Origin: Saururus chinensis | Taxonomy: Eukaryota; Streptophyta; Magnoliopsida; Piperales; Saururaceae | DNA length: 64,000 nt | Reading direction: 5' to 3' | Assembly: GCA_035235625.1 (NCBI GenBank) | Contig: CP141146.1 | Coordinates: forward strand, 27,088,501 to 27,152,500 | Position numbers and translations under genes: made by a program | Shown: positions 1-64,000 of the stretch, piece by piece | Numbering within the stretch: position 1 is the first letter of the stretch | Layout of the letters: every line of letters starts with the position of its first letter | The notes under the pieces: model-generated | What the model saw: only the letters and a program-made list of their open reading frames with translations | Database searches by the model: none | What the model was told of the DNA's origin: nothing

Positions 1-1944
1 CATCTTCCACTATTCCACTTGGCCTTTTGATTGAGCGGTCAACAAATTGAATTGTTCTGGGTTTCAAATCTACTAGACTTAATTTCTCATAAACAGAATA
101 AGGTAAGAGATTAACACTTGCCCAAAGATCAAGCAATGTTTTTTCAATTCTATAATTCCCAATTATACAAGATATGGTTGGACAAGTAGGATCTTTATAT
201 TTGGGTGGGGTATTTGTTGTAAAATTGCACTTACTTGTTCTATCAAAAATGTCTTCTTTTATACATTTAGCTTATGCTTGATTGTATAAAGATTTTTCAA
301 AAATTTTGCATAAAATGGAATTTGTTTAATGACAACTAAGAGAGGAATGTTAATCTTCACTTGTTTAAAAATTTCAAAAATGTCACCATTTTGCACCAAT
401 TTAGAAGAAGATTGTAATTTTTGAGGAAAATGAGGAGGAATAGGAAAAACACAATTAGAGTTGTTAAGTTCATTACCATGTTTAGAATTTAAAGACTCCT
501 TAGGTTCAACAACCTTTATTGAAATGTCTGTATTAATGACTTTTCCACTTCTCAAAGTGGTGATGGACTTAGCATGCTCTTCTTGTGAACTTGAAGAATT
601 TAAATTTTCAATTACAAATTGACCTTTAGGATTTGGTTGAGGTTGAGAAGGAAACTTCCCTTTTTCTTTAGTACTCAAAGTTGTGGTCAATTGAGTGATA
701 GAAGTCTTCAAGTCATTGATGGCTTACATTGTTTGGTTGTTGATTGTTGCTTGACTTTGCATGAATTCTTGCAAAGTGTCTTCAAGAGTCTTCTTGTGTG
801 TTGGAACATAATTTGAAGAAGAAGGGGGTACCTGCACATTAGACTCATTTCTCGAACTATAGTTAGAATGATTTCTCCAATTATGAGTATATGTTTCAGA
901 ATAAGGAGAAGAAAAAGGCCTTTTGTAGGTATTCATAGCATTTGCTTAAGTATGCAACACCTCTTGAAAAGTAGGGATTGTTAGACAATCTTGTGTTTGG
1001 TGTCCATCACTCTCACATATACTACAAATAGTTTATGCTTTTTTTAATCTTTAGACATGTTTTCCCTATTAATTTTTATAACCTCAACTTTTCTAGTTAA
1101 ACTTGTAATTTTTGCTTTTACATCATCCTTTTCTTTAAGAAGGTACATGCCCCCATAGTTGTACTATTAGATTTGGTCTTATTACTGCTTTCAAATTCAT
1201 TAGAATCTTCCCATGGTTGAGCATTTTCAGCCAACACATCAAAATAGTCTCATGCTTCCTCAGGTTGTTTATTCAAAAATTTTCTATTACACATCATTTC
1301 AATAAATAACCTCATTTGAGAAGTCAAGCCATTATAAAAGAAACTAATTGTTCACAATGTTTCATATCCTTAATGTGGGCACAACAACAAAAGTTCTTTA
1401 AATCTTTCCCAACATTGAAAGAAAGTATCATTTTCTTTTTGTGAAAAATTAATGATGTTCTTTCTAAGTGTATTAGTTATATGGGTGGAGAAAAACTTTT
1501 TCAAAAATTCTCTTTGCATTTCTTGCCATGTTCGAATGGATCTTGGCTTCAAAGAATTCAACCAATTTTTTGCCTTTTCCTTTAAAGTAAATTGAATGAG
1601 TTTTAATCTAATAACATCATTTAAACAATTTTTTTTGACAAAGTTGCACAAACCTCTTCAAACTCTTTTAAATGCAAATATAGCCTTTCCGAATCTAAGC
1701 CAAGAAATTTGGGTAGTAATTGAATTACACCCAGCTTGAGTTCAAAACCACCCACATTAGTTGGACGAATTATGCAAGAATGAGTACTTGATCTAGTTGG
1801 TTGCAAATAATTACGGAAGGTTTCAACTTGAACATTTTGTACATTATTATCCTCATTATCACTTCTTAGTTCCTCATTAGTTCTTAGATCATCCATTATA
1901 TCAAAATAAAGAGAATTTTTGAAATATTTGTTCACTCTTCTCAA
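1..1944 (-). pseudogene. A1 gag and protease region, broken
   Basis: The minus strand encodes Athila-type gag. It opens near 1944 with an N-terminal segment containing a conserved stretch ending in LKLGVIQLLPKF, followed by the capsid-like domain with WLNSLKPRSI and the linker before protease. The left edge (about 1-250) carries retropepsin-type sequence matching B at 34.3-34.6 kb. Gag packages element RNA and the protease matures the polyprotein. The reading frame is interrupted several times, so it is a fossil. The family call rests on similarity to the gag of F and B in this window. Confidence 0.8.
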
Positions 1945-2322
1945 TCATCCAGAATTATTACGCACCCATGTGAACATGCTACAACAAATTTTTTTTTTGG
2001 TAACAAACGAAAGTAAAAGTACAAAAATTAAATGACAAAATATAAAAAGTAAGAGAGTTAGAAGTTAATAGACAAAATTTAAATTACAAAATAAGGCCAG
2101 AGGCATTATCGAGGTACACGTTTGATCCCAAAAAAATTTCGGTAGTAACGTGGGTAGTGCCTCCGATCTTAAAAAAGAAAAATTGTAGAATATAAGTACT
2201 GAAAGTAAATGACATAAAGTAAATGACTAAATTTAAAAAGTTAGTGTGCAAAAATAAAAGTTAGAGAATTGGTAAAGTTAGAGTGAGTTTTTTTTTGTAA
2301 CGGATTCTTGTCACACTTTGCA

Positions 2323-2343
2323 GTCCCCGGCAATGGCACTAAT
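2323..2343 (-). other. A1 primer binding site
   Basis: On the minus strand the bases just inside the LTR read AGTGCCATTGCCGGGGAC. This is a slightly decayed form of the TGGCGCCGTTGCCGGGGAC type of primer site used by many Athila/Tat elements. F has the same motif beside its 5' LTR at 18182-18200. Confidence 0.7.
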
Positions 2344-2344
2344 T

Positions 2345-3784
2345 TGTTGTTACGTCTGAACTAAGACTATGAAAAAGTCAAATTTAGATTTATTTTACTT
2401 GCCAATTGTGGTAGACAAGGTCAATCTATAGGGAAAGCCTTGTGTAACAAAGAAAATGATTACAAAAAAATAGAGAAAAGAAAAATTACAAGAGAAAGAG
2501 TTGAAAAATATTGAGACAATAAAGAGTTAAGAAATCAAGATGAGAAAACACTAAGGCATTAAGGATCATTATAACATCTAATGATGTTCTTAAAGTATCA
2601 TGTTATCTTAGTTAGAATCGAAAGAAGATTCTATCTAACTGGAAGATATGAACATTAAAAGCAAAAACAAAGATAGAAAATGATTTAGATAGATAAAGGA
2701 CAAAAACAATTGTTTCTTCAAGAGTTCTATGTATCCAAATCACAAAAGATCAATAAAGAAAGCCTTGAAGCATCTTATGTATCCAAATCATAAAGAAACA
2801 AGAAGAAGAACAATATTAAATGAACATTATTTTAAATAACTAATACTTACTTGAAACCATTGATGAAACATGAATAGAACTCCATTAGATTGTTACAAAT
2901 CACCTCTAGCCTTAGCTTGAGAGCTTAGAAAGCCATTACAATAAAACTAAAAACAAAAATACAAAAGAAGAGAAGAAAAATATGAGAAGTGAGCTCCAAA
3001 GAAGAGGGGATGATGCCTCTATCACGTCAACCCCTTTATTTATAAGAGTAGAAGGGATGGCTTCAAAGGGGAAAGTCCAATCATATCTCTAGATTGCATC
3101 CTGATTGATTGCCTAATTGGTTGCTTCTTTGGCAATGATTAGATTCTAAATTAATCAAATAAATCCATGATTTATTTAGAAAATAAGTATCTTTAAATCT
3201 TCCTTTAGTTATCTAATCGTCCTCATTGTCTTTCCTTATGTGTATCAATCACAATCAATAAAAATATTTTTCATGTGATAGCCTCGGGTTAGTTAACCTG
3301 TTATTTTGCATGCCGAATTCGACCCATAATTCTTTGGAATTCTGAATTTCTTTTCAAAATAATAATTGTATCCGTGAAAGGTGTCTTTCCGATGCCATTA
3401 GAATCGTATCAATCCGAATTATACATAGAAATATATGATCAAAATACTAAGGATGTGTCAATTTGTCCGAATCAGCTTCTTTCCTAATTTACTTCTCTTA
3501 ATGCAAATTTCAAATCCAACGGGTCCAAAAGGTTGTGTTCGATCATCCAAGCATGTTTAGACCATTAAGAGCCCATTCTTGATTTTTAAATAGCTTTTGG
3601 TAGTTGGGCTTCACTTCTACTTCTACTTGGATCCTGTTAAAGTCCATTTAGACATGTAAACTCAATTAAGGTTCAACTAACCTATTCAAAACATAAATAG
3701 CCTAAATAAGCAATGAATTAACATAAAATAGGATTGCAATTAAAATTTTGAAAATATTTAATTAAACATTATTTCAGTGCATCA
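2345..3784 (-). repeat. A1 5' LTR, 1440 bp
   Basis: On the plus strand it runs from TGTTGTTACG to GTGCATCA; in element sense it starts TGATGCACTG. It matches along its length the solo LTR at 22277-23715 (1439 bp) and, more loosely, the two LTRs of B (1415 bp each). A TATA-like box in element sense lies near 3036-3050 (CTTATAAATA), so transcription would start a few tens of bases below it in coordinate. The flank at 3785 begins CAACT. Confidence 0.85.
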
Positions 3785-6695
3785 CAACTCCACTTTTAGT
3801 ACGTACTGTAGTTTTGTGAAGACCTGCTGAAAACCAGTGGTAAAGACCGTTCTAGGCCAATAACCGAAACCATCGTGGTTGTGAAAAAAGTACAATTATC
3901 ACAATATTTACCCTCTGAAACTCTTGGAGAAATGTCCTTAATGATAATAAATAATGTAACCCATAGAAGCCTCAATTCGATATAACCCTTGCCTCCCCAA
4001 CTGTCAAAACTGACTCAATCAATTTTATCCATTCAAGTATTCGTCCAAACCTTTGAGTCCTCTTGACACTGTGAATCGGCCTAATAAACAGCTCATCTGA
4101 TGAGCCATGACTCGGAAATCATCTCAAACACTATTAATCCCCCTAGGACTAGGGTAAATTCCCACAACTACCCTCGGTGTATTAACCAAGGTAAATTTCT
4201 ATGTTAGGGCCCTGTTCACTCTATGAATTGGTCTCAAACCCCATTGAAAGTATTTTAGTCTTTATCTTGATTAGGTGTTCTTCGTCAATCCAAAGCCAAT
4301 CAATCTATCTTCATTAATCTTTATTAATCTTAGTTTAGCAATACATTACTAGCATATCAACATCAAAAGCATGAAACAAAGTAAGTAAACATCAATAACA
4401 TGGCTCTCACAAGTCTTAATAGACAACACTAATAGGACTCAAACCCATTAGTGTCAAATAGAAGCCCATGAATGTAAATAACTCCAACGTATCATTCAAG
4501 TTACATATATACTACCCTAGTAGTTTGATGAAAAGTGCTGCATACACATGTATTACACTGCCTTAAACCCTGGGAATGAGGGTTCTTCCCTTTGTTTCTC
4601 GTGATACTATGACCTATAAAGCTGTTCATGTCACCTTCTGATCACACCACTTCCATTTAAAGGCATTTACTATTATTATAGGGTACCCTCACTCTACTCT
4701 GGTTAGGGTATTTATTTCTATTAAAATGGTTAAATTGCCCATAAGGGCATTGAGGTAGCCCTCCCACATGGGGATGCAGTACTCTCCTCCCTTTGTTTTC
4801 AAGTTATTTTCTTCTCAAGATGTTCTACCTTCGAATTGGTTCACAATTCCGTTCACGTAAATACGATAGTCCATTTATAGGGGTATTTATGTCATTTTGT
4901 TCAGGGTTTTCTTGAACTCTAATGGGTTCATAACTGAGCTCAAGGGTACTCTTTGATGTCATGGACCTGGGTCATTTTATTGCCATTTCACAGGGTCATG
5001 AACCCTTGAACCGATCTTGATTCACTTAACAATTCACCCTTAACCCTAGGGGGAAATAGTCAATTATTTATTTACTAGGATTTCTCACTATGTGAATTGG
5101 TCTATATTTGGGGTACACATACACCTATCACTGAGAATTTTCTCAATTTTGCACTCAACAATAGGCCACTCCACTGGAGCCCGAGTCGGATAATTGAACA
5201 ACAACTTAACTCCAAGGGTAAAATAATGATTTCACATCCTCTAGATTTCCCCCCCATCTGAAACTTTGCCAGGATACACATTACTCTATCCTGATCCATT
5301 GGTATTTTTTTTAAGTTTATGGATATTTCAAACCCCATGAACTAGACTTAGTTTAGTACCTCCATATATTTCATCTTTTTTTAAGGCTGAATTGGACCAG
5401 TCATTTCCTTCCCTGAGATAACCCAAAATGTGGCCATGGTGAGATCTCTACCTCTGGTAAAGCCCTACCATGTCTCCTTTCCTCATAAACACACTTATAG
5501 TAGCTATGAATGCATCCGGAGGCCATTGGGTGGGGATGAAAAATCCCACCGTGCACCACCCTCCCTCCCTCTTTGTTCTATCTGCTCCTCTTTTTGCCCA
5601 TCTCTCTATTTCTCTCTATCCATTTGAACTCCCCATGCTCCACAAGCTTTGATGCCAGAGACACTAGAGGAGGCTCATTCAAGCTATTAGATTTAGGATG
5701 GAATTAACCCTACTCCACATAAGACTTCTTCCTCATTCGTCTGTTCTTGCCACAAGAGAGATGAACCACCACCGTTCCGCCACTAGCAGAGACCCGGGCA
5801 GACCAAATCACCGAAAAAAGGCAAGTCTGGTGGTTCTAGCTCCATCTCTAGTAGTGACTAGCCAAGAGTTCGACCACGGACCCAAACGGCCCCTCCTTGT
5901 GCCCCTTTTGTCATCTTCTACTTCCCTCTAGGCAGGGCAGAGCCCTTCGCCTCTGCAAGTTGTGGCCAAAGACGAAGCTTTGCAAAGTCAATGGTTGATG
6001 ACTCCCATACTCAAGCCAACACAATTCATCCATTAGTATCTTGCTGGTACCTCAAAACTTGATAGAAAAAACTGTGGATGTTGAAGCTAAAGGCATCAGT
6101 AATGGCAACTAAAGCCCCCGTGGTGCTAACAATGCTAGATCACCTTGAATCTCACCAAAATATAGGTCTTTGCACTTGCTTCTCTCTGTCCATCGCTGGC
6201 CATGTCACCAAACAAACTCTTTGGTCACCGGAAGACTCCAACTCTGATGGCTCTGTCCCCCCCAAAAGAAAGCTCCCAAGTCAAAGTCTCCATCCAAAAA
6301 ACCATATTTGTGTTTTTATAATGATAGGGATTTGGGTTCCTAATCACCCAAGACTTGGGCCAAAAGATCCCTCCTTGGGCAACCTAATTAGGTCACCTAA
6401 TTGAATTGGGCCCGTAGAGCTCATGAAACAGCCTATTTACACGTCTAATTTAGGTAAAGGGACACTGTGTGACATATTCAACTTTGAATGGTTATATCTT
6501 GCTCATCTGAACTCCAATTCATGCATTCGTGTAGCATTTTGAAGTTTTTTCTATCAACTTTCCACCTATATAGGTTTCAGCCAAAAATTCAATTTATTAA
6601 GGAAGTTATTCTTTAGAGAATGTTGACGGGTCAACACCCTATTTTCCACGTGGCCAACTTCAAAAATTTAGAAAAACAACAAAAGAACAGGGAGA
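3785..6695 (-). repeat. C4: old long-LTR-like repeat, partial
   Basis: Reverse-complemented, the segment from about 6690 down to 6430 resembles the start of C2 (28619 onward) and of the repeat at 41619-43660. The shared landmarks, in order, are TTTCTAAAT, a CCACGTGG box, a stretch around GGTTTTGACCC, and a block on cell-wide repeats of the type AAAGTTGAACAT. The middle (4000-6300) shows no recognisable protein. Open stretches on both strands there are short and match no family I know. Element A1 inserted at its left side. Boundaries are approximate, and the long-LTR (Tekay/Del-like) label is inference from the other C copies. Confidence 0.5.
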
Positions 6696-7075
6696 TCTAA
6701 ACAAAATGAGTTTATGTTAGAGTCTTCACAAGAGGTTGGTGGTTTGCTTGTGTCAATATAAAGGTCTTACTTGCTACTGCATTTATTTAGCCGTTGAGAT
6801 GTTGTCATGGTTGTTTTACCCTAGTTTGGGTTTTACAGGTAAAAATTGCGTGCTTGCTTGTGTGGTTGCATGATTAGTAGTTTGAATGATGATTAGAATG
6901 ATCATGATTGTGCTTTATATTTAGGTTTTAGTTATTTTTGCTTTGAAATAAATTTTTGCGCCTAGAGGCTAGAATTCTTAATTTATTACTTGTTAATGTA
7001 CTAGGGTTAGGAGCAATCTAATAATCCACTAAACCTTCTAGACATATATTAAACTCTTATTTCCCATGTTGAGGC
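6696..7075. other. Unassigned AT-rich sequence between C4 and H
   Basis: About 380 bp with no open frame of note and no match to the other repeats in the window. It may be the end of another old insertion that removed the 3' part of element H, because H coding sequence stops abruptly at about 7075. Confidence 0.4.
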
Positions 7076-7436
7076 CTGACTCTTTAGGAACAACCTAGGT
7101 AGGGCTCACCCACTCACTATCAGAGATGAGGTATATGATTCCTACATCTAAAAGCTTTACCAGCTCTTTCATGATGACTTCTCTCATGTTGGGATTTAAT
7201 CTCCGATGACCATCTCTAAAGGGTTTAGCTTGATCCTCTAAGTGTTTCCTATGCATGAAAACCGAAGGATCAACTTCTCTGAGGTCAATTACAGTCAATC
7301 CATTGGCTCTTCTATGTGCAGTGAGGACAATTAGCAACTTACTCTCTTGATCACTAGTCAAGCTAGATGAGATGATCACAGGGAGAGTGTCACTAGGCCC
7401 CAAAAAGGTATACTTGAGTGATCTAGGCAGATGCTT
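7076..7436 (-). pseudogene. H pol fragment (protease-RT junction)
   Basis: On the minus strand this encodes the segment just before the reverse transcriptase core, including LNPNMREV and SDSEWVSPT. It closely matches F at 14.9-15.2 kb. It stops at the left where unrelated sequence begins and at the right where the F LTR is inserted. A fossil fragment. Confidence 0.85.
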
Positions 7437-8596
7437 TGATCGTTTATAATTAAACCCTTTGCAAGTGTACAAGGTAATTGTACTAGGATGAGTATTTAAC
7501 GGTTGTCGAACCTCAGGGACGGATGAATAATTACTAAATATAAAAAGGAATTTGCTGATTGAAAACTAAAACAACTTAAACTTAAATTAAGTAAAGGAAA
7601 AGAAAACAACTAGTTTAAAAATAAGAGATTAATGTGATAGATTTTACATAGGAAATCTAATCCACTATAGAACCATAATAATTCCTTAACTTTTAATCTA
7701 AATCTAGTGTGAATATGAACAAGTATTCTCAGCTACAAGCTAGAATTACTTCAGAAAGAATCATTAATTAATTTCCATGGCATGAACTATCTTCGACAAT
7801 AACACGAATCATCTACACTAAATAGCTATAGGCATGACCCGTCTAATCTTAGTATAACTCATCCAAGTCCTTAATTATCTGAACATTAAAACTATTGTAT
7901 GACCATCTCATCTAAATCACAGAAATTAGAATTGATGCAAATATCAAAACCACATCAATCTATCATCTATAAGACAATAAATCAACATAGATTTGAATAA
8001 ACATTAAAAACTCTTCCATTAAAAAGGAAATCCTTATCATACAATTGTCATAATTCACAACTGAGATCTAAATTAAAAAGAAAAGAAATTAAAACTTATC
8101 TATAGGTTCATCAACTCCTAAGTAAAAGAATAGTTTAGCCTTCCATGGTAGAAGAAAGTAATTGAATCTCCATTGAAAGCTTTGGCTTCTTCTCCATCTT
8201 CTTCTTCAAAAAATCTACTTGTTCTCCCTTAATTTCGTGCCAAATAAGTCTTTATATAGGCATTAGATCCGTAAGAAAGAGTTGTATATGAAAAGGACTC
8301 AAAATTGGGTGAAATAAGGAATCTACGCGTTATGCCGATCGATCGCCTTGCATTCCCGTTCGAACGCTTGAACTGAATTTTCTTCAAATTTATGTGTAAC
8401 CGATCGATCGGTTAGTGAGGCAGTTCGATCGCCAATGAAGAATCTGCAAAATAAGCCAATTTAATTCAAAACACCATGGAAGCTTTTTCTAACCTAATTA
8501 AATTTAATATCTAATAATTTAACCTATATTAACACTTAAATGAGACTAGATAATAAAATAATTAAGGGTAAAATAACGCATAAATTATACTTATCA
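7437..8596 (-). repeat. F 3' LTR, 1160 bp
   Basis: On the plus strand it starts TGATCGTTTATAATT and ends ACTTATCA; in element sense it starts TGATAAGTATAATTT. It is nearly identical to 18207-19366 and clearly related to the solo LTR at 44236-45409. In U3, element sense, it carries the palindromes described under the promoter entry, here at 8335-8347, 8359-8364 (TTCGAA) and 8399-8412 (ACCGATCGATCGGT). The TATA box is at 8251-8260. Confidence 0.95.
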
Positions 8597-8612
8597 AATA
8601 CCCCCAAACCTA
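8597..8612 (-). other. F polypurine tract
   Basis: Immediately inside the 3' LTR the minus strand reads ATAGGTTTGGGGGTATT, a standard plant gypsy polypurine tract that primes plus-strand DNA synthesis. Confidence 0.85.
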
Positions 8613-10337
8613 TATTTTGCTAGTCCTCAAGCAAAACAAAACAAAACAACTAATCTAAAAAAATAAAATAAATAAAAGCCACTTTCGTAGGGAATCACGA
8701 TTGCATTTAGCGTATGCAACAAGCCTTTAAACCCCTAGGTGTCCCTAGTTGGACGAGTTGTGTCTCGTGAGGGTTTGCAGCAATGATACCCACAAACATC
8801 TAAACTTAAGAAAATAAATAAAACAAAACCAGAAAACAAAAATTCTAAAAACAATCTTCTCTTAAAAACACAACTATTTTTAAAAAGAACCAACCACAAA
8901 TACTTGAAACAAGTAAATAATTTCGATCTAATCACTTTCAAGTAAGGAATCGTCCATTCTATAACCTCATCATAGAAATAATTGTGCAACTACATATATA
9001 CATTTCAAAAACATAAAGTGTAGAAACTTTGTAGTCATACAATTTCACTCTCTATTAACAAGCATATCTTATGTGACCCATTAACCAAGCTCATTAAAGT
9101 TCACTAACTCAAAAATATAACAATGACAATATTTCATCTTTAACATCTCATAATAAACCCTCATGTAATAGCCATCAAATTTAAATTAAATTCAGGGAAT
9201 AAGATCATAATATACCTCAAAATATGACTTGTGCAATACTTAGTTCTATTAAGCTTTCTAAATAGTCCATGTAACAAGCGTTAGGCCAGTATCCCTAATC
9301 CAGTTGGCTCAAGGCACTAGGTGTTGAAATACCCCTCAGGCTTAATAACTCGAACTATAAAGGCTATAGAACCAAGTAAGTCATAAAAGAATTTATCTCA
9401 ACTTTTCACCTTTTTACGCGATCCCTTATACTTGCCTAGGCACAAGGTCCGGTTACTTAGTAAAAAGAGAAACAAACCTTCACTTCTTCTTTTTTTCATC
9501 AATTTTTTTTTCAATCAATCTATTTTTATTATTTTTTTTCAACTTTTTTTTTCATTCTTTTTTTTTCATAAACTTTTTATTTTCATCACACTTATCCCAT
9601 TTTTTTTCAAATAATAGCCAAACATAAAGATCTATCATAAAATATTAAAAATTACTCAATTGTCAAGTTTTCAAAAATATGCCTAGTTAAAGATATCCCA
9701 CTAAGATTACAAGTAATAAATTATAAAATTGTATTCCTACAAGTTTCAAGTGTGTGAAATGTGATTTAAAAATATTAGCACAATTATCCAAGATAAAGAA
9801 AATAAAATAGAAATTACTCACTCAATCGTTTTCATCACTTAATTAATTACTTGAACTTTCTTCATGAAATTGATCTCTTTAAAAACAGACATATGTTTTT
9901 AAAAGAAAATAAGCAATAAAAACCACATAAAAGAAAATAAAAACAAAAAAAAATCGAAAAAAAATACTCTAAAACATCCTAAAAGAAAAATAAGAAAGAA
10001 AAATATCTTTCTACACCCCCAAACCTAAACTGAACATTGTCCTCAATGTAAAAGAAAATATATACTATAATGACAAGAATAAGTAAGAGAGGGAAAGAAA
10101 GATATCACCTGAAAGCATAACTAATCCACTAATCTGAAAATGAAGTACATAGGATTGAGAAAACATGAGAAACATACATATCAAGAGCAATTTCCCAAAC
10201 CTTAAATATCAAGCTCCCAGAAAAGAGATAACAAAACAAAAATAAAAATAAAAATAAACAAAGAAAAGAAAAGATAAGAAAAGAGAAAAGTAGCCCCTGC
10301 ATAGCTAAATATCAGAATCATCTGCATCAGTAGAACT
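8613..10337 (-). other. F 3' noncoding region with a second polypurine-like motif
   Basis: No recognisable gene. It is very AT-rich, with long T runs on the plus strand at 9485-9610. At 10013-10048 the minus strand has a GAGGACAATGTT block followed by AGGTTTGGGGGT, nearly the same core as the true tract at 8597-8612. An equivalent block follows integrase in B at 37162-37195. Confidence 0.7.
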
Positions 10338-11294
10338 CTAGTCACTATCATCCGCATCTACCGGAGCTGATTGGCTACGAATCAAATCAGCCAGTCCCTG
10401 TATAAGTCCTCTCATCTCAGTCATCTGAGCGTCTATATGTGCAGTAAGCCTCGTCTGAAGCTGTGCCTGAGAAGAATCAATATGTGCTCTAAGACGATGC
10501 TCCATCTCAAGGAAAGAGTCAGTAGCATATGCTAGAATGTGCTGCTCAGCTGCAACATCTGGTACACCCTCTGTGGCTGGCTCCTCCTCATTCTCCTCAT
10601 CTAATGCTGGTGGAGGAGGACAATGTGTAATCATACGGTTTAGGGTCGCCTGGGAAATGACACCTAAACCTCGGCTCGTGGGTGCATAGGAAGGAAAATC
10701 CAACTGAAAGTGAACAAAAATCCTCTCCAAAAGGAAAGGAAAAGCTAATCGAGCATCCACTGGTCCAGAGACTATATTTGCCATCCGGGCGAAGACAAAG
10801 GAGGGAAAATCGAGGTGAATCCGCTCCGCACGACCCAGAACATAAAGAAGGCGAGCTAAAGTGTAGTCAACCTTCTCATGACGGCGGAACCATATGTCAT
10901 ACTCTAATATCAGATGTGCAAAATGATAGTCCCGAGTCATTAGAGAAGCTGGCAATCCATATGTGAGGGATGGACCTCGCTCCTGCCCGATAAGAGTTCC
11001 CGTGATAATATACTCATCAGGAAAAGTGAAATCACCAAAAGACGAATAGGTGAAGCTAGAGCGCGTGAGACCCATCACTGAAGCTATGAGATCTGGTGTG
11101 ACAATGATCGTAATACCTCCAATGGTGCTAACAATATATCCCATCTCATTAAGAAAAGCGGATGCATAAAAAGATCGGACCTGCTCATGATGTACGCGAG
11201 CATCAGGGGCAGCAATCTCTGAGAAAAATAAACGCCAATCATCTCGCTCCATAAGCCATGACTGGGCAGCAGTAATGGTGGGGACAAACTCCAC
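10338..11294 (-). CDS. F third ORF (318 aa), env-like position, unknown function
   Basis: An open frame of 318 codons lies between integrase and the polypurine tract on the element's coding strand, where Athila elements carry their extra (env-like) ORF. The start MEFVPTITAAQSW and the segment around VRSFYASAF resemble the plant-transposon ORFs often annotated as putative plant transposon protein (PF20167-like). The C-terminal part (about residues 225-318) is acidic and Gln-rich, with a heptad-like stretch from MEHRLRAHIDSSQAQ onward that could form a coiled coil. I see no clear signal peptide or transmembrane helix, so an envelope role is not supported by the sequence. The frame is uninterrupted, consistent with the young age of F. 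Confidence 0.6.
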   Translation of the reverse strand: MEFVPTITAAQSWLMERDDWRLFFSEIAAPDARVHHEQVRSFYASAFLNEMGYIVSTIGGITIIVTPDLIASVMGLTRSSFTYSSFGDFTFPDEYIITGTLIGQERGPSLTYGLPASLMTRDYHFAHLILEYDIWFRRHEKVDYTLARLLYVLGRAERIHLDFPSFVFARMANIVSGPVDARLAFPFLLERIFVHFQLDFPSYAPTSRGLGVISQATLNRMITHCPPPPALDEENEEEPATEGVPDVAAEQHILAYATDSFLEMEHRLRAHIDSSQAQLQTRLTAHIDAQMTEMRGLIQGLADLIRSQSAPVDADDSD

Positions 11295-12343
11295 TTATCG
11301 CTCATAACAAATAGCACGAAGAGGTCGATCAACAGCAGTGGTCGTGGAAGATGAAGCACGCGAAGTAGAGGGGGCGCCCTTCCTCTTCTTCGGAACTTTA
11401 GAATGTGAACCGTGCGCCATAGGTCTGCAAAAAGCTCAAACAGAAGTGCTAACAGTGATAGTGAAGCGACTAAAAGTAAGTAAAAAATTCTGCACAGCCC
11501 AATAATGTCAAATTACGAAAATACCCCTATATAAAAAATTGATCAGAAATGTCCCAAATTAAAATATGATATGCACAAGTAAAAATTAAGCATTTTTTGT
11601 AAAGAAAGTATATATAAATTGGTTCATTAAAGCATCAAAAATTAAAATTTTTGACAAAAACAGTGTGGACTGAAAAATTCGAAATCCACCATGATTTATG
11701 CAGTAATCAGTCAATAAAACTGAACCAAATCATCAACATAACATAGACAAGATGTTTCTAACAAATTTCCACAACAAATTGCACCTGATTTGGTCAAAAA
11801 TCGAAAGAAAATTTCAAAAATCGAATCTGGGACTTACCGGTGAAACAGAGGAACTGCGTGAAATAGAGGGCGATTTGGCTCAAATAGACTCTGGAAATGG
11901 ATTCTACACAAAAAATCGGAGAAGAGGGATGATTTTTGGATAAAAATCTCGCCGGAAAAAGTACGGAAGACGGCGGAGGAAAAACTCGGCGCGCAGCGGA
12001 GGAAACACGGCGGAACCGAACTGGCCGGCGCGAGGTGAAAGTGACGACACGACCGTTCGAACGGCCTACTTACCGATCGAACGGGCCGATCGATCGGGTA
12101 TAACACCGATCGATCGGGTAAACACAACACATTTTTTTTTTAATAAAACTAAAAAATAAAAATCTAATTAATCAACTAAAACTACTAAATAAAAAAATAT
12201 CACTACATGAATTAAATAAAAGAAATTTAACTAAAACTAGAGAAAAAGAGAGAAAATAAACATAAAAACAAACCGAATAAAACAAGGGTTGCCTCCCTAA
12301 AAGCGCTAAGTTTATCGTCTTCAGCCAGACAGTGTGTACTCCC
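11295..12343 (-). other. F spacer between integrase and third ORF, with CGATCGATCG palindromes
   Basis: No supported gene. At about 12048-12120 there is a dense cluster of CG-rich palindromes: GTTCGAACGG, ACCGATCGAACGG, CCGATCGATCGGG twice. This is the same vocabulary as in the U3 of the F LTRs. The rest is A-rich sequence (12125-12280). Confidence 0.65.
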
Positions 12344-15300
12344 TTAATGTATTAATGGAGCAATCAAATCAATGGAGTCAATGTCACCCCTCTCAATATC
12401 TCTCTCAATGACAGGCTTAAGTCTCTGACCATTAACTTTAAAAACTCGATTATCTCGTGGGTCAGAAATTTCAATTGCTCCATGAGGAAAAACCTGAGTA
12501 ACAACATAGGGGCCATCCCAGCGAGATCTAAGCTTACCTGGAAAGAGGCGTAATTTAGAATTAAAGAGCCAAACTTTCTGGTTAGGTTCAAAGGATTTTC
12601 GATGGATTAAGCGATCATGTAAAGCCTTAGTCCTTTGTTTATATAATTTGGCACTCTCATAAGCTTCATGACGCATCTCTTCCAATTCATTAAGTTGGAG
12701 TTTGCGGTGGGTACCAGCTTTGTCCATGTCAAAATTAAATTTTTTAATGGCCCAAAAAGCACGGTGCTCCAACTCAACGGGTAAGTGACACGCCTTACCA
12801 TAAACAAGACGGTAAGGAGACATGCCAATGGGGGCTTTATATGCGGTCCGATATGCCCATAAGGCATCATTAAGACGCATGGACCAATCTTTTCGATCAG
12901 GGCGCATAGTTTTCTCAAGGATTCTCTTAATCTCACGATTGGACACCTCTACTTGACCACTAGTCTGAGGATGGTAGGGGGTGGCAACTTTATGTGTGAC
13001 AGAATATCTTTGAAGAAGAGAGTCAAAAGAACGGTTACAAAAGTGGCTACCCCCATCACTAATAATTGCTCTAGGTGTACCAAATCGACAAAAAATATGT
13101 TCCTTGATAAATGCCACCACAACCTTATGGTCATTGGTTTTCGTCGCTATGGCTTCAATCCATTTGGAGACATAATCAACGGCAACCAAAATATAAGTGT
13201 AGCCAAAGTAAGGTGGGAATGGTCCCATAAAATCGATTCCCCAAACATCAAAAATCTCTACAATGAGGATAGGTTGGAGAGGCATCATGTCTCTCCGAGA
13301 AAGGGCCCCTAGTCGCTGACATCTATCACAAGACTTACAAAACTCATGAGCATCCTTAAACAAGGTGGGCCAGTAGAATCCACTTTGAAGAACCTTAGCA
13401 GCTGTTTTCTTTCCCCCAAAATGACCGCCACAGGCGTGAGAGTGACAAAATGTGAGAATACTATGGAATTCACTATTAGGCACACATCGACGAATAATCT
13501 GGTCAGAACAAAACTTAAAAAGATCAGGGTCATCCCAATAATAGTGCTTAACATGAGAAAAGAATAAATCCTTGTCTTGTTTAGTCCAATTAGAGGGAAT
13601 GCGACCCACAGCAAGATAATTAACAATATGAGCAAACCAGGGGGGTGTATGGGTAGAGACAACAAAGAGTTGCTCATCGGGGAAAGAGTCATAAAGTGGT
13701 TTAGGGTGATAAGGTTCCTCAAGTAAGATCCTAGACAAATGATCAGCCACAACATTCTCAACACCTTTCTTGTCTTTAATTTCATAATCAAACTCTTGAA
13801 GGAGCAAAATCCATCGGATGAGCCTAGGCTTAGTATCCTTCTTAGAAAGAAAGTAGCGTAAGGCTGCATGGTCAGAAAAGATAATGATTTTGGACCCTAA
13901 AAGGTACGATCGGAATTTATCTAATGCATAGACAACAGCTAGCAATTCCTTTTCTGTGGTGGTATAATTCAATTGGGCATCAGAAAGGGTCTTACTAGCA
14001 TAATAAATGACATGGGGGACTTTGTTCACTCTTTGGCCAAGGACTGCACCCACAGCATAGTCAGAGGCATCACACATAATCTCAAAGGGTAGGGAGTAGT
14101 CAGGGGGCTGAATGATAGGTGTGGTAGAGAGGAGTGTACGAAGCTTTGTAAAAGATTTCATACAAGCATCATCAAAATCAAAAGATACATCATGAGCCAA
14201 CAAATGACACAATGGCTGAGAAATCTTACTAAAGTCCTTAATGAATCGCCTATAGAAACCGGCATGGCCAAGAAAGGAACGAACCTGTCTCACTGTAGTT
14301 GGGGGAGGTAGGTTAGCTATAAGGTCAACTTTGGCCTTGTCTACTTCTATACCACGTTTAGAAACAATATGACCTAAAACAATGCCCTCTTGAACCATAA
14401 AATGACTCTTTTCCCAACTTAAAACCAAATTAGTCTCCTCACAACGTTTAAGCACAAGAGATAAATTAAGGAGACACTCATCAAACGAAGCACCAAAAAC
14501 AGAAAAATCATCCATAAAAACTTCTAAAAATTTATCAATCATGTCAGAAAATATGGACACCATACAACGCTGAAATGTAGCAGGTGCATTACACAAACCA
14601 AATGGCATACATCTATAAGCAAATGTACCAAACGGACAAGTGAAAGTGGTCTTCTCCTGATCTCCCGGAAACACAGGTACCTGATTATACCTTGAGTAGC
14701 CATCTAGAAAACAATAGAAGTCCTGACCTGCTAGTTTCTCTAAGATCTGGTCAATAAATGGCAAGGGAAAATGGTCCTTTCGGGTCATTGAATTCAGCTT
14801 CCGGTAGTCTATACACACTCTCCACCCTGTGGTTTCCCTAATAGGGACTAACTCTCCTAATGAATTTGACTTAACAGTAAATCCAGACTTCTTTGGAACA
14901 ACCTGGGTAGGACTCACCCACTCACTATCAGAGATAGGGTATATGATACCTGCATCTAAAAGCTTAACCACCTCCTTCATGACTACCTCCCGCATATTAG
15001 GGTTCAACCTTCGTTGTCCTTCTCTCGAGGGTTTGGCATTATCTTCTAAGTGGATCCTATGCATACAAATGGATGGGTCAATCCCCCTAAGGTCAGCTAC
15101 CGTCCATCCTATGGCTCTCCTATGTGTGACAAGGACGGTAAGCAATCTACTCTCTTGGTCACTAGTCAAACTAGAGGAAATAATGACTGGAAGAGTGTCC
15201 TTAGGTCCCAAGAAGGCATACTTAAGAGAACTGGGTAAATTTTTCAATTCAAGCTGAGGTGGTGACTCTATGGGGGGTTTAAGAGGTGTGGAGGCTGATA

Positions 15301-16290
15301 TAGGTAAGGGCTCTACCTGAAACTTCCAAGAGGAAGACTCGGGAACACTAGCAGCCGCTAGTTGGCTATGGGCCTCCTCCAAAGATGGATCAATAAGGGA
15401 CTCCTCTAACCCTGGGTGTAGTAAAGTTAATTCAAGAACATCTCTCATTAGGGTAAGGGGAAGGGCTTCATTGACTAGGTCATCTAAATGGTCAACCATT
15501 AAGCACTCAAAGTCACACTCAACAGGTGGTTGGTTAGATGCATGGAACACATTCAGCCTCACATTCATATTCCCAAAGGATATCTCCATCACTCCCGTTC
15601 GACAATTGATACAAGCATTAGCAGTGGCAAGGAAGGGGCGACCTAAAATGACGGGAATTTGATGTGTAGTATTATAGACCAGTTCCATATCTAAGACAAG
15701 AAAGTCAACAGGGAAGAAAAACCGGTCAACTTTCACTAAGACATCCTCAATGACTCCTCGAGGCTTACGCACAGAACGGTCGGCTAGCTGTAAGGTAACT
15801 GATGTAGGCTACAATTCACCTAACCCTAATTGCTCATACACCGAGTAAGGGAGTAGATTAACACTCGCACCAAGGTCAAGGAGGGCTCTATGAATGGAGT
15901 GATCGCCTATGACACAAGAAATAATGGGCACTCCAGGGTCCTTATACTTAGGTGGGGTGTCAAACTTCAAAAGGGAGCTAACTTGCTCGGTGAGAAAGAC
16001 CTTCTTAGACACATGGGTCTTAGATTTACGCTTTTGAGTACATAGGTCTTTGAGGAACTTAGCATAAGCAGGGACTTGCTTAATGGCATCTAAGAGGGGG
16101 AGATTAATTTTGACTTGTTTAAAAGTCTCAAGAATATCATCCATCTTAGATGTGTTCTTCCGAAATGTTGGGGCAATGTCAAGACACTGAGGAAAAGGTG
16201 CCCTAGGGATGTAAGATCCCTCTGAAGTGGTCTTAGGCTGTGGCTCTGAGGAAGAGGAAGGAGATACAAACTCCTTCTCATGTGGTGCAC
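12344..16290 (-). CDS. F pol: protease, reverse transcriptase, RNase H, integrase
   Basis: The main open frame, 15772 to 12344 on the minus strand, is 1142 codons. In order it shows the end of retropepsin ([12 protein letters not shown]), RT with the FMDDFSVFG active-site motif, RNase H ([13 protein letters not shown]), the integrase zinc-binding H2C2 domain (HACGGHFGG to CKSCDRCQR), the integrase core ([20 protein letters not shown]) and a C-terminal DNA-binding region. No chromodomain is seen, which fits the Athila branch rather than chromoviruses. The protease start and gag linker lie upstream, up to about 16290. The enzymes copy element RNA into DNA and insert it. The main frame is open but the upstream part is interrupted. 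Confidence 0.9.
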
Positions 16291-16300
16291 TAACTTCTAC

Positions 16301-18021
16301 TTAAGGCTCATTAGGGGCTAAATTATCTAACCTTTTATTTGTGGTACCTAAGGACTCCTCTCCAACTTGATTATCAATGTGTCGACCACTCCTAAGGGTA
16401 GTTATGGACTGAACTTGTTCATTAGAGGAAGGGACTATCTCTACTCCACATTGACCTTTAGGGTTTTGTTGGGGCTGACTCGGCAATGTTCTTGTCTCTC
16501 TCTTATTTATAGCATTGGCTAGTTGTCCAATTTGGGCTTCTAACTTTGCTATAGATTGTGTGTGAGAGTGAAGGAGTTGGGATTGTGATTGAATGCCTTG
16601 GAGGGCACTCAAGACCTTTTCTTCAAAGCTTAGACTCCTATTGGGTTGGACATATGGATGTTGGACTTGAGGTTGGTGGATATGGGCCGGTGGGACTTGG
16701 AATGGTTGCTTAGGAACTTGGTTACCCATAACCCCTTGGTTTTGTGCCCGCCAGGAAAAGTTAGGATGATTCCTCCACCCAGGGTTATATGTGTTTGAAA
16801 ATGGATTATTCTCAGCCCTAGGGAAGGATTGGGTAGCATTCACATGGTCTTAGACAAGCTCAGGAAATTGAGAGGCAGAGGGGCACTCTATAATAGTATG
16901 GGCTGGGCTAAGGCATATTGTGCATGCATCTTGAGTGAAGGGAGTAGGCTGATGTGTTGAAGTCATATGGAGGTCAAGCTTCCTACTTAAAGTATCAACT
17001 TTAGAGGAGATGTCTAATGGATTTTTGACTTCATACAAGCCACCCCTAGAGGGGGCATTGTTTAAGGTAGATAGGCCACTCTCATTTCTATTCAACGCAG
17101 CATGTTGAAGAGAATTTTCACTCAAGTCCTCAAAAAGTTTCCATGCCTCATTTTCATTTTTTAGTAAAAAGGTACCCCCACAACTTGCATCAACAAGATG
17201 ACGGTTTTGTTCAGTAAGACCCTCATAAAAACGTTGCACTAATTGCCACTTAGGGACAGCATGATGAGGACACCTCCTAAGAAGGTCCTTAAGTCTATCC
17301 CAACTCTCATGGAACTGCATTCAAGGGGAAGTTGGGCAAAGGTGGTTATGGCCTTTCTCATTTGGTTGGTCTTACCTATGGGGAAGTACTTTTTAAGGAA
17401 TTCTTGTTGCATTTGGGCCCAAGTTGTTATGGTATTTGGCTCTAAAGAGTGAAGTCATTCCTTAGCCTTATCTTTTAATGTGAAAGGAAAAAGGCGAAGT
17501 TTAACAGCTTCATCTGTTAAATTTGAGAGCTTAAAAGTTGTGCATATTTCCAAAAAGTCATCTAGGTGCCTATATGGGTTTTCATTATTAAGTCCATAAA
17601 AAGATGGAAGCATTTGAATAACATTGGGCTTAATTTCATAATTTTGAGCAGCAACCGCTGGCAACCTAATGCATGAAGGGGAAGTGTACTCATTGGGAGT
17701 GTAATACTCCCTTAGAGCTTTAAGTGGTGCATCTAACTGATGTTCAGCCATGATAATGGTAGAGGTAGTATGGGTGGAGGAATTGGTGGGAGAGTTAGGG
17801 GGTGTAGGGATGTAGGTCGAGGGCAACTCAACTCTCCTAGATGTCCGCTCAGGCTCAGGGTCAAATGGCACTAATCGGGGGAGTAAGGAGCGACAACCAC
17901 GCATATACAACAAACACACCACACAATTTAAAGTGCAAAAAGAGAAAGATGAAGCAAAAATAACTAAGGAAAAAGAATAAAAAGGGAAAAGGATCTTGCA
18001 AACCGAAGAGAAGCTTGTCAA
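16301..18021 (-). pseudogene. F gag region, lightly broken
   Basis: The minus strand encodes Athila-type gag. A plausible start is the Met of MAEHQLDAPLKALREYY at 17751, because the codons above it look like leader. The capsid-like domain (NVIQMLPSFYGL; LRLFPFTLKDKAKE) is followed by the PHHAVPKWQLVQRFYEGL segment, a short Cys/His stretch (CTICLSPAHTIIECP) and a Gln/Pro-rich linker towards protease. The region is nearly complete, with only a few interruptions, in keeping with a recent insertion. Confidence 0.8.
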
Positions 18022-18181
18022 TGTCCACTTGTGGCCACAAGTGTAGAGAGCACCTTCAACTCAACCTACAAGATAAAATTAAAAGAAGGTAAGAAACTAA
18101 AAATTAACCAAAAAAATTAAGTAAACTGAATATAAAGTATCTAGAATTATCCTAAAGCTAATTTAGTAACAAATCAACACC

Positions 18182-18200
18182 GTCCCCAGCAACGGCGCCA
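18182..18200 (-). other. F primer binding site
   Basis: On the minus strand, six bases inside the 5' LTR, the sequence reads TGGCGCCGTTGCTGGGGAC, the common primer-site type of Athila/Tat-like plant gypsy elements. Confidence 0.85.
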
Positions 18201-18206
18201 AAAACT

Positions 18207-19366
18207 TGATCGTTTATAATTAAACCCTTTGCAAGTGTACAAGGTAATTGTACTAGGATGAGTATTTAACGGTTGTCGAACCTCAGGGACGGATGAATAA
18301 TTACTAAATATAAAAAGGAATTTGCTGATTGAAAACTAAAACAACTTAAACTTAAATTAAGTAAAGGAAAAGAAAACAACTAGTTTAAAAATAAGAGATT
18401 AATGTGATAGATTTTACTTAGGAAATCGAATCCACTATAGAACCATAACAATTCCTTAACTTTTAATCTAAATCTAGTGTGAATATGAACAAGTATTCTC
18501 AGCTACAAGCTAGAATTACTTCAGAAAGAATCATTAATTAATTTCCATGGCATGAACTATCTTCGACAATAACACGAATCATCTACACTAAATAGCTATA
18601 GGCATGACCCGTCTAATCTTAGTATAACTCATCCAAGTCCTTAATTATCTGAACATTAAAACTATTGTATGACCATCTCATCTAAATCACAGAAATTAGA
18701 ATTGATGCAAATATCAAAACCACATCAATCTATCATCTATAAGACAATAAATCAACATAGATTTGAATAAACATTAAAAACTCTTCCATTAAAAAGGAAA
18801 TCCTTATCATACAATTGTCATAATTCACAACTGAGATCTAAATTAAAAAGAAAAGAAATTAAAACTTATCTATAGGTTCATCAACTCCTAAGTAAAAGAA
18901 TAGTTTAGCCTTCCATGGTAGAAGAAAGTAATTGAATCTCCATTGAAAGCTTTGGCTTCTTCTCCATCTTCTTCTTCAGAAAATCTACTTGTTCTCCCTT
19001 AATTTCGTGCCAAATAAGTCTTTATATAGGCATTAGATCCGTAAGAAAGAGTTGTATATGAAAAGGACTCAAAATTGGGTGAAATAAGGAATCTGCGCGT
19101 TATGCCGATCGATTGCCTTGCATTCCCGTTCGAACGCTTGAACTGAATTTTCTTCAAATTTACGTGTAACAGATCGATCGGTTAGTGAGGCCGTTCGATC
19201 GCCAATGAAGAATCTGCAAAATAAGCCAATTTAATTCAAAACACCATGGAAGCTTTTTCTAACCTAATTAAATTTAATATCTAATAATTTAACCTATATT
19301 AACACTTAAATGAGACTAGATAATAAAATAATTAAGGGTAAAATAACGCATAAATTATACTTATCA
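18207..19366 (-). repeat. F 5' LTR, 1160 bp
   Basis: Same length as 7437-8596, with nine base differences noticed. Several of these fall in the CG palindromes near 19110-19200. It ends at 19366 with ...TTATCA, followed by the target-site copy TGCTT. Confidence 0.95.
19021..19200 (-). promoter_or_regulatory. F LTR promoter: TATA box with upstream palindromes
   Basis: In element sense the TATA box CCTATATAAA lies at 19030-19021. Upstream (higher coordinate) come a CGATCGATCGG-type palindrome near 19105, TTCGAA near 19130, a second ATCGATCGGT near 19170-19180, and GGCGATCGAAC near 19195. The same arrangement is seen in the left LTR (TATA 8251-8260) and in the solo LTR at 44236-45409 (TATA about 44574-44582; palindrome 44420-44433). 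Binding of a host factor to these palindromes is inference. Confidence 0.6.
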
Positions 19367-20774
19367 TGCTTCAACTCAAGTTTAGGTGGGGACTCATTGG
19401 AGGCCTTAAGTGGTGAGGCTATAGAGGTTGGTAGGGGCTCTACCTTGAGTATCCAAGAGGAGGACTTGGTGAAGATGGCAGCGGCTAACTGATTGTGGGC
19501 TTCCTCTAAAGATGGGTCTATCTCAAAATACTCTAGCCTAGAGTACAACAAAGTGGTCTCAAGGGCATCTCTCATAAGTGCCAAGGGGAGGGATTCTTCA
19601 ACTAATTCATCTAACTAGTCTACGACAAAGCATTTAGAAACATATTTAGTAGGCAATTAGTTAGACATATTACAAACATTAAGCCTCATCATCATATTCC
19701 CAAAATACATTTTCATCCCCCCAATCCTACAATTAATTCAAGCATTGGTTGTTTCAAGGAAGGGGCCACCCAAAATCACAAGGATTTGGTGTGTGGAGTT
19801 AAAAACATGTTCCATGTCTAAAACAACAAAATCTACAGGAAACAAGAACTTATCAGTGCCGACTAGGACATTCTCTACGCCTTCCTAATATTTCTACACT
19901 GAACAATTGACTAACTAAAGAGTGACTGATGTAGGCTGCAAGTCACCTAAGCCTAACTTCTGATACACCGAATAAGGGAGCAAGTTGACACTCATACCAA
20001 GACTTAGGAGTTCCTTGATAGTAGAATGATCCCCTATAACACATGAAATGATTGAGACCCTAAGGTCCTTACATTTCGGTGGGGTATCAAATTTTAGGAG
20101 AGAACTTACTTGCTCGGTGAAAATGACCTTTTTCGACACATGGGTCCTAGGTTTTTCTTTTTTGTACAAAGCTCTTTGAGAAATTTGGCATAGGCAGGTA
20201 CTTTCTTAATGGCTTCTAAGACTGAAACATTAATTTTGACTTGTTTGAAAGTTTCAAGGATATAATCGATCCTAGCAGTGTTCTTGTTGATTAGTGGGAG
20301 CATGTCTAGACATTGTGAAATGATGCTCAAGGGATATAAGGTCCCTCTAGAGTGTTCTTAGACTGTGACCCAAAGGAGAAGGAAAAACAAAATCTATCTC
20401 AGGTGGCTTACTCACGACTTCTCTAGGCTCTTGGTGGATTGCCCATTCTAGCTCATCTCTCTTACAGTTACCCAATAGATCACTCCAAACCTTATTATCA
20501 ATGTGCTTTCTACTCCTTAAGAGTCATGATGGATAGTACATGTTCATTGGAAGTAGGATCTCCCTCTACTACAAATAGACTCTAGGATTTTGCAAAGGTT
20601 GACTTCGCAAAGTTCTTGTCTCTCTCTTATTAATGGCATTAGTTAGTTGGCCTATTTGAGCCTCAACTTTATCAATTGACTGTGTGTGAGAGTAAAGGAG
20701 TTGAGATGGTGATTGTAGGCCTTACAAGGCAATCAAGACATAATCTTCAAAGCTTGGACTCCTAGTGGGTTGGG
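19367..20774 (-). pseudogene. H fragment: protease region and gag C-terminal part
   Basis: Minus-strand sequence continuing H from 7436. It contains the linker and retropepsin-type segment (LLPYSVYQKLGLGDLQP) and then the Gln/Pro-rich gag end. It aligns with F at 15.3-16.6 kb. It ends at 20774 where C1 is inserted (target copy TTGGG, 20770-20774). A fossil with many breaks. Confidence 0.85.
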
Positions 20775-22276
20775 TGTGCAATCCGGAATTTTCCATGAAG
20801 CATTCTTACATGTTTAATTATTATTTTTACGTCTTTAAATTGCTTACTTCTTTTAATTAGAGTCCACATGCATCAATTTAGACATATTCGCAAACTTGTG
20901 ATTATAGATAATACTGCTAAGTATTAAAATCAGGAAAGCAGTAACAATGATAAATTTAAAACTAAATGTTTCAACTTTCTGGAGAAAAATGTTTTTGTCA
21001 GTAAGCATCAACATGTTAACGACCACATCAGTAACATTATGGGCCTCTGTTGGTAAGGGTTCGACATGTTGGCACTCACATTGGCAAAGTGTCAATCATA
21101 CTATCAGTGGACTATTAAAATGTTGGTGTTTTTAGGTGTGTTTTGCCAATATGTTTAAAACTACAACAAAATTCAAATATTTCTTTCCCACAAAAATACC
21201 TTTGACAATCCTTGACCCAAATCTTTTGGAATCTCTGAACTTGTGTTGAAGAGGAAGGATTAGAACAAGTCAAAGTCTGGAGGAGGAGAAATAATCAAAT
21301 TCTGGATACCTTTGGGTTTGATGGAGGCAAAAGATTGGCTTGCTAACCTTGTTACCATTACTAGCTTTGAAGTGATGATATGAGTTGTTTTATTATTAAT
21401 TATTGGCATGAAAGCATGTTGGGAATGATTTTTTGAATATTTTGACATGATTATGCTATAAGATTATGCTTTTCCCATGTTTAATGATCATATGATAGTA
21501 AGAATCATCCTCCGCCATTATGGGAAGGTTTTATGAGGAAAGGATTGCACTAGACATATTTTGGAGTGATTTGGGATGCCGGATAAGTTTCTGTTGTTTC
21601 TCTCCCAACCATCGGCATGACCATCGATACACAATTGATGGCATCGGCAGAAGGAGGGAGACAACATAACTGGCATTGACACATCAGTAGGACATCAATG
21701 GTGATGTAGTGAGGTCGGTGCTCATTTGGTCGGTCACATGTAGTGAGGTCAACGTGTCATTGTGGCATCAATTAGGGAGGTTATTCACAACTAACCCACT
21801 ATCGGTGGAGGTTTGACGTGTCGGTGGGACGTTTAAGTTTATCAGTGGCATGGCCGACACGTAGGTGTGTTTATCAATGATATGTTGGTAATGAGTAAAT
21901 TAAAGCATGGATTATGATATTGTATATGTTGTTATTGAGTACTATGATCACATGATTTTCTATGTATTTGAATGCATGTGTGGTTGATTTTGACCATAGA
22001 TGCGTATGGGTAAATGACATGTTTTTGTGTATGAATTCTTGTAATGTTGAATCATACCCAGACTTATGATAATCTACACTTAAGGATAAGAGATTCTAGT
22101 GTCAAGTTATCTTCTCACGTGAGTCGTTTAGCCACGTAGATGGAATGTTATGGTATGAAAAAGGATTGTGGTCTTCCGCCTCTCCAAGGGTGGGAGTTAG
22201 GTTCAAGTGGACTAGAGCATCAAAAGGTGATTAATCCTGAGTAGTGCAATACATGATGTTTTGACTATTATGGTAG

Positions 22277-23715
22277 TGTTGTTATGTTTGAAACAAGACT
22301 ATGAAGAAGTCAAATTCATATTTGTTTTACTTGCCAATTATAGTAGACAAGGTCAATCCACAAGGAAAGCTTTGTGCAACAAAGAAAATTATTAGGAAAA
22401 AAATATATGATAGAAAAATTAAGAAAGAAAGAGTAGAAGAGTATTGAAGCAATAAAGAGATAAGAAATCAAGAAAAGAAAACACTATGGCATTAAGGATC
22501 ATTGGAACATCTAATGATGTTCTTCATGTATCATGTTATCTCAGTTAAAATCGAATGAATATTCTATCTAACAGGAAGATATGAACATTAAAAGCAAAAA
22601 TCAAAAGAAGTTATACTTTGGATAGATGAAGGATAAAAAGAATTGTTTCTTCAAGAGTTCTATGTATCAAAATCACAAAAGATCAAGAAGGAGATCCTTC
22701 AAGCATCTTATGTATCCAAATCACAAAGAAAAAAGAATAAGAACAATATTAAATGAACATTACCTCAAATAACCAATACATACTTCAAACCATTAATGAA
22801 ACATGAATATAACTCCATTAGATTGTTACAAATCACTTCTATATTTAGCTTCAGAGCTTAGAAAGTCATTAGAATAAAACAAAAATACAAAAGAAGAGAA
22901 GAAAATTAAGAAAAAAGAGAGCTCCAAAGAGGAGGGGATGATGCCTCCATCACGTCTACCCCTCTATCTATAAGAGTAGAAGGGGTTACTTCAAAGGGAA
23001 AAGTCCAATCATATCCATCGATTACGTCCTGATTGATTGCTTGATTGGTTGCTTCTTTCGCAATGATTAGATTCTAAATCAATCAAATAAATTAATAATT
23101 TATTTAGCAAATAAGTATTTTTGAGTCTTCCTTTAGTTATCTAATCAGCCTCATTGTCTTTCCTTATGTATATCAATCACAACCAATGAAAAGATTCTCC
23201 ATGTGTTGGCCTCGGGTTTGTTTACTAGCTATCCCATTTCATGTCGAATTTGACCTATATATCTTCGGGATTATGAATTTCATCCTGAAATAGCAATTAG
23301 AGCCACAAAAGTATTCTTTCCAATTCCATCAGAATCGTATCAATCCGAATTATACATAGAAATATATGGTCAAAATACTAAGTTTGTATCAATCTATCTA
23401 AATCAGCTTCTTCCCAAATTTAGTTCTCTTGATGCAAATATGAAATCCAACGGGTTCAAAAGGTTGTATTCGACCATTCCATGCATTCTTAGACCATTAG
23501 GAGCCCATTCTTGACTTTTAAATAGTTTATGCAGTTGGGCTGCACTTCATCTTCTACTTAGATCCTATTGAAGCCTATTTAGACATGTAAACATAACTAA
23601 GTTCCAACTAACCTATTTAAACCATAAATATAACATATAAGCAATGAATTAACGCAAAATAAGATTACAATTCAAGATTTAAAAGTATCTAATTGAACAT
23701 TATTTTAATGCATCA
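22277..23715 (-). repeat. Solo LTR of the A1/B family, 1439 bp, inside C1
   Basis: On the plus strand it runs TGTTGTTATG...AATGCATCA and matches the A1 LTR end to end. It is flanked by the direct repeat GGTAG (22272-22276 and 23716-23720), and C1 aligns with C2 continuously across it. No internal element sequence is present, so it is a product of LTR-LTR recombination. Confidence 0.9.
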
Positions 23716-24789
23716 GGTAGTCGAGATCTAGACCATTTGGGTCCATGATGCCTTATGGGCCTTAGTTTCATGTCATGGATTGTGCAAGAAGACTTCAAAA
23801 GAACTGAAGTCGATTTGTGAGTAGTTCATAGTCTAGTGAGGGAGAAGGACTCCTAGATATGGCTATTATGTAGTAGAGAACCCTAGTGACTTAGTGAGAG
23901 AGATGGACTCTTGAGTGCAGTCACAATATTGAAATGGTTGAGTTTTTATGATATTAGTTTTGTTTTTAAATTGTTGTTTAAATCAAATCTCTATGACCTC
24001 ATGATTATATGTGTGTGTGTGTGCGAGTTTTGATGACAATAATATACTATGCTCTTAAATTGTGAATTGTTGCCTTGGTTACAGCTGTTGTTTAGCCATC
24101 ACATGTAACATCCCAAATTCTAGGTAATTGTTTTTTCTCTCTTCTTGTATGTGTTCATTTCCATTGCTTGAATTGACTTGAGATCATATGTTTAGCTTGT
24201 TGTATTAACCAATTAGGGTTAGTGGTCCAATCTTTGTTTGAAGGGGGCAGGCTACTTGGGAATAAGGCGTCCGGCCTTGGTGTGTAGGGGGCCACTAGGT
24301 AATTAAAGTGTTTGGCCCAGCTAGGAGCAAGTTTGAGGGTGGAAGAGTCCATTGAATAAGGGATTAAGCTGAGAGAGTTTTAGTAGGAGCAACCCCTATA
24401 AAGTATGGTGGTTTAGGACTCTAGGGAGCCCTCTAGTCCATCCCTATCGATGTGTTTCAGCCCCTAGAAATTAGGGATTTGGTATATAAGGAGTTTTAGG
24501 GGGGAGAGGCCTAGCTTTTGGTTCGGCCTCCTCTTTTCTTCTCTTCTCCTCTTTCTCCCACCAAAAGGGCACCACGACCAGCAACTTTTGGAGAGGGAAA
24601 GGCAACACCTTTAGACTCAGTTTGAAGGTGGAAGAAGCATAGGAGCAAGGGCACAAAGCTTTGGAGGCGGGCTGGTAGAGGTAAGTGTAGTTTCTACACC
24701 CATAGTCATCATGGTTTGATGATTGATTTCAGCCCTAGGTCGGCCCACTAATTTTTTGGTTTTGATTTCATATTTCATCCTAGTTTAAT

Positions 24790-25160
24790 GCTTGTTTTAT
24801 ATTGAATTTAATCACCTCTATTTGCCCTAATTCATGCATGATTGAATCTGAGTTTAACCACCTATATGTACCCTGATTTACGCTTGATTCATGCGGAGTT
24901 TAACCACCTATATTTACCCTTATTAATGCTTGATTCATGCTGAGTTTAACCACCTATATGTACCGTGATTTATGCTTGATTCATGCTGAGTTTAACCATC
25001 TATATTTTCCCTAATTTATGCTTGATTCATGCTGAGTTTAACCATCTATATTTGCCCTAATTCATATTTGTTTCATGCTGAGTTTAACCATCTATGTTTG
25101 CCTTGATTCATGCTAGTTTCATGCTGAGTTTAACCACCTATATTTGCCCTAATTCATGTT
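24790..25160 (+). repeat. Minisatellite, about 60-bp unit, in C3
   Basis: Six to seven copies of a unit containing TTGATTCATGCTGAGTTTAA followed by CCACCTATATTTGCCCT, each slightly different. A related but diverged array occurs on the minus strand at about 42760-43030 (unit with CATGCATGAATC and TGAGTTTAAT). Confidence 0.8.
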
Positions 25161-25164
25161 TGAT

Positions 25165-25720
25165 TTATGCTGAATTTAAAGTCATGGTTTTAGGCCTAAT
25201 TAGTGCCTCACTTTGCTGAATTTAAAGTCAGGGTTCTAGGTCTAATTAGTGCTTCACTTTGTTGTATTTAAATGTCAGGATTTCAGGCCTAATTAGTGCT
25301 TCACTTTGCTGAATTTAAAGTCATGTTTTTAGGCCTAATTAGTGCCTCACTTTACTGAATTTAAAGTCATAGTTTTAGGCCTAATTAGTGCCTCACTTTG
25401 CTGAATTTAAAGTCAGGGTTTTAGGCCTAATTAGTGCTTCACTTTGCTATATTTAAATGTCAGGATTTTAGGCCTAATTAGTGCTTCACTCTGCTGAATT
25501 TAAAGTCATGTTTTTAGGCCTAATTAGTGCCTCACTTTGCTGAATTTAAAGTCAAGTTTTTTAGGCCCAATTAGTGCTGCACTTTGCTGAACTTAAAGTC
25601 ATGGTTTTAAGCCTACTTAGTGCCCCACTTTGCTGAATTTTATTTCAGGTTTTTAGGCCTAATTAGTGCTTCACTTTGCTGAATTTGATTTTCAGGTTTT
25701 TATCCTTAATAAGTGACATG
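25165..25720 (+). repeat. Second minisatellite, about 58-bp unit, in C3
   Basis: About nine copies of a unit built from GCTGAATTTAAAGTCA, then GGTTTTAGGCCTAATTAGTG and CCTCACTT. Copies differ by a few bases. It directly follows the first array and shares its TGCTGA(A/G)TTTAA core, so the two probably arose from one ancestor repeat. Confidence 0.8.
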
Positions 25721-27443
25721 GCCTTGTTGAATCTTATCATTCCTTTTGAGCTTTAACCTGATTCATGCTTGCTGAAATTAGTTATCCTATCTCAGCCATG
25801 TTTAGGTTTATGCCTTGCTGAATAGATTTGGTCATGTCTGCCTCACTTGAGTTATGATCATGTGGAATGATGTAGGTTGTGACAGCCTCACTTCGATGTT
25901 AATATCATGTTGTTTGTTGTTACTTATATCAGCCTGATTTGTCAAGATTGTTTGCTGATTTGATTAGTTCATTTCACCCTCAATTCAATTCATTGTTGTG
26001 TGGATTTGATCAGTTCATCTCAGCATCAATTCTAATTCATAGTCTTCTTGATAGGCTTACATGCCTTAGTCTAAAATTAGCATGTTATCTTGCTGATTGT
26101 GTAAGTCAGTTGCATGCATGATATATTGGGATCAATCTTTTATCCCTTTGCCTTATGTGGCTACATTGTATCATATATTAAGTCAGAGTTTAAGTAAGCT
26201 CACCATAATAGCCAGGTGAAAATTTAGGCATGTGTGGCCTCGAAACCTTTGGGACTTTGGTTCCCAGCTCTTTGAGCATCATGGAAGGCTCATCTACCTC
26301 CGGCCAGTGTGTCCATGAGAACAACTGGTACCTACATTTCTAGGCCGATGGCTAATCCAAGTGGATCTCTAGAGATGCTAGGATTACTATTAGCATAAAG
26401 TTACTCCTTTGAGCGGGAGTCGGTTTTTGGGCAACAATAAGCAAATTGTTTCCTGAACGGAGTCTACATTCATTTGGGTCATTTTTGTCATTTATTAGTT
26501 TAAGGTCATCCCCAATGAATATGGTTAAATCCGATATTCAGTGTTTTATACATTTTGTCACATGTATCACTGTTTATTTGGTGTTTGCAATTCATTGTTT
26601 AGTGATTCATGTTGCTTTTACATATATCATCTTAATCTTTTGACTATGAGTGGTTTTTCATGCAACCTACTGATTATTTGTGGAAATACTCATGCATATC
26701 TATGATGCAAGCTCAGCTCCAGATTCAGAGTAGCGGGACTTCTTTAGTAGACTTTACTCATTGCTAGTAGGGTAGATTTCTACAGTTAGTAGAACATTAG
26801 CTTTTATTTTCATGCTAAACTGTAATAAGGCATTGTGCTGCCATAAGATGTTAGATCATGTTATTTTATTATGTTAAGGTACTTGCACTTGGCTGAGCTA
26901 AGATCCTAGATTAATGATTATCTTGCTTTATTAGGTAATTTATTTAATGTTTTGAGATGTTTTTATGCAAGTTAACACCCTGAGTTTGCATTGCCTCATC
27001 TTTATGTGAATGAAAACCCGGGGAGTTACATCTCACTAGGTATATTCGTGTACTCAGCCCCTTGTGATGAATGTTCCCAAGACAAGTGATTACAGATCTT
27101 GGTGATTGGAAAGGACGACCAGTTACTCCACAAATTGATGTAGGACTCTTGACTTATTAACTAAACTTTTAGTATGTGTGTATTTGGCTTTAGGCATGTG
27201 AGTGCCAATTGCTTACATTGTTTTATATTATGTATTTGTGACATGTATTCGGGTTGGACCAAGTTGGATTTGAGCATGGTTTGACCTTGTTTAATATAGT
27301 ATCTTGATTTGAATATGTGTATATTCTAAAACAAGTGGCTCATACCCCGAGGTATCTGGCCAAATACTTGACAAAAAATATTTTAAAAAATGTTTCCATT
27401 GTTTTACTTATGAAAATGAGTTTAAAAATCTCGAGGTGTGAAT

Positions 27444-28618
27444 TTGGGCATATTGGGGTTGCGCATGAGGTTGTTGAAATGTATTTAGAGGAATTTGGAA
27501 GTTTTGCTTAGGATCATTGCCCCTTGGTTAGATATCTGCCAAGAAAAATTGCGGTGATTTCTCTACCCTGGGTTATAAGTGTTGGAGTATGGGTTATTGT
27601 CAACCCTAGAGTAGGATTGGTTAGCATTGATGTGCTCTTGGACAAGCTTAGGGAACTGGGGGGCTGAAGGGAACTCATTGATGGTATAGGCAAGGACTTA
27701 GACATATGACATAATCTTCTTGAGTGAGGGGAGCAGGATGGTGGGTTGAAGTCATAAGGAGATCAAATTTCATACTCAATGTGACAACCTTGGTGGAAAG
27801 GTCAACTTGATGTTTGACTTCATACATGCCACCCTTAGGTTGGGCATTGTTCAAGGAAGATATCCCACTCATTTCTACTTAAGAAGCATATGGTAAAGAG
27901 TTTTCACTCAACTCCTCAAACAGTTTCCATGTCTCATTCTCATTCTTAAGTAAAAATGATGGGGACACCACCTAAAAATGTCCTTACGTCTATCCCAACT
28001 CTCATGGAATTAATTAATTGGAATCTTAGCAAAAGTAGTGACGGCGTTGCAAATTTGATTAGTCTTTCCTATGGGGAAGTACGTCTTGAGGAATTCTTGT
28101 TGCATTTGTGTCTATAGTGATCGTGGTTATCTCTAGTGTGGAGCCATTCTTTGGCTTTATCTTTTAATGTGAAAGGAAAAAGCCTATGTTACACAACCTC
28201 ATCAATGAGGTTAATCAATTTGAATTACTCATTTGGAGTGTAATACTCCCTCAGTGCTTTTAAGGGCACATCAACAAGGTGGTTAGCTTCAGCCATGGTG
28301 ATGGAATAATTGGTGGGTGGAAAGCACAATGATCTTCTACTACTCCTAGGCATGCTTCAGGTTCAAGGTTAAAAGATTCTAACTCAGGGAAAAGGGATTG
28401 GCAACCGAGCATACACCAAACAATCATACCACAAAAAATAAAAGAAAAAGAAATAATAAACTTAAAATAGAAGCTAACCAAAGAATGAAAATTAAATGGG
28501 AGGAAGACTTCACAAACCTAAAGGAAATACTCTTCTTGCTAATGTCATCTCAATGGCAGCTTCAACTTCATTCTACAAGAGAACCAAATAGGGTGAATCA
28601 ACTAATATTAAACTAAAA
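27444..28618 (-). pseudogene. H gag fragment
   Basis: Minus-strand gag sequence continuing H after C1. It aligns with F gag from 16.7 to 18.0 kb, including the Cys/His stretch near 27690-27720 and the N-terminal part near 28180-28480. It ends at 28618 where C2 is inserted (target copy TAAAA, 28614-28618). A fossil with many breaks. Confidence 0.8.
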
Positions 28619-31025
28619 TGCAACACCCAAGAATTTTCTAAATTCCCTATACTTGCCACGTGGAGATAATAGGTTTGACCCATAGGTATTCTAAGTATGG
28701 AGTTTGGATATGAAACTTTATTATTACAAAGTAGACATAAAGAACTTCAAAAAGTTTCTAAGAGTGTGCAAATCAAAGCTCACATGAGGAAGTTATGATA
28801 TAGATGTAACCTCAAGAAAAGTTTTGGATGCACATGTGGAATGCAATGAATTTGACATTTGAGCATTCTTAATGGAATAACTTATCCTTTGGTTTGAATT
28901 TAAGTGTGAAACTAATGATAGAAACTAGACAAACTTATCTTTGAAACACCTCGAAGAATGAAAATCGGAGTTTGGATGAGAGAGTTATGATTGTCTAAAG
29001 TTCAACTTGATGTGTTGTCCATGACTTGCAGACGCTAGCCAATCTAACCCTTGGTTATTCTTAATATTATAACTTTTTCTATAAAATGAGTTTTGATTTG
29101 GAATTATGAGGATAGAAAGTACACATAAATATCTTCGTAACTCCACTAAGAACATGTTAATCAACAAAAATGTTATGGTTTTCCAAAGTCGGGGCCCATG
29201 TACTATCACAATTACTGTCAGTAGCATGGTCGACATGTCGATGACATTGCTGATGGTTTAGGCAGTTTTGTGGTTTTGGCTCAAAAACTAACATATTAAC
29301 TATTTTAAAACAAAATTTCATCCAATTTCCCTTAGAAGTGACTTTTAAGGCCTTTAGACTCATATTTTTTTTTATAAAAAACCTCTCCAAACAAAGTAGG
29401 AGAAGATCAAGGACTCTCCAAATCAAGAGAAATCAAGGGAATGAGTATATTTATGCAGGGATTGGTCAACATTGTGCATGAGGGAGGATTTTAGCACCAT
29501 GAAATAGGTTGGATTGCTAGCCCTGTACTGTGATGTAACATGGAATGTGTGTATAATTTGAATTAAGAAATCATTAGATATGAAAGAATAAAAATAGGAA
29601 TCTTTGTGAATTTCTGTCATAGTAATGTTGAGGAATCATGATTTCATGTTACATTGCAAACCTTGATTCCATGATTTAGTTTTGAAGTGATTGTATAAGA
29701 TATATTTTGATTACTTGCATGATATGAAAGCATGTAAAAGATAATTATGAGAATCTGCATGATATGATATCACGTTTTTCCCATGCTTCATGACAATTAA
29801 CAAAGAATCATCATTTATCATTATGAGAAGATTATGTGTGAGAAAGATTATAATATGTCATGATATGGAGTAATTTTGGGAATTCAAGACAATTTTTTTT
29901 TCTACCAGTCCATCAACATGTCCATCGACACGTTAATGACATTGCTGACGTAATAGAGGAGATGACAATGTTGATACTGATGTGCATCAACATGTTGGTG
30001 TGTTACTGGCAGGCCATCGGCAATAAGGTCGACGCATTTGTGAAGCTTCAATGAGGATGGTTGTTCTTAACATCCCATTGTTGGCAAGGATTCGACATGT
30101 TGATGAGCTACCAATGGTCATCAGTGACTTGGCCAACACATCAATGTGTCCACCGACAGCAAGTTGGTTTTAGGTAATTTTAACATGAATGTTATATGTG
30201 TTAGGCTATTATTATAAGATATAATAGAATGATATTGAATGCATGAAATGCAGTTGTATGTAATGTTGTGATTGATGATGACATTTGGGTTTGTGTGCCC
30301 TTGTTTTATAGAAATCCTTGTAATAGATCATACCCTGAGATTATTTGATAAAGGCACTTAAGTACAAGAAGATCCTTATTTTTGTTTGGCTCCTAAAGTG
30401 AGTCTTTATCCACTTACAAAAAGGATTTGGTATGAAATAGGACCAAGGTCTTCCTGCTCTCTAAGGATGGAAGTTATATAGAACCGATTCTATGACTGCG
30501 GAGATATGTTTGAATAGACTAGAGCATTAAAAAATGACTGGTCCCTCACAATGCAATAAAGGAGGTTCCAATGATCATGGAAGTCGAGACTTCAATCACT
30601 TGGGTCTATGAGCCCCTGTGGGCCTTAGCTTCATGATGTGGATGGAGTGGGCAGGCCTCAAAATACTTGAAGTCGGTAGTGAGTAGTTCATGGTGTAGTG
30701 AGGTAAGTTGTTACTCCTAGAGATGGCTGCTATGTCATAGAGAACATTAAAGGCTTACACTTATAGAGTAAGGCACTCCGAAGTGAGTTCGCATTAAGAT
30801 TGTGAAATCATGAGAAATATATTTGTGAATGTTATACTTTTTCTACTTATAAGTTGTGGTGTTGATGATGTTACGCTTTATATGTGGTTGTGATGATGAT
30901 GTTTTCAATTGAATATGATAATTGATGAATTTGTAATGATGATGTGTAATCATGAACATTGTAATTACATAGTACTTGTTTAGCCATCTCACTGGGTATA
31001 TTCGTATACACAACATCTGTGTGAT

Positions 31026-32440
31026 TGATGAAATAAAATAATGTTGAATTAAATGCTTTCAAATATTAAATTTTAATCCTATTTTTTGTTCATTCATTAC
31101 TTATTTAGGCTACTTATAACTTGAACAGGTGAGTTGGACCTTCATTGTGTATACATGTCCTAATGGGCTTCGATGGAATCGAGGTTGAAGAGGAAGCGAA
31201 GATAAACTAACTAAAGCTATTTAAGGGTCAAGAATGGGCTCTTAATTGTCTAAAGATACATAAAATAGTCAAACACAACTATGTGGCTTTATTGGATTTC
31301 AAATTTGCATCACGAGAACAAAATTCGGGAAAAAACTAACTTGGACATATTGACACAACCTTAATATTTCAGTCATATCATCCTATATAAAATTTGGATT
31401 GTTATAATTTTGGTTGCATTAGAAAGAAAACTTTCGTGACTAAAATCCTTATTTTAGGACAAAATTCATAATTGCAAACATATATGGGTCAAATCTAACA
31501 TGCAAAGGGTGGCTAGTAAATTAACCCGAAGCCAACACATGGAGGATCTTTTCAATGGTTGTAATTGATATACATAAGCAAAGATAATGAGGTTGATTAG
31601 ATAACTATAGGAAGACTAAAGAATACTTGCTAAATAAGTATTTGATTGATTTAAAATCTAATCATTACCAAATAAGCAACCAATCAAGTAGTCAATCAGG
31701 AAGCAATCATGGGATATGATTGGACCTTCCCCTTTGAAGCAACCCTTCTGCTCCTATAAAAAGAGGGGTGAACGTGGGAGATGAATCATATCCTCCTCTT
31801 TAGATCTCTATTCTCATATTTTTTATCTTCTTTTGTAGCTTTTATTTTAAGTTTTATTGTAATGGCTAACTAAGCCCTCTACCTAAGGCTAGAAGAATTT
31901 TTGTAACAATCTAATGAAGCTCTATTTATATTTCATCATTGGTTTCAAGTAATTATTAGTTATTTGAAGTGATGTTCATTTAATATTGTTCTTATTATTG
32001 TGTCTTTATAATCTTAATACATAAGATTCTTGAAGGCTCTGCTTGATCTTTGTGGTTTTGATACATAGAACTCTTGAAGAAATAATTTTTTTTATCATTT
32101 ATCTAGCCAAAGTATTACCTATCATTGTTTTTTCTTTTAATGTTCTTATCTTCCAATTAGATAAAATCTTTATTCAATTCTAACTGAGATAACATGACAC
32201 ATAAAGAACATCACTAGATATTAAATGATCCTTAATGCCTTAGTATTTTATATTATTAAATTTTATCTTTACAATTTCATTGCCTCAATACTCTTCTACT
32301 CTCCCTCTTAATTATTTCTTTACTCCTCTTATTTTGTAATCATTGTGATAGTCACACAAAGGCAATACTTTTGGATTTGACCTTGCAAAATTACATCCAC
32401 TTGTGCACTTGCAAGTAATATAACCTTAGGCTTTGTCATA
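31026..32440 (+). repeat. B 5' LTR, 1415 bp
   Basis: It starts TGATGAAATAAAATAATG and ends near GGCTTTGTCATA. It matches the A1 and 22277-23715 LTRs in inverted orientation. A TATA-like box CCTATAAAAAG lies at 31753-31763. A primer site is not obvious just downstream (32441-32470); 32441-32762 is an AT-rich leader without a gene. Confidence 0.85.
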
Positions 32441-32762
32441 TCATTGCTCAAAGAATTAAAGAAGACTTGAAGCATTCCGGGTAGTTTCATTCCACTTCAT
32501 TTACTTCATTTCTTTTAGTTCTTATTTTTTTTAGAATTGTTTCTTTTATATATAAATTTGAATTGCAAACATTTCTTTTGGTTAATCTATAGAACTTTTT
32601 TCTTTTTAGTTTTACTTTGTCGATTTATTTTTTTAGCATATTTCCAAAAAGAAAAAAAATCTCATGTTTTTTATGCGCTCATGGCAACATGACTAAAGTG
32701 GTAGCTTAAAAAGTGTTAATATTGCTTTTAACATTTCTGAGTTTTCTCTTTCTTTAAACACT

Positions 32763-35700
32763 ATGGATGAGAATATAGGTAATAATGATGTTAATGAGAT
32801 GCAAAATAATCAACAAGTTAAAACCTGTCGTGATTATTTGCAACCAACTAGAACAAGTTCTTCTTGCATGATTTTTTCAACTAATGTGGGTAATTTTGAT
32901 CTCAAGCTGGGAGTAATACAATTACTATTAAAATTTCATGACTTAGATTCAGAAAGCACATATTTATATTTAAAAGAGTTTGAAGATATCTGTGCAACTT
33001 TGCCAAACCAAAATATTTTTAATGATGTTACTACATTAAAACTCTTTTCATTTTCTTTAAAAAAAGACAAAAAATTGGTTGAATTCATTGAAGCCAAGAT
33101 CCATTAGAACATGGCAAGAAATGCAAAGATAATTTTTGAAAAAAAATTTCCCCACTAATAAAATTAATACACTTAGAAAGAATATCATGAATTTTTCACA
33201 TTTCAATGTTGAAAAAGATTTAAAGAACTTTTGTTGTTGTGCCAACATCACGAATATGAAACATGGCATACAATTAATTTCTTTTATAATGACTTAACTT
33301 CTCAAATGAGGCAATTTGTTAAAATAATGCATAATGAAGAGTTTTTTAGTAAATAACCTGAGGAAACATAAGACTGCTTTGATATATTGGCTAAAGAAGA
33401 TTCTAATGAATTTGAAAGAGCTAATAAGATAAAATCTAATATGGCAACTAAGGGAGCATATACCTTCTTAAAGAAGAGGATGATGTGAAAGCAAAAATTG
33501 CAAGTTTTAGCAGAAAGGTTGAGGTTATAGAAATATATAAGAAAAATATATCTAAAGCTTCTTAAAAAGTGCAAGATATTTGTAGTATATGTGAGAGTGA
33601 TGGATGCCAAACAAAGGATTGCCCAACAATCCATGATTTTCAAGAAGTGTTACATACTCAAGAAAATGCTATGAATACTTACAAAAGGCTTTCCTTTCTC
33701 CTTATTCTGAAACTTATACTCCTAATTAGAGAAATCATCCTAACTTTAGTTTGAGAAATGAGTCTAATGTGCAGGTACCTCCTTCTTCAACTTATGTTCC
33801 ACCACATAAGAAGACTCTTGAATGCACATTGCAAACATTTATGCAGAGTTAATTACTAACTAAACAATGTAATCTATCAATGACTTGAAGACTTCTATCA
33901 CTCAGTTGACCACAACTTTGAGCACTCAAGAAAAAGGGAAGTTTTTTTCTCAACCTCAAGCAAATCCTAAAGGTTAATTTGTAGGTGAAAATTTGAATTC
34001 ATCAAGTTTACAAGAGGAGCATGTTAAGTCCACCACCACTTTGAGAAGTGGAAAAGTCAATAACAAAGATATTCCAAAGAAGGTTGTTGAACCCAATGAG
34101 TCTTTAAATTCTAAACATGGTGATGACTTGACAACTCTGATTATGTTTCTTCTATTCCTCCTTTTCCCCAAAGATTACAATCTTCTTCTAAATTTGTGCA
34201 AAATGGTGACATTCTTAAAAAATTTAAACAAGTTAAGATTAACATTCCTCTTTTAGATGTCATTAAACAAATTTACTCTTATGCAAAATTTTTGAAAGAC
34301 CATTATACAATCAAGCATATGTTAAATGTGCAAAAGAATGCATTGTTGACAAAACAAGTAAGTGCAATTTTGCAACAAAACACCCCGCCGAAATATAAAG
34401 ATCTTGGTTGTCCAATCATATGTTCTATAATTGGAAATTATAGAATTGAAAAGGTTTCGCTTAATCTTGAGGCAAGTGTTAATCTCTTACCTTATTCTGT
34501 TTATTAATAATTGGGACTTGGTGAATTGAAGCCCACATGCATTACACTTCAACTTGCAGATCGCTTAATTAAAACACCAAGAGGAATTGTTGAGGATGTG
34601 CTAGTACAAGTAGAAAAGTTTTACTTTCATGTTCATTTTATTGTATTGGATACGCAACTAGTTTTTAATGCTTGTACTCAAATTCCTGACATATTAGGTC
34701 GCCCTTTTCTTGCTACTTCTAATGCTCTTATTAATTGTAAAAATGGTGTTATGAAGCTTTTTTTTTTGGAAATATGACTTTGAAATATAAAATTTTTAAT
34801 ATTTGTAGGCAACTAGGAGATGATGATGATGTCCATGAAGTGAACATAATTGAAAGTCTTGTGCATAACAAGCCTCTTATCTCTTCATTTTTTGACCCTC
34901 TTGAGGCTTGTCTTGCTCATTTTAATTTTGATGATGAATACCATGTAGTTGTTTCCTGACAATTGGACCACATATAAGCCAAAACGTTGCTTCATATCCT
35001 TAGAGAGCATAAAAAAGTAATTGGTTGGACCATAGTTAATATTAAGGGAATTAATCCCTTAGTTTGCACTCATAGGATTTTCTTGGAAGATAATGTCAAA
35101 CTCTCTAGAGAAATGCAACATAGGTTGAACCCTAACACGAGAGAGGTTGTGAGAGCAGAAGTCCTAAAATCATTAGATGTATATATCATATACTCTATTT
35201 CTGATAGTTAGTTGGTAAGTCTTACCCAAGTGGTGCCCAGGAAATCAGGTGTGACTATAGTAAAAAATGAAAAAGATGAGTTGATCCCAACTAGGGTCAC
35301 CACTAGTTAGCGCATGTGTATTGACTACCGAAAACTCAACTCTGTTACTAGGAAATATCATTTTCCCTTATCATTCATGGACCAAATCTTAGAAAAGGTG
35401 GCTGGTCATCATTTTTATTTTTTCCTTGATGGCTATTCTAGGTATAACTAAATTAAGATTGCACTTGAGGATAAAAAAAAGACAACTTTTACATGTCCAT
35501 TTGGTACCTTTGCTTATCGAATGATGTCGTTTGGATTGTGCAATGCTCTTGACACATTTCAAAGATGCATGATGAGTATATTTAGTGACATGGTGGAGCA
35601 TTTTCTTGAAGTTTTATGGATGACTTTTCTATCTTTGGATATTCTTTTAATGATTGTCTTAATAATTTGGAAAAGGTTTTGGTTAGATGTGAGGAGAAAA

Positions 35701-37110
35701 ACCTTGTTTTAAAATGGGAAATATTTTATTTTATGGTCACTAAAGGAATTATACTTTGTCATATTGTTTTCATGCAAGGAATTCAAGTGTATAAAGGCAA
35801 AATTTGAATTGATTGCCAATTTGCCTAGCCCAAAAAGTGTTAAATATGTTAGATATTTTTTGGGGGCATGCAGGATTTTATAGAAGGTTCATTAAATATT
35901 ATAGTATTATATGTAGACCATTGTGCAACCTTCTATCAAAGGATAACTCCTTTGAATTGAGTGAAGCATGTGAACAAGCCTTCAAAAAACTAATGAACAT
36001 GCTCATTTCTACTCCAATTATGCAACCACCTAACTGAAGTTTGCCTCTTAAAATCATGTGTGATGTTAGTGATTATGTTGTTGGGGCTGTTCTTTGGCAA
36101 CAAAAAGATAAAAAGCCTTGTGTCATTCATTACACAAGTAGGACTTTAAATAGCACTCAATTAAAATACTCAACTACTGAAAAGGAACTTCTTGTTGTAG
36201 TATTTGCATTTGCCAAATTTAGATCATATTTTCTTGGATCCCAAATTATTATTTTTACTGAACATGTAGCTAGCAGTTGATTGTGTGTCTAAATGGATTG
36301 AGGCTATTTCATGCAAAACAAATGATCACAAAGTTGTTATGAATTTTTTAGAAGAAAATTTTTTGTCAAGATTTGGAATACCTCGAGCCATCATAAGTGA
36401 TCAGGGTACACACTTTTGCAATAGGTCTTTTGAGGCCTTAATGAAAAAATTATTGAATCACACATAAAGTTTCTACACCTTATCACCCACAAATAAGTGG
36501 ACAAGTAGAAATTTCAAATCGGTAAATCAAAAATATTTTGCAAAAAAAGGTGATTCCAAATAGTAAGGATTGGTCAATAAGACTAACCATGCTCTTTGGG
36601 CTTATCGTACTGCTTTCAAAACCTTGATTGGAATGTCTCCTTATCGATTAATTTTTAGAGAGGCTTATTACTTATCTGTGGAGTTAGAACATAGGGCTTA
36701 TTGGGCAATCAAGGCTATCAACTTCATTGTTGACAAGGCTGGTTACATAGAAAATTACAGCTAAATGAATTAGATGAGATTCAACATGATTCTTGTGAGA
36801 GTGCTAAAATGTACAAGGAAAGAATAAAGGCATTTCATGATAAGAACATATATCGTAAGATTTTAAACCATCTCAAAAAGTTCTTTTCTCTAATTCTAGG
36901 CTCCATCTATTTTTAGAAAAATTAAGATCTCGTTGGATAGGTCCTTTCATTGTAAAAATTATTTATCCTTTGGAACTCTTGAAATTGAAAACCCAAATAA
37001 AGGTAATTATTATAAAGTTAATGGACAACATTTGAAATCATTTTTAGAATATTTTGTCCTTGAACCTGAGTCCACATCTTTTGAAGATCCTAATTATGAG
37101 AATTGATTTT
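32763..37110 (+). pseudogene. B gag-pol, decayed
   Basis: In order on the plus strand: Athila-type gag (from the Met at 32763, with FDLKLGVIQLLLKF), the linker and retropepsin region (34.0-34.8 kb), RT (about 35.2-35.8 kb), RNase H (about 36.0-36.3 kb), the integrase core (about 36.3-36.5 kb) and integrase C-terminal sequence (to about 37.1 kb). The coding region is interrupted many times and is clearly a fossil. The closest relative in the window is A1 on the other strand. Confidence 0.85.
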
Positions 37111-37386
37111 TTTCATGATATTTTATTCCACAAATAAAAAATTAAAAAACTTCTTTTCAAGCATTGAGGACAATGTTTCATTTTTGTTGGGGGTAAGTTT
37201 TGATAATTTTTGTTTATAGTATTGACTATCATAACCTTCATCCTTTCTTAGTATTCTTTTTCTTTTCTTTTATCTCTAGATAATGATGGCACTTGGATAT
37301 TTTTAATTAAAATTTCCTTTTATGATGAGTCTTCTTAATTAACTTTCATGAAGAGGAAATTAGAAACTAATGTTGGTTTTTAAAAT
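37111..37386 (+). other. B 3' noncoding region, first part
   Basis: Contains the block GCATTGAGGACAATGTTTC followed by TTGTTGGGGGTAAG at 37162-37195, an internal polypurine-like motif also seen in F at 10013-10048. It ends at the MULE target copy TTTTAAAAT (37378-37386). Confidence 0.75.
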
Positions 37387-37459
37387 GAGTTTTTTCCATA
37401 TTGCTTGGCCAATGAATGAAAAATTCCATATTCCCTAGATTTTAAACGGAAATGCCATA
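37387..37459 (+). repeat. MULE left terminal inverted repeat
   Basis: GAGTTTTTTCCATATTGCTT and onward, pairing with 49173-49245 at about 67 of 73 positions. A first ACACGAT motif follows at 37472. Confidence 0.9.
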
Positions 37460-40204
37460 AAACCTAGAATAACACGATATAAGGTAAATTTTGGACTAAA
37501 ATACCCTTGACCGGAGATAGGGTTTTATATCATGTAAAACCCTCACGAAGTTGCATTCATGGCATATGACTTCAAACGACGGTGATTCCTCCGATTGAAA
37601 AGTCCTTTCCGATTGAAAACTTTATTCTGATTGGAAAGGCCTCTAATTGAGTAGCATTCACACAGCATGAGAGAAGATTTTTTGACGTATCTGACCAGAC
37701 ATTGAAGATTAGGATTTTTTTTGTTCTTAACGAGTGTGTGAAGAACACTCCGGCGTTAGTTCTGGAATGAGTTTTTTTGCAAATTGAGTTTGAAATTGTA
37801 CGCCCCAAAGCTGGTTCTTCTTTGTAGCGAGGTTCCGTTTGCGACGATCCCCGTAAAGGAGCAAACTTTGTGGAAAAGCAGCGACCAAACGAGTGGTTAA
37901 TCCGGCTTAGAGAACATCAGTAGCGGTTTCATGGTAAGGCCTTTTGGATATTTGTATGCATGATTTTTGAGATTGCATGTATGAGAGCACACGACATAGG
38001 CAGTCGAAGCAGACTATCATTGGGTTAGAAATACAATGAGTCATATATCGTGTGCTCTATAAGACACTGGAACATGATGTTCAACAATTATGATTTCATG
38101 TATGAGAGTTCCTCTTCGCGTATGTTCGAGCACATGATCGATATACTTATCGTATAAATAGAAGTTAGTTAGATAATGTGAATCAATGCGACTATTGATG
38201 ATGGTCATGACATATTGTTGATTTACATATATTTATCCAATTTTGCAGACATAAAGTTAGAGTATTACATCAAATGGTGGAGTCAGTGAAGGCAGCAGAA
38301 GAAAGAAGAAGAGTCTCTACGGGCGAAGGCCAGGTCTAGGAACGAATAGTTTCCCCACTAGACTACGTCTATCAAAAGACCTTGTGGATTCACGTCTGGA
38401 ATGCAAGGCAATATTGGTGGAGACTGGGTACTACCCAGTATATGATTGTGAGCTCATCATCATCTCTACGCCGTTGTTGAATGTCCTCATTGGTGAGTGT
38501 TGGGACAAGTCACAGGAGGTCTTCAACATAAAGGGCAAAAGACTACCCCTTAATGTGGATGAAGTGGGCTATGATCACGGGTTTGAGGGAAAAGGGGAAC
38601 CCGTGTAAACTGGAAAGTAGCAAGGGGAAGGCTGCCCAAGGCAAGGGGCAATTCTATAAAAAGTTCTTCCAAGGGAAGAGGATGGAGAAGACAGGAGTTG
38701 AAGAAATGTTGAAAGAAGTGGCTGCCGAAACACGGAGTGTTTCAGATGATGACTTAACACGATTGGCTATCTTGCACATGGGTGTCCTCGTGTTATTCAA
38801 ATAGAGCAACAAAACCGTATCCCCAGCTCTGTGTAATTACATAGATGACCTATCGGTCATGGGGAGCCACAATTGGGTTGGCATCGTACATGATATGTTA
38901 ATGAGAGGCATATTAGCAGCACATCGGAACATCATGAGCAGATATGATGAGCATTCCGCCACTGCTGGAATTCTCGTTGGGGCTTCATAAGTGCTCCAGG
39001 TAACGCTCATATGTTATATACGACGCTAAAGACAATTAGCATATCTCTAATGACATGATATGTTTACACACACATGTATATCATTGTATCGCTCAAACGA
39101 TACCAATTCAATCGTGTTAATGGACATACGACATTAACATGCACATAGAGAAGGCCGATAAACTTGACCCAGCCAATGAAAAGGGGAGCAATAAGATTCC
39201 AGCCCATCACCGGATGAGGAAGTGGTATGAGGAGGTCTTCATGCGGCTAAAGCCAGACTCGCAAATTATTATGTGAATCACACAAATTGCTGAAGAGGCG
39301 CACTTGATGCATGGCAAACAGGCGACCCCGAAGGCTAAGAAGGTGGGTACGCAGAATTCTAGCCAATGAGACCCACCCACGCCCTCCACGGTGAGATGTT
39401 GGGGCATGTACATTCAGGCCAGGACGTCATTTAATCATTCATCATGCCAATTGATGTCATGATGGGAATTTATGATGTTGTTTTGGAGAAGGTTGTTCTC
39501 TACGGTGAGCGGGGATGGAACATGGAGTGAGTTGAAGCTACACTCCATGGTGTTAAGAACGATCGCGAGGTGGCAACTAGTCTCATAGAACAGATGCAGA
39601 CCCCCGAGGAATGAGAGATAAAATAGCCGCATGACCCCCCTCAATCAGATGTCACCCAAGCATCAAACCCTCCTCCAAGAACCCAAGGATTGCCTTTGGT
39701 TCATTTAAAGGAAAGAGCTTCAAAATCCAGAGAAGCTCGCCAACCATCTATCCCTGAAGATCAACCAGTACCTGTCCCTCATCTGGTGGATGAGGGATTC
39801 ATTTTGAGTAAGTACGACATTTTAATATATCCTATTTCGTTAGGGGATATTTGTGTAATCGAGTACATGATAGACTAAACAGTCGTGTATTTGGAAAGCC
39901 GATTTTGTTATGGTCATGTCATCGATCACACGATCATTGAAAGAGTCATTACTTCATAGAACAATCTGGTTGTGGTCATGTGATCGTTAGCATGATTAGT
40001 CCTCTTTTCATTTTTCCATCAATACGATATGCAGTTTTATTGTGTTCGGTAAAAGACGATTGGCGTGCATATTGTTTGTTTACTAACATGATTGGTTACT
40101 TCTTAAATACAGAGAAATGGCAACTGCAAGCTGCCACCAAACCGAAGAAGAAGACTGGTCCGAAGTTGCAAAGGACCGTAATAACTAGATTTTTAACAAA
40201 ACTA

Positions 40205-40300
40205 AATGCAAAATTCCTGGAACAACCAAGGGAGGTCATGGAACAACCCTGGGAGGTCGAAGAACAACCCTAGGAGGTCATGGAACTGGACCTTCCCTGG
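40205..40300 (+). repeat. 24-bp tandem repeat inside the Ulp1-like gene
   Basis: Three to four copies of GGAACAACCCTGGGAGGTCAT with small changes, encoding EQP(W/R)EV(M/E) units; looser copies (PKQPREGP, PKQPLEGP) continue to about 40410. A low-complexity linker before the protease domain. Confidence 0.75.
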
Positions 40301-41068
40301 GAGGTCATGGCTCAAGTCCGCGATGAGCCAAAACAACCCCGTGAGGGACCGGCAGAACAACTGGAGATACCAAAACAACCCTTGGAGGGACCAGAAGCAC
40401 CCCAGGAAGTAAATAAAGGAGTAGTTGCGAAACAAGCAATAAAAATCATATTCAAGCATAAAGTTGCTTCTGGAGCTCCCTTCTTACATCCTATGCCACG
40501 GAAGTCGAGGTCCACCACCGTTGAACCACCTGCTCAAGGTGAAGAGGCAGTGAAGAAAGTCTTTGCTCAAGGCTCGAAGAAGCCGAAGCATTTCAGCAGC
40601 TACATTGATGAGAAGTTAGCCAAGTTTGGACACATTGCCCAGCCTGCAAAGCTTGGTGACGAAGTTCCTCTGGCATCGGTCCCTGGCCCACGCATTATTC
40701 GTCCAGCACATCTGAAGTCTCCCACCCAGGAACCAGCGGTCTCAAATGCTGGCTCTAGTGGTAGCACTTTATCGGATACTCCTCCAGTTGATGCGGAAGT
40801 TATGGAGAGCATCCGCAATGTGATAAAGGTCGAAGATGATATTGCTAATAAGACGAATAAGGAGGATACTACAAATAAGGAGGAGCTCAGTCTGTGGCCA
40901 AAGGACTATCTTGACACACAGTTGGTGTTCCACATGGAGCTTCAGAAGGAGGCAGATGAGGGCATTATCATGGAATTTCTGTTGAACCCATACAAGTCAT
41001 GGCCCATAGAAACACTCCTCTACACCGACTACCTATCTCTGTTAAAGCAGGAGTGCTTAACGAATGAG

Positions 41069-41374
41069 GTAATATCATTTCATTGCTCATATGTTTTAAC
41101 CTCAATCATGTTGTAAATCAAACGATTGAATAACTGATGAATTTGTACAATTAATTATCATTTTATCAATTACACGACCTATGCTCATATCGTTGTTTTC
41201 CTAATAGGCTAAGTTTTGACTGTAATGGCTGAAGTAAAAAAACTAGCGTGTTAATTAATACACGACATGTAAATGTGTCGTGTTATCATTCATACAATAT
41301 AATCACTTATCGTGTAAAAGATGTCAAGATCTATAGACTATCGTGTCATTACTAACATGTTTGGTTTGGTGTAG
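41069..41374 (+). other. Intron within the Ulp1-like domain
   Basis: It starts GTAATA and ends TTGGTGTAG, 306 bp. Removing it gives the continuous LTNE/VIDIFFQ signature. It contains several copies of the TCGTGT/ACACGA motif (exact ATCGTGT at 41309 and 41340). Confidence 0.75.
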
Positions 41375-41618
41375 GTCATAGACATCTTCTTCCAACTTAT
41401 TGATGAACAAAATTTGAGAAATCCAAGCAGGTACCCCAACGGTTTTATTAACAAGTTCGCCATTTAGCACTATTTTAACATTGGCACAGCCGAAGGGCTG
41501 GTAGAGAAAGAGGGCAAACTCGCTGGCATATTGTTGAGAGGCTTGAATGTTAACACAGAGAGCAGTTTCATTCCTATCTACGTCACGGGCCAGTTTCTCT
41601 TGATCAACCAGTACATAC

Positions 41619-43660
41619 GTAGGTACCAGCTATGCTCATGGACACACTGGCCAAAGGTAGATGAGTCTTCCATGATGCTCAAAAACCTGGGTGCGCGCAA
41701 ATGCTCAAAGAGCTAGGAGCCAAAGTCCCAAAAGTGTCGAGGCCACATAGGCCTAAATATCCGCCATGGCTGTTACCATGAGCTTAAACTTTGACTCAGC
41801 ATGTGATATGATCCAACCATGTGAGACAAAGGTACTAAAGACTAATCACAGCATATCATGCAAGCAACAAACTTACACAATCAGCAAGATAACATGCTGA
41901 TTTTAGACTGAGACATGTAAGCCTATGAACAAGACTATGAATCAGAATTGATGCTCAGGTGAACTGCTCAAATCCACACAACCATGAATTTAATTGAGGC
42001 TGAAACAAACTAATCAAATCAGCAAACTAAAATAACAAATCAGGCTGAAGTAACGAGCAACATTAAGCATGATAACAAATCAAATCAAGGCTGAATGACT
42101 AACAATATTCAGCAAGGTAACAAATCAAATCAAGGCTGAAATGACTAACAATAATCAGCATTATAATAACTCACAATGAGGCTGACACGTCTATCAACAT
42201 TCAGCATGGTAATACATCAAGGTGAGGCTGGCACAACCACCAACATTCAACATAATAATGACTAAAGGTTAGGCTAATACAACCATCAACATTCACCAAG
42301 ACATAAATCAAAATAAGGCTGAGATTGAATGATTAAATTCAGCAAGACTTGAATCAGGTTGATGGTTGAGATAAAATGATTCAATTCAACAAGACATGAA
42401 TCAGATTGATGGCTGAAATATGATAATCTAATTAAGCATAGTAATGGCACTGATTAAGGCTAAAAACCTATTAAGGAAATCAGCTATATAGTAGTAGAAT
42501 TCAAGGCTAAAAACCTATTAAGGAAATCAGCTATATAGTAGTACAATTCAAGGCTATAGCAAATTGATGAAATCAGTAATATAATACCATAAACTAGGGC
42601 TACGAATCGATGATTAAATCTGCAAGAGTATAGCATAAACTAAAGCTGAAAATTCATAAATAAAATCCACTCGAGTATAGCACAAACTAGGGCTCGGAAT
42701 CATGAATTTAATTAGCAAGGAATCATGGATTAAATCAGCAAGGAATCATGCACAAATCAGGGCCAAAACTTACGATTATACTCAGCAAAATTGATGCATT
42801 AATTAGGGCTAAAACTAATAATTAAACTCAGCAAAGTTCATGCATGAATCGGGGCTAAAACCAATGATTAAACTCAGCAAAAGTTCATGCATGAATCAGG
42901 GCTAAAACTAATGATTAAACTCAGCAATGTTCATGCATGAATCAAGGCTTAAACCAACGATTAAACTCAGCAAAGTTCATGCATGAATCAGGTCTAAAAT
43001 CAATTATTAAACTCAGCAAAGTTCATGCATGAATCAAATTCGGAATCCCAATCCCCGCCCCATTACTAATAAGAAACCAGCCCACATACATGCTTAAAAC
43101 AGTCCCAAAAGAGTCCTAACCCAACTAGAAGTATAGTTGATCCCTCCTTCAAGTTTCCCACCTCTCCTAGCACTCCTCAAACTCCTACTCCAGCTAGAAG
43201 TCCTCAGCTCACATGCCATCTCGTCTCATCAAAGTTCTGGTTGCATCCTCTTCTTGCTTGGAGTCCTTGTCCTGCTACAACTCTCTCCCTCTTTCAATTC
43301 CTAGTTCTTTTATGACTTCTAATTCCAAGTTCATTTAGGAATTCAAATTCTTAGTTCATTTAGGACATCCAATTCCTAGTTCATTTAGGACTTCTAATTC
43401 CTAGTTCATTTAGGACTTTCATCTTCGGGTAAATGGGCCATGCGCGATATGTTCAACTTTGAACTGTCATATCTCCCTCATCCGATCTTCGATTCGCACA
43501 TTCTAGGTGGTGTTTCGAAGCTCTTTCTATCTACTTTCCATCTATATAAGTTCTAATTCTAACTATTGACGAAGTTATTTTGATGAGAAATTCAAGGGGT
43601 ATAATACCCTAATTTTCACGTGGTCAACTTTGGGAATTTAGAAAATTCTCAGACGTTACA
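41619..43660 (-). repeat. C3-like long repeat fragment inserted in the MULE
   Basis: Reverse-complemented it starts TGTAACGTCTGAGAATTTTC at 43660 and follows C3 through its minisatellite region to a point equal to C3 position about 26330, where similarity stops. It carries a minus-strand array (42760-43030) and a 35-bp tandem repeat with CCTAGTTCATTTAGGAC (43310-43425), plus a 63-bp duplication near 42450-42550. It has no gene. It interrupts the Ulp1-like domain. Confidence 0.75.
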
Positions 43661-44235
43661 TATATACTGCAATACAACGGGATCTCACTGTGTTTCAGTA
43701 AGATGCAATGGGATGGACCATTCAACACATTGCAATAATGACTAAATGCATTCCCCCCCCCCCCCCCAAGATGCAGGTGAGGACTGTATCTGACGGGGGA
43801 AGATACACCATTAGGCGCAAAAGCAATCTCCAGAACAATCCGTCTCAGCGCCGACCATCAGTGGGTGAGCGTTCTGCAAACCCTAACCCTAATATATATA
43901 TAGGTAGGGTGAGAGGGTTACAAACCACTGGGTTATGGAAGGTATTGATGCAGGGTTCATTGTGGTGCGGCTTTGGGAATGATGCATAGGGAATTGGGTC
44001 ATTATTAGCATGGAATTGTCATGTGTTAGAACACACGATATGACCAATATCGTGTAAGTAATGGACACTCTTGACAAAAGAATTTATAATCAATTGATTT
44101 TATCTTGTAATTAGTAACATGTAACCTTTTTTGGTCGTGTTGTCGATTACATGATACAAATATACAGTATACCCTATGTACAACATTTCGTGTTTTTAGG
44201 AATACGTTAATTACATATTATGTGTTGTTGATAAC
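43661..44235 (+). other. MULE centre, between the C3-like insert and the solo LTR
   Basis: Probably the remnant of the Ulp1-like gene's 3' part and spacer; no clear domain. It holds a run of 15 C (43753-43767), an AATATATATATAGG stretch, and a close pair ACACGAT / ATCGTGT at 44033 and 44049. Confidence 0.5.
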
Positions 44236-45409
44236 TGATAAGTATAATTTATGCGTTATTTTACCCTTAATTATTCTATTTTCTAGTCTCATTTAAGTGT
44301 TAATATAGGTTAAATTATTAAATATTAAATTTAATTAGGTTAGAAAAAGCTTCCATGGTGTTTTGAATTAAATTGGCTTATTTTGCAGATTCTTCATTGG
44401 CGATCAAACGGGGTCACTTACCGATCGATCGGTTAGACATGATTTGTAAGAAAATTCAGTTCAAGCGTTCGAACGGGCATGCAGGGCGATCGATCGGCAT
44501 AACGCGCAGATTCCTTATTCCACCCAATTTTGAGTCCTTCTCATATCCAACTCTTTTCTTACGGATCTAATGCCTATATAAAGACTTATTTGACACGAAA
44601 TTAAGGGAGAACAAGTAGATTTTCTGAAGAGAAGAAGGAAGAAGAAGATGGAGAAAAAGCCAAAGCTTTCAATGGAGATTGAATTATTTTCTTCTACCAT
44701 GGAAGGCTAAACTATTCTTTTACTTAGGAGTTGATGAACCTATAGATAAGTTTCAATTTCTTTTCTTTTTAATTTAGATCTCAGTTGTGAATTATGACAA
44801 TTGTATGATAAGGATTTCCTTTTTAATGGAAGAGCTTTTAATGTTTATTCAATTCTATGTTGATTTATTGTCTTGTAGATGATAGATTGATGTGGTTTTG
44901 ATATTTACATCAATTCTAATTTCTGTGATTTAGATGAGATGGTCATACAATAGTTTTAATGTTCAGATAATTAAGGACTTGAATGAGTTATACTAAGATT
45001 AGACGGGTCATGCCTATAGCTATTTAGTGTAGATGATTCGTGCTATTGTCGAAGATAGTTCATGCCATGGAAATTAATTAATGATTCTTTTTGAAGTAAT
45101 TCTAGCTTGTAGCTGAGAATACTTGTTCATATTCACACTAGATTTAGATTAAAAGTTAAGGAATTGTTATGGTTCTATAGTGGATTCGATTTCCTAAGTA
45201 AAATCTATCACATTAATCTCTTGTTTTTAAACTAGTTATTTTCTTTTCCTTTACTTAATTAAAGTTTATGTTCTTTTTAGTTTTCAATCAGTAAATTCCT
45301 TTTTATATTTAGTAATTATTCATCCGTCCCTGAGGTTCGACAACCCTTAGATACTTATCCTAGTACAATTACCTTGTACACTTGCAAAGGGTTTAATTAT
45401 AAACGATCA
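44236..45409 (+). repeat. Solo LTR of the F/H family, 1174 bp, inside the MULE
   Basis: It starts TGATAAGTATAATTT and ends AAACGATCA, matching the F LTRs in the opposite orientation. It is flanked by ATAAC (44231-44235 and 45410-45414). The TATA box is at about 44574-44582 (CTATATAAAG), with ACCGATCGATCGGT at 44420-44433 and TTCGAA at 44469-44474 upstream. No internal element sequence is present. Confidence 0.93.
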
Positions 45410-45414
45410 ATAAC

Positions 45415-48400
45415 ACAATGCATATAAAAAATTTCAGCTGAAGAATGGGGGTGGAAAAGGTAAGCCTGAACAATGCTCCCCTTCCTTACGCCTTTTGCGT
45501 ACTCTATTATTCGACCTCCTTTGGCTTGTCGTTGGAACATCTGCCACATTGGGATGCCCCCCTTGTGCGTTGGTACATCATTTGCGGTTATGACCCAAGT
45601 GACCGCATGTTCCACATTTTCGTGAGGCTTTGAGAGGCGGTTGTGACTCTATCCGCTTTTTTCGTGGACGCCCCCGCTACTTTTGTGGGATAGGTGGGCT
45701 GAATGTAGGCATAACTCCAGCTGGTGCCCACTGGTGCCTATCCTTCGTTGGGTGTAAGGGCTCTCGATAGGTCAATTTATACATTTTAGTAGAGTACCAT
45801 CTTTCTCAATACTCAGACACATAGAAGTGTCTATTATCGATTGCTGCGATTGCATGCTTATATGGTAGACCCAGATGTTGAAATTTTCCACATGTGCAAG
45901 TACGATCAACTAGGTTTACCACATCTTGTGAAGAAAATATTGTGAGTATGAGCGCACGATAAACGACTTTGTTGAGTCCTTGATTACACGATGTATCATA
46001 CGATCATTTACATAAATTGTATCTACTTACACGATAAATGAAAATAATGTGTTTAAACTAACACGATATGAATCCCTCACGCATAAATGAACACATGCTA
46101 TGTACATCGCCGTATGAATGTAATGTACTTGGTGATATAGCGAATTAACCGGGAATTCATACATTGACACGGACAATACAATCATATTCCTTGCTTCTTC
46201 TCGCCTGTTTTCGATGTGTTTTCAGGCAAATGGGGTTAGCTCTTCCATCATATTTTGTCCATCTGTCCGATGTTTTTCAAATAATGTTGTTGTGTGCTCC
46301 CTCGTGTGTTCAATTAAATGAGTTATAGGCATCAATTTGGCTTTTTTGAAAATTGCATTTGCACTTTCAGACCTATTTGAGATGAGGGTCCCATATCTTT
46401 TCCCTGGAAATGATACATTGGCCCAGTGCTCCGAACCTATCTTATTTAGCCAAGCATATGTTTCTGGATTATGTTCTTTAATGTTGTTCATTGTTTCGTC
46501 ATACACATTTTGTCTGAATGTTTTGTCTGCAACATGGAGCTGATTCTTTAGGTAGTTGTCCTTGAATCTATCTAGCATATTTTCTGCCATGTGATGGATG
46601 CAATATCCGTGGTGTGTAGATGGGAAAAACTTCTTCATAGCATTTTCCAATCCCTTCTGTCTATTAAAAATGATTGTATCCAACTCGGTTGGAGGATCAA
46701 AGAATAGATGATTTCTAAGCAACTCAAGAAACAAGCACCAAGTTTTCTCGTACTCGTTCTCAACCACTACAAATGTAATGCACAACATATTATTGTTCCC
46801 GTCCAATGCAGTTGCTATCAATAGTTGTCCAGGATACTTTCCTTTCAAGAAAGTTACATCTACCGTTAGCAACGGCCTCAGTGTTGTTCTGAAAGCTCTT
46901 GCAATGGGGCCAAGCATCTATAATACTCTTTTGAAATCGTACCCACCCATAGATCTAGGAATATCACATGATCTCACTAGAACAACTACACTTCCTAGAT
47001 TTATATATTCTATTTGCCTTCCATAAGCAAGAAGTATGCGATAGGATTCGTCTGGGTCCCCATCTATTAAATCAGTCAGTGCTTTACCTACATGACCGAA
47101 TACAATTTAGTTAAGGTTATACGACAACGGCTTACATCGTATTCCCGATTGCATGACATTTTATGTTTTCATGTGATCAAAATCCATACACGATGATTGG
47201 TCATGTTTATGTCAACACGATATTTACGTATGTCATGTGAGTGCAAAATCTGACTATAGTTTAAGCATGTAAATGATAACACGCTTGACTAACATATCGT
47301 GACACTAAATCAACACTTCAATTATTCTCATACATTACCTGCGCGCCAGCATTTCTTGTAGTTCACAGTTATGCCCCTGTGCTTCAAAATATAACTTGCT
47401 ATGCTCTTAGGTGTAATATCTACTGAGTCTTTAAATAGGCCATAACATTTTCTCGTTATACAAAGGTGTGATGCTAGGGGATGGTCAGTTGACTTCCTTT
47501 GGGTTCCACATGAATGAGTTGGCACTAACCTCGTGACAGTCACATGATCTCCTATATTTGAAGCCCTTATGTACTAGTTACAAGAATCATTGGAGCACTT
47601 TGCGGCGTACGTATTCCGGTTTTCATCCACAACACGATATGTAAAATTTGACTTTATTGCTAAGTCGATCAAGACCCTCTTGAAATGCAATAGACTTAGA
47701 AAATGTTCACCCAATTCGAGGAGCTTTGGTAATCCTTAGCTTGCAAACTACCTGTCATTAGCTGGCCTTCACCAATATTCAGTTCTAACATGTTTAAATC
47801 ATCGACGGTATCCCAATTTGCCTCTGCTGCAACGTCGACATTACTAGGAACCTCGTTGTTTCCAAATTCTTCGTGGTCAGACATACTTTCCATGCCATCT
47901 ATATCATTATCGTACCACTTATCCTCAACCCACATATTCTCAACTTCTTCACCTTCTTCACCATCGTAATTACAAGGGTTGTATGGAGGTTCGTAGTTAT
48001 CAAATGAAGTCCTTGCCCCACCCATCGTTGGAGACAATTCCTCTGATCTATTCTGATTGACTTCTAGTTTAGGTTTTGTACTTGTTGGATTGGTGAAAGA
48101 AGATTGACATGGATTTGTTGAGGGCAAGTTTCCCGGTTCTCCCAATCTGCATTGCACATTATCGTGTTAAACAAATGCGACATAAGTCGACATCGTGTAT
48201 TTTGTTAACACACTTACATTTCAAAATACGTTATCCAAACCAAGACAAGAATGCATGTCATTTTATTATATATACGTTGCAACTCATAATTGCTATATCG
48301 CATGTGTATATCATGTAATTACTAATGTGATATATTACACGTCGTGTTTATTTCTTCACACGATATGATTTAACATTAACATGATATGGTCAATATCGTG

Positions 48401-49050
48401 GTCTCGAGTACACGAAAGACTCCAATTGCGTATAATCTAAAGATTCATTGTTACCTGACAGTTTCAAAGGTGAACTGAGTTTCATTGAATCTGGTATGAA
48501 ATCCGACATTAGAGCTGGGATGAGCCATTACGACGGGTAATTCAGCTCTATTGACTGTCTGGTTCCTTTCTACCGAGGGTGATGGTGATTTATCACCGTT
48601 GTCAGGCTCTTTCATCTCGGCATACAATGATAGCACCTCCTTATTTGCCTTCTTATGAATGGAGAACACTGATTGGAGGTCCTCGTCATCTTGTAATTCA
48701 TATATCATGGATGATTGGGAGGATGGAATTAAATACTTCAAACAGACATTACCATTGACAGACAGTCATGCTTTGACCTGCCCCAGCTGCTCGCTGAAGC
48801 TCACCGATGGATGAATATTCATCAATTGAGTCATTCCACCAATATACATGCCATCATTGCCTACCTCTCTGTTATAATGGATACAAATACCAATCTTATC
48901 CATGATCAGTGTAAAAGAAGAATTGTTTCTGCAAAATGTAGCCTTCGGAGCACTCACACAATGTCTACGATGTCAAAAATGATTTTTTCTTGTTCATCGA
49001 CACTCACCGGTGAGTCACCACCGGTCAGCTCCGGCCGGTGAGTTCCGTTT
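45415..49050 (-). pseudogene. MULE mudrA-like transposase gene, multi-exon, decayed
   Basis: Minus-strand exons: about 49050-48455 with a PB1-like N-terminal region (IGICIHYNREVGNDGMYIGG); 48146 to 47339 with an acidic linker and the MuDR DNA-binding domain (YAAKCSNDSCN, TRLVPTHSC); 47087 to about 46100 with the MULE transposase domain (VDVTFLKGKYPGQLLIATAL; HGYCIHHMAENM); and about 45925 to 45415 with a SWIM-like motif (CTCGKFQHLGLPYKHA, last Cys replaced by Tyr) and a CCHC knuckle (CGTCGHLGHNRK..C, with a stop before the last Cys). Introns show GTAA...AG ends. The usual SDRQKGL is FNRQKGL here, losing an Asp that is probably catalytic. With a frameshift near 47.7 kb and stops, the gene should be inactive. 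Confidence 0.85.
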
Positions 49051-49172
49051 GCCGCTGATGACTCCTAGAACAACATAATAGTGCAGCATTGTTCCAGTGT
49101 TCATTTATTACTTTCTACTTTAAAACATGAAATAGTGGAAACCTAAGGGCAATTTGGTCCATAAACAGGTCA

Positions 49173-49245
49173 TATGACATTTCCGTTTAAAATCCAAGGA
49201 ATATGGAATTTTTCATTCTTTGGCCAAGCAATATGGAAAAAACAC
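49173..49245 (-). repeat. MULE right terminal inverted repeat
   Basis: Reverse complement of the left terminal repeat; it ends GGAAAAAACAC, followed by the 9-bp target copy TTTTAAAAT. Confidence 0.9.
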
Positions 49246-49254
49246 TTTTAAAAT

Positions 49255-50214
49255 TTCACTCACACTTGACTAATTTTTAGAGTTGAAGTTGAATTATATG
49301 GTTGTTTCTCTAATACTCACCCATAATGTTGAGAGACCAAATCCAATGATCTTTGACCTCCTTGTTCACTTCGTTGGCTGAAAAACAAGAAAAAAAATTT
49401 AGTGGATTATTATCGTAATAGAAAGTAACCAATGAATTAAACTGAGTACTTCGAAAAGGGCTGCCTATAAAAAAAAATAAGTAAAGAAAGGGAGTCAAAA
49501 AAATGTGAGGGAAATCATAAGAAAAAAAATCAAAGTTTCGAAATAAAGTTTCATTTTATAAGATAGGGTGAAGCCATCATTGTAACAATGCAAGCACATT
49601 GAAATATCACAGATAAAGCCCACAAGGTATTGAAGTGAACATCCAAACCGCTTAATATTTCGGAAAGGTTGCTAAGTTTTGAATTGGTTCATTTGGCTAT
49701 CTAAACATCTCTTGGTAAGTAGAAGAGCATACTACTTTAAGAAAATTGATCCTCTAATTATCTTGTCAAAAAATTTACATGGACTCACTAACAAATTGTT
49801 TCAAGAGTTCCTCTACATAGAAATTTAATGGCTTGGACTTTTATGAATATTTTTTTATACTTAATCTATGAAAACTAGTGCTTAAGTATTTTAGAGTTAA
49901 TTTTAAAGTTTGATGTTTGCTAAGTGGGGATGAAGGGGTTATTTGGTCTTGCTTTACGATTATTATCTTAGTCTTTACTTCCTCAAAACTAACTTATTAG
50001 CATTGTCACTCATAATTATTATTATTTTCTTCTCTTCTTCTTTTTTTTTTGTATAGCTGAAAACATAAAACTTAGCACTGCTTAAGAGGCAACCCATGAG
50101 TTTTTGAATTTTGTGGGTATATTCACTACAAACCCTCATGAGACGTAACTTGTCCACTGCTATATGTGCTAAATAGGATTGCTAGAGAATAGCAATATTC
50201 TAGTTGGGGGTATT
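49255..50214 (+). other. B 3' noncoding region, second part, and polypurine tract
   Basis: Continuation of B after the MULE. No supported gene; AT-rich. At 50201-50214 AGTTGGGGGTATT directly precedes the start of the B 3' LTR and is its polypurine tract. Confidence 0.8.
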
Positions 50215-50221
50215 TGATGCA

Positions 50222-50545
50222 TGTTGTGAACGTCCTAAGGGCTGCCACCAGGGCCACGTGTTAGGGTAATTAGGTAATAAGGGCATTTAGGTAATTATGT
50301 AATTAATGTTTTCTTTTAATTATGCTAATAGGCCTTAGGTGCTTGTTAGTGATCTCACTTAGCTAGTCTATTTAAGTGTAAGGGCTACACCTTGATTTGA
50401 TCATGAAATGAATGATTAATTATCTCCCATATCTCTCCTCCCTGTCCGGCGGCTATGCCGCTCCCTCTCCCCTTTCCCGGCCTTCCTGCGCATCTCCTTT
50501 CCCAATACCGGCTAGCCAGGCCATTGTGCCACTTTGGGCACAACA
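50222..50545 (+). repeat. E 5' LTR, 324 bp
   Basis: It starts TGTTGTGAACGTCC and ends TTTGGGCACAACA. It contains ATTAGGTAAT-type repeats and a TATTTAAG box near 50370-50380. It matches 52941-53281 with small insertions and substitutions. Confidence 0.92.
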
Positions 50546-50558
50546 TTGGTATCAGAGC
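50546..50558 (+). other. E primer binding site (initiator Met tRNA)
   Basis: TTGGTATCAGAGC directly follows the 5' LTR; TGGTATCAGAGC is the classic complement of the plant initiator-Met tRNA 3' end. Confidence 0.95.
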
Positions 50559-50644
50559 AGTTGGCCATTCAGAGTCGCGTGGCTTGTGGACCAAGATCAT
50601 AGCCAAGATTGTCTCCTCCGTCGACTGAGGCTCCTGGCCATTCA

Positions 50645-50816
50645 AGGTCATTTCTGATAACCAAACTATCACTGATGCCGACTCCATCATCATTGCCACC
50701 GGCACCGTTACCCACTGCCTCGACTTTCCTGAATCCAACGACGGCGCGGTGGGGTTCTAGAACTGCAGAAGCCCAGCCCTGATCTTCAGGAACAAGCCGC
50801 TGGTCGTCATTGGGGG
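50645..50816 (+). pseudogene. Captured fragment: NADPH-dependent thioredoxin reductase
   Basis: The plus strand encodes TDADSIIIATGTVT and, further on, ALIFRNKPLVVIGG. These match the stretch of plant NTRA/NTRB proteins from the conserved ATGA motif to the PIFRNKPLVVIGGG motif. The active-site CAVC segment between them is not recognisable. Full NTR is about 330 residues; only about 55 are covered. The piece starts about 100 bp inside E. Recognition is from memory of the family, and I am fairly sure. Confidence 0.75.
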
Positions 50817-50867
50817 TGAGTGCTCTTTGGACCTTCTCACGGACAGCTGCACTGGACTTTTACTAAA

Positions 50868-50995
50868 CTGGAAATCGTCGACAACCTTCAAATCAGAAAA
50901 GTGGTGGCTTTGCTGAGAGATGCCCAGCGTCCTCTCGTTGTGTTTGGCATAGGCACGGCCTGTGAGAGGTTTGTAGAAGAATTGATCCCCGACGC
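50868..50995 (+). pseudogene. Captured fragment: oxalyl-CoA decarboxylase / 2-hydroxyacyl-CoA lyase-like
   Basis: The plus strand encodes IRKVVALLRDAQRPLVVFGI, the start of the central domain of thiamine-diphosphate enzymes. The closest remembered text is the plant oxalyl-CoA decarboxylase (about AV.LLR.A.RPLIVFGKGAA). About 40 residues are covered out of roughly 570. It lies about 50 bp after the thioredoxin reductase piece with no shared origin. Another enzyme of this superfamily, such as acetolactate synthase, is possible. Confidence 0.55.
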
Positions 50996-51300
50996 AGTGT
51001 TGTGCAACATCGTAGATGCGCCCAGCGTCCTCTCATCCAGCCCGATGACCACCCCCTAGCACCGTCGGCCGCCACTAACCCAGCGCCAGTCATCCTCACC
51101 AGTCCCCTGTTCCCGCTCTCCACCGGAGCACACATCATCCTCCCAACCTCAGTCTGCTTCTTCCCCATCGTCCACTACTGGATCTTCATCATTGCCCTAT
51201 GTCTGATGGGAATGGAAGCCAACCTCCCCTATCTGTACATCCAGCCTCCGACGGCCGCTCAGTGTGCCGCAGCAAACCACCCATGGCCTCCAGCGCTCCT

Positions 51301-51475
51301 GTCCTCGACCTGAGCTGCCCCTCCAACTACCTGCTTTTGGTGATCGAGAAAGCATGCCGGGAGTGGCAGGCATTCCAGATCGTTAAACAAGGGATCTCAA
51401 CCGAGCTTCTAGAGGGCATGCGGAGCGCAAAGTTCTTCTTTTTCAGTGCTCCGATGAAGGAGAAATAGAAGTATT
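51301..51475 (+). pseudogene. Captured fragment: 2-oxoglutarate/Fe(II) dioxygenase N-terminal domain
   Basis: The plus strand encodes VIEKACREWQAFQIVKQGIS followed by TELLEGMRSAKFFF and MKEK. This matches the DIOX_N domain of plant dioxygenases, usually ACREWGFFQVVNHG. The metal-binding catalytic domain is absent. About 55 residues of a typical 350 are covered. The subfamily cannot be fixed from so short a piece. The sequence between 51000 and 51300 is GC-rich and unassigned. Confidence 0.7.
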
Positions 51476-52111
51476 CCTGCTCTACCCGCCTCCCCGCAGG
51501 TCTCTGGCTGACTGTCTACACCAGCGTCCGCGCTGACTTCGACTTCCTCGACCCCGACATCACTACCACCATCGTCATCATTCTCTTCACCGTCCCATCC
51601 CACCGTCTCGTCCACCTCCTACTGTGCTCTGCCTCCAGCTGATCAGGCGGCATCTCCTCCCTCAGAACCGCCGCAATCTTCAGCCAATCTGGAGAGTTTT
51701 TTCCTTCACCAGCCTGTGGGGAAGATTTTCCTTGGGAGATCTTCGGCCAATCTATAGAATTTTCTCCTTGGCGTTGTTCTCCTGGTCATCCGGAGTCCAA
51801 TGGTCCATCAAAGGGAATTTCTGTCACTATCGCGGCTTGTTTGCAATGATTTTCACTGGATTGTTCGCACTGGGAAATTCGGTACTGGCTCCATCTTTGC
51901 CTTGGCCAGCCATCTTTCCAGATATCTCGTGATATTTCCTCTGTTCGAGCTACACTTTGGAATATTATCACTCTGGTTTCTTCCGAGAACGGATATGAGA
52001 CACGATTATGGAATTTGTTATTGGGCCACCCACTTAACAGGAACTATTGGGGCCTCCTCCAACAGGTCCGCCTACATCCCTGTTTTCACCGGGTTTCGGT
52101 TTCCACAAGGA
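51476..52111 (+). other. E interior, unassigned GC-rich part
   Basis: Contains a short internal repeat (TTCAGCCAATCTGGAGA near 51680 and TTCGGCCAATCTATAGA near 51745). Open stretches exist but I could not match them to a family. They may be further captured pieces too short or too changed to recognise. Confidence 0.4.
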
Positions 52112-52640
52112 AGAGTTACGCAAGCTTATGTGGTGGCATGGCATATGCAGCCAACTTCTGCAATTGCTTGTCCGATCTGGCTGGGTTCTTCTTGGAGGCT
52201 GGGAACCTTAATAGAGCCCTAGCATACTATAAGGAAGCTGTCTTTCATCAACCTACAATTGCTTACCTGAAGCAATGGAATGTGTATAAGGCTATGGAAA
52301 TGACACAAGAGGCTAATTTGTATTACCCGCAAGTTTTTTAGACCATACCTGCTTTTGCCATGGCTTACAGCAATCTAGCGAGCATCTATTATGAACAGGC
52401 GCAACGAATCCAATCTGAAGTTGAGCACTCTATAGATGTGTCATCCATATCTTCTGACATAATTGCAAGACTGATTAACGAAGATACGATTCAGGTTTTG
52501 GTTCACTTATTAGGGTACACCGAGGGTGCAAGGAATGACATTTTTGCTATACAATCGGCGCCCATTTAGGTCTTTTTCATGGGATTTTTGGGTACATTAG
52601 GTTGCCTGCACAAGAGGTCTGATTACGGGCTTTACTACAA
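52112..52640 (+). pseudogene. Captured fragment: SECRET AGENT-type O-GlcNAc transferase
   Basis: The first part encodes tetratricopeptide repeats, e.g. SDLAGFFLEAGNLNRALAYY and FAMAYSNLASIYYEQ, very close to plant SEC (SNLAGLFMESGDLNRALQYY). The second part, from about 52400, encodes QRIQSEVEHSIDVSSISSDI, then INEDTIQVLV and GARNDIFAIQSAPI, which belong to the catalytic region several hundred residues further on in SEC. A final RSDYGL near 52620 matches a point still further on. Introns are not seen, so the source was probably mRNA. SEC adds sugar to nuclear and cytosolic proteins; this piece cannot. Confidence 0.85.
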
Positions 52641-52925
52641 CTTGGCAATCCTTCTGGATGGGCTTTGCGTGAGTCTGACGCTCCTTTGCTCTGCCGCCTC
52701 CTTCATCTACTGTCGCTACCACCCACAACTATGCCTTGTCCTTTGGTTCAGTTAACTGCACTTCCATCATGTTTGTGCTCACTTTTGCACTTCTGCTTTT
52801 GAGTAGTGACCCACTATCTCCATCATTCTGTGTGTCTCATTCGTGGTTCCAGACCGGCTGTTCATAGCGGAGCTATGGTGGGCCCAAGTTTGGAGTTTTA
52901 GGTCACCTCGAGGACGAGGTGATGC

Positions 52926-52940
52926 AGAAGCGGGGTGGAA
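52926..52940 (+). other. E polypurine tract
   Basis: AGAAGCGGGGTGGAA immediately precedes the 3' LTR. Confidence 0.75.
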
Positions 52941-53281
52941 TGTTGTTTGTCCTAAGGGCTGCCACTGGGGCCACGTATTAGGGTAATTAGGTAATAAGGG
53001 CATTTAGGTAATTAGGTTAATTAGGTAATTAGTGTTTTCTTTTAATTATGCTAATGGGCCTTAGGTGCTTGTTAGTGAGCCCACTTAGCTAGTCTATTTA
53101 AGTGTAAGGGCAACGCCCTGATTTGATCATGAAATGAATGATTAATTATCTCCCCTTTTCTCCCCTGTCTCTCTTCCCTATCCGGTGGCCATGCTGCTCC
53201 CTCTCCCCTTTCTCGGACTTCCTGCACTGCTCCCTTCCCGTTACCGGCTAGCCAGGCAGTTGTGCCACTTCAGGCACAACA
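52941..53281 (+). repeat. E 3' LTR, 341 bp
   Basis: It starts TGTTGTTTGTCCTAAGG and ends TTCAGGCACAACA; it matches the 5' LTR apart from a few short length differences and scattered substitutions. It is followed by the target copy ATGCA. Confidence 0.92.
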
Positions 53282-53616
53282 ATGCACTAAAATAATGTTG
53301 AATTAAATATTTTTAAATCTTAAATTGTAATCCTATTTTGTGTCAATTCATTACTTATTTGGGCTATTTATATCTTAAACATGTGAGTTGGACCATGTTG
53401 TGTTTACATGTCCAAATAGGCTTCGACAGGATCCAAGTAGAAGAGGAAGTGAATCCCAACTACCTAAAGTTATTCAAGGGTCAAGAATAGGCTCTTAATT
53501 GTCTAAACATGCATAGAAAGGTAAAACACAACTATGTAAACCCATTGGGTTTTAGATTTGCATCAAGAGAACCAAATTCAGGAAAAAGCTGATTTAGACA
53601 TATTAACACAACCTTA

Positions 53617-54356
53617 GGGTCTGTTTGGATTGTTGAAAACTGGGAGAAAGTGAAAGGGAAAGAGAAAATGAATCTGGGTGAAAGAGAAACTAGAAAATTC
53701 CTAAAAAATCCATTGTTTGGTTACACCAATGTTGTAATAAAAAATTAAAACTTTAATCCACCAATGTTGGTAGTAGTGGTGGAGTTAGGCATGGTGGTGT
53801 TGGTGGTAGTGGTGACAGAGGTAGCAGGCATGGTAGCTATAGTGGTGGTGAAAGTGGTGGTGGCAATGGTAGTAGTTGCAAGGGTGTTGATGGTGGCGAT
53901 GGCGGTGGAGTTGGCAATGGTGGTGTTGGCGATAGCAACAGTGCTGACGGTGGTAGTGGCAGTGTTAATGATGGTTGCAATGGTGGTGGTGGAGGCACCA
54001 GCGGCGGTGGTAGTAGCGATGGTGGTGATGGTGATGGCATTGGCAATGGTGACAGCGGTAGTAGTGGCGGTGGTGGCTATGATGACAATGATGGTGGTGG
54101 TGGCAATAATGTCGGTGGCAGCAAGAAGGTCAACATTAAGAATGTTAAAGGCATAAGTTTTTTATATGCAGATTTTCTCCCAAAATCCATGGGTTGAGGG
54201 GTAAAAAGTTGTTGGGCCAATTTTCTACCCATTTTCTCCCAGTTTCTACTTTAGTTTCTTAGTTTCTCTTTCCCTATTGCACCAAACAATGGAAACTATG
54301 GGATTTTAAAAAGATTCATTTCTTTTCCCCCACTTTCCACCAATCCAAACAGACCC
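53617..54356. mobile_element. Tourist/PIF-Harbinger-type MITE, 740 bp
   Basis: Terminal inverted repeats GGGTCTGTTTGGATTG (53617-53632) and CAATCCAAACAGACCC (54341-54356), flanked by the 3-bp duplication TTA (53614-53616 and 54357-54359). The 5' LTR of B shows the empty site CCTTAATATTTC. The core (53762-54130) is a degenerate GTGGTG/GGCAAT repeat that leaves long open stretches on both strands (Val/Met-rich on one, Pro/Ser-rich on the other); these are composition artefacts. No transposase. Confidence 0.92.
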
Positions 54357-55831
54357 TTAGTATTTCGGTCATATCTTTCTATATAAAATTCAGATTGATA
54401 TGATTCTAATAGTATTAAAAAGAAGACTTTCATGGCTATAATAAGGATGAAATTCATAATTCAAAATATATATGCCAATTTGACATGAAAAGAGACAGTT
54501 AGTCAATTAACCCAAGGTCAATACATGGAGGATCTTTTTAGTAGTTGTGATTGACACACATAAAGAAAGATAATGAGGCTGATTAGATAACTATAGGAAG
54601 ACTAAATGATACTGATTTTTTAAATAAATATTTAATTTATTTGATTAATTAAAAATCTAATCATTGTCAAAGAAGCAACCAATTAAATAATCAATCAGGA
54701 AGCAATCAAGGGATATGATTGGACCTTCTCCTTTGAAGCAACCCCTTCTCCTATAAAAAGAGGGATGGACGAGGGAATTGCATCAACTCCTATTTGGAGC
54801 TCTCTTCTCTTATTTTTTCTTCTCTTCTTTTGCAGTGTTTGTTTTAAGTTTTATTGTAATGGCTTATTAAGCCCTCTACCTAAGGCTAGAGGTAATTTGT
54901 AACAATCTAATAGAGCTTTATTCATGTTTCATCAATGATTTTAAGTAAGTATTATTTATTTGAAGTGATGTTTATTTAATATTGTTCTTCTTTATGTGTC
55001 GTTGTTATCTTAATACATAAGATGCTTGAAGGCTCTTCTTAATCTTTTGTGGTTTTGATACATAGAACTCTTAAAGAAATAATTTTTTTATCCTTCATCT
55101 ATTCAAAGTATTACTTATTTTTATTTTTGCTCTTAATATTTGTATCTTCTGGTTAGATAGAATCTTCATTCGATTCTAACTAAGATGACATGACACATGA
55201 AGAACATCACTAGATGTTACAATAATCTTTAATGTCTTAGTATTTTATATTATTAAATTTCATCTTAACACTTTCATTGCCTCAATACTCTTCTACTCCT
55301 CCTCTTAATTATTTCTTTACTCCTCTTATTTTGTAATCATTGTAATAGTCACACAAAGGCAATCCTTGTAGATTTGACTTTGCAAGACTACATTAACTTG
55401 TGCACTTGCAAGTAATATAACCCTAAACTTTAGATCAAATTAATGAATCAATAGTTTATATGTAACAGTGATGTAGGTTCCTTATGGGGATAAAGTTACT
55501 TTAAGACTTGGGATGTATAGCAAGGGCAATGTTGTTATGCCACCTGACATATTTAATGTTTTCTTACTTTAAGGTAGATGATTTTAGGCACATGAGTATC
55601 AATCGTTTTGTATTTGTACATATCAAAATATTCAAACATATACTTGGGCAAGACCTTGTGTGATTTAATATATGATTGGACTTGGATTAAATTTGTACTC
55701 TGATTTAGTATCATATGTTCAAAAAAAAGTTAGCTCATACCCTGAGATAACTTGTCAAATGTTTGACAGAAAGTTTTGAAACTTTTCTTTCTACTCTTTT
55801 ATTTATAAAAATAATTTTAAAGAGTGTGACA

Positions 55832-55933
55832 TAAAAACCAAAGCTAAATTTAAAACTAAAAATTAACTAGAATTATCCTAACTAAGAATTTGGTAAAAAT
55901 CCTTTGTCGTCCTTTGCAACGGTGTCAAGAACT
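55832..55933 (-). other. H leader and primer binding site
   Basis: On the minus strand this reads a decayed primer site (GACACCGTTGCAAAGGACGA, compare F TGGCGCCGTTGCTGGGGAC), then AT-rich leader matching F 18080-18180. It starts with the C2 target copy TAAAA. Confidence 0.75.
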
Positions 55934-57102
55934 TAATCATTAAAAATTAAGTCATTTGCAAGTGTATAAGGTAATTATACTAGGATAACATGAAGGGTTT
56001 TCAAACCTCGGGGACGGGATTAAATTATTATCAAAATTAAAATAAAATATAATGTGAATTAAAAATTAAAACTAATGCAAATGTAAATGTAAATTAAACA
56101 CAAAAGTAATATTATGGAACTAACTTAAAAATAGGAATCTATCAAATGAATCATAGCAATGCATCTCATAAGAATCATGCTCATATTTGTGTTATGACAT
56201 AAATGATCGTAACTACAAGCTAGAACATCTCAAGGAATTTCACAATTATTCACATGGCATAAATTATCCTCGATTTGGTATGAATCATATATACTAATCT
56301 AGGGTTATATCTATGACTCATCTAATCTTAGAATAACTCATTCAATAAATTAATCACATAAATATAAAATACTATTGCATAACCATCTCTTCTAAACTAC
56401 AAGTATTATAATTGACCTGAATACCAAAATCATCTGCAAAAACACAGAAAATTGAATTAAACATTAAAACTTCTTCCTTTAAGGAATCTCTTGTCATGTA
56501 ATTGCATACACAAAAAAATCTAAAATATTAACAAGAGGGCATTGCTACTCATCTATGGCTTCCTCAAATTCCTAAAGCTTCAAATCTTTTGCCTCTCATG
56601 GTTGGTGGAGACCCTTGCATATTGATGAAGTCTATTGATTATTCTTTCTTCTTCACTTTAGGCATTCATAAACTACAATTGGATCTCCTCGATTCGTGCT
56701 AAAAGAGTATTTATATAGACCTCTAAGTCACTTGAGAAGTTTAGCTTTGAAAATGAACAAAACGTGTTAGATTTATACTTTCCCATATTAACCAATTGAT
56801 TGGACCATAGAGCCAATCAATCCAAAATCATCTGGTTGACTTAAATTTGGGCCCAATCAATTACCCCAAAGGGCCAATTGATCACCCTCTAGGCCGATCA
56901 ATCGCCCTACTTCCCCAATCAATCGTGAGCTGAGAAATCTGCAATTAAAATATAAGAATAGCCATTTTCAACCAAAAATCCACATAAGCCTCTAATGTTA
57001 TTATTAATTATAATTTCTAACTATCTAAGTTATATTAACGCTTAATTAAGCCTAGAAAAAAAGGTAAAGAAGAATAAAATAACATATATATCATACTCAT
57101 CA
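55934..57102 (-). repeat. H 5' LTR, about 1170 bp
   Basis: It aligns with the F LTRs from the TTAAGTCATTTGCAAGTG side to the TATATCATACTCATCA end. A TATA-like box lies at 56709-56719 (minus strand CTATATAAAT). Where F has CGATCGATCG palindromes, H has CCAATTGATTGG, CAATCAATCG and similar (56790-56935), as expected from loss of methylated CpG. An old fossil copy. Confidence 0.85.
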
Positions 57103-58381
57103 CCCCACGTAAGAAATACTCGAGTTTTTTTCCCTAAACCCATGCCAAGTCAATCTCGCTAAGTTCCATATGGGTTGAGTCGAGTCTAGGTTCTAAGTCC
57201 ATCCCTATGCAAATGGGTTTTTCCCCTCTTCAATTAAATGATTGAATGAATTGTTTTGATTTAAAAGTTGGCATTGATATCGACTCTCAAGCAAGTTAAG
57301 TGTAATCAAAATTTTCATGCTTAGAGCCATCTATATTTCTTCAAACTTGTATTTTTCACTTTTAGACATGACTTCTGACCCTTCAATTTGTTGCTTCCTT
57401 TTTGTGAAAAGTACTTTTTCATGTGAAAAGTATTTTTCATAGGTGAACTTTTCTCTTCTTTTTTTTTTACGAAGAGGAATATGAATCACCTTCTATTAAT
57501 ATTTTGTTGAATAGTAAATTGTTGGGTGGTCCTAGATTGGTAAGGGTTTAGTTTATAGAAAAACTTTTAATGCTGAAAGTAAACCAAATTAAGTAAATTT
57601 TGCCCTTCAATCATCATACTTAAGGTCCGTTTGTTAATCACTCTAATTCATATCAATGTATAAAATGTAACATCATAAGATCAGTAACTTTAATAAACAA
57701 CCGTCCCCAAAAGGGGGTTTGCCACACATGCCCTTAATTATCCAAATATGAATCGAGCAAAAAGTATTACCTCTCAAGCTTGACAGCTACCTTCTAATGT
57801 GCAGTGCATCTAACGAGCTCATTTTGATCTTTTGGAAGAACTTCGGTTTTTCTCATTTTCCTGCCTTTTCATCCTTCATACTTGATGTATAGGCAGACCA
57901 CTGAGGGAAAAACCAAAACAGAGAACGAATGAAAAAACGCACCCTATAAAGTCTAGTGTCGCTGCAACAACTATGTTGCTTCATCAAATCTTCTTAGAGC
58001 CTGATAACAACATTCTTTCCTGACATGCACAAATTTTGATCTTGCAACCTTTTTGGCTGCCTCGCGATAAATATAACAACAGATCACTTTCATCAGAATG
58101 GAAATGATGACAATATGCAAGTCATGAGTGTGTTCTTCACTGTTATATTTGCAAAATAAATAATAAGAAACATTAAACGGCATCATCATCTTCCTTTGCC
58201 CCATCCATAAATCTTTCCTGTTGTAAAGCCCCTGAAAACACTCGCTTCTATCAAAAGACACCTTCAACAACATAGCCCATATCCACAACCCAGTGAAAAC
58301 ACCCCCACTGGTAATCTCGGCTAGACAACAGAAATGCCGCAGTGAAAACAAAAAAATCAGGATCTAAGATCCCACTCCAGA
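57103..58381. other. Flank and probable 3' UTR side of the kinase gene
   Basis: No supported gene. A short open stretch on the minus strand at 57971-58351 matches nothing I know and would be in the kinase 3' UTR. Near 57622-57710 there is a short piece with GGTCCGTTTGTTAA and AATAAACAACCGTCC ends that may be a worn MITE. Confidence 0.45.
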
Positions 58382-58896
58382 TCATGGAATTCTTCCATTA
58401 GGCTTTGGAGACTGGTTGTGTCGGGGAGAGGCATATGCTCCATTTGAGAGACTCCTCATAGGCTGTTGCCCATTTCTTGCAACAAAACCTTGCATCTTCA
58501 TGCCGTTTCTTGCATTTGGGTTGCTGAGGTTGGCGCCAGTTCTCTCTGTTTGCATGGTTTGGAAATAATACGTGGAGCTAGCCATGTCCTTGAGATTTAT
58601 TAGAGGCTTCAGAACTTCAACAACTTCGCTCATCAGTGGCCTAGCTTTCGGGTCTCGGCTAAGACAGTGGTGGGCTAGCTGAGCAGCTTTCTGAGCTCCT
58701 TTAATAGAGAAGTGACCCTCAAGGCGTGGGTCTACAAGACGAAAGAAACGTCTTCGATCACTAAGATGTGGGCGAGCCCATTCCACAAGGTTGTGCTCCC
58801 CATTTGGCCGGTTTTTGTCCATGGATCGTCGGCCAGTTATCATTTCAAGAAGCACCACCCCAAAACTGTAGACATCACTCTTTGAGGTCAGGTGTC
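58382..58896 (-). CDS. Receptor-like cytoplasmic kinase (RLCK-VII, PBL34/35/36-like), last coding exon
   Basis: On the minus strand an acceptor (TTTCACAG at about 58897-58904) opens an exon starting HLTSKSDVYSFGVVLLEMIT, kinase subdomain IX with its invariant Asp, then subdomains X-XI (ARPHLSDRRRFFRLVDPRLE; AAQLAHHCLSRDPKARPLMS, with the conserved Arg). A tail of about 75 residues rich in Ser, Asn, Gly and Pro ends in SPKPNGRIP and the stop at 58382-58384. The phase fits a split Gly codon. The YYFQTMQ tail is typical of PBL34-36, membrane-associated kinases that relay signals from cell-surface immune receptors. ATP-binding and catalytic-loop exons are not found up to 64000, so the upstream intron is over 5 kb or the gene is broken. 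The exon itself is intact. Confidence 0.85.
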
Positions 58897-61635
58897 CTGT
58901 GAAACAAGGATCAGGTTAGAACTTCAAAATAAGATGTCAAAGTCATTGAGCACCATGATCATTGAAGGAAAAATAGCATTGTTAAACCAGTAGTCAGTTT
59001 AATTATAGCCCTTTTCTAATAAGACACAATAAAAAACAATAGTGCATATTTGTTCATATGAATTTAAGTAAATACTTGAACTGAATTTTTTAGAACTATA
59101 TCACATTGAATTGACCAGAATAAACATGATGATCAATAGCCACAAGTTACTGTAAGCTTAAAGTAAATTGGTCCCTCATAGGAAGCTTATTAATCTAATC
59201 TCAGCCTGAAGTCCCTACGTATCATGTTTATAGTTTACACTCTGTTTTTTTTGTCATAACAAAGAAAACAAATGAAGGAAAAAAGAAAGGACAAAGCTTA
59301 AAATTACGATCCATTTTCACCTCTATAAATTAACAAAGCAAACACTAGACCGTAATAGGCCATTAAGTAGAAGCTATGGCCAATAAGAAGGTCCTGGATT
59401 TACAAAGCAGAAAACCATTAAACAGTGCCATCTCTTCAAATGAGGACCTTTTAATCCAGCCCAAACTTCTTTAATAAATATCATGGTCAAAGACTATCAA
59501 ACATGGATAGAGGCCACTAAGATGTCCAAGCCGCCTTGAAATTCATATGCATCATAAACATATTCATGCTCATGTTCCAACATGGATAATGATTTTCCTA
59601 CACCACTTTCTGTCCAAATGCCAGGTTTTGATTGGATAGTGGAAAGTGGGTCCTCCTATTGTCATGTGAGACCCACTTTTTTCTGTCCAATCAAAACCTG
59701 GTGTAAGGTTTTATTGGACAGAAAGTGTAGGGTTATCAGAACCCTTTCTACAAATGATGCAAGCAAAATAATTCAATCTAAGTTTTATACGATGATGACC
59801 ATCACATCCTAGCTCCTTGCAACCATCATCATGAAGTCAATTACAGCTCTTATTATGATGATGGTGGTGAAATTTTATCCCATTCCCACCTTCCCCCGGT
59901 CCCCCAAGTGTCCCATGTGCATGCAGCCTATATTATAATTTTAAATTGTAAAATGAAGCCCGTCCTAGGACCCCAAATGGTGCCAACAGGGTATAAAATA
60001 ATGATGATGGAGATGATATTCTGCATCAAAAGACCCCATCCAAAAATTCATTTCCTTTATATGAATTAACAGTTATGCATCAAGTCTCATTTCAAATAAA
60101 CACAACGTACCAAATTTTTTAATAGGTATCACTATCAATTTCCTTATTTGAGATCAACAGAATGTAGCCATTACAGTACAACCGTGGACTTGGACTTGAA
60201 GGCCCCAGTGCCTACATAGTTTCCTTTGAGGAATTTCAAACGGGCAGAAATTCACCATCAAGATATTCATGTATATCATGTGTTTTGTTTCAACCTTTCC
60301 GAGGTGATTAATTGCTAATCAATGATACAAGGAACAAAAATAATAAGGTAACAAGATCCTTCGTAAATGTATATTTTCCAGTGCCAATAATGACAGGAAA
60401 TGGACTGCTGTATCCTTAGATCATTAAGAGTGTTGGATATTCTTAAGCAAATTTCATTCTGATATGGTAAACCATATAGTCTCTGTAATCCACTCTTATA
60501 AAAAGCAGATATTTTTTTAAGTTGCAAAATTAAGAAACAAGATTAAACCCCACAATAGCAATATAAAGTTTTAAAATAGTGTATTTTAAGTGTACAACTC
60601 ATGAGGAGGATGTTGCATTTGCTCAAGAGAATGAAGTATAAGCCTCACAATGACATGTGGATCATCCGGAGAGGCATCCTATTCTTTTACATTTTTCTAT
60701 ACGTATTATTACATGGCTTGCATTTTGGTTAAACAACGGCTCAAGTCAAATAATTTTAAGCACCATCAAGGAATATGAAAGAGGAAGATAATATGGTTCA
60801 TGGGAGTGGCCCCAAATAACTGGCAGACAGTGATAACTAAGCTGCCAATGACAGAAATATCCTGTTACATGCCAATCCATGGTTTTATTTTCGTAGTTTT
60901 AAGCTTTTCCTTCTTTATTTACCATACACTTCTCCCCTTCTAGTTATCACCTCACTCCTCATCTCACAAAACCCCTTGGGCCTCAGTTTAACGTGCATCG
61001 TCCTCGTGTTTCTGTCTACTCTCTTGTATACATTATCAGCCTCTCATAGTAAGTATGATTTATTTTTCCCAATAAAAGTACCTTTTTCTAACTTATTACC
61101 ACCAAATAGATCTAAAAATGGGACCATACAAAGCACATGCCTCTTTTCTTTAGATCTACACCTTACAACGAACTGGGTTGAGGCTTGCAGCCCAATAAAT
61201 TTTATATAACCCTCACTGGACTGTTAATTTAAACCTATTTGGCAATAAACGATCATTGCTTAAATATTTGAAGCTTTGAAAACTTTTCCTCAAAGCTTAT
61301 ATATTATTAGACTAATATCTGTGGCAACTGAAAATCAAGTCATTCTCCACGCTTTAGAAACTAAATAAAGCACATTAGAGCAAATGAACTCCTTCAGCAG
61401 CCACAGAAATACAAAAGTTTTCTTTGCACTTCTATCTTCAGTCTTGCTTGAGAACGACTAATTAACAACAGGGTCAGCAGAGATGAGGCTGAATATGTTG
61501 CCATAAACATTTCTCACATGCAATCAGTACTAACATGCATCTGACTTGACAATAATCAAATTTAGCATGGCAGAAAGATAACTTTTCATGTGAACACATG
61601 GACAGAAAAGTACGAGCAAGACAGTTGCTAGATGC
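58897..61635 (-). other. Probable kinase intron, left part
   Basis: AT-rich sequence without recognisable exons on either strand. It contains the foldback MITE at 59597-59731 and ATG-repeat-like text (59820-59880). I looked for the HRD and DFG kinase exons on the minus strand and did not find them. Confidence 0.5.
59597..59731. mobile_element. Small foldback MITE, about 135 bp
   Basis: CCTACACCACTTTCTGTCCAA at the left pairs with TTGGACAGAAAGTGTAGG at the right, and inside it CCAGGTTTTGATTGGA pairs with TCCAATCAAAACCTGG and AAGTGGGTC with GACCCACTT. The whole unit can form a long hairpin. No clear target duplication. The class is not certain. Confidence 0.75.
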
Positions 61636-63037
61636 CAATATTTTAAAACCTGATACGCAGATTCGACTGCTTCATAGGCCGGGTAGCCCAATTGCTAGAA
61701 TTTTGCGACCCGGACGGGTCAAAACAACCCGTACAATTCGGGTCATTCAGGTCCAACGAAAAAAGGAAGAGGAATCTACCCACTAACCCATTTTGAAAGG
61801 ATTGTTCCTTTCCAAACCCTGACAACAAATTGGAAACCCAACAAACCCTTTCGCCAAAAGTCAGCTTTTTAAAATAGTTTATTTAATAATCAGTTTGTCA
61901 TTGATATTAATAAAATAGCAACTTCCCCTTAGGGGTCACCCATCCCAAACTAGGTTTAGATTTTTTTAAAAAAAATTCAAAAATAATAAAACAAAATAGC
62001 CATGGTCGGCCTGCTCGCCTGGCCATGGCCAAGACTTGGCTAGCCTGGCCGCAGCCAGGTCACAGCCTGCTCACCATGGCCTCCTCAAGGCCAGACCGGC
62101 CACTGCCGCTGCTAAATGGAAAAAAGAATGGGGTGGGGGATGGCAATTGTTTGAAATTTTGAAGTCAAATAGGTGGCACTTTCGTCCTTTTTTGTGACAA
62201 GGTGTCTGAGAGTGGTATAGTTAGCAGGGCTTTTAATTCTTCCAGCTCTTTTTTTGGGTTTATTGGTCAAAACACCAAAAAATGAATTAACAGGAGTAGG
62301 GACTCCGCCCACAAGTCTCAATTCCTCAGTTCCTCAATCCTCACAATCCCTAATTCCAAAGGATCCAAAATCCTCCTATTTCATCCCTCCCATACCTACC
62401 AGATCCGGAATTTGTCTTTACGAGATGGAGGTTGTCTGTAGTGACTGATTCTCGTCTCAATTCCTGAAAGCCTACACTTATCATCATCAGGACTGGGAAG
62501 ATTAGAGAAGATATACCAGCCAGAGGCAACAGTAAATGGTGGTGCTTTGGGCCGGATGAGCATGAAAACTCAATTGCTTAGTAAGACCATTTGTTTCCAC
62601 TAATGAACAGGTCAGCATGAGGTAATTGAGGTGCTCGTCCTGCTGAAAGCCCAAAGCTGTCTTGATTTGTCAATTCTATCATCTTCACTAACTGCTTAAT
62701 AAGATCATCCTTCGTTTGATACCTCAATTGGTTTACTCGTTTTTTTTCTCTTTATATCTTACCGCCTGAATCGCTCATTGATAGTCTATGCTCACCCTAG
62801 TTCTTCCTTTTGTGATCAAATTTCTGCTCTTCAACTTGTTATTTGTGCCCTTATAAGGATGCAACCAAGTTACAGATCCACTTTCTTGATGGCTTAAAGC
62901 TCACCTCATCTCACAGCTTCGAATGGCCATCTACCGCTCTCCAAGAACTTGAACAAGAAGAATGGATGACCGGGTCCACCTGGCCAAACCGACCCAGCCA
63001 CCAAACTGCATCAGACAGGTCGGTTTTTAAAACATTG
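61636..63037. mobile_element. hAT-like terminal-inverted-repeat element, non-autonomous, 1.4 kb
   Basis: The left end CAATATTTTAAAACCTGA and the right end, read in reverse, CAATGTTTTAAAAACCGA are inverted repeats of the type seen in plant hAT-related MITEs. The flanking octamers CTAGATGC and CTTGGCAC agree at only four positions, so the duplication is worn or absent. The inside has GGCC-rich palindromic text (62000-62105, e.g. TGGCCATGGCC) and no transposase domain. Possibly old and inside the kinase intron. Confidence 0.5.
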
Positions 63038-63639
63038 CTTGGCACATAGCCTCGGAAAGAACATGTTCTTTCAAAAAATCCGAAGACGGACTAAAAGTGG
63101 CATGTAGTTACCACAAGACATGGAGACCAGAAAATGGAACATCTCAGATCAATTTGTTCATTCTGTGGCTTATTCTAGAAAGTTCACAACAAAATCCAAG
63201 ACTAGGGTATATAGAAATAACAGTTATCACCAGCTATGCCTTATCCCATGTATCCGGGCACCTCATTATCCTATATTGCAATCCAACTTTGCTACGACTC
63301 AACAAAAAAAATCAACTTTGCTATAATTATGTAAACTTATAACATAGGACAGTTCGAAGATAAAATAAGAAAAGTCTAGGACTTTGGTCTTCATTTGGAA
63401 TTCGACCTTTTATTGAAGAGACAAGAAGCAGATCAGATGACTCAGAACCAACACTTTAATTCCCAAAATGCCCATTTAACTAGAAAAATGCCCACTTTGG
63501 TCGTACCCAGTGGAGCCACTCACTCCACCTGATGACCTTAATATATATTTTGGTCAACCCACAAACACATTATTGGTATGCCACCAGCCAGGCCCTACCA
63601 TTGTCTGGTCCAATTTTTCCTTTTCTGTAAGAGCTTCAA
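63038..63639. other. Unassigned sequence
   Basis: No gene, repeat or known domain recognised. Open stretches at 63097-63342 are short and matchless. Confidence 0.4.
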
Positions 63640-64000
63640 CAGGTGTATGCCCAAAGACCAAGAGGCCCAAGATATGCTTGGCCATTTGCGGAATGACCCG
63701 TGATGCTTACCCTCTACTATTTTGCAAGGTGACGTTTTTTACTCAAAGGATCGTCTATGGGTCCTTCCTAATCCTCAGCTGCACACTACACTAATCCCTC
63801 ATTTTCATGACTCTCCCTTCACTGGCCATGAGTGATCATTTCAAACTTTCAAAAGGGTGAGTCAAAGTATCTTATGGCGTGGTATCCGACGTAAAGTTCA
63901 TGATTATGTCGCCGCCTATGAAGTCTACCAGCAGGCCAAAGCCTCTACCAACACCCCAGCCGGCCTCCTGCAACCCTTACCAATCTCTGACAAAATATGG
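63640..64000 (+). pseudogene. Chromovirus-type Ty3/gypsy integrase fragment, cut by window end
   Basis: The plus strand near the window end encodes the integrase zinc-binding region of a gypsy element: a PHFHDSPFTGHE block, the YEVYQQAK block and AGLLQPLPISDKIW, which is the lead-in to the integrase core in chromoviruses (Tekay/CRM/Reina type). The element continues beyond 64000. It is a broken fossil. It differs from the Athila-type integrases of F and B. Confidence 0.8.

Follow-up and report, generated by a model that had tools for sequence, protein, structure and literature searches.

A decayed, non-autonomous LTR retrotransposon of Saururus chinensis carrying pieces of three host genes and probably of a fourth

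Introduction

Plant LTR elements that contain parts of several host genes have been described in a few cases. The maize element Bs1 holds parts of three genes, coding for H+-ATPase, xylan endohydrolase and beta-1,3-glucanase (PMC13317346), of which exons only were captured (PMC4717578), and the soybean TRIM GmaRetroS15 likewise contains parts of three host genes, as exons without introns, and is flanked by a 5-bp target site duplication (TSD) (PMC4717578). An earlier note on the locus described here had treated known captures, with Bs1 as its example, as captures of single genes, which is therefore incorrect. Its statement that the capture of several genes is unusual agrees well with a maize survey in which, by the criteria applied there, not one of 425 gene-carrying LTR elements, derived from at least 189 captures, contained more than a single standard nuclear gene (PMC2774510). 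Multi-gene capture is thus already known but rare, the clear cases that we found being Bs1 and two TRIMs, and the element reported here is a new, rather rich example. It was found in a window of 64,000 nucleotides from Saururus chinensis (assembly GCA_035235625.1, contig CP141146.1, positions 27,088,501 to 27,152,500, forward strand), to which all coordinates below refer.

Results

Architecture of the element

The element spans positions 50222–53281 (3060 bp) and displays the following termini.

50217–50221, no strand: target site duplication ATGCA, left copy (direct reading; the empty site is backed by three copies of an older repeat)
50222–50545, + strand: 5' LTR, 324 bp, TG...CA
50547–50558, + strand: primer binding site TGGTATCAGAGC (direct reading)
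52926–52940, + strand: polypurine-rich tract AGAAGCGGGGTGGAA, abutting the 3' LTR (direct reading)
52941–53281, + strand: 3' LTR, 341 bp
53282–53286, no strand: target site duplication ATGCA, right copy

Both LTRs start with TGTTGT and finish with CACAACA, and they are 85% identical in a BLAST alignment of 336 columns, or 90% (290 of 322 aligned bases) if gaps are left out. A single base separates the 5' LTR from TGGTATCAGAGC, which we take to be the complement of the 3' end of plant initiator tRNA-Met and thus the usual plant initiator-Met primer site. The two LTRs, the ATGCA duplication, the primer site and the purine tract that the earlier note had described could therefore all be confirmed, and direct TG...CA LTRs, a TSD in the range of 4–6 bp and a primer site and purine tract adjoining the LTRs are the marks of an LTR retrotransposon. 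The gag and pol of an autonomous element are missing, also as claimed before: a Pfam scan of all six frames across the 2395-bp interior revealed no gag, reverse transcriptase (RT), RNase H or integrase, while the same library recovered RT, RNase H and integrase in a neighbouring gypsy open reading frame (ORF, 12344–15808). We conclude that 50222–53281 is a genuine, decayed, non-autonomous LTR retrotransposon with cis-acting parts only (LTRs, primer site, purine tract). An Rfam scan of 50200–53300 yielded no 5S or other credible RNA, so that the 5S rRNA-like LTR of Cassandra TRIMs is not seen here. No further copies of the element occur within the window, and words of the LTR had zero matches in IMG/VR and GTDB contigs, as expected for plant DNA.

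Insertion into an older repeat

The right flank, from 53282 onwards, matches three repeats in the window, which end at 3784 (− strand), 23715 (− strand) and 31026 (+ strand). When the flanks are joined at one ATGCA, the match already sets in about 7 bp to the left of the junction (...TTTGATGCA/CTAAAATAATG versus TGATGCACTGAAATAATG and TGATGCATTAAAATAATG), from which it follows that the element inserted into an older repeat of about 1.4 kb, 7 bp from its edge. Excision of the element in silico hence restores a continuous sequence matching the three other copies of this repeat, as expected of a clean insertion. The four copies start with TGATGCA or TGATGAA.

2416–3784, − strand: older repeat
22348–23715, − strand: older repeat
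31026–32385, + strand: older repeat
53282–55431, + strand: older repeat, hit twice, by the chimeric element and by a MITE-like insertion

Since related internal sequence adjoins the copies at 2416–3784 and 31026–32385 at matching distances (1–1862 and 32779–34598), and since an ORF at 32697–33107, beside the latter copy, resembles gag as judged by eye, the older repeat is apparently the LTR of an Athila-type gypsy element. Inverted ends that are almost perfect, GGGTCTGTTTGGATTG ... CCAATCCAAACAGACCC, together with a TTA duplication make the MITE-like insertion (53614–54361, about 730 bp) resemble a PIF/Harbinger-type (Tourist-like) MITE; it carries a GGT-rich stretch and a glycine/serine-rich open frame of 146 aa at 53757–54197.

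Several further features of the surroundings were observed. The long open gypsy pol frame at 12344–15808 (− strand) comprises 1154 aa and contains domains of RT, RNase H and integrase; gag-like frames are located upstream of it at 16301–17320, and a frame at 10338–11294 has a weak Transposase_32 match. A MULE transposase fragment (46222–46917, − strand; PF10551, E = 1.9e-17) lies about 3 kb upstream of the element. A 1.16-kb repeat with three copies in the window (7436–8596, 18206–19366, 44236–45410; 95–99% identity) is much younger than most other repeats there, and the C-terminal part of a protein kinase (58382–58915, − strand; Pkinase, E = 2.6e-7) likely belongs to a host receptor-like cytoplasmic kinase gene.

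Host-gene pieces in the interior

Three pieces of the interior could be assigned firmly and one probably, all of them in the sense direction of the element.

50590–50817, + strand: NADPH-thioredoxin reductase (NTR) fragment; two in-frame stops, deletion of 4–8 codons
50874–50981, + strand: probable oxalyl-CoA decarboxylase (OXC) fragment, start of the ThDP-enzyme middle domain; about 35 codons
50922–50936 and 51020–51034, + strand: 15-base exact direct repeat GCCCAGCGTCCTCTC, inside the OXC piece and just past it
51283–51476, + strand: 2-oxoglutarate/Fe(II) dioxygenase fragment, DIOX_N domain; one stop
52109–52404, + strand: O-GlcNAc transferase (OGT) fragment 1, TPR repeats; one frameshift, one stop
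52405–52602, + strand: OGT fragment 2, from the catalytic domain, immediately adjoining the TPR piece; one stop
52612–52632, + strand: possible third short SECRET AGENT piece, KRSDYGL (position by script)

The first piece matches barley NTR (2whd) with E = 3.2e-10 and Arabidopsis NTR (1vdc) with E = 9.5e-9 in phmmer searches, as well as the NCBIfam family TIGR01292 (E = 3.5e-6), and we assign it firmly to an NTR gene. It closes with GGTGAGT, a splice-donor-like sequence that could point to unspliced capture of this piece.

For the dioxygenase piece, the match to PF14226 (DIOX_N) has E = 1.1e-9, and plant hydroxylases are its closest relatives in the PDB, namely hyoscyamine 6-dioxygenase (hyoscyamine 6-hydroxylase, 2.6e-6) and feruloyl-CoA (ortho-)hydroxylase (4.4e-6). 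Similarity thus firmly identifies it as the N-terminus of a plant 2-oxoglutarate dioxygenase, probably originating near the parental start codon.

Fragment 2 of the OGT piece matches PF13844 (GT41) with E = 5.4e-15 and corresponds to residues 604–673 of 7yeh_B, while fragment 1 is best placed, in one of several registers, on residues 359–442 of its TPR region, its first 20 codons having been placed by reading rather than by match. The whole stretch 52109–52602 matches animal OGT with E = 4.4e-34 and Arabidopsis SPINDLY with E = 2.4e-8. We therefore ruled out SPINDLY as the source, and the stretch can be attributed firmly to an O-GlcNAc transferase of the SECRET AGENT type. TPR and catalytic pieces keep the order of the mRNA and protein, with about 160–240 codons absent between them, depending on the TPR register. 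KRSDYGL, which may resemble SECRET AGENT, gave no significant match.

The OXC piece is the least certain. Its match to PF00205 has E = 0.0079, single searches against ThDP-dependent enzymes gave E-values of 0.003–0.02, and in one register it aligns with 13 NCBIfam families, almost all of which are named ThDP enzymes (E = 0.003–0.18). Oxalyl-CoA decarboxylase is its top PDB match, but with E = 0.95, and a tblastn search of plasmids returned nothing significant, the few named matches including the ThDP enzyme pyruvate oxidase at E of about 2. A stretch of Arabidopsis OXC, which we take as a lead only, shares 16 of 32 residues (50%) with the piece without gaps and scores 81, compared to 37 for acetolactate synthase. 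Since the piece comprises only about 35 codons and its E-values are weak, its origin from oxalyl-CoA decarboxylase is probable, not certain. It contains no stops, which are present in every other piece. A repeat as long as GCCCAGCGTCCTCTC occurred in only 0.2% of 1000 Markov-1 random sequences, and GCCCAGCGTCCTCTC may for this reason be a scar of template switching.

The sources of three pieces are thereby established, as are the insertion and its termini. The claim of the earlier note, that at least four unrelated host genes are represented, stands for NTR, the dioxygenase and SECRET AGENT, with OXC remaining a probable fourth (E = 0.003–0.02); the note would have abandoned it at fewer than three significant protein matches, and three were obtained (3e-10, 1e-9, 5e-15). 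It had also placed all pieces in one orientation, and indeed Pfam matches in the interior fall exclusively in + frames, with zero in − frames. The pieces sit in different reading frames, and they encode no usable protein.

Roughly half of the interior, comprising the greater part of 50982–51282, 51477–52108 and 52633–52925, had no source recognisable in searches of Pfam and the PDB, and candidates for additional host genes in these spacers were rejected, the results being empty or nonsensical (e.g. antibody chains at E = 0.1). The GC content of the unassigned spacers is 47–60% compared to 33–37% in the flanks, which disfavours AT-rich introns as their source. Neither terminal inverted repeats (TIRs) nor a Helitron-like end (hairpin followed by CTRR) were detected in the interior. 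At 51683–51773, in a part without assigned source, about 58 bp are duplicated imperfectly in tandem (CTTCAGCCAATCTGGAGAGTTTTTTCCTTC / CTTCGGCCAATCTATAGAATTTTCTCCTTG).

Age and order of events

Between the two LTRs, 32 of 322 aligned sites carry a substitution (22 transitions and 10 transversions; K2P 0.108), which gives the insertion age as a range only, from about 4 My, if 1.3e-8 substitutions per site and year are assumed, to 22 My at a slow rate of 2.5e-9. Identity of the NTR piece is 45% to barley NTR and 48% to Arabidopsis NTR, whereas these two proteins share 70% of their residues in the stretch compared. If the parental protein was about as similar to Arabidopsis NTR as barley NTR is, approximately one third of the residues of the piece have changed, an estimate from one 75-residue piece in hand-adjusted alignments to which errors of the reverse transcriptase may contribute. 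Neutral drift simulated for the time after insertion (about 0.054 per site) led to about 11% amino-acid change with a 99th percentile of 19%, and about 37% was reached only at 0.2 substitutions per site. Since the NTR piece is more decayed than LTR divergence predicts, capture probably predates the present insertion, which would imply that the chimera itself was propagated.

Discussion

We propose a model of RNA-level template switching followed by helper-driven copying of the chimera, and consider this multi-capture account likely. An autonomous relative would most likely have provided Gag and reverse transcriptase, and spliced host mRNAs would have been packaged together with the RNA of the element. 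During minus-strand synthesis, the reverse transcriptase may have jumped between sense-strand templates, also within the SECRET AGENT message, leaving scraps of NTR, probably OXC, 2-oxoglutarate dioxygenase and SECRET AGENT in the direction of the element in place of its interior. The chimera would then have been copied like other non-autonomous elements and finally have inserted 7 bp inside the older LTR, giving rise to the 5-bp duplication. Of this model, we infer the route via RNA, the helper and how many captures took place. For plant Tnt1, in-trans mobilisation of RNA devoid of gag-pol and template switching in the particle both have experimental support (PMC2923131). Repeated template switching is consistent with the sense orientation, the GC-rich spacers, the missing TIR or Helitron ends and the colinear jumps in SECRET AGENT, and, taking the possible scar and the Tnt1 precedent into account, it is the simplest explanation. 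Genes captured by plant LTR elements are usually in sense (PMC7264820); however, four of four pieces in the same direction are expected by chance in 1 of 8 cases, and orientation is therefore supportive at best.

Identical orientation and order of the pieces are equally predicted if a ready-made chimeric host transcript, for instance from a Pack-MULE or retrogene locus, was captured once, via read-through or a single switch, and such chimeric loci are frequent in rice (PMC3726574). The interior nevertheless lacks DNA-transposon ends, the pieces are in different frames, and the internal jump in SECRET AGENT suggests a reverse transcriptase that was switching, so that we regard a single capture as unlikely. 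Capture at the DNA level, in which a Pack-MULE, a Helitron or filler DNA from break repair put genomic gene fragments into a short LTR element, would draw on a process that is common in plant DNA elements, with 1194 Helitron captures in maize (PMC2774510); yet it is a very improbable origin for an interior in which every piece is in sense and neither TIRs, a Helitron-like 3' end nor AT-rich, intron-like spacers are found. That the host-gene likenesses arose by chance or from low complexity, in what would be an ordinary degenerate non-autonomous element, is scarcely credible: even with a weak OXC match and half of the interior matching nothing, three unrelated families are matched at E-values of 3e-10, 1e-9 and 5e-15 and the minus strand has zero matches, which refutes it for three of the four pieces (NTR, dioxygenase, OGT).

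Repeated template switching might be carried further, to a capture-prone family that gained pieces of host mRNA stepwise, with the remainder of the interior consisting of more captured genes or UTRs and forming a readable record of mRNAs that entered the particle, an extension which we consider rather doubtful. Sister copies, if they exist, could tell simultaneous from stepwise capture, and the order of capture bears on how host messages are acquired, and exons shuffled, by plant reverse transcriptase. The element, given three firm pieces plus one probable, would rank among the richest multi-gene LTR captures.

Comparison with described systems

Pack-MULEs and Helitrons similarly collect host gene fragments in a mobile element, but feature long TIRs or Helitron ends (hairpin and CTRR) and often introns, and no such ends were found here. 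The Veju TRIM and BARE-2 chimeras resemble our element as chimeric LTR elements ascribed to template switching between packaged RNAs (PMC13317346); however, they mix element sequences or unknown DNA instead of several identified host mRNAs. Gene-carrying TRIMs of soybean and Medicago measure 1172–1449 bp (PMC4717578), and the present element, which contains three firm pieces and probably one more, lies outside this range of 1.2–1.45 kb at 3060 bp. It shares with GmaRetroS15 the non-autonomous state, several host-gene pieces and a 5-bp TSD, while the lack of introns in GmaRetroS15 has only an indirect counterpart here in spacer GC. Bs1 reportedly forms a new transcribed and translated chimeric gene, in contrast to the differing frames and the stops of the element described here, which, compared by described content, is nonetheless of the Bs1 kind, with pieces of several host genes lying between its LTRs.
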